Made by a program: the position numbers and the translations under genes. A stretch of 64,000 nt of DNA, from contig CM026426.1 in assembly GCA_014871385.1 (NCBI GenBank), positions 45,494,484 through 45,558,483 on the forward strand, written 5' to 3'. Source of the stretch: Ceratodon purpureus (taxonomy: Eukaryota > Streptophyta > Bryopsida > Pseudoditrichales > Ditrichaceae). A model generated the notes under the pieces. That model did no database searches and had not been told where the DNA came from. It worked only from the letters and a program-made list of their open reading frames with translations. Positions 1 through 64,000 of the stretch are shown here, one piece after another. Position 1 is the first letter of the stretch. Every line of letters begins with the position of its first letter.

Positions 1-882
1 TTTTGGTCTCTTATTTCTTAATTGTAGTCTTTAGTTGTCTTGTATGTCTTCTTCGCATCATTCTCGATAATTCTTGATTCATTCAAAATATGATGTTATC
101 AATTAACAATTTAAAGACTCTATTTCTATTTATAACCTCTTATCAATGATACTTATGACCAAAACTTTTCTTACCCACTCCAATTTCTCTCCATGATATT
201 CTTTCAAATTATTTCTCAAGATTCTATTATTTCTCACTGGAATTTTTTCAATTAGCTCTAGCTCTTAAATTTTATCATGTTTTTTGACTCCATTATCACT
301 TTTTCTGAAATCTCTCATTTTCTTTTAAGACTCTCTAAACACTATTATTATTATTTTTTTATTTAAATTGTTAAGTGACAGGGTACTATTTGTTCTTCTC
401 TCAAACACTTTTCTTGCAAATTTCCACTCACTCCATTATCATGTTCTCTCTTATTTTTCCCTTCCCGAATACGAAAAGTTTTGTATAGTTTTATCTGATT
501 AGTTAACTTTCTTTTATTCACTCGGCAATTTTGAATTTTCTCTAAAAAAGGGACTAATTGCTGTATGAATTTATTTTATACTCTCTGCACGACTAGTTAT
601 TATATTTTATTTTCAACTCATTCTTGGCAGGAATTTCCATTTTACATGAACCCTTATCAAAACAGAAGTAAATACTATACTCTGCAGAGACACCAAGTCA
701 ACAGTACTTTTAGTGTGATTAATTTAATTGAAATCTGGTTTAAGTTTTCCAATTTCCGAGTGGAATGCTGCAGTCATGTGTTCCTGTTAACCACTGGTCT
801 AGCGTCTGTAACCGTGAGTTCGCGGTTTCCCCTTTAGGTTCTTATGGAAGTTATCCCATATTGTTTGTCATGGCCTTCCAGG
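1..882. other. AT-rich intergenic DNA, no gene seen
   Basis: This stretch is strongly AT-rich with many pyrimidine runs. The only open frames are short, lack recognisable motifs and have the composition of random AT-rich DNA. I see no RNA gene, LTR end or transposon terminus here. Confidence 0.6.
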
Positions 883-1473
883 TTTGATATAAATAGATTC
901 ATGTTGGACATCACCTCCAGGTAAAGCGTTGGTGGCTTGGTGATCCGAGGCTTCGGATTCAAACTGCCGTGCCAGCCCGAGGGTGCTAGTGCCAGGTTCG
1001 AATCCACCCTTCGACACCCACCCCACCACGCTCACACGCCCGCACAGTTGGAGTGCCAATTTTTTATTTTTTATTTTTATTTTTATTTTTATTTTTTTCT
1101 AAATTATTTTCATTGAGGTGTTCTTTTACTGGATATGAAGATTTTGATGTAGCTTGTTCTGTAGGAACTTCTTTACTATCACAATCTTTCAGCACTTAGA
1201 ATTATGTTCAACCATTAGCATAATCTTGTATAATTCTGAAACTAAATTAATCAACTAGGTATCTAGAAGTATCTTTATATTCCAAAGTCTAATGTCTTTC
1301 TTTTTCCAAGAACACAAGTATGTTTCAGCAGTTTATTATCTTCAGATACCATTCAATCTATTACAATTTTCTAAAATCATTATACTTTAAATCCTGCTAC
1401 TCTGTTACTTCTTTATTCATAGTTAATCAATTTTTCCCAGTTGCTTACTCATTTAGTGGTAATTTCTTTTCAA
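883..1473 (+). repeat. tRNA-like SINE-type repeat, copy A
   Basis: This is the most diverged of four related copies (others at 32626-33219, 45056-45542 and 49598-50187). The head has a perfect RNA polymerase III B-box match (GGTTCGAATCC, 995-1005) and a weaker A-box-like TGGCTTGGTG near 933-942. An A/T simple-repeat run (about 1058-1098) follows, then a body of roughly 370 bases shared with the other copies. The head cannot fold a normal T-arm and the A-to-B distance is long, so it is not a working tRNA. A tRNA-derived SINE or similar non-autonomous element is inferred. Confidence 0.55.
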
Positions 1474-1762
1474 TTCACACATTTAACATTGTCTCCTAAA
1501 TTTATCACAGTCTTATTTATCATAGCCATATTATATATATTAGGTAAAGTTTATAGTCCTCACAATGGAAAATTCGTCCAAAAACTTATGAGTCATCAGC
1601 ATAGTCTATTAATCCAAGTTTCCAGAACAAGTTCATAATTTTATGAATCTCAAAGATATTGTTATCAATACTTAAGTCTGTGAAAACTTCCTAACTCCAG
1701 TACATACAACATCTCTTTCACACTTGAATCCTTGGTCTTCTTTGGTTCTCGGCTTAATACAA

Positions 1763-4762
1763 CTATCTTCTCTTCATCTCAAGTCGTGGCTTCTTGTACT
1801 GAAACTCATTAGCCAACGCCATGTCATGTGACATATTCTGCATTTCAGCCAAGTCGAAGTTTCTGCGAACGTCTTCATCATGTACCAAGAGATATTTATC
1901 GTGATTCTTCCGGTAATTCAACCAGAAGTCAATCTGCTCCTCTTGAATAGCTGAGAATTCCAAAGTAAACACCGAACTTGGTCCATTCAGGAAATTGGTC
2001 ACAGCCATACACTCCACCATACGAATCCACCTCGTGGGCTTTTGCTGCATCTTCATCCACAAGAAAAACTCGGGCTTGGTCTCATCATATGTGTTCACAT
2101 TAATGGTTAACTTAAACATGATACACAGGTAAGACAACACCTTGCAGAATACTGCAGCTCGGAAGCAAACTGGATCGATATGAAGTCGGTGAGCTTCAAA
2201 AAAAGTCCCATATGCCTCAGCACATTCTTGCCAAGTATTGAAATGACTAGGGATAATAGGCCAATTGTAAGGTATTGTGTCAATACGCGCCCACGGTGCC
2301 CACTTGTATCTGCGTGTACCACGTAGAGGGCAGAAATGTGGATGCTGAGCCACTACTACTGGTGGTGCCACTGCGCAACTAAGGGAAATCCCAGGGTACA
2401 ACTTGTCCCATTGCCTCCAAGCCTTTTGTGATAAACCACAATCTTCCAATATCCATTCAATTGCTCGCCACGTAGGAAATGGAATCTCCTCTTTGCTCTC
2501 AAACATGTGATCATAATTCCCAAGGAATTTGCGCTTCAGAAATGATCCCGTTATTGGTGCAGTCACAATCATCGAAGTAGGTACCCGGAAGCTATCCGAT
2601 GGTTGAGGTAGGTGCGCTTGCACCCAAATATCCTCAGTCTCTATTACTTGTCTGTTGATACCTTCCTTGGATCGCTGAATTCGCTGGTGTGCCCGCACCT
2701 TGTTGTAGATGTAATGTCCAGTGGACATCTCGCCTCGTTGGGCCACATCTTCCCAAGCCATCGATTGCAGTAAGGTATTCTCGAAACTTGTCTCTTCTTG
2801 TAATTCTTCATTCAGCACTTCTAACGCATGTGCCCATTGAGCAAATAACTCGGGAACTGGGCAAGTAATGGTGGATAGTGTTACCTTATGCTCCGGGGTT
2901 CTCACATACCTATGTGGTTCGGCTGCAAAATCCTTCTTCCTCTTCTCACCAACCTGTAATTCCAGATGAGCGTAGTACAAGAAAACTCCGGTGCCGATGT
3001 CACCAATCAGGGCCAACAGCTTAGTAGGAGAAGTTAGGTACAATTCCCTTCTAGCTATCATTTCACTGATACGGTTCTGCATATTAGAGTATTTCTCAGC
3101 TCCTCACCAGGCTCTATCGAACTCTTCATCTGTCAGTATGGTGCCTTGGTTCAGGTTTGACATCTTGAGAAACGCATCTCTTTGCAGTTCATAACTGCGT
3201 TATAGAGAGAAGGACGGTGGACTGTTTAATTCTTGATACCACAAGGCTTCCTGTAGCTGAATTTTCTGTCCCTGCTCCAGGGCAACTTGATTTTGTAGTC
3301 CTACGTTTGCTCCAGCCAAGGTTCTTACATTGTTCTCAAGATTTGCTACTGTAGCAGGGTCTGGTTTTGAGATCGGGTTATCAGGTTTTGCTACGTGCAT
3401 CTCCTTTGCATTCTGCTAGATAAGAAGGGCTTTCTCTTTCTTCAGCTGTGCAATCTCTACAGCAAGTGCATCACTGTGGAAAGACTTTTTCTTCCACTGT
3501 TCAACACTGTTCATTGCTCGTTTTATCTCTCCCTGTAGCCTCTTCTCCATCTCATCCTTGGCCCGTAATATCTCTTGATTATTAGCTTGATATTGGACTA
3601 CCAAGTCATCAATCTACTGTACTACTGTCACGATCAGTTCCAAACTTTCCTTCTCTTTCAACAATTTCTCAGCTTGTGGTTCTGCTACCTATGTCGTAGA
3701 CAGAGATCGTGAAGTACCATGTCTTGCTGCTGATCCACTTCGCACCGATTCTTCTTCAGTTCTCGGTAGCGCTAACTCGCGTGATACACTGACTTGCAAC
3801 CCCTGAGATTCTCTATTGTTCCGGGGCACCTTCTTTTTCACCAACCCGGGTTGCTCCTCCTGATCACTTGACATAGGCTCTGGGGTAACAGTGACAGATG
3901 TCCACGGGACTTCTGGTGTCTGTCTGCACATAGTCTCATGCACTTCCGGAGTTGCGTTAATTTTGTATTCGTCCTATGAAGAACTGTTGAGACGCCTTCT
4001 AGAGCCGCGTGAAGAGTCTCCTGCAGATGTGGGAGTACTTTCCTCCTGTAACCTCGGGCAAAGTGCTAAAATATATGTGCTACTGTCGAAGAAGAGTTTG
4101 TTACGCGTTGTCTTCCCTGCTATCTCTTGGCAAATTTGATTGTACAGAATTTTGGTCCAATTCAGATGCTCTCCATTCCAGCTTCGGTATGCCGCTGCCA
4201 ATCCTTCCTTGGTAATTACTTCGATACCTTCAGGTGCCATGAGCAGTCGCTGGTTGATGTACCGCAACCACTCTTTTCAACATGGTTTTGCTTTAGCGAT
4301 GCTGTATCCTCCCTCAACCTGGCTCTCCGCATGTTTCTCAAATATCTGTAGCAGCTCTTGTCTTGACAATGCCTCTACACTCAACAAAGTTGGTCCCGAT
4401 GTTGGCAGTGAAAACTTTTCTGCGATTGTTTCGATGTCAAAGTGTACCACTTGACCTTGCACACGAAATTCTTCTTGAACACCTCTGCAAGATCCTTGGA
4501 GAAACGCCAGCACCTTGTCCGGATCAGCCAATGGCCACACGTTGCAAATGAAATCCCACAGACCCGCTGCTTGCAGATTCTTCTCTTTTGGATCCACCAC
4601 TTCAGCTGAAATCCGCATCAATGGGGAAGGCTCGATGGTAAAATCCGTTTTCTTTCTCTTGATTCCCATTGTTCCTTCCTTGGCTGCGACAACAAGTTTA
4701 GTCTGAAGGTTTTTAATCACAAAAAATCCACTCTTGTCAGCTTCCATTCGCATTTGATTCAT
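1763..4762 (-). mobile_element. Gypsy-1 extra 3' coding region (unknown function)
   Basis: Coding-like DNA downstream of integrase within Gypsy-1, on the same strand. It shows an N-terminal basic segment, a conserved-looking globular region, a low-complexity Ser/Arg region, a coiled-coil-like Gln/Glu/Lys-rich region and a C-terminal globular region (about 1763-3082) rich in Trp and Pro. A comparable extra 3' region occurs in Gypsy-2, and a short segment around a CPRLQEE motif has a counterpart there (SCWFSDQEE). Extra 3' frames are known in several plant Tat/Athila-like families; their role is not known to me. The region is interrupted. Confidence 0.6.
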
Positions 4763-6309
4763 ATTGTGTTTCCTGGTAGTAACTCTCTTCTGCTTCCTTA
4801 GTCCTTACTTTCTCTCGCCGGTTTGTTTACTCTTAGTTTCTCTGTCTTACCACTAATCCTTTCCCCTCAACAATTTGTTCCTTTAAAACTCACTTACTCT
4901 CACAATTGGAGAAGGAAACAGTTGATTCACTAATGGTTTGTATTTTCTCTCGGCAAGTTATAATTGCTAATACATATACAAACATAAGAACCATAAGAAA
5001 TTTCTCACAGAAAAACTCAATGAGACTTAATACTTACCGATCCTTGCAGTAATGAACTTTGCAAATGGATGCAAATGTATGCAGGTGAATGCAAGGTTAC
5101 AATCTGAACACACATCCAACCTTGTTAATGCACCTCAAATTTCAACACAGCATACGAATCAACATGCGATGCATCTATTCTTCCTCAATTTCTCTGAATT
5201 TTGAAACTCTTGCCGATGCTCAATATGTTCCTCACCTGATTGCTCTGGTTTCTTGATATGCACTCGGCAGTTTATTTTCTATCTCTCTCAACACCTGTTG
5301 AAATCTTCCCAAAGAAAACCTATTTGCTTATCTCTAAACCCTATTTCCTACTTCGGTTAGTGACTTGAACGCACTTTCAATAGAATTTCAGAAATGGGTA
5401 ATTCTCACCTTGCAATTTCAACTCATATTCTCAGTTTGCAACTTGACACTTCTTCAATCTAATTTCTCTCAAACTACTCAACTCATTTGCATAGTCCCAC
5501 AGCCTCAACACACGATTTTACACCTTACGATCACGCTTCACAAACCCCAATATACTCTCTACTACTCTCATCTGTTCTCTCAGACTTTCTGCGCAATTCA
5601 CTTCAACTTACAGTGATCCTTGGGACCTTGTACTCCTCTTCTACTCATTCCCGATCACTCATTCAACTGAACGGTTTCCAAAAATTAATACACTGGAGTG
5701 CAAGAACTCTCCTCTGACCAGATTAACGACTTCTTGCAAGATCCGGCACAACAACTCTCAACAGTTTCTTTACTAAAAAATTATCATTTCATGGGTGACC
5801 AGTAACTGCATGGACACGTGTCGTTGATCGAGACAGAGTTCTCATCCCCTGTTAATGCGCTATTCTGTACAGTTTCTCATTTATTTTTCATCCATTGTTG
5901 GTGTCACTTATGTCATTATTTGGCTAAGTGTTTATCCCACAACTCAGGGCTGTCTCAAACTATCTTTTCTCATTATTATTTGAGCATTGTGACATAAAAT
6001 CTCTTTTGCCCATTTCCCACGATTGATTTGAGAGTGTAAGTTGAGACTGTAAATGATTTTAACTTCAACGAGTCTCTTCCCAGCAGTTACTTCCGCTTAT
6101 AGCATTTACTGCTCCTAAATTTTTCAATTTTTTCAGTTTTCTAATTATTAATTTATTTATTCTAATCAAGGAAAGGTAAATAATATATTTCTGCCCCCTT
6201 CTTAATCAATAACTTGCCCTCAAGTTATATATTTCTTAAGACGATAGCCATTATAACGAGTATTATGAATGTTACCCTCAAAATCTTGTATTTCAATAGA
6301 ACCATTAGG

Positions 6310-7240
6310 TTAAGCATTCAAAACTTTATATGGTCCAAACCATCTCATCTTAAATTTACTGGGAAATTTTTGAAAACGACTATCATAAAGCAAAACATAG
6401 TCATTACGTTTAAATTCCTTTGGTTGTAATTTACTATCATAATAAGTTTTACGATGTCCTTGAATGGCTTCCATATTAAGATAGGCTTGACCTCTGATTT
6501 TGTCTAACCTTTCTAACATGTCATAACAAGCTTTTAAGGAATCGACATCTCCCAAACGCTCCAAAATAGCTACTCTTAAAGAAAGTAACTCAACTTCTAT
6601 GGGTAACATAGCTTCTAACCCATAAACAAGTTGAAAGGGAGTAGCCTTAGTTGTAGTTTTAACGGTACACCGATATGCCCATAATGCATTGTTTAGTTCA
6701 TAATCCCAATTTGAGGGATTTCCTGCTAAAGTTTTGGTGATGATTTTACAAAGGATACCATTTGTTTTTTCAGTTTGGCCATTGGCTCTAGGATGATAAG
6801 GTGTAGATTTTCTATGTTTTATAAAGTAATCTTTCAACATCCTTTCTATAGTTTCATTTATAAAATGTGTTCCTCTATCACTTACTATTTCCTTAGGACA
6901 TCCAAATCTAGTAATGATATTCTCATAAATGAACTTAGCAACCGTTTGTGCATCATCTTTTTTAGTTGCTACCGCTTCAACCCATTTCGTTACATATTCC
7001 ATAGCAACCAAAATATATCTTTTTTGTCCTTGCCGACTTGGTGGTTTAATTGGTCCTACAAAGTCAATTCCCCATTTTTCAAAAGGGATTTGGGCTAATA
7101 TTGGAGTTAAAGGCATAGCCTTACTTGGAGTTGGTTTCCCTACTCTTTGACATGGGTCACACTTTCTAACATAAAGAGTAGCATCAGAAAATAGAGTGGG
7201 CCACCAATAGCCAGTTCTTAAGGCTTTTTGAGCAGTGGCC
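6310..7240 (-). mobile_element. Gypsy-1 integrase region
   Basis: Part of Gypsy-1. The integrase core is recognisable from the block around WGIDFVGPI, the SDRGTHFINE block with a catalytic-type Asp, and the later NGQTEKTN block of gypsy integrases. The C-terminal part ends in the typical gypsy WFGPYKV motif rather than in a chromodomain. A zinc-binding-type segment lies just upstream. It belongs with the polymerase region next to it. Confidence 0.85.
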
Positions 7241-8860
7241 TATCCAGCAAAATGCCCTCCACAGACTTCATCATGACAACCTTGTAAAACCATCGGTACT
7301 TTGTTAGGATTGACACATCGTCTCAAAACATCATCATGTCCCCGTTTATAAAGGACTCCCCCTATCATGGTAAAAGGTTGTGCCCTATGAGCGAACCTAG
7401 TTTTTTCTTTTGGAGTGTAATTAGGAGGAAAAGTTTTCTTAGTTAAGTAATAAATGATGTCGGCATATTCTGCCGGAATAATATCCATGACATCCACTCC
7501 ATCCTTAACATTAAAGATATGTGCATCTGGGAAACTATCATCTATAAACTCAGGATTTATAGTGTCGTTGATGCGAGAAAGGAAGTCAGCATTTTGATAG
7601 CTTTTGCCAGGTCTTACGTTCACAGTGAAGTCAAATTCTTGTAATAATAAGACCCATCTTGCCACTCTTCCACTAAGTTGAGGTTTATTGATCATATACT
7701 TTACAACATCATGATCAATATGAAATGTGAACTTATGTCCCAACAAATAATGTCTAAACTTTTGAACAGAAAAAATCATGCCCAATCCTTCCCTTTCTGT
7801 AACCGAATAATTCCTCTCAGGAGCACTTAATTGACGACTTGCAAAATAAATTGGTCTATCATGACCTTTACTATTATGTTGACTTAATACACTACCAATA
7901 GCTACATTCGACGCATCAACATACACTTCAAATGGTTTGTCCCAATTCGGGGGAATTAAACTGGGTGCCTTACTTGAACGTCTTTTTAATGTATTAAAGG
8001 CTTTGGTACACTCATCTGTCCATATGCCTGCTGTATCTGTTTGTTTGGTTAATAGTGTTAAGGGTGCAACTATGAAGGCAAAGTTATAAATGAACCTTCT
8101 ATAATAGCCTACGGCACCTAAAAATGCTTTTAATGCAGTCAAATGTTCAGGTATTCCAATGCTAAGTATAATTGCCACCTTATCGGGGTCAACTGAAATG
8201 CCTTCTTTAGAGACTACATGCCCTAAAAGTTTCCCACAAACTGTAGCAAATTCAGACTTAGCCGCGTTAATGGAAATTCCATATTTACGACATTGTCTAA
8301 AACATTGCTTTAAGGAGTTAGGGTGATCTTTCTTAGACCCAAAGACACAAAAGTCATCTAAAAAGATCTCCATAAATTTCCTTAAGTATTTAGTAAAGGC
8401 TCTTGTCATTACTCTTTGGAATGTTACGGGGGCATTACATAATCCAAAGGGCATAACATTATATGCAAAGGTTCCCCAATCCGTAGTAAAAGTAGTTAAA
8501 GGTCTATCTTCAGGTGCAATTTGTACTTGATTATAACCAGAGAATCCATCTAAAAAAGAATAACACTCATGGCCAGCTACCCCATCTAAAACTGCATCTG
8601 AAAAGAGTAGAGGGAAGAAATCTTTTTTAGTGGCACTATTCAACCTTCTAAAATCTTGACATATACGGATTTTCCCATTCTTTTTAGGTACTATAACTAT
8701 AGGTGAAACCCATTCACTATATGGTACAGGATATATATGAATTTACATTCTAAAAGTTTATCAATTTCTTCCTTGACCATTAAGGAATATTTAGGATTCA
8801 TCCTATATTGCCTTTGTCTAACTGGCTTAACACTAGTAGAAATTTGGTCCCTGGAGGCTT
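7240..8860 (-). mobile_element. Gypsy-1 reverse transcriptase and RNase H region
   Basis: Part of Gypsy-1. It carries the gypsy RT blocks (FLDGFSGYNQ, MPFGLCNAP, and FLDDF as the YXDD-box equivalent) followed by the RNase H region (block DASNVAIGSVLSQ and the SVTEREGL segment) and the linker toward integrase. Order and spacing are normal for Ty3/gypsy pol. Confidence 0.88.
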
Positions 8861-9948
8861 CAAATTAAATGACATATGTCCAGTTCGTGTCCATAAATGA
8901 CATGAGAAATGACGGGGGTTGTTTTGAGCATTTCAAGGGAGAGACTGCAGTGGCGTGTCAAACCCACGTTGCTTCAAGGTGAAATTCGACGATTTGGAAT
9001 TACCACAGTGACTTTTACTCACAGTCCGAATGTACCATGATGTTTGAACACTTGTAGATGTCGAATAATCATGGTGCCTTGGTACATCTATGTTTCCTAG
9101 ATTCCGCATCTAATCTTCCAGCGGTATTCGTAGCTGGCACATTCTGGGTCCTTGCTAAAAGCATAGTTGGTAATGTACCTTTTGGGCAATTTCATGGGCT
9201 TCGCACACTATGTACGCTGCATGATTCTATAATCTTCGCGTTTTCCGTTCCTTGTTGAGTGATCATTTCCCTGTAAAATCTACCTATTCATAACTTGGAG
9301 GGTACAACTCCTTTTCACATTAAGTGAATGGATCCCATTATTACAGGATTACTATATTGAAACGTCTGAAGTAACCTTCATATGTGTGCTCGATTCACAT
9401 ATTATTTTACTTGCAAAGTTTAACAAATGAACTGTTTATTTTATATTATTTCATCTTAATTTTTATTCTCTATTTTGATTTTTTATAATCATTTCAGTTA
9501 TACTGTATGCTTCTATCACCTACGTCATTAATAGTTTCTTTGCTTCATATCTTGTTGGTACTCATTACTTAGGTTTAAATCATTTGAACCCAGTGTTCTC
9601 CCATTTCTCCTGTCAATATCACTCCCTTGTAATCTGTACTCTGATTTCACACTTAAGTTTCATATATATCGTCTTCATTTTTACATGATATTCATGATCT
9701 CCTGGATATCTTCCCACAAGCCGCGATTTGATACACTCCGTACAACCTCTTCATTTCTGGCTCTCTCCACCTCCTCTTAAAACAGTGCTTCAAGTTGATA
9801 GCTCACTTTGTCAAAACGCTTACAGCTAATTCTCCAGACACTATTACAGATCTACTTCCGCATTTTCAAGTTTCTTACTCTGTTTTCCATTCCTCCGTTC
9901 CTTGCAACTCGAGTTCCTGTGTCTCCTTCAGTGATATCTCTTTTAGGA
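8861..9948. other. Intergenic DNA, no gene seen
   Basis: Between the 5'-truncated end of Gypsy-1 and the unknown ORF at 9949. Short frames occur on both strands but none shows motifs, a convincing start context or splice signals. No repeat shared with the rest of the window was recognised. Confidence 0.5.
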
Positions 9949-10371
9949 ATGGACAAGGTCGCTATTTTTGGTTGGCTAGCGGAGATTCACAGACGCAAAG
10001 CTAATCTAAACCTCCATTACCCGAACACTCCCAAAATTGCTCGTTTTCTTGAGTACTCTAACAATTCCCGCTGGACTAATGGTTGTCACCAGGAAATGGT
10101 CGCCCTTGGGAACGCATTGGGCTTGCCCTTCTCTATCTACTCCAATGGTGCACGACCTCCATCGACGCGACCCTGGAATCGTGCCAAGCATGATGCCATG
10201 GTGGAAAGATACAATTCCAAGTCCATAGCCGCAGCGTCCACTTCTGCGAATTCAGTTGAGGATTTGACATGTGATGTCGTGAGTAGTCAAGCTTCTATTC
10301 CGGGATACGGCATGGTTGTCAGTGCCGAACACGGAAGGCGAGCGACATTCCGGCGTCGCCTACTCCCTTGA
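9949..10371 (+). CDS. Short unknown ORF, possible exon
   Basis: From the ATG at 9949 this frame encodes 140 residues beginning MDKVAIFGWLAEIHRRK. An upstream extension exists but is hydrophobic and AT-driven, so the internal ATG is preferred. The composition (RWTNGCHQEM, RPPSTRPWNRAKHD) is more protein-like than the surrounding DNA. Splice-donor-like gtgagt and gtaagt hexamers lie near 10278 and 10409, and a second reading frame looks coding between about 10320 and 10409. This may therefore be a piece of a spliced gene or a frame-disrupted one. I do not recognise the product. It sits alone between two retrotransposons, so a transposon-derived origin is equally possible. Confidence 0.35.
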   Translation: MDKVAIFGWLAEIHRRKANLNLHYPNTPKIARFLEYSNNSRWTNGCHQEMVALGNALGLPFSIYSNGARPPSTRPWNRAKHDAMVERYNSKSIAAASTSANSVEDLTCDVVSSQASIPGYGMVVSAEHGRRATFRRRLLP

Positions 10372-11640
10372 AGACTGTGAGGGCATCCAACAGTACCGAT
10401 ACAGAGTCGTAAGTAGACATCAAAACAAACCGAATTGTGATTTGTTTTTCTGCCACTTTACGTCCTATTTGGACATTGTTGTCTCCAAATATATGGTATT
10501 TTGTCGGGCCAATTCTAATTACTCTCGTTAGTTATGATACATAGAACACTTTACATTCTACTGTTTTTTTTAAGTAAACAAATAGATTTCAATTGATTTT
10601 TTTTGAAAACTTTGAATCGATGTGAAATTTGTATACATATTATGGCAACAACCTAGTTTAAGTAGACATAGTTTTCCAAAGGAGGTTAGCGAAATGTACA
10701 TACCTAGTCAGCAGACACTTTCATTCACTTCAAACCGTGCTGAATTGGTATCAGGGTATACAGATTAAAACTGTACTGTGCATTCCGTTCTCTGCCATGC
10801 CTCGTCCGTCATCTGCTTTAGACAATCGGTAATGTTGAAATATTTTTTCAGTTGTCTGTTGTCCTTGTTAGTCCATGTTATTTCCTTCAAGAGTGATAGC
10901 CCTGTCTACCACATTTCCAAATTGTCTCATTAATTCCATCACCAGGCTACTATACTCTCTAAGAAATTAATGAACAATATGTCGAAGTGTATCTGAACTC
11001 AAATGTGTGGTTTCTACCCCGATTGTGTGGTCTAGCACGTACCGTGGAGCTCCACAATGCTTCATGTTGACCTGCTAAGTATTTTGTCAAGCCCCGTTCA
11101 CGAACGACACATTCCTCACATGCATTTCGAATTAGTTCTTACAGCACATATGTTAAATATTCAGATGAAAACGTTGACTGACATTATTACATAAAGATTT
11201 TTATCAAACGATACTAAGATGACAAGCTTACGATAGATCACTAACCTTGAGAATTCTTCAGGTAGCTATGGACCAACCTGCAACACTTACAGACACCAGA
11301 CTTTAAACTTAACAATTTGGAACAAAAAAGGCTCACGTACCCAATAAGGATATTGTTCACAATTACCAACAAACATTTAGATTCACAAGTACTTATCAAC
11401 ATTCGAATAGTAAGTACAACTGCATAGGGGATACACCATGAACAAAAATAAAACTACAAAACTTATAGTGAAATACTAAGAATTTTATAGCTTCAGTACT
11501 TTGAGTTGTAGAAAATAAGCGTCTAGATTCGATTGCTTCCGAATAATGTGAAAATATATCGCTATTCTATTAGCGTATCACTGTTTTTAGAGTTCATATG
11601 CACACAATTACTAGTGCCCGAAATTTATCCACTTCCTATA
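10372..11640. other. Intergenic DNA, no gene seen
   Basis: AT-rich DNA with no open frame of note after the unknown ORF and no recognisable repeat until the terminal repeat that begins near 11641. Confidence 0.5.
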
Positions 11641-11722
11641 AAAACTGAAAATTTTGAAAATTGTCAATTCTGTGCTCTCCATTCTGTGCTCTCCGCTCTC
11701 CGCTCACATACGAACTTTCCCC
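11641..11722 (+). repeat. Solo end of the MITE-like repeat found complete at 60526-60768
   Basis: The segment contains the same series as the right end of the 60.5 kb MITE: a stretch ending TTGTCAATTCTGTGCTCTCC, several GCTCTCC units, then CTCACATACGAACTTTCCCC. Both copies stop at the same CCCC. Here no matching inverted left end is visible upstream. Gypsy-2 coding DNA begins immediately after it, so this repeat end marks the truncated 3' boundary of that retrotransposon. Confidence 0.6.
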
Positions 11723-14700
11723 GACAGCAGCGTAGTGGCGATGGAGGCGACCTGAGCCGTGAGGTCAGGCACTATTGGTGACAGTGTCTCCACAGAGGAC
11801 GCGACTTGCTATCGAGTGGCCTCCAGTTGCCTGGCGGCAGTCTTCGTCCTGACCAGGACCGTGGCTAAGGCCTGTAAATTGTTCATCAAGAGTCGATAGT
11901 CTGAGGTTGGATCAGGAGAACCGAGGAAAGAGGGACCGTTTGAGTCATCGGGAGGGCCACCGGACGGCCCCTCCGAAGGAAGACATTCTGGTCGGCTGTG
12001 GTGAGCGGCTGTGCCGATGCTGATTGATGGGTTTGCACTGGCTACGGGTGCTGCCGAGCCACGTTGAGGTTGGTGAGCTTATCCCGAGGAGGTGTGAGCT
12101 GCCATTGTGTTGCAAGGTGAGGCGGCTTCGAGAGGTGAAGTATGAACAGGCCTAGTAGGAGTGTCGAGTGGTGGTATCTCAGGGAGAGACTCGAATGCCC
12201 AAGCCATGAAAGCTGGGGGTGGCCGCCAGACTACAATCGCCCCGTCTCTGTGAAATGTGGCCGTACTATCGGAGGGTGCTTCTGGATGCGCATCTTGATG
12301 GTGGAGAGGGCTGGGTGAGGACGGATCCAAAGTCGGCTGTAGTGTAGGGACCTCCTGTCCAAAGGTCCCACCTGAAGACTCGCTAGTGTCACTGGACAGT
12401 TGCAGGATAGAAGCAACGGGCCGACTCACGGGGTCCTCTTGCTCTGTCAACCGAGTGGGCTGGTTCCGAGTCATTGACCGAGATCGTAAGGGGTATCGAC
12501 AGCTGGGAGATGCCAGGTTGGTGGGCTGTTGTTGAGCCGGGGGCGTCTCGGAGACAAAGTCTGGCTGGCGAACGCGCTTGCCGTCCCTTACTAGCCAACG
12601 GCGACGTCGGCCCACATCGGAGGAGCCCTCCTGCGAGTTGCTCATGGGCCCTGGTTCAGTGGTCGGTTCGGAAGCACTGATAGGGCTTGGAAAGCGATCG
12701 CCACTGGCTCTGGCACGGAGGTGGGGACCGACCCTTGGTTGAATGGGTGGGTCAGTGAGAGGTGTACCTTCGTAACTGCCGTCCATGGTGTCCACGCTGG
12801 ACGCTTGTGGGACGGGCTCCACAACCTCTTCCTGATCAGAGAACCAACAAGATAACACTGCATCAATAACAAAAGCGCCCTTCAATCGGCACTTGCCTGG
12901 GGCCTGCGAGTGAATGTATAGGAGGTGGCGGCGAAGGTTGGCTAAGACATAATGAGACCAGTCGAAGCGCTCTTGCCGTCCTCCCGCCTCCTCAGCAGCA
13001 AAAATGTGCTCTAAGAGATCGTTGCTGACAAATAGAAGTCGCTCTTTGAAGCCTATCGCATCTCCTAGTGCTTGGGCCCGAATCTGGTACTCAGGAGACA
13101 GTGCAGAGGTGCGATTGCCGTCGTGGATGTGCTTGTCGGCTGTTAAGCCATACTTTGCAAAGTTGCGATGAAAGCCCGGCGGATAACGTTGGCCCACTAG
13201 GTTGGCTCGCGACTCAAAACCTAGGGCTTCGCGAATCACAAACGCTGTTATCTCCACAGGTTTGCCTCTGACCAAAGACGAGATAGTGTCCCCGAAATCC
13301 GATGAGCCACGGTGATTGCTCCGAGCAGGCGGGGAGGCGTCAAATCCTTCGATAAAATCGAGGATGAGCTCCTTTCGGGGTACAGGCCACCTGAAATGGT
13401 AAACACATCAAGGCTGGTGAGGCCCGCCCAGTCATCATCTTCTGCCCCTGTCCAAAAGTCCCAGTGAGTGAAGGGCTTGAAGACCACATCCCAGCGACGG
13501 TGAGGTTTCCTGGGAACACAGATTCGCTTCGGCAGTCGGCTATCTACAGGGGTGACCTTGCGCTTAGTATCCGTCGCTGAGAAGTCGGTGTCAACTGGAG
13601 GTCTGCTGGATGAGGAGCCGCGGTCTCTAGAGCCTCAGAAACGTCCCCGGTGGAGGAGGGTTGTATCGCACACTCCATGGCGTCCAGGGGTGGGGTTGGT
13701 TGTTGGCCGCTATGTCTTGCTTTGTCCATGGACTCCTGTTCTGGTGCAGGTTGTATACGCCTCTCAAAAAATAGCGCTCTAATGTTCCAAACCTCCCGCG
13801 ACGACGTCGGTGAAGATAGCGAGAGGGGCGGCTACTCTCTCGATCGGTACGGCGGGGAAGTGAGGTGGGCGGTTGGCGCAAACCTTGAGAGCAGTGGATA
13901 GGAAATTCCCCCTGATCCGAATTGCTGCTGGTACTGTACTCGCGGGGCGGATCTTCTTGAGGGACCTGTAGGTTAATGGCACAGAGCTCTCTCGCAGGTA
14001 AAGGAGGACGTGAGGGCTGGGCCGTCTGTGCCGAAGGGAGCAACCTTGAAGGTGAACGGGGCAAGAAATGACAGAAGGAGGGGGAGGAAGGAGGAGAACT
14101 CGAGAGAGGTAAGGACTGAGAAGAAAAACTGACTCGTACAGTTTCACAAACCTCTACGTTAACCCTAGAAAGCTGCTCTAACAAAACAGGGGGATATTGA
14201 GGCGACATGTGGCACCCAACATTTGAAGAAGGTAAAAAAGGAACAACGCAAGGATGATAAAAAGAGGGGCGACCTGTCTAAAAACTGGAGTTGATGTCGG
14301 CGTTGGAGTTGGAGAAGAGAGGCTGCGCCGCTCCTGCCTGTGAGGTTGGTGACTGTCGGGCGGCTCCGGGGCTGGTGACGGAAGTTGCTCGAACTCTGGG
14401 GCTGTGGAGGGAACTCAGCCTTGGTGCAGACGAGGGGCTGTAGCAAATTGCGGTGTCCCGAGAGAGAGGTGCGGCCTTATCGATGGCGTTGCGGACCGTT
14501 ATTGGTTGGAACTTGCTAACAGAAACCCTCAGGGGGCAATCAAAAGAACAAGGGCCAGGCAAGGAAGGTTTGCCCTGTAGGGGCGATGAGGCGGTACGGG
14601 AAGAGGGCGAGGGAAGGAGATCAAATGAGGCAGCTGGTGTGGGAGAGCTCGCACTCCTCGGTTGTCAACCAAGAGCGGGGTGTAACCAGTCCCGAGTTAT

Positions 14701-15299
14701 CGAGGTGGGAGAGAAAGAAGGAGGGTGGGCTGAGGGAGACGGAGTTTGTACTAACCCTAACCCGACTTCAAGAAGAGTAGGGGCTACTCGTTTGTTCAGG
14801 GTTGGGTACCTAGCGCTGCCTGGAAGACTATAGGGGGGGAAGGGGGACCTAGGAGGGGCCTGTAGAGTGTTTGGTTTTATGGCTGTGTCCTGTGGGATTG
14901 ATTCAACAAAACAACATGCGACAGTGAAGATTGGGGTATCCGGAGTCATAGCTGCCTCAGAGTAAGGTAGACTGTTGGGTAAAGGTCGTGGCTGCCTAAC
15001 GTCAAGAGTCCCTTTGGGCAAGTTGGGGAAGCTCACCATTTCCTGAGCAGGAAGGGTCGGAAGAGCAGAATGAAGAGAGGGGCTGCCACCCATATTTGGC
15101 CCATTCAAAGGCGGGGCGTGGTTTGCTGCTACGTCGGGTGGAAACTCCGATGTGATTGGAGGGACTCCTCGTGGCAGATGTTTAGGGCTGACAGTAACCA
15201 ATTGGTCAGCAGAGTAAAAACGGTAGGGTTTGAGCTTATTTATGTTGATGATAATAGGGTCAGGTTCGAAATGCGCCTCTGTTACCAGTAATGCCGTGT
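11723..15299 (-). mobile_element. Gypsy-2 Pro/Ser-rich tail and extra 3' coding region
   Basis: Downstream of integrase is a Pro/Ser/Arg-rich low-complexity stretch (about 15300-13600), then a globular region (about 13480-12850) and a second Pro/Ser-rich region, ending in a helical segment near 11900-11723. The globular part resembles the extra 3' region of Gypsy-1 over a short stretch (YIHSQAPGKCRLKG near 12900 against QEIAGKTTRNKLFF). Function unknown. Frames on the opposite strand here are shadows created by high GC content. Confidence 0.55.
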
Positions 15300-18243
15300 T
15301 ATTGGGGAGCCTATACTGAACCCGATACGGACCAAACCAGCGACACTTGAATTTTCCGGCATGCTCCTTCTTGCCCTTGGGGTACCAAAGGACGTGATCT
15401 CCCACCTGGAAATCTTTCTGCCTGTAATGTTGTTGGCTTCATAGAGCCTTGTCCCACTGCCGGCTACCCGCCTCCTCCTGCGCGGCAAGCCTGTGACTGT
15501 CCAACTGTTCCAAGTCGGCTGTGCGTGCGTGCAGTACTCGGGTAAGGGTATAATCGATGCTGCGGTCTGTCCTGCGTGTAGGGACTGTATACTCTGTAGG
15601 CATCAATGGGTGGAGTCCGTAAACCAACTGGAAAGGTGTATACCCAGTAGAGACTTTAAAAGCAGTCCTATAAGATAATAGGTTGGTGGGCAAATGCTCA
15701 TCCCAGTCGGTTCTGTTGTCATTAACTAGTTTGGTCAACAGCCGACCTAACACCTTGTTGGTTGACTCGGCCTGTCCGTTCCCCTTGGGATAATAGGTAG
15801 TCGAGGTGCGATGTTGCGATAAAAAATGCTGCACCAAGTACTCAATAGCCTCATTGATAAAATGAGTTCCTTGATCACTCATTAAAGTCAGCGGATAGCC
15901 ATAACGAGTCAGAATCTGTTCGTACAGAAACTTAGCAGTCACTGCTGCAGTATCAGTGCGCAGGGCCTTTGCTTCCACCCATTTGGTGGCATAGTCGGTT
16001 GCCACCAAAATGTACATGTTGCCGGTCCGAGCTGCTGCTGGCTTGATGGGGCCTACAAAGTCTAGACCCCACTTCATGAAAGGCTTCGCAGGTAGGCTAG
16101 TGACCAACTGAGCCAGACCAGTGTTGGCTAAGCCGCCGACCCGCTGACACTTATCACATGCTCTGCAGTACTCAGACACATCCTTGTGCATTGTCGGCCA
16201 CCAGTAACCCGCATCTAGGATCTTTCTGGATGTGATGTCTTGTGAAAAGTGCCCCCCTGCGCAGCCGTCATGCATTTCCCTCATCACTGTCACTGCGTGT
16301 ACAGGGTCGAGAACTCTGCGTAGCACCAGGTCTTGTCCCTTCTTGTACAGCACATCCTGAATCAGAGTATATGGTAATGCCCTTAGGGTTAATCTCCGCT
16401 TCTCATCCTTGGTCATCGTGGCAGTGGGTTCACCCGTGCGCAGGTAGTCCATGACGTCCTGGAGCCATTCTGGCTTGACATAAAAGAGTCTTGCGTCTGG
16501 AAGCTGGTTTGGAACTCCTGTTGGCGCCTCGCCATTCAGAAGTCGGCTAAGCAAGTCGGCCGCGCCATGCGTCTTACCGGGCTTATACACCACCGTGAAA
16601 TTGTATTCCTGGAAGAGCAGTAGCCAATGTGCAATCCGCCCCGACACTTGGGGTTTGTTAACCAGATACACAAGGGCCATGTGGTCCACATAAAAAACCA
16701 GCTTGCTTCCCAAAAGGTAATAGCGATATTTATTTAAAGCATACACCATAGCTAGAGCCTCTTTTTCTGTTGTTGTATAATTCTTCTCAGTTGTATTCAA
16801 CAATCGAGATGCATAAGAGATGGGCTGATCACACTTCCCATTCTGATTCTGAGCCAACATGGCTCCCACTGCGATATCTGAAGCATCGGTGTGAACGTGG
16901 AACTCCAGATCCCACCTCGGGGCAACCAGAATTGGAGCATTGGTATACCTGTCCTTAATATCCACCCACGCAGCTTCGCACTTCTTGACCCATTTGAACT
17001 CCTTAGTCTTCCTCATCAACCTGGTGATGGGCTCCATGATGTGAGCATAGAATTTGATGTAGATTCGATTGAACTACGCAAAACCGTTAAAGATTTGGAC
17101 GTCGGTTGCATATTGATGTCGAGGCATATCCTGAATGACCTGAATCTTCTTAGGGTCTGGCATCTTGCCTGCCTTAGAAACCACATGCCCCAAAATGATG
17201 CCAGAAGCTACCAGAAAAGCACACTTTTCGGGGTTCAAGCTGATGCCATACTCCCGGCATTTTTCAGAACACAGTCGCAGCTTGAGCAGATGGTCGGCTA
17301 TGTCACTCTAGACGGTAAAGTTGTCTAAGAACAGCATGAGAAGCTCGAAGTATTCCTTGAATGCCTTGTTCACAGCCCTCTGGTAAGTCGGCGGTGCATT
17401 GGTCAAGCCAAACCGCATGACTACCCATACGAAAGCACCCCACTCCGTGATGAAGGCTGTCTTGTGCCTGTCCTCTGGGGCAATGGAAATCTGGTAGTAG
17501 CCCGACCTACCATCCAGGAAGGTATACATTTCGTAACCTGCCACAACATCTAAGACCTCTTCAGTAAACGGCAGGGGGTAAGGATCCTTCCTGGTAGCAG
17601 CATTTAATTTTCGATAATCAATACAAATGCGTAATTGACCATTTTTTTTAGGGACAACAACAATAGGTGAGAGCCAAGTCGCCTCCTCGACTGGTACAAT
17701 GAACCCAGCTGCCAGGAGCTTGTCTATGTCCTGTTTGACAATGCTGGCATAGTTAGGGTTCATCCTGTATCGAGCTTGATGGCTTGGAGGAACATCCTTC
17801 TCCAATACGATTTGATGCTGGGCTACTGAAGGAGGGATGCCCTTCAGATCTTTGTAAGTCCAAGGAAAAACATTTGTATACTCTCGTAAGAGATCCTCCG
17901 CTGCTTTGGCTAAAGCTGGCTCCAGGTGGCTACCAATCTTCAAAATCTTGGGATCTTCCTCAGTGCCGACATTAATCTTCCGCAGTTGTTCCTCCTTGGT
18001 TAAATTCCATGCTGCCACCTTCATCTCCGTTAGCTTCTCTTGTACTGGGGTCTCATCAACCTGCACCTCTTCCTCTGTAAAGGTATAGAAATTCTCTGGA
18101 TACGTCGCAGAATCGAGGGTAGGAGAAGGTGCCTTCGCTGAGTCGGCAATGTCCAAGTCGGCTCGTAAGTCGGCTGCGTCAAAGTCGGCCTTGCAAAGGT
18201 CCGGTTGATACAGGTCGGCTTCGTCTTGTAGTGGAACGCGCAA
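15300..18243 (-). mobile_element. Gypsy-2 reverse transcriptase, RNase H and integrase region
   Basis: Part of Gypsy-2. RT blocks include the WLSPIVVVPKKNGQLRICIDY segment, FLDGRSGYYQI and the FLDNF active-site equivalent. RNase H carries [15 protein letters not shown] and the [10 protein letters not shown] block. Integrase shows the HHCC-type CRACDKCQR finger, [21 protein letters not shown] and GNGQAESTN blocks. The segment ends with the gypsy WFGPYRVQYRL module. Around 18140-18225 there is a run of AAGTCGGCT repeats encoding Ala-Asp-Leu units upstream of RT. Confidence 0.88.
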
Positions 18244-18420
18244 GGGCTCTGGCAGGGTAATGGTGCCTACTGCAAATATATCTTCTTCTGACTGTAAAAA
18301 TCAGTCTTCTTCCTCATCAATCAAACCTTCAGCCAGGTTGTAGCATACGAGCACTTCTGGTAACTTGGGCAAGGGTCCTTGTCTCTGGTTGATAGATATG
18401 GTTTTCACTGTACCATTCCC

Positions 18421-18783
18421 TCAAATCGTCACTACTTTGTTCCCCCAGTCATGGGTTGCTTTAGCATCTATAAGCCAAGGTCGGCCCAGTAGCATGCTGT
18501 AGGCTTCGTTGACCTCCTTATTTCGAATGACTGTGAGATTAATGTTATACGGAATGCCGTGAATGTGAATCCGGACATTCCTAATCAGGCCCACTGGCTC
18601 CACCACTACCTGGTCTGCCATGCGTAATCTATAGGGAGCAGGTGATGGCTCCTTGCGTCCCAATCTGATTCGTTCTTCCTCCGTGATGAGATTTACTCCT
18701 GAGCCTCCATCTTGTAGGACATTCTCCAATGTTAATTTGCCTACCTGCACAAAAATCACCGGTAGACCCCTGTCAATATCCAC
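18421..18783 (-). mobile_element. Gypsy-2 aspartic protease region
   Basis: Part of Gypsy-2. A retropepsin-like segment with the gypsy pattern LQDGGSGVNLI, where the usual active-site DSGA/DTGA-type motif appears as a DGGS variant, followed by the hydrophobic strand and the GRPWLIDAKATHDW block typical of plant gypsy proteases. Confidence 0.7.
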
Positions 18784-19289
18784 TACCCCAACAACCAGGC
18801 TAGGATTTACCTGTGAACCTCCCGGGCTCTATTTCTGGGTTGGCCAGGTAGCCGACAGTGAGTCCTTATAACTCTCAGTGGATGAAGCAGGGCCCGTTAT
18901 AGGCTTTGAAGGTGCCCGGATGTCAGGAAACACCTTAGCCCTCACATACTCCGTCAGGTTAGGGGCTACCTCCAGCAGCTCTCCCAATGATACCATGATG
19001 GGTGTCTGTAATATCTGCAAACTAACTGTTTTTGCCAGGGCCTCTGGCTGTTCATTATGTGGACTCTTCACCTCTTCTTTTACAGCTTTCTTGTGTGCTG
19101 TCTGCAAGCAATCCGAGTCAGGGAACCCTGCCCAATCTCCTCCCAAAACTGGCCCCTCTTGAGTCGTGGCTTCAGGGTCGGCTGTTTTAGCCCTCTGGTC
19201 CTCTTCCTCAGCACGCCTAGCCTCCTCATTTTCCTTGTTGATTTCTTCTGTGAAGGCTATAAACTCCTTTCGAAGGCGCTCCTCCTTGT

Positions 19290-21881
19290 CCTAGTCTGCT
19301 TGAGTTTTGGGTTGCCTCGGTTCGGGTTCCTTGAGCTCCTTATCCTCTAGAGGGAGCCCAGCCCTCTCCCAAGAAGCCCTAGTCAGAATTGTGGCCACCT
19401 CTGGGTCGTCCAATTCCTGTAACTCTACACTATTGACCCCCACAGTATTCGTTCCCTGTTTCTTAGCAGCCACGAATTGCTGAAAATCCAATTTATGTGG
19501 GCAGTTGCGCATTTGGTGATCACTGCCTAAACAGAGGAAACAGGCATCACTTTGCTCGAACCGCCTGCTTGATAACCTCCTTGCCTGTTGTAAACTGGCC
19601 TCCCTGTATTGTTAGTCGGCTGCGTAGCTGACACCTCATGAACTCCCACAGTCGGTCGGCCTTCCGATTTCGAGAGTCTATTGTTCGGATTGGCTGGGTT
19701 CTCAAAGCAGTATGCGTCATCATGCCCGAATTTTTTGCACATAGTACAGTACCTTCTGGAGATAGTGTCAACCCCCTCTGTCAAAGCAGTGACAGTGTTA
19801 GCACGACTACTGGTCGGCTCTGGCTTCTTAGTCCGGAAGTACCACTTTTTACCAGACGCATCAGTGCAGTTGGTCTCACAGCGTCTTGCTAACTCCTTAA
19901 GCTCAGTCAGGGTAGTGGCCGTAGAGCCGCTGGTAGTTACCTTAAGGTAGTCAAGTAACCCAGCTCTGAAGTATGTCAATTTAAATCCTTCTCCCACATC
20001 AGTTTGCAGGCAATTTACCAGCTTCGTGAAGCGTTCATAATAATCCCGAACCTTTTCTCCTTCTCCCTGTTTAAACGTTCGCAATGTCATTCAGACCTGC
20101 TCGTTTGAATCCTGCTCCCTATATCGCAATTTGAATGCCTCCTTGGCCTCCTTTCAAGTGCAGTAGAGATGGTGGTCTAAGCAGTCATCAAACCAGCGCT
20201 GAGCCTTATCCACCAGTGTTGTACCAAACAAAGTAATGATGACCTTCTTGTCTGTTTTGCCATTAAACCAGACACACTTGTCAAAGTACCTGAGGTGGGC
20301 ATCAGGGTCACTACCCTCCTTGTAGGCCCTATAGGGTAAGTGCTTTCGCTGGGTACTAACAGGCGGCCTTGGCGGAGCTGAGTTGAGGTCCGTTGTCCGT
20401 ACTACGGGTGCTACTGGAGGAAATATTGCCGTCACTGGATAAGATGCTGGGACCTGGGGGGCAGTTGGTACAGTGGACGGACCTCCTGGAAAGGCGGTGG
20501 AACTGTAGCCGACTGGTGCGGGAGCCAGTGGTATGACTGGAGGGATCCCCTCAGGTATAGCTCCAGGGATGGCCCCCCCGAAAGTTGGTTCTATGGTTTT
20601 CCCAGAGTACCGAGCTGGTTGGGTCGGCTGTGTGGAATGGTACACATCCCCGGTGAGATGATCCACGTATCCTGGCAGCTTATGGACAGTCGAAGAAGTT
20701 GCTGCAGGCAAGGGGCTAGGTACCCCCCTCCCTACGGTTGCTTCGGGTGCCACTGTATATATGTAGGGGGGTTTTGGAATAGTCCCCTCAGTGCGCCCCT
20801 TGTCTGGTTTCCTCCGTTGGTCCTCCCACAGGTCCTACAGTTGGGCCAACTCCTGTCTCTCGGGCTCTAGACGTTCCTGCTCCTTCTGTTGGGCAACCAG
20901 CTGCTGGGCTGCTAGCTGTTGGGCCACCAACTGTTGTGCTGCCAGTCTTTGCACAGCTTCTTCCACACGACGGTATAAATCATCCCCTTGCGGTGTTGGG
21001 TTCTTCTCTGTCCACTGTGGTTCAGTGTGCCAATGTTGCAGTGAAGCCACTCCTGAGGGTACACCTTGTTGTAGAGCCTCTAACTGCATGAGATATTTCC
21101 CTGGATCCTGTCTGCTTTGATTCTGGCTGGCCTGGTGTTCCCTGACTCTCTCCCTCCTTGCCATTAACTCCGCTGCAAAGGCCTCTAGTGCCCTCTGATC
21201 TTCCTCCTCCGGCTCCCATCCTGACCGTAGTCGAAATTCATCCAGAAAAGGAACATTTCTGTTATGAAGATTGTCTGAGGGGTGAACTAGCCCTTGCTCC
21301 TGAACTGATCGACTCCTAGTTTCATCCATCTTCTGCCGTAGGTTCTGGAATGCAGCAGGTAGCGTCTCAGGGGTCTTAGGCAAGTGTCCTGGTGATACAG
21401 GTCGGCTACGTAGCCGGGTCGGCTCCGTCTCCAAGTCGGCTCTGCCGGTAACTGTACTCGGCCACTGTGTTGGCTCCGCGAAGACCTCCTGCGTTTGACG
21501 TCTTTCTTCCTGGAAAGTATCGTAGTCGTCCACTGCACCAGAAAAATCTCTTCTGAATGACGCCGTTCTCTTCATGTCTTGGTACTTCGAAGGAGTGTTG
21601 GTTGGATCAGGTTTGCGACTCAGCCTATCCCCTTTTTCAGACTGCCTTTCCTCTCCAAATCTGCTCTCTCTTGTCCTCCCATCTGATGATGAGAGGTCAT
21701 TCTCCACCTCCATGTCAATCAGCTCACCGACTTGCTTGGCTACACTGCCCTGCGAGCTAAGTTGGCTCTGCTTTTCTGCTTGCTTCTGCTCCGTAGTCCG
21801 TTCCTCACGTTGCATGTATCTTCGGTACCGCTCCATTGCCTGTCTCTCAGCTTTGAAGTCGTTCATATCACCCTCCTCCAT
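19290..21881 (-). mobile_element. Gypsy-2 gag region
   Basis: Part of Gypsy-2. The N-terminal third is charged and coiled-coil-like, including a Gln/Ala-rich tract built on repeated AAQQLVAQQ units near 20880-20950. A Pro-rich stretch follows, then the gag core with the retrotransposon-gag-type block (KQGEGEKVRDYYERFTKLV near 20060), and a zinc-knuckle-like CTMCKKFGHDDAYC segment near 19740. Order and content match plant gypsy Gag. Confidence 0.75.
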
Positions 21882-23030
21882 GGGCTTTCACTGGCAGTAA
21901 TGGCCAGGGGACTGTCTGTGTACCGGTCGCTCTTGCTTCCAGTCCTGTTTGGTCATTACTGCCTGTTAGAGTGAATGCTCCTGGTCGGCTGTTCTCAATC
22001 AGTTATCAATCACTCCTGGTCTGCCTCTTCGGCATTCTGTATATCTGTCAATCAGCACTCACTGACCCAACACTTGGTGTATGGTCTCGTTAATACTAAC
22101 CAGCAATTGTACAGGGTTTCTTACAAGAACAAGTAACTCAGAATTGCTCTGTCCACCTATTCCTATCCCCTTTTTCGCAATGCATTAACCTCTGGGATTT
22201 TCACTCTGTTGATTATAGTGCTTAGTTACCACTGTGATTGTCCTGGGTCAAAAATTAACCTTCTGCCCAGGTTTTCACATCAAACGATTTTCCCAAATTA
22301 CTTTAAACCCACCTCTCACAAAGTGCCTAAATCGACCCACGTCCTCAACCCGAGGTCCGCAGCCGACCCAGGTCTCAAATCCAGGTACCCAAATTCAAAT
22401 TTCAAAATCTCAACAGTTTTTAAACATCTTTGAATATTCGAATCTGGTGTTTTTGAATTTTGAATACACAAATTTTTGTGGGTTACTTACCTTTCACCCT
22501 CTTTTGTTTCAGTGGATGTTTGAATGTGACCTGAAGCACCCTCTATCCCCTTTTTCGCTGTGGAACTGCCCTCAGTTCACAAGGTGGGTGTCAGCCAATT
22601 CGCTTCTACTTCCACTGCTCACAGTACCTGCGCCCAAACAGCCTGAAGCAAGGTTAATATGATGTTACTGTCCTTCTGAACACGTACTGGACTGCCACTG
22701 TGTCTGTACCACTGTTTTCTGCCCAGAAAACACCTGAACCCAAAACTATGTCTGTCCCTCTCTACTACAGCAGTGTGTAAAATTTAGATATCTGTAGCTT
22801 GGCTGTGTGCTTGCTAGCACTACTGCCTGCCCTCTGCAATACTGCAATGGCTCTCAGCATATGCCAGGGATTGCTTAGCACCTCGGGCTCACAGGGCAGT
22901 GATTTCAGCACTCCTACGAAACGTCTAGCAGTCACTACTGCCTCTCTGCAGGTCGGATGACTGCCTATCAGACCTCTCTAGTGTGTGGACAGCCTATAGC
23001 AAGCAGGAGATCACATGGTCCGAACTAAAG
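21882..23030 (-). other. Gypsy-2 leader between primer-binding site and gag
   Basis: About 1.1 kb without a sustained open frame, rich in GTCGGCT/AGCCGAC motifs and CTG/CAG-type triplets. Long leaders are common in Tat/Athila-like elements. I see no separate gene here. Confidence 0.55.
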
Positions 23031-23042
23031 CATCGTCGCCAA
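23031..23042 (-). other. Gypsy-2 primer-binding-site-like sequence
   Basis: Read on the minus strand, TTGGCGACGATGC follows the LTR end after one base. The TGG would pair with a tRNA 3' CCA end. The tRNA species cannot be assigned with confidence. Confidence 0.5.
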
Positions 23043-23480
23043 TGATAGAGGGAGGATTTATCAACCAAACCCAAATCTCTATAAACCCATCAAAACCCTA
23101 CAAAACCCAATACATTCAAATACTCCAACCACTCATAACAAGCTAGAAACATACAATACAAGTGGAGAAAACAGTCAAAACTGCAATTAATGACTCAAAA
23201 ACAGCCCATAACCATGGTACAGCAGCCTCTAATGGCTCTCAGACTCCTCTAACTCTAACTGCTCTAGTCTGGAATGAATCAGTGGAAACCCTAATCCTGC
23301 CTCTGAAACCTAGCAGTGTTCATCCAGTCGGTTGGATAGAGTTCATCCAGTCGGCTGGACAGAGTTCATCCAAATAACTGGATGACTGTTCTGAAACTAC
23401 AGGGGAAAACTGCGAGAGTTATAAGGGAAAATAACTCTAGGGTAAGAGAGAAGAGGAGATGAGGAATCTCCGGTTAACAG
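23043..23480 (-). repeat. Gypsy-2 5' LTR (tentative outer end)
   Basis: On the plus strand the segment begins TGATAGAGGGAGGATTTATC directly beside the primer-binding site, as expected for an LTR ending ...TCA on the minus strand. The outer end near 23480 (minus strand TGTTAACCGG) is a guess from a TG...CA rule and from the point where host-like coding sequence stops. Inside are three degenerate copies of a roughly 26-base unit (GTTCATCCAGTCGGCTGG, about 23308-23385). No second LTR copy was found in the window, so length and boundaries are unconfirmed. Confidence 0.45.
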
Positions 23481-25197
23481 AGTGTTGCCGATATCTACTA
23501 GAGTCGGCTGATGGTATTGAGCCCTCCATCGTTTATCTGCAATCCATTGTGCACAAGCATTGTCCTCGGCCCTCCGTTTCCTCCTGCTTTCAACAAATTC
23601 GACTTTCTGTTCTATAAGATAGGCAAATTTCCTGTCTCTGCTCAATTTGAAGAATCCGTCCACGGCAGCTTGACCTTCTACTACGCATGACACGTGAGGG
23701 AAAGTCAATATCTAGATGTTAGCAATACACAGAAAGACAGTTGATATACTTCCTATAGTTGGCAAAATTACACGTTCCGCAAGAGATATTCATTTACAGT
23801 TGATGAATTAATAGCTGAAAAGGACAATTGCTTTGGTTCACTCACTTGTCATGGATTGTTTCAAAAACGTCTCCTCTAATCGGCGACGGGATGGCGATGA
23901 TTTCAGTCTGGTTTTCTGGTGTTGACTCTAGCAATAAGGCAGTATGATTTCCACTAGCATTGGGGGTTGCATTCTCCAGAGCATCGTCAGACACCTTCTT
24001 TGCGTTGTCATATGTCTCATACTCCTCCTCCGCAATGTCCTATTCAATCCCTCGAGCCCTGACCAGAAATCCTGCGGAACGGTACAATGTCACTAAATTC
24101 ATTTCGATCCACTACTTCTAATTGATAGTTAAGCGGATTCTAGATTTCATGCAAAAAGAAACAGTCTCAACGATAAGGCACAGAAGACACATTCATAGAG
24201 CTGTGTGTCAGCTGACTACATTATTTGGTCCAGGCGACATGGGGCACTTGTCCAATTTGTTCCCGGGGTTTGTTGAGCGTTGTGGGCCGTTTATATTCAC
24301 ATCGTTTGCCACGTCCATTGCCGCGAAACCTTCAACAGCTTGAGCTCCATCTGCAAATGTGGACAACATGGATTCATGTTCAGTTGATGCTGAAATCGAT
24401 TAGTAATTACTACTCAAAAATTCAGGTAACGTGTACATCCATAAGCCCGAAAGCATATGTCACCTCCTTCACCGCCGTCCTGGTTTGATGCTTCTTCCTC
24501 CGATTTTGTACCTTCTCTTCTCATCTCTATCGCAGCTGCAGTGAAAAGCAATAATTTGAGGGTGCTTATGCGTTGTAGTCCACATTGGAAGAATTAAATA
24601 GGACGTTTAAATGTGGAAACTCAAATTTATGGTGGATAACATACCTCTTTTATTTACTAGTTTTCCGTACAATGCAGGGGTGATGGTAGTATCGTGTATG
24701 GTGGGCATCGCGTCTTTAAAATTGAAGCTGTTCACTTGTTGCATATTTAGCTTCTTAGCCTGTCTGTTTACTTCTCAGTCATCAGGCAATCCTTCCAGTG
24801 TGGTCTTGTCTTCCTTGCCAACCTTGTATGGCCACCACCTGCCCTCACCCCGGGTCCTCTCCTTCAATTCTTCCATAGTTTCAAATGGTCGGCGGCCTCT
24901 CCGACATTGCTTTGCGGCAAACGATGCCCAGTCGACTGCAAATCCCAACTTCTCGGCAATCAAACTACGGGCAAATCCAAGATCAATGGCCTGTTGCTTC
25001 CCAATCGGCCGCTGGTGAGTGGCCTCGTACAGTCTGTCCACGTAGTAACGCATCCTTGGGCTTTTAGCAAACTCCCCCCTTGTGTACCAAAACTTCCCCC
25101 CCTTCGTCGGCCCCCACCTCTACAAGCACATGATCTCATTCGAGCTTATGTCAGGGTGGGAGTCCTTGACGTCTCTTGGTGCGCCCAGAATATCCAT
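23481..25197 (-). CDS. Multi-exon gene of unknown function, 3' end cut by Gypsy-2
   Basis: An ATG at 25197-25195 opens a frame beginning MDILGAPRDVKDSHPD that stays coding-like to about 24775 (charged, with RYYVDRLYEATHQRPIGKQQ), apart from one in-frame TAG at 25122-25120. Further coding-like segments on the same strand are about 24540-24430, 24356-24220, 24071-23846 (acceptor cag before 24071, donor gtgagt after about 23846, one in-frame TAG at 24042-24040) and about 23711-23480 (KLSRDRKFAYLIEQKVEF). The last segment runs into the LTR of Gypsy-2, so the gene seems to have been interrupted there. I do not recognise the family. The exon boundaries are approximate, and the two TAG codons suggest a damaged copy. 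It could be transposon-derived. Confidence 0.45.
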
Positions 25198-27547
25198 GGT
25201 TGTTCAGCTTCTTCTCAAGAAAGAACCACCTTAGAGAACCTCAATGCGGATGGCACGCCAAATGTTCCCGGAGTGATGCCATGTCTTCAAAATGGACCTG
25301 GTAGGGAAGTGGACGCCTACGCGAGTTCTCGCACCTGCACAGAATAGTGGTCTACTGATCCGTCATAGTTCGTCGTTTTAGAATGTTGGGTAACAAGTAC
25401 ATGAAACAACACGAGTACTACATACACTTCAGGATCATGTCACTTGAGGTAGCCCACGTTTTGAATGAAATGACAACGGCATTATTAGCTCTAGTCACAC
25501 CGTGCTCTTCGATGGCCACGATCAATTAGAACAACAAAGCAGCCACACTAAGCATACAAATAACAACTTTTAAAGAAAACAAGGTATGTGGTCGGAGAAT
25601 TCACTGATGGCAAAGGAGTAGCATTGAACACGATTACTTTAAAATGAGTAATGAGGCAATTAATCGATATGCAAGGACCTGGGAAAGATGTAATCAAAGC
25701 ATCAGTGAAATCTTCTATACAGAAGGAACTAGAATGATTGCCCTTAGAATTCAATCCTGTACACATCACCTCTCCTCTACATTGCGCTCGCTATTATTAA
25801 CTGGACAACAACAATTTCAAAAGAGAGTCTATAGGTAGGAAAAGAACGAACCTGATGTTCTTCTCGTCTAAAGACAAGGCGCAATGTCCATACACTCTGC
25901 GGATTGAATTAGACTCACATCCGCAAGTAATGCAATTAGCGCAACACACACGGCGGTTGACGCAAAACAATGAAGGGAAAACACTGGCCTATATACACAA
26001 CGGCACTATGTCAAGACCTCTGCTAAGCGGCATCGGAGGGAGATATGAAGAAAGAAGGGATTGTGAGAGTGCCCTGCGCTCTTTATGCAGGTGATTTAGG
26101 GTTTCATTGCGTAGAGTAGAATTGGGATGGACTATATGCGTAGGCAGGATCATAACTCGGTGATCACTGTGTTTGATCACTACTTGCCTGAATCGGATGT
26201 CTTGGGTGCCACATGTAAACCCAGTTATTCGAACATGTTAAGATCACCATACCGTGTTGTCCAGTCTCCCAATGCATTACCCATCTCATCAATCGAGCCA
26301 GATTGATGTGGCCACATACTGCCAGATTGACGAGGATTCCAATATCTGCGAGTCACAGCCCATTACCAAAGTTCACACATTAATAATCTGATTAGACAAC
26401 ATTGTTTCTACATGTACGAGCATTTGAAGTTGGGAGCAAGGATGAGACGTTGACCATGATACATACTCAATATTGTCCGGATGTGCTAGAGGCTGCTACA
26501 GGTGATGGAACATCAAAGGCCAACATTCTGATGTCAAGACTGAAAGACTATATAATGTCTTCTACAATCTTATCCCTATTTATGGAGTAGAGGTATGTGA
26601 TCCTAAATCAAAGACTCTGTAAAGCTCTTCAGATGTCCAATCAACTCTGTCACATCCTGAATTACTATCACTTCTACAAGAATGGCATTGTTGTTAACCG
26701 TGGCAAATGACTGAGAGAAAATGACACAGTTTCCATATTATTCTTATGTGATAGAGTAATGCCGTGTGCCACCTTGGGTCATTTCAAGGACACTACCTGT
26801 ACATGCGTTGTCATTTTCAAAGAAAAGGTATTGCACTAACCTTGTTCAGTAGGTCTTTAAGCCCATGCATCTTGTCTCCATAGAGAGTAACTTCAACCCA
26901 TTTTGAGCTGTAGACCTAATTCCAAGTTAGAAATGGACGACTAACACTAAAGAAGTCTGTAACAACACATACACTTCTCAGTTAATCACGTAAATACCGT
27001 GCATTATGAAAATAAACACCAAGTACAGTTTCAAGAAAAATATGGGCAAGGTATGCCTACGTTACTCTCACGGTAGGTTGCAAAAGAGCGAAACCTAGTA
27101 GTTACCACCTCACACAGTAGTTATCAACGCATGTAATAAAGTAGATAGATAGACACTCAAATCAGGAACTGTTATTTCACGAAGTCCTCAAAGAGCATGG
27201 TCACTTATAGCTGTGCAAAACATGTCCAAAAATTTAGAGCCGGCATTAATATATTTCAACATTCAAATAGGAGACTCTAAATATCCCCTATAATTGTGAG
27301 ATAGATAAAGCTTGTGTTAATGAATTTGGAGAAGCTTAGAAAGGATCTTGAAATTTACTGCTACAAACACGCACTATTCATAACCAGTTTAGTGGTAGGA
27401 AAATCCTTAGATATTGATAAAAGTGGGATACTAACTACATTATAATCTTCTGAGTGTACAGTCAGATATGTACTTGACGTATCATCATCTTCGATTGCAT
27501 CTACAGAATAGAGAATCGAAAGATACAAAACATAGACTAGATGAAGG
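25198..27547. other. Intergenic DNA, no gene seen
   Basis: Moderately AT-rich DNA. The open frames present are short and without motifs. I see no recognisable transposon part, though small fragments could be missed by eye. Confidence 0.5.
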
Positions 27548-27803
27548 GAAAATAACTAATAGAATTTTGCATTAGAAAAGTTTTTGAGTCTCCAAGGGGC
27601 CCTCCAAGGGAGTCCCGGGCAGTTGAAAGGTAGTCCTTTTTTCGTTGGGGGCAACCGGCCAACAGTGCTTGGGCGAGGTCGAAGTAATCATTATATCCTA
27701 GGAGCAGTCCATAGCACTCCAATAAAACAAAGTAGAATAGTGACCAGTACCAACCAACAGTCATTGAAACCGGGATAAAATAACTATTAGCATTCTGCAA
27801 AGT
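27548..27803. repeat. Direct repeats flanking a 200-base segment
   Basis: The sequence AAATAACTAATAGAATTTTG (27549 on) recurs as AAATAACTATTAGCATTCTG (about 27777 on), with the match extending a few bases to each side. The 200 bases between them include the GC-rich segment CAAGGGGCCCTCCAAGGGAG. This could be a local tandem duplication or an old insertion with a long target duplication. Confidence 0.4.
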
Positions 27804-28178
27804 CAATCCATTGTACCCCTGGGTCAGTGTAATCTTGGGTTATAATATTCGAACATCCCCTATTTGATATATTTGATGGGAATTAAATAAGCCCCGTGGG
27901 CAAACTGGGGGCGGGAAATACCTCCACTAAAAAGGCGGGAGGTGCAAGCATGGCATGTCCCGTGGCAGTGGCGCGCCAAATTGAGAGCTGTCTACAGTTA
28001 TGAAAATTTGCTACAGCATTCTACTTGAAGTATGCTGTCAGTTCTATTCATGCACCGTGTGTGTCGTATCTGCCCAATTTAGGAATGGAAAGTGCTGTTA
28101 ATTTTATCGTTGTTCACATTTGTACGGTGTTGTGAGATTCAACTATATGTGTTATTGCTTTTTTTTTCGGATTAGAAG

Positions 28179-28850
28179 ATGGCGCTTCGAGATGTGTCCA
28201 ACACGTACGTGCCTTCTGTGCGTTTGGCATTGATCTACGCTCCAGTGCTTAAGCGAGGTCATTTGTTAGACGAACGCAGTTCAGATGCAGGATTTGCTGC
28301 AAGGAGGGCTAATGGGGAGAAGAACATCGACCTGTGGGTGGACGGGAGCTTATATCCAGTCGATCCTGCAACAAGTTTGCATTCATGCTTTAGGACGTTG
28401 AAAGAGTACTTGGAATTCCTATGCCACGGCGAAGGAGGTATGCTGGGATACACAAAACGCTTGGGCAGTGCACTCACGAGCTTGCAATGGACGGTCCATG
28501 GTTATGAATTTGACATACATTGTCTTCGTCAGCAACATGAAGAATGTAGATGCCATATTGACAATTTGAAGAGCACCGTGTCCTTGCTTGGGGAAGAGCG
28601 TGAAAGATTAGTGAGCGAACTGGTCAATTCAGAAGCGACATGTACAGAGTTGAGGACGTCACTTCTTGCTGCAGCGGAGGGATTTAGAGCAACGGTAGTT
28701 TCATTGCAGGCAGAGTTATCGAAATCAAAAACAGCGCGTGAAGATCTACAAGCAAAAATGAAATACATGGTTGAGACCCCGAGGGGTCTCCGCAAGCGCG
28801 TACACACGTCAAGCATGAAGAATGTAGACGAGCTCGCTCCAGGTTCTTAG
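28179..28850 (+). CDS. Unknown protein with central coiled coil
   Basis: A 223-residue frame from ATG 28179. Residues 1-100 look globular (VSNTYVPSVRLALIYAPVLK, LWVDGSLYPVD). Residues about 110-205 are Glu/Leu/Ser/Ala-rich with heptad spacing, indicating a coiled coil. The tail is basic (GLRKRVHTSSMK). It lies only about 230 bases upstream of the RAG1/Transib-like gene on the same strand. A coding-like stretch at about 28972-29040 ending in a gtaagt donor lies between them. It may therefore be the N-terminal part or a partner gene of the same element; the reading frames I tried across the gap did not give an unambiguous join. A GCGGGAAATACC-type GC-rich stretch near 27910 may be promoter DNA. 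No family recognised. Confidence 0.55.
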   Translation: MALRDVSNTYVPSVRLALIYAPVLKRGHLLDERSSDAGFAARRANGEKNIDLWVDGSLYPVDPATSLHSCFRTLKEYLEFLCHGEGGMLGYTKRLGSALTSLQWTVHGYEFDIHCLRQQHEECRCHIDNLKSTVSLLGEERERLVSELVNSEATCTELRTSLLAAAEGFRATVVSLQAELSKSKTAREDLQAKMKYMVETPRGLRKRVHTSSMKNVDELAPGS

Positions 28851-29108
28851 ACGTTTGTGAAATGCTTCGGCAGTTATGTTTTATAGTGCTGTTGCGGCTA
28901 TTTACTTATCTGTGAGTGTAATATGGAAGCTGGCTGTTGTGAATTCATGGTTTTCTTATTTTGCTCTAAACAAGCGAACCAACTTGCTTGCTGCATTACA
29001 GCAAGTCAATGTGGAGGACATTAACCAAGTGGTGCAGTAAGTATTTAATATCTTCTTTGAAGGAGTTTATTTAAACAGGGTGTAAGGTCATTGTTACCAG
29101 ATGGATGC

Positions 29109-31551
29109 ATGGCAGGATCAGGGAATGCTAAGCGTCGAAGGACTATATTGTGGGCTCAGATTCAACCTCGACTGGTCAGTCAACTGCAGCGATCAAACAA
29201 GGCACGGGGGGAGAGGAAAAGGCTGAACGGGGCAAGAGATTCACAAACTGCTACAGCATGCGCTATTGCAAGCGTTTTGTCTGCAGGTGAGGCTTTGAGG
29301 TTAGGAGAGCAGCCCAAGATGAGCCAAGCAAATGCGGCCGCAACCAAGAATGTATTCAAAAAGATTCAAGGGGAGTTGAGTCAAGAAGTCATGCTGGGAG
29401 TGTGCGATGGTAACAACGTAACACATAGAGGATACCATGCACTCTGCAAGGTCATCAAGCACCGAGTGATGTCTGTAGCGCCTGAGCTGAAGCGAGGTCT
29501 GTTGCCGTCTAGTAATAAGGTGGCGGAGTTGCGAAGGAGCATGAATAGCAAGCTGCCACAATTCATTGGAGAGTATCGTCACATAAACGGGCGCAGAGTG
29601 ATTTCAGAGGCAAGGGTCGGTAAGAATGTGGTGAGACAGTCAAGGGAGGTTATTCTAAATGAAAAAAACAACCTCTTTGCAGACATAAGAGTAGTTCAAA
29701 AATCAATGGTGTTGTTCTATGACATCACGGTTGAAGGTGAGTTCCAAAATCGAAATCTCTGTTTTGTCATTTATCGGAAGGTAGCGGGCTCTTGTTAATG
29801 TATTCGATGCTAAGTGCTGTTTATTACCTTGGTTTAAATCAGAGTTGAGGGGCAGGCCATTGATATTCGTGCTGAAGCTTGATGAGGCGGAAGTGCTGCA
29901 CGGGAAGAAGTTTGAGCGAGTGAGCCTGACACTGATGAATCGAGCCCTAGATCCAGAGATACAGAGAAACAATGATAAATATTTCTCTGTCCAGTCTGAG
30001 CAAGAGATTTGGCCAATAGGGTGCTTTCAGGTGGAGAAGGAATCACATGATATCTTGCAATGGGTATTTGAACAAACAAGCTTTCCGGATATCATTAAAG
30101 CGCACTCAAGCGGGGAACAACTTGATGTAGCAGGTTACGGAAGTTATCCAGTTGAGTGGCATTTAAGTGCTGATATGAAGACCATCAAGTGTATGTATGG
30201 GCTACAGCATGGGCCGGCATGCAAGATGAATTGCATATACTGTGAGCAGAAGCACGAACGTTTGAGGACGTGCACAAGTGCTGAAGCAGAGCAGACTGCT
30301 TCAGCACGTGGGAAAGGAACCTGGCAGGGAGGTTTGTTTGCTACAAGGATTCAAGGTGCACCATGCGACATCGACACACATCCGAGATGGAAACCTATTC
30401 TGCCAATTCCTTTGAGCAGGACACAGATATGCACTTTGCATGCACTGGTTCGAATTGTTGAGAAAGTGTTACATCTGCACTTCATGTTTGTCTGGAACAT
30501 GCAAGAGGGGGAGAGGAAATCCGCTGCAATTGACGCTATGGAGAAAACAATGTCTGCTATTGGTGTAGAAGGGTCGAACTGTGTGCTAAAGCAAGACCCG
30601 CAACTCTCTGGGAAAACAGGGAATGTTGTTCAGAAGCCGAGCCTTGGCGGAGTCTGTGCAAGCAAACTGTTTGGACCAAGTTCGTGGTCTGGAAATGATC
30701 GGGTTTGGAAGGACGTACTCGCTTCAGAATCAAATAACCTGGAAAGTGGGCAAGCAAGGGTGAAGCGCAGGCGAGTATGGGAGACTCTCGAGGCATTGCA
30801 GCCATACTTCACTGGCTTGGTTCAGACAGACGATCAGAGGAGGAACTGTAAATTTGTCATTAAGAGTTTCGGGAGAGCATTTGTTGCGGCACATGGAGAG
30901 GGTATATATCGTGACGCACTATATCGTGAGTATTTCAAAGTGTTAACTGGCTTGTGTTGTGAGCGTTTTAGCTTGTTCGTGGTTTAGGCTCGCTATGGCC
31001 TCCATGTAATTGATGCTTCAACAACCATGTTTGCTTTTTATACTATGTTTACAAGTTCTGAATTGACCCTGATCTTTTGTTGGCAGCATGTGTTGGTGAA
31101 GCACGGACCCTAGTTTATTGAACAGTATGGGAGTTTGTCAGTATGGAACTGCCAAGGAATGGAGAAATCGCACCATGCTGCTAAAGCATCTAGCCAATAC
31201 CATGGACAGCATGGTGGGACAGTAGCTAGGACGAGTGTTATCGTTCAACAGTATGAGTTCTGGTATAGAAATATACAGCACAGGTATGCTGCAAAGTTGC
31301 AAATGAGGACTACGGCATCCGAGCAGGTGTTGCCAGATCTAGCACCCCTTGAATGTATGGCTAGGAGGCGTGAAGCATGGCATGCGTCTGGGGCAGGGGC
31401 GGCTAGTGAGGCCTGGCGTGAGAGTCGCACCCGCCAGGGCAGTAGATATGTGTCTCCTGAGGCAGCAGATATCAAAGAGACAAGTAGGGGCACAGAAGCG
31501 GGTGCTAGTGAATCTCAGACTAGTGTAGAAGATGTGACAGATATCACTTGA
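29109..31551 (+). CDS. RAG1/Transib-like DDE recombinase (transposase) gene
   Basis: Three exons: 29109-29736, 29843-30939 and 31087-31551, phases matching, about 729 residues. Seen in the sequence: Asp in KLDEAE (29881), Asp in SADMK (30172), CIYC (30232-30243), a His-x4-His pair in HVLVKH (31087-31104) and Glu in WNCQGMEKS (31162). From memory, mouse RAG1 has catalytic D600, D708 and E962 and a zinc site C727, C730, H937, H942. Order agrees, and spacing is close: 97 against 108 residues, then about 281 against 254. GL lies nine residues after the second Asp in both, and FIEQYGSLSVW parallels IIERDGSIGAW. This predicts an RNase H-fold cut-and-paste recombinase. One in-frame TAG (31111-31113) interrupts exon 3 unless it serves as a splice acceptor. 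The second donor (gtgtta) is weak. No RAG2-like partner or TIR was identified. A related uncharacterised DDE family is the main alternative. Confidence 0.7.
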
Positions 31552-31850
31552 TTTTACTGAGAACTTTGATGTTAAAAATTGCTAAGCCATTCGAAATGGG
31601 AAGTTTTACACAAAATATTTTCATTTTAGTCTATCTGTGGAGGTAAAATTTTGTGAAGTCCCATATCTTTGTCACTTTGTGGAAGCGGATGTATGTATTC
31701 GGCTGTCATGTTTCAATTCCGCTTTTTATGTGTAGCGGAATGCCCACCTAAGCAACTCGAGAAGACTTTGATTGTGTGGAAACGAAGTACCCAAATCAGT
31801 AGTAATCAGAGCAATAATAGTTCACCTTTATGAGAACCTGAAACTTGATT

Positions 31851-33387
31851 CATTCTGGATTAGTTCTGATTTATGTTTCACATAACTTCATTTTTCATTG
31901 TTTCGTTTTACCTCCACCCATAAAAGAAAAGGTCACCATTATGTTTCTTACAAGTTTCATAATAACGGATACCGTTTTCACCCTTGCCATGCTTCAGTGC
32001 CTTTTTCTTTTATTTGGTTCTACTTGGGGAGCTATATCTCGCACAGTGATTAAGGTGGAATTAGTTCAGATTCATGTTCAACTGAAACTCCAATTTTCAT
32101 TCATATATTTTTCATCCACCCTTAAAAGATAACATATGAATGTTTCCTTCAAATTTCAGTAATTACGAAAACTGTTTTGATCGAGCCTCCATGCTTCAGT
32201 GCTTTATTTGTTATTTTTATTTGGTTCTAATTGGGTTCAGTTCTGTTCACACTGATTGGAGGTGTGTTCTTTCTTATTCATGTTTCACCGAATCTGGCTT
32301 CTTCATTCATTCGTTTATCGTTCACAAAAGTTAGGGTCTCTTTAATGTTTCTTCATCCTTGCCATGCTTCAGCGTCCTATGGTTTAGATGCTTCAAATTG
32401 GATTGAGTTCTGTGCAAGCTGATTAAGGAAGAATTAGTTCTCATTCATGTTTCATTGAAACTTCAATTTTCAGTCATCTAGTTTTCATCCATCCACAAAT
32501 GATGCACGTGCACTTCAATGTTTCCTTCAAATTTCAGCAATTACGAAAACTATTTTGACCCTTGAAGTGCTTCAGTGTTTTTTTTTTTTTTTTTTAGTTG
32601 TTCTAATTGGATTGAGTTCTACGCCTTGAAAAAAGATTACCACTAAATGGGCTAGAAACTGGGCAAAAAATGATTAATTGTGAATGAAGAAGTAACAAAG
32701 TAGCAGGATTTAATTCACAAGTATAATGAATTTAGAAATCTGTAGCAGATTGAATGGTATCTGAAGATAATAAACTGCTGAAACATACTTGTGTTCTTTG
32801 AAAAAAAAGACATTAGACTTTGGAATATAAAGATACTTCTGGAAAGAACCTTGGATACTCAATTGCTTATATTGGTTTTAGAATTATACAAGACTCTGCT
32901 AATGGTTGAACAAAATTCTAAGTATTGAAAAAACGGTGATAGGAAAGAAGTTCCTACAGAACAATTTACATCAAAATCTTCATATCCGGTAAAAGAACAC
33001 TTCAGTGAAAATAATTTATAAATGGAAAAAAAAAAAATTAAAAAATGCACTCAGTCTGTGCGGGCGTGTAAGCGTGGTGGGGTGGGTGTCGGAGGGTGGA
33101 TTCGAACCCGGCACCAGCACCCTGAGGCCGCCACGTCAATTCGAACCCGAAGCCTCGGAACACCAAGCCACCAAGGCTTTGAGGAGAGAGAGTGTGTTCT
33201 GAGCATATTTATATCAAAACTGAGATCCAAAAAATCCAAAAAATTAAAAAATTAAAGAATTCTACATTAGAACTTTAAATCTCTTATTCTGATTTATGCA
33301 TAACTAATAAGCATCTCCTTGTTCCAAACTCGGGATTGCATAAAAAATTCGATTTTAAATTAAGTAGTGGACACTAAATTGAACATA
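31851..33387 (+). repeat. Left arm of a 19 kb inverted repeat
   Basis: About 1.54 kb that recurs in reverse complement at 49431-50985 with very high similarity by eye. The outer half (31851-32625) is made of about four degenerate subrepeats of roughly 190 bases, each with the series CATGCTTCAGTG, GGTTCTAATTGGGTT, TGATTAAGGAGGAATTAG and CATGTTTCACTGAAACTTC. The inner half holds a SINE-type insertion (copy B) and about 170 bases of flank, all shared with the right arm. A T-run lies near 32578-32595. The left arm starts 300 bases after the recombinase-like gene. Confidence 0.8.
32626..33219 (-). repeat. tRNA-like SINE-type repeat, copy B (inside left arm)
   Basis: Same family as copy A but in reverse orientation. 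The B-box (GGTTCGAATCC on the minus strand, 33108-33098) and the GTGTCGGAGGGTGG-type flank are preserved. Because the same insertion at the same position is present in the right arm, it predates the event that made or last homogenised the two arms. Confidence 0.6.
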
Positions 33388-34362
33388 GAGTCCTTGCAAA
33401 TCAGATTTTATGCTTAATAATCTTGTGTTTGCATATATAACAAGCTTTTCACTAATCCAAATCTGGAATTGCAAAAGGTACTTCATTCTAAAGAAAAGGA
33501 ATGTCCACCCGAATTTGAGCAAAGCAAGCAATCAACAAATACACGCAAAGCTGTGTTGAAGCTTCAACAAAGTGGACACCAAGCGTAAGTAACTGAAACA
33601 AGTCAAATTGTGGATCACATATGCATATGTAAGTCTGTAAAAATCGAAGTCTATCAACACAGAAATTGTTTATCATCACATAAACATTGAAGTCTATCAA
33701 CACATAAATTTTTTTCTAATTGTTGGTAATTTCAAGAACATTAAGTAATCAGCTCTGTACAAATGAGCTTCAGAACCAGAACATCAAGGCACTGCCTTAC
33801 ATGACCAAAAGGCATTCCCTTACATGCCCACTACTCAATTCACATCATTCATTGTAATACATAATTATAGCCAATGATCAACCACTCGATAACAAAACTC
33901 TTTCAGTTTGTATATGATAGGAAGAAGTACATGCTGGTGTATTCCAAAGAGTAGAGTCGAACTTGATCAAGACCCGAGTGCTTCAGATTCTTATCAATGT
34001 GCATAGATATTTACACTGAAGCATCGAAGAAGAATTAATGGTTGCTAAGCAATGCATCACACACCAGCACTGACGACCATGAGTATACCTGCACGGCCAC
34101 AAATCAAGGATAGAATTTCAGCCCTTCATACTTACGAAGTGGACAGATATTAGCAATTCAGAGAGTTCAGAATTGTGGGAAAAAAAGGGCACATTTTCAG
34201 ATTCCATTGCAAAAAAGATAATACATTACGTGCACATGTGACATGCTGTTGTGCTAAGAAACGGAAGGGTCTAGTGAAGATTGAACTTCTATCTGCAGCT
34301 AGTCTTCTAAAAGTGTATATATGCTATCTTTCAGAGGCAGCTAAAACTTCCTTCGTGGTCCT
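33388..34362. other. Intergenic DNA inside the inverted repeat, no gene seen
   Basis: About 1 kb of AT-rich DNA between the left arm and the 3' end of gene P1. Homology with the sequence inside the right arm fades within some 30 bases of the arm edge. No motif-bearing frame. Confidence 0.5.
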
Positions 34363-36564
34363 TCATGTTGGAGTAGTAGGAAATTTTGCTTCTGCTGCGG
34401 CTGCACATGCAATGTTCACAATGTCTCTTAACTCGGCGGGATCCACGGTTCCAGGAGGAGTTCCAACGATCAGCTCAAGTTTTGCATCTACGAGTGGGCT
34501 GCAGCGGGATGATGCCGTGTCGTGGCCTGCATCGTCGACTTTGGAAACTAACTTCTTCGGGGTATCACTTGCAGCAGCCTCTCTTGGCTTTCCGCACGTC
34601 GTTGCTGTTGTGGCGCCGCTTCGTACTTCGACGACCTTGTTCTTGTGAACAGTTACTTCTTCACAAGAGGGTGCTTTAGTGGTGACACGAGGTGCATCGA
34701 CACGTGGTGGAAAAGCAGGCTCTACAGACATGTGCTCAAGCACTTCGTCATCGGGCCCATTTTCGAGCAGTGCTGGAAGACAAGCTCGCTTGGGGGAGGA
34801 GATCAGTGGTGACGGTTCATCAGTGGTCTTCCGCTTTGTGAATTGTATCTTTGCTTCAGAGCGACTCAGCGGAGGTGCCCAACCTTCTCTCTTCACCGCT
34901 GCTGCAGCGGTGCGTGCGGTAGCAAAGTCAGACTTGAAGCCCCATTGTCCCATCCAGCCAGCACATGGCTTGGCATTGCAGCCAGGACAGCGTGGTGAAG
35001 CATTGAGGGCGACCAGGAACAAACATATTGGGTGGAGAAGACATCCGCAAGGGAGGTTTGCTAAAGCCATGTCAGCCCAGTAGCGTCCGCACCCCACACA
35101 GGGGAGGTGCGTCTTCAGCGGCACCACTTCTCCAAGGTTCACAGGAAATGTTGTATAAAAATGATGTGGGCGTATACAACTCTCTTGAACTATGAGAACA
35201 TCAATTTTTGCTTCAAGTATCTTAATGGACTCCTGAAGCTGCAGCAGCTGAGAACGTAAATTGGCGGCAGCTTCGGTCCAGTGCTTAATCTCAGGGTTTA
35301 GGGTCGCCAGGTTGGTAGACACGGCAACTGCATCCTCCATGAGTGATCTCAGGCGCGCATCAATCACCTTCTTCGCGGCGTCATCCATCGAAGTCATTGC
35401 TTGCTTGGAATGTTGGATACCAGCAAACTCGTCCCACTTGGTCTGCTCCAACCGCTGCAACTCCTGTCGCCTAGATTCCCGCATTGCAAGCGCTATTTCA
35501 ACGCGCTCCAGTTCATCCTTCATCTTGATGAGTAATCCTTCTTTGAAATCCCGTTGCTTCAGCAGAGATGCGGATCCCTCTACGGTGGCGAGCTTCTGGC
35601 GTCCAGTGTCTGAAGTAACCTCAAGGGGTTTCTTCTTACTGCTTGCCGAGGCTGTTGCAGGAGTGGGCGGAAGCAGGTTCGGAGTTGGAGCAGGACCCTT
35701 GACCACCACACTTCGACGGCTCACAGGTGACTTCCGGATCGGCACTTCGACTTCAGGCTCTGGAGCACGTAGTTGTCGCACAATACCTCCTGGACGCGGC
35801 ACACCTCCCTCAGAGATGGTTTTTGCTGCCGCATTCTTCTCGCGTACCACCTTATCGACTACTGCTCTGAACACTTTCAGCATCGCCTAGATCTGCTCAC
35901 GCAAGCACGGCGGTGTGAGCTTCGCTGGATTCAGCACTGGACTTTTGAGGCGGCTCTGCGTACACAGAAGCAACAGTTAGTCTATGATGATATGATCCAA
36001 ATCAACGAGGAGAAGACATACATCAAAATTAAGGAGACTTACTTTCGCTATCTCAGCAGCACCTTCGGCCCAGTTGATTTTCCAACGTTTGGCATCAAGC
36101 ATTAAGCCCCTGACAAATGCCGTGCCAAATTCGCCATTGTGTGGAGCTGTCCCCCCATAAACGCGCTGGTACATCCTAAGTGCCCTCGCTGCAACATCCT
36201 CTGTCATATGCCGCAATGGATGGCGATTTTCATTCTTGTTGAGCGGATAGGTGCCCACAATTGCTTCAAGTGGCAGGTTGTGCTCTTCCTTGAGTCGCTT
36301 GAATGGGACGCCGCTACCACATAGTCCTCCCACGTCAACAAAAAAATCAGAGCTATAGCATGCGGCGTCTCCAAGCAGAAATGGAGCCACGCTTGTGAGG
36401 TGCTTCCCCATATTCTCACCCCCTCCTCTCAAGTCGAATGCCTCAGCCCAAATCGAAGGATTGATGAAATCAGAACTCAAAGGTGCTTCAAAGGAGCTAG
36501 TCTCACTAGAACTCGCCTGAGCTGCTGGCACAACCACTCGTTGTGGCTTCTTGCTTTTCCCCAT
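34363..36564 (-). CDS. P1: unknown protein with coiled coil and variant RING finger
   Basis: Exon 1 is 36564-36043 (174 codons, ATG MGKSKKPQRVVV). A gtaagt donor and an 87-base intron (36042-35956) follow, then exon 2 from 35955 to the TGA at 34363, in phase. The N-terminal block (GGLCGS...VYGG...INWAEG) is homologous to P2 and P3. Exon 2 has a Pro/Ser-rich linker, a coiled coil and then a cysteine cluster at about 34975-35105 with the pattern C-x2-C-x13-C-x-C-x2-H-x2-C-x11-C-x2-C. That is a RING-like order and would suggest zinc binding and perhaps E3 ligase activity (inference). The tail is basic and low-complexity with PKRACLP. One in-frame TAG (35889-35887) lies near the exon 2 start; a downstream acceptor ending at that TAG would also keep frame. 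Family not recognised. Confidence 0.6.
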
Positions 36565-38485
36565 CGAGCTAGGTTGCTACAGCAGAATTAAGGAGGAGTT
36601 TGGGAGAGAAGATGCGGGGTTGAATGAGAAAGTTGGTTGCAGGGCATAGAGAATGAGAGAACATCTTCCTGGAGGTGTGAGTCTAATATCCTGAAGTCCA
36701 TGTCCTTCTTAGTTAAACGTATCATCATTGCATGGACATGATTTGGAAAAAGTCAACTTACGTACTCGTGATGTGGTCTGTTAAATCAATGAAACGGGTG
36801 GATTATTTCTGAACCTCTCCCGCCCGTTTAGTATTCTGGGTACGCATCAAGGCTTATCATGATATTGTGGGATTAGAAACACTATTCCATGCGGATATAC
36901 AACAGTGTGTACACGTTAGTGGGGCTTAGAATCTGTACCGCAGATGTAACCTGAGACCTTGCTTGTTTGGCTTGGGCATTATTAAACTTTTCAGGATACA
37001 TCAGTCCATTCTGTGAATCTCTTTAGAATAAGCTCTCCGCTTCTAATATTTGATTAATGCTTAATATTAGAGAAGTCAACGCAAGTACTCATGACGAAGA
37101 GAATTTACTCAATGAACAGTAGTGGATAATTTTTAGTGTACATACTCTCTAGTGGTACTAGAAATGGAGATGAACTCGGGGGGTCAGTATATGGTGTCCT
37201 GAAATTGAGGTCACTAAATTGTTTTCTGAGCCTCTTTGCACGATGTATTTTAAATTAGATGTACAATAAGGGAAAAGCTTTTGAAGACGCTCGTACTCCT
37301 ATTTGAATAAAAGCTGCATGTAAAACTCAATTCAATTTTGTCAACTTTTATAATCCTATGTCATCTTCTTCAAGTTACTAGATTTTAGTTTTATTGAAAT
37401 TTCTTCTTCATTTCTAAAACCAACGAGAAGTCCAACGCATTTTTCTATTTTTCTTTTTTGTGTAACTTTTTCATTCTTCTTCTCCACGTCATTTTTTCTT
37501 TCGTTTTGTCCATGTTAATGTTTTTTCATCCTTCTTCCATTCTATCTTCCATTCATAGTCCTTTTTATAAAAAAATTGTGAAAATGTATTGTTGCTTGTT
37601 ATTTTTCATCTTTATTTTACCCGGTTTCATTTCCCCGTTATTCCCAACTTCATAGTCTTTGTTTTATGTTTTGATTGATATTTCGACTCCCAAGTTATTT
37701 TTTCCATTGTTCTTGGATGAAAGGACACCAGGGTGGATCCAAAAGTACGTTACACCCTCTAAATCCTGTAAAATTGCTTCTTCAATGGCCTTTCTTGGAC
37801 CCCTCTACATCCTACAGCACTCAATTTTTTGTGGATTTGGGTGAAAGGAGTAATGGAGTGTGCAATCACTTCACCAATTTTTGGAAAACATTAGAAACAT
37901 TCTGAAAATTGCACTTCTTGCTTTTCAGAAAAAGTACGTTACAGCAGTAAAAAATGTCACAAAGTAATCAATATTGATAAAAATTAAGTTGCAAAGTACA
38001 TAAAAAATTATATGGTTAAAAAGAGCACCTTCAACGGTAACACATGTTGTATCATTATTTCCCAAGCACTCATCCTTTCCTTACAATTCTTAGCGATCAA
38101 AGGGCAAAAATTTTGACATTATTTAGTTTAGTAAAAAATTAGAATTTTTAGGTGGATTTTTGAAGTATTGAACCATATTCTTCCAATGCTCCTTCTAAAC
38201 CTTGTTTATTTACAATTTAAGTTTTCTAGTACCTTAAATACCCATCAAAATTGGGCGTTGGCTTTTAGTGCTTTCTTGAGTACAATTACATGTCAAAAGC
38301 ACTCCACCCTAGTGTGCTTCCACCCTCTTTCTTTTGTTTTGGATTTGTTTTGTATGTTTCAATAGACCTGGATCTTCTTTTCCACAAGTTTGTCTTCATT
38401 CATTTTGAGCCAATCACAATCTGCACAGCTACCACGCCAGATATAAACAAGATTTGCCAATTTAATGAATACAATGTTGAATTGA
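36565..38485. other. Intergenic DNA upstream of P1, no gene seen
   Basis: AT-rich DNA. The first few hundred bases upstream of 36564 should contain the P1 promoter, but no clear TATA element could be singled out. The remaining frames are short and motif-free. Confidence 0.5.
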
Positions 38486-38745
38486 AGGGTTCGGTCGCAC
38501 TAGGTAGGGCCCCCAGTAGCACTAGTTGGGGGCCCCGGCCACACTAGTTGGGGGCCCCGGTCGCACTGGTTGGGGCCCCAGCTGCAACTAGTTGGGGGTC
38601 CCAGCTGCACTAGTTGGGGGGCCCAGCTGTATCTAGTTGGGGGTCCCAGCTGCACTAGTTGGGGGCCCCAGCTGTAACTAGTTGGGGGTCCCAGCTGCAC
38701 TAGTTGGGGGCCCGTGACTGCACTAGTTGGGGGCCCCAACAGCAA
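38486..38745. repeat. GC-rich minisatellite of about ten 26-base units
   Basis: Tandem units built on CACTAGTTGGGGGCCCC and CAGCTG segments, each about 26 bases, with minor variants (GGGGGTCCC, GGGGGGCCC, CTAACTAGTT). Each unit contains up to three perfect palindromes: ACTAGT, GGGGCCCC and CAGCTG. The array sits as an isolated GC-rich island in AT-rich DNA. The open frame running through it on the minus strand is a by-product of the repeat. Confidence 0.9.
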
Positions 38746-41700
38746 TCTTAGAACATACCTTTCCACTTTGTTTTAATACATAGTTTTTACTTTTTATGGA
38801 CAAATAACACGATAATTAGACTATCATTAAGATAAGTTTCATTGGTTGCACATGCTGTATATTAAGTGTTTAGTCTAGTTTGAAGGAAATTTTTCAAAAG
38901 ACTAATGAAAAACAAGCTTGAAATGAGACTTCCAAATATTATAATGTTACATTATGGAACACTATAAGTTTTGTTGCTTTGGATAATTCATATTGTTTTG
39001 AATGTATAATCACCGTAGCTTTGACTCGTACCTTACACTTGCAGGGTAACGCTGAATAATGCTCCCGTGCATTATGCATATGATACAAAAGTCAAGTAAA
39101 AGTAAAAGAATCTCTTACATACAAAGTAAAAATCACTATAAAAATTATAGTATCTGTAAAAGTAAATACAATTGTTAATTTTAAAATTATCGTATTTAAA
39201 TATTTTGATTGTTTGTAGTCCAGTCTCAAAATTCTCATGTTGAACCATGGATACATGAATTGACTTTAGTATATATAGTAAATATCTGGAGTCACTATGA
39301 TGTTTTAAAGGATGAGAGTAATGTTTTTGTCATAATATGTATGCTATAAATTCTATACTATATTATATTCTTATATCTTCATCTAAAAGCCCAATATTTC
39401 AAGATGATGAAGAAAATTCTATTATTTTATCAACTTGAATACTTTAAAGATTAAATTTTATTGAGAGTGAATATAAATGTTCAAAAGTATATAAATAAAA
39501 GTAAATACGAATCTAAAAAAAATAAAAAAAAATCACGTATGGTCTATAAATTAGTGTTCCTTTGTTTGACGTGGACTTCCACATTGACTTCCGTATGTCA
39601 TTGTATCATTTCTTGCTATCGGAACAAGCTTCTAACATCAAGCTTCTAACAAGTTCCAACATCAATTTCATCCTTGATATCGTAAGAGTCAATAACTATA
39701 TCTAAAAGAAGGAAAAGTAATGTATCTAGAATTTTGGATTATGAGAACAGTTTACTAGAATATCTATCTTCACAAACTTGTTAAAAAAATGATTTAACAA
39801 CGACAAAATTGTTAAAATGCATACTACTATATAGTATAGATTTACAACTGAACAAATAATATTGATAAGGTATGACAATATACATCAATGATGAAACTTG
39901 TATTTATATTGCAAAATTATCACAAAATTTTGGGACCATGAAACTCCAGAAATGCAAAACCTTAAGTTGTAAGCTTCATTTAATTCTTTTTCTACTTGTA
40001 TATCTTCATATACTCCTACACTTCAAGCCTATACTTTAGTTTCAACTTTATTTCTCCAAATTTAGTATTTATACGCGAACCTTGAGGTCCCACACATCTT
40101 GTTAATGTAATACTGACTCTTATATTTTTTAAATTTAGTACACACTTTTACATTTTTCTTTACCGTTTGAAGTTACTTTTATTTTTAAAAGTAAAGTAAA
40201 AGCTAGCTTAAGTAACTGTATTATATAAAGAAAGTATATATTCTTATTCATTATAATGTATATATAAATATTTATTGCCCTATGCTCTGATTACTTTATA
40301 TTTCAGTTGTCTATAATCATTTATTTTATAGCAAGGTGGCTGAGCTTGTAATTCGTGAGGCCAAGTTACTAATATTTATTTATTTGATTCATAATTCTTC
40401 TTCCAGAAGATGCGATGTTTTTTTTAGTATGCGTCTTCATGGAGATGCAACGTTATTTATTTATTTATTTACCTTGGTTTATTTACTTTTCTTGATTTCT
40501 GTATTTTTATGTCTAATGCTTCTTCTTGAAGATGCGTTGAAGAAGATTTACTCATCTCGATTTTATTCTTCATGCATTATGTTTCTTCCTAAAGATGCTC
40601 CATTATTTATTTAACCCTCTTAATAAATATATAATTGATTGTTCCATTTTTCAATGCGCTATTATGATATGGGCAGGTCATTTCACAATGTAGCTCAAGT
40701 ACTACTGTTTAAGCAACAATTTGATGACAAGAAGGATATAAATTATAATTGCTAACTTCGCAAGGTCCTCGTGCGCTTCAGAACCTGTTTCCTCAAGTTT
40801 CTCAAATGCTATTTCGCAAATTCACAAATAAAAGAGAGATATATAGTTTTTTCATCTTTTATTTTTTTGGGTTCTTTTTTTTTTTTTTTTTTTTAAACCC
40901 TTCTTCTTCCCCGTTTTCTTTCATCTTTCTTTTACTCTTTTATTAAAAAAACTACCCATGACCACTGCTGCCTACCCATGACCGTTCCACTGAGCCCAAG
41001 ACCGCCGGTTTTGGCCCCATGACCGCCGCATTGGGTCCCATGGCCATGGCCTTCAGTTCCATGGCCGCAAGTATTTTTTCACAATTTTGTTTACAATTTG
41101 CAACATTTCAATTGGCAACAATACATTTGGCAGCAGTACAAGTGACACCATTACAATGTTGTTTATTACTTCAAAGAGCAAATTTCACTTGAAAACACAT
41201 GTAGGGGTGGGAGTGTGGGCGGCAGTAGGCACCTAGCTGCAATGTAGGGGCTCACATTGATGATGAAGGTCACGGACCAACGCCGGGATTAGCGAGTTAC
41301 GACATTGTACACAAACTCCTGTCGTGGTTGATTTCAACATCAGTGCTCTTCCGACAACGTCCTATGAAAATTTATAACATACGGGTGCAACGATCCAAGC
41401 ATTTGGCAAGCTGCACCACCTTGTTATTAATCAATATTCGACGATAGGTTAACATTGTCTAAATCCACGTACTATTCTGATGTACATTGCCTGCCAATCA
41501 GATATATCCAAGCCCAGGATTATAGGTACAATGCACGGCATGATTTGGCGCTGCTCTACTGTGGACACTGAGATCAGTTACATGTGCAACGACTTTTCAT
41601 AGAAAACAAAATGCTCGCATAATGTCCTTACTAAACTGGAGTGACACAGTACTCATACACCACTTACTAGATATGGGGAAATGCTTTCCCTCGTGGGTTG

Positions 41701-41955
41701 GCTCACACAGATACAGAAATTCATCGATCTCCTTCTAACATTCCATGCACTTCGAAGATGCCCTCCTAGTCTGCTGTAGCACCTTCTAAAACCAGAGCCC
41801 TTCCATCGCTGCCATGCTCAAGTTCTGTGGACCTTCGTGAAACCATTGCCATCTGAATCTCTTCTCCTCTTTGGAGCTCGTCAGTGAGTACTTCACAAGT
41901 TCTTTAGTGATCTTTGCTACATCTTAGGTTTCTTGTGATCTTTGCTAGAGCGAGG
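38746..41955. other. AT-rich intergenic DNA with simple repeats, no gene seen
   Basis: Very AT-rich. It contains a TTTA run near 40451-40470, a 21-base T-run near 40875-40895 and a short degenerate CCCATGACCGC/CCATGGCC repeat at about 40965-41070. Two or three imperfect copies of a TTCTTC-AGATGC segment lie at about 40400-40610. No convincing exon. Confidence 0.5.
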
Positions 41956-43182
41956 ATGGATAAGCCAGTTGAAGAGGTGCATGCTGTTGTGCTTTATAAC
42001 AACTTGGACGATCGTGGTAATTACGTTCCCCTTCGGGTAGAAATAGGCAGTTGGGTGACATTGAGAGCGGCCGTGAGAGGTCCCTCGTCCCGAGACGCGA
42101 GGATTCATGGTCCAGACTCATTCGCTAGGGCATGGAAGGCTCAGATCCTTGGATTCCATTTCAAAGCAATGGCGAGGCCTGGTAGGGATGTGCTGAAGCT
42201 AGACGCCATCAAAGTTCGGCAGGCTTATCAACGCCGGCAGTTGCTCTTGGATCCAGCCACTGCTGCGAGGGAGCCCCGCGGAATGTAACTTGCTTTATCA
42301 GTCGTATTGGGACGACTGGGTTGATCCAACAGCGGTCATGGATGTCATCCTCGTGCTTCACTATGAAGTCGGAGAGGCAGCGGTGCGCAATGGCCGCAGT
42401 CATAAGACTTTGCTGGAGAATGGCACCTTCTTCCTGAAAGCAGTGTACGTTCCACAGTCTGGCTCTTCTTTGTATGGCAGCTTAGAGGAGTTGCCGTTGC
42501 CCGCCCTTGATGACCCCTACTGGCCCCTCCTTGACATGCACACGTCCGAGGCATTTAGATTGAAGTTGGCCACCGACATCTCTGAAGCAATGAAAGGTGG
42601 AACCGGGAGTAAATCAGCACACGTGAAATGGTTCATGCCTGTGCATGTCATGGTTGACTTGGTTGCTGTAGCAGAGAACCCGCGTCGCACAGCCACTATG
42701 TACGTCTTCAAATCGCCAACTGAAGCAATTCTGAGTAGTCTTATGGATGTCGGATGGGACGAGAAGTTTCAGCGGGCCAAGATGTATTGAAGTGTGTTGT
42801 CTCCAAGCCTAGCATGATCTTCCGCTATCATCTAGCACGTCAAGTTTTATACCTCAATTTCCAGTATGTGCGATACAGGAAAGAGGGCCTTCTATGGATA
42901 CCCATCGATCAGGTCGTGGTGCAGCACATGATTTGTGTCACAGTTGAGTTCCAAGGTAAAGAGTTACCTGGTATTGAAGTTAGTTCGCTTTGGCCGGTGT
43001 CGTACATCCGCGAAGAGATATCGATCTTGCTTCCGCGAGAAGCCATACCTGACTACTACGACCTTGTCGTGAAGCGCCCTGGTTTCCCCGATTTCAAGAT
43101 CAATGCTCGGTCGGAGCGAAGCACAAAGATTAGAGCGCTTGTAGCACAGAATTCAAGTAGATTCAAAATTGTCCAATCGTAA
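41956..43182 (+). pseudogene. Unknown gene in three overlapping frames (two frameshifts)
   Basis: Coding-like sequence runs from ATG 41956 (MDKPVEEVHAVVLYNN) through three successive reading frames: to about 42288, 42290-42790 and about 42754-43182. Each change happens with no splice signal and no gap in protein-like composition (QSYWDDWVDPTAVMDVI, then KPSMIFRYHLARQVLYL). The simplest reading is one ancestral gene of roughly 400 codons carrying two single-base-type frameshifts, near 42285 and 42770. Sequencing error or programmed frameshifting are alternatives. The product looks globular with no membrane segment or known motif. It sits in the middle of the 16 kb between the inverted arms, on the same strand as P2. 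Confidence 0.5.
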
Positions 43183-45055
43183 AGGAGCATTGCTATAGCA
43201 ATGCAGTAGGCAATTAGGTGCACTAAAGATTGACAATCAAATTTTGATGTAGCAGGTGCTTTTGTTGTGAAGCCCAATTTTTGAACAGTAACAGAATGTG
43301 CTACAACCCTTTAATGAGATGATATCCAAGTATCAACACAGGTTTTGGTGCTTCATTGCATGGCAATGATTGATGGGATCTAAATTAAGTAACTTTGCAT
43401 TTTGGAGCCTTTAATATGCACTGAAACAAGGAACACAGTAGAATCGAAAAACCAAATATCAGAAATTGAAAAACAAAGGTAATATAAAACATTAAAAATG
43501 TGGTCAAAGGAAACATAATCTAAAATCAAATTCAATTAAAGATTAAACCCAAGAGGAAAACACAATAAAAAAAGAGATGAAAAGAACAAAACACAAAGAG
43601 ATGAAAAAGCTCAAACTTCTAAACAGGGTTATTCAAAGTCAATATCAAAATCCAAAATTGACAATGAAGTTTTTTGGATATTTAAAGTTTTGAAGTGTTG
43701 GATCACTATATCGTTAAATGAGGTATAGGTTGTCTTTCAATTTAAATTTGCAAAATTGATTTTTTTGGGAACTAATTCAAAGAAATAGAAATACTTTGAA
43801 ATTGTTTGAAATATTGCTTTTAAAACCAATGTTAAATCCTTAATTTCTCTACTCTTGAAATCCCTATTCTCTGTTATTCTTCACTATGTTTTCACTATTC
43901 ACTATATTTCTGCAAAACTATTCTAATAAATAATAAATTTATCATTTCAAAACATGGCACCAAATATTCTGCCCATCTAGGCCCTGATGGCTCTACATCA
44001 GTGCCACATCCAATCCACTACTGTAGTAAGGACATGAGGAACAACTTCTCAATGTCTACCAATTTTAGTTTAAAGAAAATAATAATCCATTTTTGATGAT
44101 TTTTTAAGTCACTTTTTATGATTTTGCACCTCTTTTTTTGCAAAGAATTAAGGTTTGGCGTTTTTCAAGGTTATATTTTGAATGTATGTAGGGAACATCC
44201 AAGGTTATATTTGAATGTATGTAGGTTATATTTTGTATGTATGCACATCTTTCTTTTGCAAGTGTCTACAAAAAATTCAATATATACTTTGAAGGAATTT
44301 AATATGGACTAAACAAAGCCCAATTGTTATAACAATAGATATGTTTTGATTCTTTATTATAACCCGAATTTTTGTTTCCCTCCATATCGTAACTAAGTTT
44401 ACACTTGAGCATGACGATATAATTACTTTATTAAGATCTGATTAAAATATAAAGATACTTATTTCACAAAATTTGGTCATACTAACACCTCATGTTGAGG
44501 TCTTCCTAGATCAGCTCATTTTTATTTTTTAATGAGGTATTTTTTAATATGAAGGATGTGTAAATGAATGTTTCCTATATTTAAATAAAAAAATTCATCA
44601 CCAATTGTTTGAAATAAAAAATTATGTAAAACCACAAAATTTGATCTTGAAAATTCTATTGCTTGCATAATTTATTTTTTAAAAATCCCCTCATCTTTCT
44701 TTCCCTTCATCGTTCTATGTTTCTAGACCTTCAATTGGATGTGTAATTTGAATTCGATCCAAGCTTAGTTGTTTAAGCCTGGTGTCCACTTTGTTTTAGC
44801 TTGAAGCCTGATTTACCTTGGAATCATTGTAAGTTGATGACTCAGTTTTCAAATATGAAATGCTAATTAGTTATGCAAATGCGACTCGATATATTTTAAG
44901 ATATTGGTGGATGGATGAAATACAACATGAATGCAAAAAAGTTTCAATGAGGCAAGGGAAGCTCAATAACAATGTCTATATCTATTGAAATTTGAAAGAA
45001 ACATGAACTTGTCCCAATGATTCTTTGTAGATGGTTGAAAATGGAGTTCTGCGCC
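43183..45055. other. AT-rich intergenic DNA, no gene seen
   Basis: No coding-like frame. A local tandem repeat at about 44166-44245 has three copies of a GGTTATATTTTGAATGTATG-type unit. Around 44900-45050 lies a very diverged relative of the ~190-base subrepeat of the arms, directly before SINE copy D. Confidence 0.5.
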
Positions 45056-45542
45056 TTGAAAAAAGATTACCACTAAATGGGCTAGAAACTGGGCAAAAAT
45101 GATTAATTGTGAATGAAGAAGTAACAAAGTAGCAGGATTTAATTCACAAGTATAATGAATTTAGAAATCTGTAGCAGATTGAATGGTATCTGAAGATAAT
45201 AAACTGCTAAAACATACTTGTGTTCTTTGAAAAAGAAAGACATTAGACTTTGGAATATAAAGATACGTCTGGAAAGAACCTTGGATACTCAATTGCTTAT
45301 ATTGGTTTTAGAATTATACAAGACTCTGCTAATGGTTGAACAAAATTCTAAGTATTGAAAAAACGGTGATAGTAAAGAAGTTCCTACAAGACAATTTACA
45401 TCAAAATCTTCATATCCGGTAAAAGAACACTTGAGTGAAAATAATTTATAAAAGAAAAAAATAAATTTAAAGAAAGCACTCAATCTGTGCGGGCGTGTAA
45501 GCGTGGTGGGATGGGTGTTGGAGGGTGGATTCGAACCCGGCA
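45056..45542 (-). repeat. tRNA-like SINE-type repeat, copy D (truncated)
   Basis: Closely matches copy B from its TTGAAAAAAGATTACC start through the body to the middle of the B-box region (GGTGGATTCGAACCCGGCA), then stops abruptly at about 45542. It has the same orientation as copy B and is preceded by the same GAGTTCTGCGCC-type flank, so it may derive from an arm sequence rather than an independent insertion. Confidence 0.6.
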
Positions 45543-45589
45543 ATTCATTGTAGTTCATTGTTGACTAATTCCTTGTTTAATTTGAAATT

Positions 45590-45965
45590 TAATATTCCTT
45601 TTTTTTTGTTCCATTTTTTAATATTCCCTTCTTCTACTTCCACCCCCCTTCATCTTTCTTTATTTCCTTCTTTTCTCTTTACCCACTTCATCTTTCTTTA
45701 TCCTCTTCATCATCCCTTATATTATTTTTAATTTATTCATTCCCCTCATATTTCTTTAATGCTTTTCATCATTCTTTATTTATTTTTTAATTTTATTCCC
45801 TTCATCTTTCTTTGAGCCATGTCATCATTCTTATTTGTTTGTTTGTTTGTTTTTTTTTTTTTTTTTGAATTCCCTTCATCTTTCTTCAATACCTTCGTCG
45901 TGCCTTTTTTTTATTAATTTTGTTTTAATCCCCTCACCTTTCATTATTCCTTTTATGCATGTTAG
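45590..45965 (+). repeat. Polypyrimidine tract with repeated TTCATCTTTCTTT units
   Basis: About 370 bases of almost pure C/T-rich sequence made of degenerate copies of CCCTTCATCTTTCTTT with T-rich spacers, including a TTTG microsatellite and an 18-base T-run near 45833-45866. It follows the truncated end of SINE copy D by about 50 bases. Strand asymmetry is striking; no gene is present. Confidence 0.75.
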
Positions 45966-46737
45966 TGATGCTTATGCAAGAGCTCGCTTAAAGCATGGTT
46001 TATTTGGAATCTGATGTGCTTAATTTGGTGCCCACTGTTTTCTTTGGAATGGTGTAAGTTGATTATTAAAGTAAACCAATCTTCCGTGGATGGATGAAGA
46101 ACAATATGGATGAAAAATGTAGTTTCAGTGATTAATCAATAAGGAAGCTCCGCCAAGAAAACATGGTTTGATTTTCTGTTACGAATGGTTACAACTGTTT
46201 GCAGGGATGAAGTTTCCACGTAACACTGTCGACTCCCTTTCATTTAGCGCCGGTTATCCTCTTTGTATTTCCTCACATTCGACGAATGAAGGTGGACGAA
46301 TGGTCAGCAGCCTTTTTTCCAAGTTATGGGACGTTACACGTACTCAGATTAGACAACATGGAACCAACATCTTCATTGAGCTGACCCAAGAGTTCCATCG
46401 TAGCATTTAATGGGATGCTTAAGCAATTGCATGTACTCCCCATCAATCCATTTTAGAACGGCTGCTTCTCCAAGGAATCGCTTTCTCATTAAATTTTACA
46501 CAATGATGGGAGACAAAGGACGCTAGATTTTTGAAGACGAGAAGCCAATGCAGTGGCAGAGTGTTCCCATGCGCCCGACAATCGTCACCTCCGCCACGCA
46601 AAATTGTGGATCTCCTACAGCATGCACCTCGCTCCCGCCCACTGCAAAGGTTGACTCTAATTCCATTTTCAATTTGCTGTACTAAGCTCTTGATTTTTTA
46701 TTAACCTCCTTCTTCTTGCGAAATCACAGTGGCTAAC

Positions 46738-49002
46738 ATGTTTGCTTCTCAGCTTGAGAGTGTCGCCATGGTGCAAGAGAAGAAACAGAAATCCCGGGCC
46801 GCTACCACACCAACCAGGAGATTCAGCCGCAATGTGGTGATCGACTCCGACTACAGTGACGAAGGCGAAGGATCCGGGGCAGCAATGTCACATGCCGAAG
46901 CAGATTTGGAAAGCATCGCCCAAGCATTTGACGTGGGAAACTATGAGTGGGATGTTCCACTAGATCTCACGGGAATCCCGGAACCATTGCGAGCATCCAT
47001 GGTAAAGGTGGCTCCAACGATTGTTGGCCGCGAAGCTGAGTACGATGCGGAATTCTTCAGTGAGAAGGTTGGTAATCGATTTGATGTTACCTCACTTGCT
47101 GTAGCTTCCTATCAGTCTATTTGAAGTCTTTTTCAGCTTGCCGCATGAGTTTGTTTGAATTTGAGTTGTACTGAAATTGATAGTTGAAGCTTGCATGACA
47201 TTCTGTTTGAAGTCTTTTTCAGCTTACTCTCCAAGTTTTTTTGAATTTGATTTTACTTCGTATGCCGAAGCTTGCGGTCCAGCTTGTTTCGATGAGACTT
47301 GTTTCATTTGCAGGTTGGCTTTTTTTTTATTCCATAAGTCCACTGTATCAGTTTGAATTGGACATGCCCAAGCGGTCTAGTTTGTGTCAAGAGTCTTTCA
47401 GCTTGCTCAAGCCATTTTGCTTGTATTTGCTTTTTCTTCATTTGCTAAAGCATGGGGCCCATACTATTTCTAGTTTCTTTTAGCTTATTCTCCACTTTGT
47501 TTGAATTTGATTTTACTCTAAATTGCCGAATCTTGCGGTCCAGCTTGTTTCACATGGTGATTTTTTAATATTCACATGGCTTTTTCTTAATTCCATAAGT
47601 CCACTGTTTCAGTTTGAATTGGCCCATGCTCAAGCGGTTTAGTTTGTGTCAAGACTCTTTCAGCTTGCTCAAGCCATTTTACTTGTATTTGCTTTTTCTT
47701 CATTTGCTAAAGCTTGCGGCCCATACTATTTCTAGTTTCTTTTAGCTTATTCTCCACTTTGTTTGAATTTGATTTTACTCTAAATTGCCGAATCTTGCGG
47801 TCCACCTTGTTTCACATGGTGATTTATTTTTTTCAGGTTGGCTTGTGCAACAAAGGTGCCATGGTCGACGACGTTGGATTTGTTTACCCGCACATTTCGG
47901 ACAGTGACATCACCAAGATCTGGAGGGTTGGAAATCAAGCAAACCGTTTTGAGATTATCAACTGCACTGACAAGGAGCAAGCTCGGTTATTCAGCAAACA
48001 CTGCTACGAAGTCTATGGACACAGCCCCGACAACAAGTACTACTCCATGCGGTTTTTGAAGGGTGCCTTTGCGACATTTGTGCACGAATTGGAGGTCAAC
48101 TGGGTGGCTGAAGCACTGCATTGTCGGAGCAGACGCATCGCCACGGCATTGAAGAACCCCCGCAAGCTTGGCCCCATCGCACTCCACCGCCAAGTTGAGG
48201 GCCTATGCTTGTCCAGAGCATCTCCATCTCCACCGACACTGGAAACCTTAGTCGATGCAGCGGAAATGGCGGCGCAGCTTGCGGCAGCAGCTGAGATATC
48301 TGCAGCGGAGGGGCTTCGTGCACTTCAAAAGGAGAAGGATGACGCAGAGGCAGTTATGGGAAGGTGCTCCATCAAGGATTTAGCAGATGCCGAAGCACGG
48401 GCTGTCGCGGCCTTATTGGAGCAGAAAAGGCTCTTCCAATCGGGGACTCCAGCGGATTACAAGGCCCAGGTGGAAGTGGTTCGGTCCACCTCCGAAAAAC
48501 TCGCTGATTTGCAGGAGGCCGTGATGACCGCTCGATTTACCATCGACCGTCTTGCTAAGGAGAATGGGCCACTCTCCATAGCTGCCGCGGTTTTCAAGCA
48601 ATCCCAGGTGGCACGTGCTGTAGCTGATGCGGCATTCAAGAAGGCACGGATGAATAATTTGGTGTTCCGTCCCAAGTCTTTGTTCCGATACCTGCATCGA
48701 CAGTCGGTACCACCGGTTGGAGTGGCAAGTTTGAAGGATTGGTGCTTGATGTGCTCAAAGGGATTTGTGGCTGGGGCTGCTGTGCTCGAATCATGTGGTT
48801 GCCTCTTTTGAACCTTCTTGAATGCTCGATCATGATTGATTCCAAGTGTCACCGTTGCCTCTTTTGCGACACAGATCTTGACGCATCGTGGGTTGCACAG
48901 TGGGGCGGGCAGTTGACTCCTGAGCAGGATCGTTGGATGGAGCAAACAGTGGACCTTGTCAAGCGTGTTGGAGCAACATACCCCCCAGCTGCAAGGAACT
49001 AG
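46738..49002 (+). CDS. P2: paralogue of P1 and P3, coiled coil and RING-like finger, frameshifted near its end
   Basis: Exon 1 is 46738-47067 (ATG, 110 codons, ending EFFSEK). Intron 47068-47836 is followed by exon 2 from 47837 (VGLCNKG), in phase 0. The N-terminal block (DLTGIPEPLR, VGLCNKG, YGHSPDNKYYSMRF, EVNWVAEA) is clearly homologous to P3 and more weakly to P1. An Ala/Glu-rich coiled coil follows, then C-x2-C-x13-C-x-C as in P1. There the frame stops (TGA 48809-48811), while a second frame continues the finger (CHRC, DASWVAQWG as in P1's GWMGQWG) to the TAG at 49002. A frameshift near 48805 is inferred. The intron carries a ~261-base tandem duplication. A gene start further upstream is possible. 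Confidence 0.6.
47265..47836 (+). repeat. Tandem repeat of about 261 bases inside the P2 intron
   Basis: The segment CCATAAGTCCACTG...TTGAATTGG, TTTAGCTTATTCTCCACTTTG, GCCGAATCTTGCGGTCC and TTTCACATGGTGATTT recurs at a spacing of about 261 bases (for example 47522 and 47783), giving a little over two copies. Related shorter fragments (GCTTGCTGTCCAG) reappear downstream of the gene near 49330-49395. The first copy contains a near-copy of the true splice acceptor (TTTGCAGGTTGGC). Confidence 0.75.
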
Positions 49003-49430
49003 ATGAAAGTCGTGGTTCACTTTATATGCTGAAGCCTAGATTAGAACTCTAAGTTACTTCTAGAGCCCGTTTATCCCGGAACTTACTTTCTATCTCCTAC
49101 TGTGTGTACGTGGAATGAAGCCCCTCGAACATTGAGCATGCACATTTTGTGCCTTAATTGGTTGTTGCTAAATTTTCCGTGGAAATTGGTGACAAGTGAT
49201 TCGGTAATCTCATTAAGTCAGTGGAGCTTACCACTCCCGGGACTTCAAATAGCACGATGTGCTTAAAAACTTATATGGTTCTAAATATTTCAATTGCATG
49301 TGTAATTTCAGTTTGATTTGTTTCATTTGCTCAAGCTTGCTGACCAGTTTGTTTCAATCTGACTTGTTTCATTTGCCTAAGCTTGCTGTCCAGATTGCTC
49401 AATTTGGTGTCGGCTTTGATTTGCTTACTA
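49003..49430. other. P2 downstream region, no gene seen
   Basis: About 430 bases between P2 and the right arm, with short repeats related to the P2 intron (TTTCATTTGC...AAGCTTGCTG). A polyadenylation signal cannot be assigned with confidence. Confidence 0.45.
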
Positions 49431-50985
49431 TATTCAATTTGGTGTCCACTACTTAATTTAAAATCGAATTTTTTATGCAATCCCGAGTTTGGAACATGGA
49501 GATGCTTATTAGTTATGCATAAATGAGAATAAGAGATTTAAAGTTCTAATGTAGAATTCTCTAATTTTTTAATTTTTTGGATTTTTTGGATCTCAATTTT
49601 GATATAAATATGCTCAGAACACATTCTCTTTCGTCAAAGCCTTGGTGGCTTGGTGTTCCGAGGCTTCGGATACGAACTGACGTGGCGGCCTCAGGGTGCT
49701 GGTGCCGGGTTCGAATCCACCTTCCGACACCCAGCCCACCACGCTTACACGCCCGCACAGACTGAGTGCATTTTTTAATTTTTTTTTTTCTTTTATAAAT
49801 TATTTTCACTTAAGTGTTCTTTTACCGGATATGAAGATTTTGATGTAAATTGTTCTGTAGGAACTTCTTTACTATCACCGTTTTTTCAATACTTAGAATT
49901 TTGTTCAACCATTAGCAGAGTCTTGTATAATTCTAAAACCAATATAAGCAATTGAGTATCCAAGGTTCTTTCCAGAAGTATCTTTATATTCCAAAGTCTA
50001 ATGTCTTTTTTTTCAAAGAACACAAGTATGTTTCAGCAGTTTATTATCTTCACATACCATTCAATCTGCTACAGATTTCTAAATTCATTATACTTGTGAA
50101 TTAAATCCTGCTACTTTGTTACTTCTTCATTCACAATTAATCATTTTTTGCCCAGTTTCTAGCCCATTTAGTGGTAATCTTTTTTCAAGGCGTAGAACTC
50201 AATCCAATTAGAACAACTAAAAAAAAAAAAAAAAAAAAACACTGAAGCACTTCAAGGGTCAAAATAGTTTTCGTAATTGCTGAAATTTGAAGGAAACATT
50301 GAAGTGCACGTGCATCATTTGTGGATGGATGAAAACTAGATGACTAAAAATTGAAGTTTCAGTGAAACATGAATCATAACTAATCCTTCCTTAATCGGCT
50401 TGTATAGAGCTCAATCCAATTTGAAGCAAATAAAAAAAATAGACGCTGAAGCATGGCAAGGGTCAAAACAATTTTTGTAATTACTGAAATTTGAAGGAAA
50501 CTTTCATTTAAGGGTGGATGAAAAATAGATGAATTAAAATTGGAGTTTCAGTTGAACATGAATCTGAACTAATTCCACCTTAATCACTGTGCGAGATATA
50601 GCTCCCCAATTAGAACCAAATAACAGAAAAAGGCACTGAAGCATGGCAAGGGTGAAATGGTATCCGTAAATATGAAATTTGAAAGCAACATGGAAGAGAA
50701 CTTATCTTTTGTGGATGAAAAATGGATGAATGACACATGAATTTTCAGTCGAACATGAATAAGAACTAATTCTTCCTTAATCATTGTGCACAGAACTAAC
50801 CCCAATTAGAACCATATTAAAAATTATATTAGTGCAGCATGGCAAGAGTTGAAAACAATATTCACAATTATAGAAAATTGAAGGAAACATTGAAGTGAAC
50901 TTATCTTTTATGAGTGGATGAAAAATGAGATGAGAAATGAAGTTTCAGTGAAACGTGAATAATAACTAATTCTTCCTTAATGATC
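49431..50985 (-). repeat. Right arm of a 19 kb inverted repeat
   Basis: Reverse complement of 31851-33387. From the inside outward it has about 165 bases of flank, SINE copy C, an A-run (50219-50240) and four to five ~190-base subrepeats. The match to the left arm runs the full length, including the position of the SINE insertion. In this orientation the subrepeats read AAAATAGATGAATTAAAATT, GAAACATGAAT and ACTGAAGCATGGCAAGGG. Confidence 0.8.
49598..50187 (+). repeat. tRNA-like SINE-type repeat, copy C (inside right arm)
   Basis: Mirror counterpart of copy B, with an intact B-box (GGTTCGAATCC near 49708) and the TTGATATAAATATGC start. The head-to-body junction is again an A/T-rich run. Confidence 0.6.
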
Positions 50986-51792
50986 TCTTCATTTTTTGTT
51001 CTGGAATTATGTATTTATCCTTCCTGGGCTTCAATTTTTGTTCTTTCATTTATTATTTACTTTTATGCCTTTTGTTTTATATTTTATGGCTACTTTCGGT
51101 TTTTCTCATATGTCCTTATTTATCACCAATTGTCTTAAATTTAAAGGCTCCAACATGGCAATAGGCGTCGACCCCCCATCCATTTTCCAAGCTACCGAGG
51201 CTACCCATTTTCCTCTTGCTATCGATCCATCCATCCAGCTCTACCTGTGACTGATTCAGACTTCCAAGTTCCCACGAATAATCTCTGAGCCCATGGACCA
51301 CATCTTTGTTGAAGCATCCTCATCCTACGGCAGTTACTAACTTCATTTCTCATGTAATGGTACACCTCACTATTTCCCTAGAGTAGTGTGACTTCATGTA
51401 GACTCAAACGTCCCCTCCCCATGCAATGAAGATCATGTGAATATTTGCCATGACACCACACCGTCAAGTCCCACTAATTTCACACCATGTAAATATTTGC
51501 CATGATAACAAATTGTCGAGTCCCACTAATTCCACACTTGGTACTGGCAGTGATGGAACATTTGTGGCCATGTCCGTCTCTCCACAACACCTTTATGCTT
51601 AATCGCCATGTTTGGGTTTTGCTTCAGCCTCCTAGTCTGAGCAGGTTCACTTTGCATCCACGCTTCACATCTTGCTTGATTGCTTGGCATGCCCCTTGAT
51701 TTTTCTATTTATGTTGCCGCTTGTTGTCACAGACTCACCTAAGCTCACAGAAGTGTCACTCTTACCTTGGATTTCTCTGTTTTCTCGCTCCG
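50986..51792. other. Region upstream of P3, no gene seen
   Basis: Pyrimidine-rich DNA with a short frame at about 51151-51250 that has no motif. Two similar segments near 51435-51475 and 51490-51530 (ATTTGCCATGA, GTC-AGTCCCACTAATT) form a local duplication of about 60 bases. The P3 promoter should lie here. Confidence 0.45.
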
Positions 51793-53840
51793 ATGACGTC
51801 GCGTTCCAAGCAGATGGCGAAGCGCACCAAGCGGAAGCCAAGCTGCAGTCCACCCCCGACTCGTCACGGTGCTCCATCACAGCATGCTTCCGATGACTCC
51901 TCTTTAGAGGGCAGTAACATCGAGCAATCGAATGGGCGGGCAGTGACAATGGAGGAGTTCGATGAACCGTTTGATTTGTCTGGAATCCTCCCCGAAGTTC
52001 GTCAGCGCATGCTGGCTGCAGCACCAATGCTGCTTGGGCGTGATGCGCATTACGACCCTGAGTTCTTCATGTCTCAGGTGGGCCTCTGCGCCAAAGGTCC
52101 ATTGCTGAAACATCTGCCAAAGGCCTATCCCTTCATCACCGAAGAGGAGATTATAGCCGTGTGGAGGCCAGGTGGTCAACCAAACCAGTACGAGATCTCC
52201 AGGTGCACAGATCTTGCTGAGCGAAAGCAATTTGCAATCCAGTACTTCAAAGTCTACGGGAACAAGCCCGACAATTCGTATTATTCCCTCCGATTCTTGA
52301 GGGCTTCCTACGCTACTTTTGGTTATGGTTTACCTGTGAATTGGCTTGCGGAAGCAATGTCCCGCATGGCGCTTCGAGTGAAGAATCAGCGCCGCAATCC
52401 TCTGAAGCTTGGGCCGGTGGCGACGCGCTGCCAAGTCGAAGGATTGTGCAAAATTATTGCACAATTGTCGTGCGGGAGCACACACCGGTGAACCTTGACC
52501 CTGGGGCATCCACTTTAGGTTCTTCATCTGCCTTTGCTTTATTCCACTTTGTAATATTCCACTTTCATTTCTAATTTGAGAGGATCTGTTTTGAGCCTTT
52601 ATGTTGTGTGCTTACATGTTTCTCGTTTTTTGTCTTTCATTTTCCACTCTGTAACGACGATGCTCTTTACTTTTAAGGTTTCGTGAAAGTGTTGTATTCG
52701 ATGTTTTTTGATTCATCCTTTCATTGCCTCGTCCAGTCTGAACACATTTGGGATTGATTCCTACATAATCAAAATAAATATGCGGTAACAACTTCTCAAC
52801 AACTCAGTTGATTAGGGATAAGATCAGAATTAACATCGTAGCATTGAATAAATTTGCGGACTGTTTTGTTGATTCGTGCAAGGTGCTGGGGGGTATGAAC
52901 CATGAGACCACTTGATACCCGGATTGGGATTTATTTTTGAAATTTCTCAAAAGTAATACGGAACTTTCAGAAGTTCGTGTTGGCGGATTGGAAACTAGTT
53001 CTATTTTTTGCACATAATTAGAAAAGTTCAATTTGTAGAAAGAATCAAAAATTGTAGAGTCCACCACCCTCAGAGTCTTCAGTACTCATCTACTGAATGA
53101 TACTCAACCAATCCTTGCAATGTTTTTAAAAAAAAAAAAAAAAGATAACCACGAGCGTTTGCTTAATCATTTATGACTTCCGCCTCCATATCAATTCAGA
53201 AGAGCATTTCATTGTTTCTGATATTTGACGTCTTTGCAATTTGCTAAAAATGAGGGTGGAATTTTGTGAGCTCAAGGCTAAAACATTGCCTCTGGTTTAT
53301 GGGGAGTTTTCTTTTGTGGTGAATCTACGTACTGACCACGCACAATCGATTTATGAAGAACTACTTACCTCAATGTGTGCTTCCTGTTTGCAAAGCAGCG
53401 GTTACTTGCAACAAAAGCACGCAAACTCAAGATGCACTTGCTAGCGCAAAGGAGGAGGAGTTAGCGGCAGCAAAGGAGGTTGCTAAGACAGAAGCGCTTC
53501 TGAAGGAGGCGCGGATGAAGCTCAACTCCGCCTTGGAGAAGTTGCGTGAGGAGGACGATGACGCCGCGGATGCACTTCATGCAACTTATCTTGCAGCATC
53601 AAAGGAGGCAAAGCAACTTCTGCGTGAGGGCGCTCCAGCTGCAGATTACGCAAACAAGGCCGCGGAGGTGAAGTCCTTGGCCACTGACCTTGATACTTTG
53701 CGAGCAGCAGACGCCGCTTTTCGGGAGGAGGTGCAGAGGCTCGAGTCCATCTGCGCAACGTAGGGTGAAGCACACCATGCGGCAGTTGATTTGTTGACTC
53801 GTGCTCAAGCGAAGGTTGCTGATGCACGCCTGCAGTGACT
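51793..53840 (+). pseudogene. P3: third paralogue, lacks the RING-like end
   Basis: ATG 51793 (MTSRSKQMAKRTKRK) opens a 232-codon frame to 52491 with the family N-terminal block intact (FDLSGILPEVRQRM, VGLCAKG, VYGNKPDNSYYSLRF, VNWLAEA, KLGPVATRCQVEGLC). The site matching the P2 intron is uninterrupted here. After about 900 bases a second coding-like segment (about 53400-53763) encodes an Ala/Glu/Lys coiled coil like that of P2, so an intron in between is likely, but the exact splice sites are unclear. The coiled coil continues past an in-frame TAG (53761-53763) to a TGA at about 53836, and no cysteine finger follows. It is therefore a shortened or decayed copy. Confidence 0.5.
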
Positions 53841-55080
53841 CGGACTTTCTACACCGAGCCCATTACAGAATGCCATTGTGCGTTATGCAGCCACGCAGAC
53901 AAGCGGGTAGTACATGTTACTGCGAAAATGGAAAATTCTGAGGACTTCAACGTTTTTAGCTACATACACGTTGTTCACAGACCATAACCTTAAACTCTTC
54001 GAATTTCAGACTTACATAATGCTTTCATTTTGGTGATATTGATGGACAAAGACTTTCCTGGGCCTTGAAGTTGCAGACTAACTCAATGTTTTCCTCTTGT
54101 AAATAGAGTATCGTTTCTTAATTTGAAGAGCTCTTGCGGACGTTCTGAACCATACAGAATGTTGTATCAGGTGGTCTGCTATATTGTATACATTGCTTGG
54201 AGGTTTGTTGGTGAGCTTGTTAAGTTTGTTAAGCTTGTTGGTTTCGTAGTAGATTTTGTGAACTTAGAATAACATTCAAAAATTGTAGCAAGATGTTTGT
54301 AACCGCAGCCCAAGCATGCGATGCATTTGATATAAGCATGTCATTGCACACATTGTTATAATCTTTGCGGAAATTTTTATTCAAGGTTGTCAGCACGTAG
54401 TTTTGCTACTTATCTATACTCTTGCGGCTGCAACAATGAACACTGCATTTTTGTCAATAAACTAACAAGGCTGGATCAGTGGTGAAGCACCGACGTGTAA
54501 CCCAACTATATGTTCCTGCCAATCTATTCCGCTTAATCTATTCCATCTCTCAGGACAACAAGTTCTAAAATAATGTTCACCACATCAAGTGGAGAATAGT
54601 TGTTTAATCACGGTACCATCGCTACCGCACACAGCACTTGGTACTCGCAGAAATGGATGTCGAACCTGATTGGCTGTGGTTCTAGTACCTGGGAGCAACG
54701 ACAATGTCCCAAGCAAAGGTGGCACCCACCGTGCCAGCAAGGTTTTTGTACATTGTAAGTCCTTTCCCCGCCACAAACTTGCTGCCCCCCTGATCTTCCA
54801 CAGGGCCCCTTGGAGACTCGAAAACTTTTCTAATGATGTAAATGCAAACACTAAAAGTCATGCATATTAAATTCAAACATTTATAAACACGCAAACATGA
54901 ACGCGGACATTTGAAAAACCTGATGTAGTTGGCGTGCTGTTTAATTGTACATTCTATATAACTAAGTAGTTTTCAGAATACCGTTTTAAAAACTGCAGTT
55001 TGTCCTTTCGATAGCTCTTCCCCCAAGCACCTAAAAAACACACACGACCAAGTTATTTCATCACCTGGTTTTCTAACTGC
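53841..55080. other. Intergenic DNA, no gene seen
   Basis: Between P3 and the decayed CACTA element. Short frames only. A CACTA-type terminus was looked for near the element's low-coordinate end and not found. Confidence 0.5.
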
Positions 55081-58000
55081 TGAACAACTATGCATCCTCA
55101 TCCTTAGACATCGTCTATTATATCTCGGACGTCAACAACGGACGCTACGGCATCAACCACAGGGGCTGGTTCGGAATCGGAGTCCGATTCCACGTGGTCT
55201 TCTTTTTGGTTGGCACCCTCGTGGTCGGCATCTTCATGGGCTATTACGTGGACGACGTCCGCTTCAAGGACCGGCTCTCGAGGTTGCTTAGGGCTCCCAC
55301 TTTAGTCCTCTGCAAATTGTCCAGTATGTGTTGCGTCTCGACAACTAGGAGCGCTAAGGGATGCCTCCGCCAAACCTCCTATTACACGTCGGGATTTAGG
55401 GTCTTTATACCTAACGACCTTCCAGTAAGGTTCGACAAAGCTGCCGTTAATGGTTATGGCTGCTTTATTAGTCTATATGAGCTAGAAATAGACGACGGAG
55501 TGTACAGAGTTGGGGATTGCTGTTGCACCTAACAAGCATGTGCAGGCATGAGGTATGGCTCAACTTCCGGTTGTTGTCAAGCCTAGTTTTTCACAAGCCA
55601 AAAACCATCCCTGTCTTGCTTTATTGTCGCCTCCACAGCTATGTCCGGCTTGATCCAAGAACACTTAAGGACGTTGATTTTCTGCTGTTCATAGTCTACT
55701 CTAAGTATCTCTTTGATGATGCCTACATATTTTAGTTGTGCCTCCAAAAGGGTGTCTGTCCGCCCTAGAGGATCTGCAGGTTTGAGTGATTATTGCTGCC
55801 ACACCCGCATAAAAAGAGAAATTTTGTCGGCCCTCCTCGTCAGCTGTTTGGAAATAGTAATCAAAGGCCCACATTGAGTTGTGGTGCCTTACAAAGGAAG
55901 ACGGTGGTTGGAACAATTCAACGAGGTCAGCAGAGGGAGCTTTGCCGTCACTGCCCATCTGCCAAACCTTATCTTCTAACCAATCTGTAAAGGATACTAG
56001 TTCCCGGAGAAAGTGCCGCCTTCAGGCTGCGCGTTCTTCCAAAAACACGATGCACAAGAAACCAATCATGTCAGGAGCTTACTATCGTCCAATTAGCTAG
56101 GTGATACTGTTTATACAAAAAAACAACCTTTATGAAAACTCATTGAAAAACTAAACAGTTAGAGTAATCACTGATACAGGTCGTTAGTGTTATCACTATC
56201 GCGAAGAGTGTGCTTGTGCAACTCCTTCAAGTCGTCGTCATTCGAGAACTGCACTTGACCCAGACCCTCTATAACCTCTCCAACGTCTTGTTCAACTTCA
56301 TCCATGTTCTAGAGTACTCGTGCTGCCCCAGGATAAAGCTAGAAGTGTTTTAGCCACGAAGCCTAAGGCCTCTTCGTACATATAACCTTGTGTTACCAGC
56401 CTCAGCCACGGTAACCAAGGAAGCATGGGGTGGTGGAGACTAGTAGTTGAGTAGGAGAAGGAGCAGTCTTTGGAAGGAAGTAGGAGTTGTAGAGCAAAAA
56501 AATAGGACAACAACAGAGTATAAACATGGTAGCTAGGAAGCACTTGCACTCCTCAATTTTGCCGTCGAGTCAAGTGTTAGTCTAGGTAGCGTGAACAATC
56601 TTATTCCGGAACCCTTAGTGATCTTGGATGCCGAGACTCCCCCTTTTATCAATACTAAGACTACAGTGTCCCTCTTGTTCTTGCATGCTATAACCTCATC
56701 TCGCTTTTCCCTTCCTAGCTGATACTGTGTCAGCAGATTGTCTAACCCTAACTCACTATGGTCTGAGTGTTTTTCTTCCTTCCTTTCCTTCTCACCCGGA
56801 ACACTGTATACGTATCACTTGCTTTTGCTTTCCTTGGACACCCAAGGAAACACTTAGACCAAGGCAAACGTTGCGGTAGTGAGAACCTAATCAGTCTCGA
56901 GGACCATTTCCTCTTCAACTACCAAGGGTACCCTCGGTTACTCTCCTATTGTTAACCGTCTGAGTCCTGGTACCATGACATTCCATACTGGTGACCGTGC
57001 CTACCTTGCTTAAACATGTGGCCCCTTCCCTACTAGCTCTTTAGTCCGTGTCTCTCTCCCTCCAATATCTCCATGTTATGATTGGAGCTAACACCTTGGG
57101 CGATGGAGCCTTTGAGTCTGGCCTTCTTCCGCACTAGACTCTTCAGATGACCTAAGTAACGTTCAACGCTATACATCCACTAGGCGTGTACTGGTTTGCA
57201 CCAGTACAGCTCGTGGGGAAGATGAAGTGGGAGATGTGACATAATATTCCAAAATGCGAGGGGGAAATGAATCTCTAACAACAATAGTGTCTCAACAATG
57301 TAGTTCTGTAATGCAGAAAGATCACTCACGATGATTTATTTCTTGCATATAAGCTTAAAGTAATGTCCCAATCGTATCACAGCCACTCGCTGTCCATCAG
57401 CCAAAGACTCTCTCAAAGCTGCCGGTAGAATTTCTTCAAGGAGCACATGCTAGTCATGTGACTTCTTGAATAGCATTTTGCCTTTCTCAATGATAACTAA
57501 CTTAGAGAATTTGGCACGATGTCCGGAGGGTGTCTGTACTGCACCGATGGTCTCCAATACCCGCCTCTTCTCCCAACGACACAACACGTATAGGGCCTGT
57601 GGTTTCAGGTAGCTTTCACCGTCGTCTTTGGCTATCAAGTGGAGATCGGACATGGTCCCCTACTATTGCATGTCTTTCTTCACGGCGGTGGTCTCCTCTT
57701 CTCCCAAAAGAAACCCAGTCAAAGTTGCTGCCACATTTTTCTTGATGTGCATGACATCGAGAGTGTGTCTTACCGGAAGATCCTCCTACTTAAACAATCA
57801 ATGAGCCTTGTCAATTTTGGACTATGTGAAATGCAGATTAAGTGTCCCTAGACAAATTACTTACCATAGGATACTGCAACATTGAGAACATACCAGTTCC
57901 TCAACAATTTGGAGATCAAACGTTAGGCGCCGAGGCTTTAATTTAACTATCCAACAACCTGAACGAAAGATAGATACAACCACAGTTGCGAACAAAGCAT

Positions 58001-60514
58001 TACTTTCCCTTGGCATGTACATCCTTAAATGGATAACTTTAGACAATTGCCAACTCGGTATATGTGTTGTTTAATTCCGGAAACAACCTAGGTCATGATC
58101 ACTTGTCAAAGAAAATGTTCTCAAATGGGTTAAACATACTCAGACACCTAGCACTTTTGGACATTTATGCAGACTCGTGAACAATGATTCATACTAAAGA
58201 TATTCTGAATTTTTGGTATATTCATCATTCTTTCAATAGGGTTTAGAAATGCGAATTACAACATGGAGCAAAGTCTTCACATATGATATCTAAACCAACA
58301 TTAAAGCTGATGTTTACATATGAAAACAAGTCCCACCAACCTTCGAATACATATTTATTTGAAAGATGACATCAATTTGCAGTTGGCATGGACATGTATC
58401 AAAGGACTGAACTAGTGATACACAACAATCACTTCTTTCTCATTGTTGTAAACAGATACAATACCTGGTTGGGACATTTGACATCAAATAAAAATTGTTA
58501 GACATGAATACAGTCCTCCTGAATACAGTTAACAAGGACTTATAGCTCTCATATTCAAACTGACCCATCATCAGATGATTGTGTACATTTTTTAATATAA
58601 AAAACGAATTCCTTTTGTAATTCTCTATGAATGAAACTCCAAATCAGAACTCCATATTGAAACTGTTTAGTAATTACACCTATTCAATATCCAAGATGGG
58701 GCGAACGTAGGTCCAGTAACATCAATCAGAGTTTACCCATCCATGACACTCAAACTGGAGTCCTCTTTAACGAATCACCAAACTATGGAATAGAAGTAGG
58801 CATTACCTTCAAGTAAGGTCGTTTGAAGAGGGAAGAGACACGTTCAATTCCATATCGTTGAACTGGATCATTATGCCTTGGAGCGTTGTGCTCCTTCATC
58901 CAACGAACGCCCTCCTCACCTCTACGCAAAGCTTCTTCACTGGAAATTGCAACAGGGGCGACCCCGAATTCAGCTTCTTGGAAAGAAGTTGTGTCGCTCC
59001 GTAGGTGGTGATCTTCCTCCACCAGAAACCTACGGGCACCTCCACAAAAATTTCATCCACAAAAGAAATGTTTGTGGAATACCTTAGATCTTCTTGGTCG
59101 GAAGCCCTCACTGCATACACGACACTCAACAAACTCATTGATTGTGCAGCCTGTTAGGACTCCATAAGCCGGAAAATCACCAATCATCCATGGTATCATG
59201 GCTTTTAACACAAAGTGCAATGTTTCCTTGTATCGAGCCACATCCCGCCAATACACTCCATACATCCAAAGCTCCAACAATTCATGGATCAGAGGCGCCA
59301 TGAATACATCAAAGTATTCAGATGTAACTGACTAAGGACCTGGTATCAAAATGGACAGCATAATAAAATAGTTTTTTGGGGTCAACGACGGTGATATATT
59401 GTAATTCGTAAGTAGGATTGGCCAAATTGGATACATACCCCTCTTATCAGAATTAGGCTTAAATCCATCTCTGACAAGAGTCATTCTTACATTTCGTTCA
59501 TCGTAAGCGAACACCAACTCCATTGAGCTGAGTATGACACATGCGTCATAATACCTTCTAGACTGTTTAAGGTGGCCCACCATGTCATGGCTGCTGCCTG
59601 CAACGGGCTATAGAACATCCGCTTCAGTCGGGGCGTTAAGGGGAAAAACTTACACACTTTATGAGGAACATCAGATCTCACTGATCGTTGTTTCCTTGGT
59701 GCCCTGCACACTGGACATACTGTGGCATCTTTTAGCTCTTTGCGAATTAGACAACAGTTGTTAGGACATGCATTGGAAGACTTGTAAAAGTACCCTAAAT
59801 GTCGAAGGTACTCTGATGCCTCTCAGGAACTCTTTGGCAATGAATTAGGCTGAGGAAGTATAGTGGTGCTGAGTATACAGAATAACTCGTCAAGGTATGT
59901 GTCACAACATCCATGCACTTATACCCCATTGAGTAACACGTAGGTAGCACTCATCCTTGAATAGTCAGATCCTGCAAAAAGAAGGGTTGTTGCGGCTTCT
60001 TCAATGCTGTAATAGCAACATCAGTGTTGTCATCAGAGTCACCTCAGTCGTCCCCTTCTTTGTCTATCGAGGAGTCGTCCCCGTCAGTACTCGGTTGGGA
60101 TGGCTGCGGATCTTGAAATTTGAGGTTATCAACTCCATCGCCAACACCTTCCGGACCTGACATAGCACCTTCTCGAACGGGGCTTCCACGACCGCTGTGT
60201 AAGTCACCGCCATCCGAGTCTGAACCCATGTGGTCCGACATGAAGCCTAGGTCACCAGCGTCTATTCTGTTCGGCGCCGGAAGTTTTTCCTCCCATGCAA
60301 CATGTCAAAGCGGCTGATCTTCTTCAGCAACCTCGCCCCTAATTCTGATAGATAACTCGTACGCATCGATTACCATGTGAGTAATGTCAACATTTGCGTC
60401 AAGATCTCGCTGCCAAAGTGCGTTAGGATGGGCCCGGGCGAGAGCGCCGTAGTACCAAGTAATATGGTCCTCCCACTCAGAGTCGGAATCATCGTTCTTG
60501 AATCCCTGCATCAT
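55080..60514 (-). mobile_element. Decayed CACTA (En/Spm) DNA transposon
   Basis: Minus-strand element with blocks in the normal CACTA order: an acidic N-terminal region (60514 to about 60040), the TNP2-type transposase core (about 59790 to 58780), a DUF4218-like block (about 57660 to 57060) and a DUF4216-like block (about 55730 to 55500). Diagnostic pieces are IWPILLTNYNISPSLTPKNY, LIPGP, DFPAYGVLTG, PLHLPHELYW, WMYSVERYLGHLKS, GSIAQG and KPDIAVEATIKQDRDGFWLV. The TNP2 core needs at least one frame change near 59500-59560 and shows in-frame stops of all three kinds. About 0.7 kb of unrelated-looking DNA separates GSIAQG from GYMYEEALGF. No CACTA termini were found. It is old and inactive. Confidence 0.88.
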
Positions 60515-60525
60515 TGACTAGATAT

Positions 60526-60768
60526 AGGGAGGGAAGCTTGTATGTGAGCGGTGAGCGGAGAGCGGAGAGCGGAGAGCAGAGATTTTCTCAACCCTGATTT
60601 CCACGGTAGTATACTCTTTTCCTAAAAAAAGTGTCAAAATCAAGCCTTAATTTAGTAATTTTCCACCGTTATAGGGTCTACTTTGCTTTTGAAAATTTTG
60701 CTAATTGTCAATTCTGTGCTCTCCGCTCTCCGCTCTACGCTCTCCGCTCACATACGAACTTTCCCCTA
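60526..60768. mobile_element. MITE-like element with long terminal inverted repeats
   Basis: About 240 bases. The left end (GGGAGGGAAGCTTGTATGTG then repeated GAGCGGAGAGCGG) and the right end (reverse complement GGGGAAAGTTCGTATGTGAG then repeated GAGCGGAGAGCGG) form imperfect inverted repeats of about 50 bases around an AT-rich core. TA flanks both ends, which could be a target duplication. It lies between the CACTA start and the MULE end. A solo right end of the same family is at 11641-11722. The superfamily is unknown. Confidence 0.6.
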
Positions 60769-63710
60769 GGTCGGGGCAGCTGTGCGATGGGCCCCCTGAA
60801 AATTCTCTCAGTGCACTTCTTTTTCGTTTCAGCTCTTTGGGCCCAGCAGCACTTCGCAGAAAGTTTGTGAAGTCTCGAAATGTGCCACTCCTGCACGTCG
60901 ACCTTTGTTTCTTCAACCGCGTTGACATGGCGAATGCCGCCCTTGTTTACAGGTGAAGGTAAAGGGGAATCAACTTCTTGGGCAGGAGATTGGGTACCTT
61001 CTACCTTGGTGTCGTGTTCGGAGTCGTCTTTCACAATGACGGGCATCTTCATAGGGCGAGCCCTGACGGCACCTCTTGGGCCTCTTGGGCGAGAGAGGTT
61101 TGTCTTGTCCGGGCGATGAGACTCCTCGTCAGCTCCGATGGGGACGTCGGCTTTTCGCTTCTGTGAACCAAACACTTCCGCTCCAGGCATGATAGGCTAA
61201 CGGGTGCAGAACTCATCCGCTCCTGGCATATCGAGCATGGGCTTGTCGAGCAGTGTAGGATTTCCCCATTTCTTCGCGTTGCGTTCCGCCATCCGGAGCC
61301 TCAGTTCCTTCTTCGATGGTCCTGTTCCGCTAACGTCACCTTTGAGGTACTGGTAGTAGTTAAGAACCTGTAGAAAAGCTCGAACGAAATCGTCCACGGT
61401 AGCAACGTACAGGTCGTTTCCGTTGTTTCCTGAAGCTTGGAGCCACTTGTTATGAATTGTTTTGGCGAGGTTACAGGTGGGCATCTCTGTGAGTTCTTCT
61501 TCCGTGATTTTCTGCAGTTTAGAGAGTAGGTGACGTTCGATTCAACGATTAGAGTTTTGTAGGTTAGGGCTAGGAAACCAGTATCAAAATCATCGAAACA
61601 GAGTGCAGAAATCATACCGTGGTCATGAATCCCCCCCACTGGCGGAAGCGGTGGTGCCAGAATGACAGCCACTGATCGAGTTTGATGAGTCCGCTCTCGC
61701 CAACGACCCCGGTGGATGCCCACCATGCTCGCAACGCGTGGTACAGAGTTTCCGCCTCTGCCATGCTGGTCGCATTCTTGTACTGAGTGCACATCTTCTT
61801 GTGCTGTTCCCAGAGTTCTTCGGGGAAGTGCTTCTGCGTGTACGCGACCATATTCTGTGTCCAGTGGAACAAGCACGACCTCTCACGGTCCTCCATTGGG
61901 TCCTCTTTGTTGCCATTGCCATATAGGATTCGCACTGCATTCCAATTTGCCTGTGCGTTATCCGCCATGAACCCCTTGAAGTTCGGCGCTGCAACGCCAT
62001 TGATCTCCATGACCAGGTTCAGGTTTTTCCAGAAGACGAGCTGGGCCTCCGTGTCCTCGGACTGCATGTCGCAAGTGGCGATTGTCATCACGCGGCAGTA
62101 GGTGGCATCGTACACATGGCACGCCATCGTCGACCAATCTTTGACGTGTTTTAGATGGTCGAATATGATCCATGCGTTCTCCAAGTCTCCACCAGATTGC
62201 ATTCGGCTGACCAAGTCGACCCCACTTCCCGGCCCGACCTCCGACATCTTGAAGACGAAGACTTTGTCACGCATAGATCCCTAACCAGGAAACCTATTCT
62301 CTTGGTTATACACCCACAGACTGTTTCCACGGAGCTTAGTGATACCGTCCATGACTCCGTACCTTCTGTATTTTTTGAATGTCGCGACTTTGTTGCGGAT
62401 TTTTGGTGACGCCATATCTTTGCATCGATCCAGAACAGGAACCAACTCCTCCATCGTCAGCTTCCTCGTTGGTGCATCCTCGGGCTATAGAAGGTAGCTC
62501 CCGATGAGGTGTTTGCTCGCCTCCAAGACAACGGCGCTCTTCGTTGCTTTGTTGTTCATCTCTACCTGCTCTTCTATTAAGCTACTAATCTCTGCTTTAG
62601 AGTCTCTGTAGTCTCCAACTTTCACTGGATGATCATGTGTTCCTATGTGAATACATGCTCTAGTCTGATTCGGTTTGCCCACAACGTAATAAATCTTAGC
62701 CTCGCATGTAGCTACACATGATGGAGGTTCTTTACATACCTTGCACACTAGCGTGGAGTCAGATGGAGGAGGCTGATCCATGAGAAAAGCTTGCAGGATA
62801 CACCCTTCGAACTCAGTCTCGTTAATCTCAAAGATCTTGGGAACACGCTTCAGGAAGTTACACTCCTCGTTGGTGCAGCGCAGCCATCCGAGGCTGTTCG
62901 GACTTCGAAAAGAGAGTCCAAAGTCGTTTTTGATGTTTGTTGTGATGGTCTTGGTCCACAAGTGTCCGTCGTATCGTTTGTCCATTCCCTGCATTGACTT
63001 GGCGGCGAGCTTAGAGGATCCTGCAGCAGCTGGGGGCAACTCAAAAAGAACCTGACCATCAACTTCGCAGGCAAGTACTCTACTCTCTCGTGTCTAATTG
63101 TGGAATAGTCTATCTTCTTCAGAATGTTTTTTGACCCACGCGCCTTTGCAAGCTGTTGAAGGAGCGGAACAATGCTAACTGTGACCTTGGACAATGGAGG
63201 AGACACGTTGGAAGGAGGAGCATCAGCGTGGACCTCAGGCACCAACTTCACGGGACTGACTTCGTCATCAGTGGAGAGAGATATGACGGACGGACGAAGA
63301 GGTTTCTCTACATCTGAAGTCTCAGTACCAGGCTCGACTTTGACCTTGACATCACGAGGTAAGGGAGTCTGAATTGTGCAAGTAGAAGAGCGATGGCGGG
63401 TGAGGATCTCAGTGGATGCAGCCATCAGAGAATCAGTAAGACCATAGACTCTATAGGATCCAGGGAGGAGTCTCCACTGCAACATATTGTTTTCATCTCT
63501 CACTGAAGGTTGCCCGAGGGTGTGGGTAACCTCCGCAGTAACGTCATCAAAGATCTCCTCCTCTATACTAATGGAGTCCTCACGGAAATGGAATCTGAGA
63601 CTAAGGCGAAGAGAGGAAACTGTAGCTAGACCATTGTCATCTACGCGAAACCTAAGAGGGATGCCCATGCCTTGGGCATACAGACAGACCATCCCCATGA
63701 TCGCAGGCAA
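60769..63710 (-). mobile_element. Mutator-like (MULE) transposase gene
   Basis: Reading starts at ATG 63710 with an Asp/Glu/Ser/Pro-rich N-terminal region to about 63075. A one-base frame change follows near 63070, then a WRKY/GCM1-like zinc-finger segment (LRCTNEECNFLKR, CEAKIYYVVG, THDHPV; about 62890-62620). The MULE catalytic region has YDATYCRVMTIATCD and FMADNAQANWN (Asp residues in the family's usual places) and FHWTQNM. A 106-base GT-AG intron (61617-61512) joins phase-0 exons, and a basic tail follows with PRGPRGAVRARP. Three in-frame stops are present, all TAG: 62487-62485, 62283-62281 and 61199-61197. Removing only those and the frameshift would leave about 900 codons open, so this is a fairly recent casualty. 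MULE terminal repeats were not found. It would act as a DNA cut-and-paste transposase. Confidence 0.82.
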
Positions 63711-64000
63711 GTGAAGCGTATTAGCGGAAAGAGGAGAAGAGTGAATTCACTAGCGAAGCGGTATCGCGAGAGCAAAGTGAGAGGAATGATGCATCGCTGT
63801 TGATCATTTTATTTAATTTCGAATGTCCACGTGGACGACTAAGTAATGATTCATTCTGTTACGAAACGAATGTATGATTTAAGAGAGACGGCGCCAACTA
63901 ATCAGAATGCAACTTTTGGCAGGTTTAAGTATGTAAGGTAATATTTTTATGACTCTATTTTAATAATTTGAAACGTGGAGCAGATTCTATTTGTCAGGAT

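Follow-up and report, generated by a model that had tools for sequence, protein, structure and literature searches.

Structure of the gene and of its predicted product

A transposase-like gene lies on the forward strand of the window (the whole stretch of 64,000 nucleotides that was analysed here). Its features, together with an open reading frame found just upstream, are the following (positions are those of the window, + is the forward strand):

28179 to 28850, +: neighbouring open reading frame just upstream, 223 amino acids, coiled-coil-like, with similar GC by codon position
29109 to 29736, +: exon 1, with an ATG at 29109, 209 codons plus one base, open
29737 to 29842, +: intron 1, of the GT..AG type (G/GTGAGT...ATCAG), frame kept
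29843 to 30939, +: exon 2, ending at 30925 with a strong donor or at 30939 with a frame-keeping donor
29881 to 29883, +: codon of the first Asp, context VLKLDEAEV
30172 to 30174, +: codon of the second Asp, context LSADMKT, 97 residues past the first Asp
30232 to 30243, +: C-x2-C (CIYC), presumed zinc ligands
30985 to 30987, +: second in-frame TAG, inside the presumed 147-nt intron 2
31087 to 31551, +: exon 3 in the version of the initial annotation, with H-x4-H, a TAG and the Glu
31087 to 31104, +: H-x4-H (HVLVKH), presumed zinc ligands
31111 to 31113, +: in-frame TAG of exon 3, between H-x4-H and the Glu, interrupting the motif frame
31162 to 31164, +: codon of the Glu, context QGMEKSH, presumed third catalytic residue, 20 residues past the second His

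Direct reading of the sequence confirms that exons 1 and 2 are open and that they are joined in frame across the GT..AG intron. The GC content by codon position is 0.53/0.42/0.50 in exon 1 and 0.53/0.42/0.48 in exon 2, unlike that of intron 1 (0.36/0.40/0.37) and of the 3' flank (0.31/0.37/0.37). No known domain was found in exon 1 (Pfam, NCBIfam, PHROGs), while exon 2 is the site of both Asp residues and of C-x2-C. The open reading frame at 28179 to 28850 may represent another gene of the same element.

The initial annotation described a three-exon gene, and this model holds for the first two exons and the intron between them, but not for the third exon, which contains the TAG at 31111 to 31113. 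The strong donor (C/GTGAGT, after 30925), when joined to exon 3 at 31087, gives an intron of 161 nt and breaks the frame. A weaker donor (AAA/GTGTTA) gives an intron of 147 nt at 30940 to 31086 and keeps it. Because of the in-frame TAG and the frame-breaking strong donor, the simplest reading is that the gene is a decayed copy, which we would prefer to the alternative of an assembly error.

The residues D, D, C-x2-C, H-x4-H and E, singled out by the initial annotation, do lie in that order at the positions listed, and their spacing is D-97-D-20-C2C, followed by H4H-20-E. Of the local contexts that were likened there to RAG1, a G-L pair is present nine residues past the second Asp, FIEQYGSLSVW is present, and the W at 31144 stands six positions ahead of the Glu (W-x5-E), but the YF ahead of the His pair appears only if the weaker donor is used. 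A strict pattern of the motif, drawn after the data had been seen, occurs once in the window and in none of 60 shuffles. A loose pattern occurs five times, with at least five occurrences in 3/60 shuffles and at least one in 48/60, and these counts lend the motif weak support.

Comparison with RAG1, Transib and EnSpm/CACTA transposases

According to Kojima 2025 (PMC12730594), C(2)C and H(3-4)H between the second D and the E are a published hallmark of the CMCT clade (CACTA/EnSpm-Mirage-Chapaev-Transib and kin), and they are reported there for EnSpm/CACTA, Mirage, Chapaev, Transib, Plavaka, ESTA, Lanisha and RAG1. At our locus, one interrupted sequence shows the DDE residues with both pairs in that place. 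Since the layout is reported across the CMCT lineages, the motif on which the initial annotation built its argument supports the CMCT group and not RAG1/Transib specifically; the zinc ligands are present as in RAG1/Transib, but they are not family-specific. The main lesson, as it stands, is that a C2C/H4H/DDE motif alone is insufficient to identify a RAG1 relative. The likeness to Lanisha, ESTA, Plavaka, Chapaev and Mirage concerns these same pairs and follows the description in that paper.

The similarity to RAG1 is modestly above chance. Smith-Waterman comparison of the spliced product with a mouse-type RAG1 stretch gave scores of 57 and 58 in two runs, reached by 4/1000 and 3/1000 shuffles, respectively. 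With the C-terminal segment alone, which was picked for this comparison after the fact, the score of 57 was reached by 0/2000, 1/1000 and 1/2000 shuffles in three runs. Pairwise BLASTP against RAG1, with the TAG read as Q, gave an E value of 0.001 that applies to this one comparison. The resemblance consists of 26 ungapped residues, 10 of them identical, which run from the first His to the Glu and end at the Glu. Besides this segment, the product and RAG1 (PF12940) have in common the order D, D, C2C, H4H, E, the H-to-E distance of 20, W-x5-E and the GL nine residues past the second D. They differ in the D-D distance (97 residues in the query, 108 in RAG1) and in that from C2C to H (233 and 207). 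The query also differs from RAG1 in having no E-x2-N-K...FRRFR block, no profile match and no GRP in exon 1. GRP is a landmark of the nonamer-binding-like domain (PMC9435367); the one GRP of the product lies just ahead of the first D, which is not the N-terminal place.

The comparison with Transib turns on the sequence that follows the Glu. RAG1 and HzTransib (PDB 6pqn) score 67 against each other, a value reached by 0/2000 shuffles, and their common block starts shortly ahead of the Glu and extends over E-x2-N-K to FRRFR. The query scores 30 against HzTransib, out of register, and 136/2000 shuffles do as well; the HzTransib stretch begins 11 residues before the Glu, so the His pair is outside this comparison. 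Neither E-x2-N-K nor the following basic block is found in the query, which has E-K-S-H-H-A-A-K at that place. What it has in common with Transib is the general DDE arrangement with the C2C/H(3-4)H layout (PMC12730594). Because the block common to RAG1 and HzTransib is absent, the query is probably outside the RAG1/Transib branch by this test, the most discriminating of those made. As to the premise of the initial annotation that RAG1/Transib relatives are undescribed in plants, it is contradicted by the 39 potential Transib-like proteins listed for plants by Tao 2022 (PMC9435367), a list that may include contaminant records. The window itself is taken to be eukaryotic, judging from the intron in the gene and from the pol regions of retrotransposons.

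With EnSpm/CACTA (the DUF4218 part, PF13960) the product shares the distance of 20 from the second His to the Glu, a basic residue after the Glu and a Lys at Glu+7, whereas H-x3-H and W-x4-E of EnSpm stand against H-x4-H and W-x5-E of the query. The score of the spliced product against the EnSpm stretch is no better than that of shuffles (36, 297/1000; for the C-terminal part alone 20, 959/1000), and the product is thus nearer to RAG1 (58, 3/1000) than to EnSpm. In the same test, EnSpm and RAG1 score 27 against each other (939/1000 shuffles) despite their accepted common group. As these two fail the test with each other, a pairwise failure does not exclude kinship.

Searches of Pfam, NCBIfam, PHROGs and PDB gave no convincing match for the predicted product; the weak rows (DUF7568 at 0.048 for an exon 3 piece, LIC_13387 at 0.095 and two PHROGs at 0.12-0.14) are below the cut-off or at chance level. 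The initial annotation had proposed a profile search as a check of its RAG1/Transib assignment, and the RAG1 model PF12940 was unmatched at E up to 10, in a search whose HMMER filters can drop very weak matches. The DUF4218 and Transposase_21 profiles of EnSpm/CACTA were likewise unmatched. The controls behaved as expected, with 1.4e-193 for the RAG1 stretch against PF12940 and 7.4e-41 for the EnSpm stretch against DUF4218. When the read-through product was searched against the whole PDB, no RAG1 chain appeared at E up to 10, and the best matches were to an ion channel, with E of about 0.09. AlphaFold, run without an alignment, gave no confident model of the product (mean pLDDT 33.7).

No relatives were found in viral contigs or GTDB genomes (protein and pattern searches) or in phages and plasmids (tblastn); since these collections hold little eukaryote DNA, this says little on the spread of the family. 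Within the window there is no second copy, the other matches having E values of 0.66 and 6.1 only. Several pattern matches were rejected. One locus in the viral contigs belongs, by reading, to a tape-measure-like phage protein, and one GTDB locus, from a Burkholderiales bin, resembles the query by eye in pattern only. The 51 pattern stretches of the viral contigs, aligned to an exon 3 probe, reached a best score of 46, and among the best 15 of the 51 most have in-frame stops. Finally, tblastn of the pattern loci L001-L052 gave no match at E up to 1.

Candidate termini and placement of the product

Elements of the CMCT clade have CA..TG termini and target duplications of 2-5 bp. No exact CACWRTG pair with a 5-bp duplication occurs in the window. 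Pairs with up to one mismatch number two, and at least two were obtained in 21/1000 shuffles (mean 0.208). The numbers of general CA..TG pairs (6 and 3) lie within the range of shuffles (2-8 and 1-8, 10 shuffles each). The best of the general pairs, 25523/32609 (13/14, GAT), was rejected, as its right arm lies inside a dispersed repeat, and the repeat itself (31859 to 33388) was rejected as a transposon end because copies of it are present where the gene is not. The pair that we retained as a weak lead is the following:

22710 to 36907, unstranded: tentative whole element, with CACTGTT-type inverted ends and the 5-bp duplication TGTAC on both sides

The ends of this pair have 11 of their first 15 bases alike, and such a pair occurs in 2/1000 shuffles, a figure to be read with the threshold set after the pair had been seen and with several kinds of ends tried. 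Among blocks along the window, the two that contain such a pair share this one, and none of the other 30 has a pair as good. The pattern shared by the ends, with up to one mismatch, matches the window at these two ends and nowhere else (chance mean 1.42). On the other hand, the pair fits CACWRTG only with a mismatch, and over 200 nt its two ends resemble each other no better than shuffles do (382/500). An element with these ends, should they be real, would measure 14.2 kb and would enclose a convergent second gene at 34363 to 36564, and the transposase-like gene and this neighbour would then have the gene order of the RAG1L-RAG2L transposons. Relatives of the convergent gene occur in the window with no transposase-like gene beside them, and no kelch or PHD (RAG2-like) match was obtained for 21 neighbouring open reading frames of the window searched against Pfam with E limits of 10, 0.1 and 0.05.

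We consider it rather likely that the product is a decayed and divergent cut-and-paste DDE transposase of the broad CMCT kind, and that it probably stands outside the RAG1/Transib branch. We favour this reading because of the ordered motif, the similarity to RAG1 above shuffles, the missing post-Glu block, and the abundance of mobile DNA in the window, which contains a dispersed repeat of 1.5 kb and two pol regions of retrotransposons. Against it count the lack of a convincing profile match, of a second copy in the window and of relatives in the collections searched, the uncertain termini and the bluntness of the pairwise tests. The intact protein would have had an RNase-H fold in which the two Asp and the Glu may hold metal ions, while the C-x2-C and H-x4-H pairs, in an insertion that separates the second Asp from the Glu, may hold a zinc ion. 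Such a transposase would, like RAG1, Transib and EnSpm, cut the ends of its own element and join them to target DNA, which would have made the element mobile. The locus is more probably what is left of an ordinary transposon than a RAG1 gene of a plant. The initial annotation, which named a RAG1/Transib-type recombinase, was fair in seeing a DDE protein with a zinc-ligand layout; its RAG1 label was over-specific, given a layout that is not specific, the absent post-Glu block and the unmatched PF12940, and the finding itself is a reasonable lead.

Tentatively, the gene may quite possibly come from one of the CMCT lineages already described (Lanisha or ESTA, for instance), or else from a different DDE superfamily whose transposases carry a C2C/H-type insertion. 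Since an identity of the Lanisha/ESTA type would be a special case of a decayed CMCT transposase, the likelihoods of the two readings overlap. The CMCT group has lineages beyond the models tested here, and Lanisha is a proposed superfamily with an EnSpm-like transposase, for which Maumus, McDaniel and Carey 2020 is cited (PMC12730594). The score against the EnSpm stretch, at the level of shuffles, speaks against such an assignment, though the RAG1-EnSpm comparison fails likewise. Lanisha is kept as a live candidate. Maumus, McDaniel and Carey work on mosses.

That the gene truly belongs, as a divergent member, to the Transib/RAG1 branch seems unlikely. The segment from H-x4-H to the Glu aligns to RAG1 without gaps and better than to EnSpm, with H-x4-H and W-x5-E as in RAG1, and the CACTGTT pair with its TGTAC duplication makes this placement marginally less unlikely; the convergent gene, arranged as in RAG1L-RAG2L, points the same way. 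Yet the similarity stops at the Glu, where the E-x2-N-K/FRRFR-like block should follow, and neither PF12940 nor a GRP in exon 1 was found. The termini deviate from CACWRTG, were selected with a post hoc threshold and are unlike over 200 nt, and the convergent gene is without kelch or PHD, with relatives that lack a transposase-like neighbour.

Also unlikely, in our estimate, is an undescribed CMCT lineage of an early plant or alga, RAG1-like from the His pair to the Glu and not in the rest, and perhaps carried by the 14-kb element at 22710 to 36907. If true, such a lineage would be an outgroup that helps to order the steps towards RAG1/Transib. Should intact relatives exist, they would form a family beyond the profile libraries with a RAG1-like zinc/Glu segment, and a possible outgroup for the RAG1/Transib/EnSpm split.

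That an unrelated or non-functional reading frame shows the motif by mere chance appears quite improbable: the loose motif is indeed found in most window shuffles (48/60) and the databases gave no match, but so few shuffles (3-4/1000) reach the RAG1 score, and the two long open exons have a coding-like composition. Least likely of all is a host gene or domesticated transposase that lost its activity and is spliced around the TAG, for although the donor after 30925 and an acceptor ending at 31141 are in frame and skip the TAG, this splice loses the H-x4-H pair, and the neighbourhood is transposon-rich.

Other genes and repeats of the window

The convergent gene at 34363 to 36564 (-) is one of three diverged copies of a gene family, the others being at 46729 to 48811 (+) and 51721 to 53763 (+). 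The copies are 30-43% identical in their shared N-terminal blocks, with coiled-coil-like stretches alongside; the copy at 34363 to 36564 (-) and the end stretch of that at 46729 to 48811 are Cys-rich and RING-like by eye. In Pfam, none of the three gave a match above the cut-off.

The dispersed repeat of about 1.5 kb occurs at 31859 to 33388 (+), 49428 to 50981 (-), 45041 to 45542 (+) and 923 to 1473 (-). It is composed of tandem units of about 200 nt and a tail with the tRNA B-box-like GGTTCGAATCC; searches for tRNA and Rfam families gave no match in the window. Two of the copies are long, with 96% identity over 1037 nt, and two are partial. The regions at 6310 to 8643 (-) and 15439 to 18243 (-) encode the pol part of retrotransposons, with domains for reverse transcriptase, RNase H and integrase, and their domain order reads as that of the Ty3 type.
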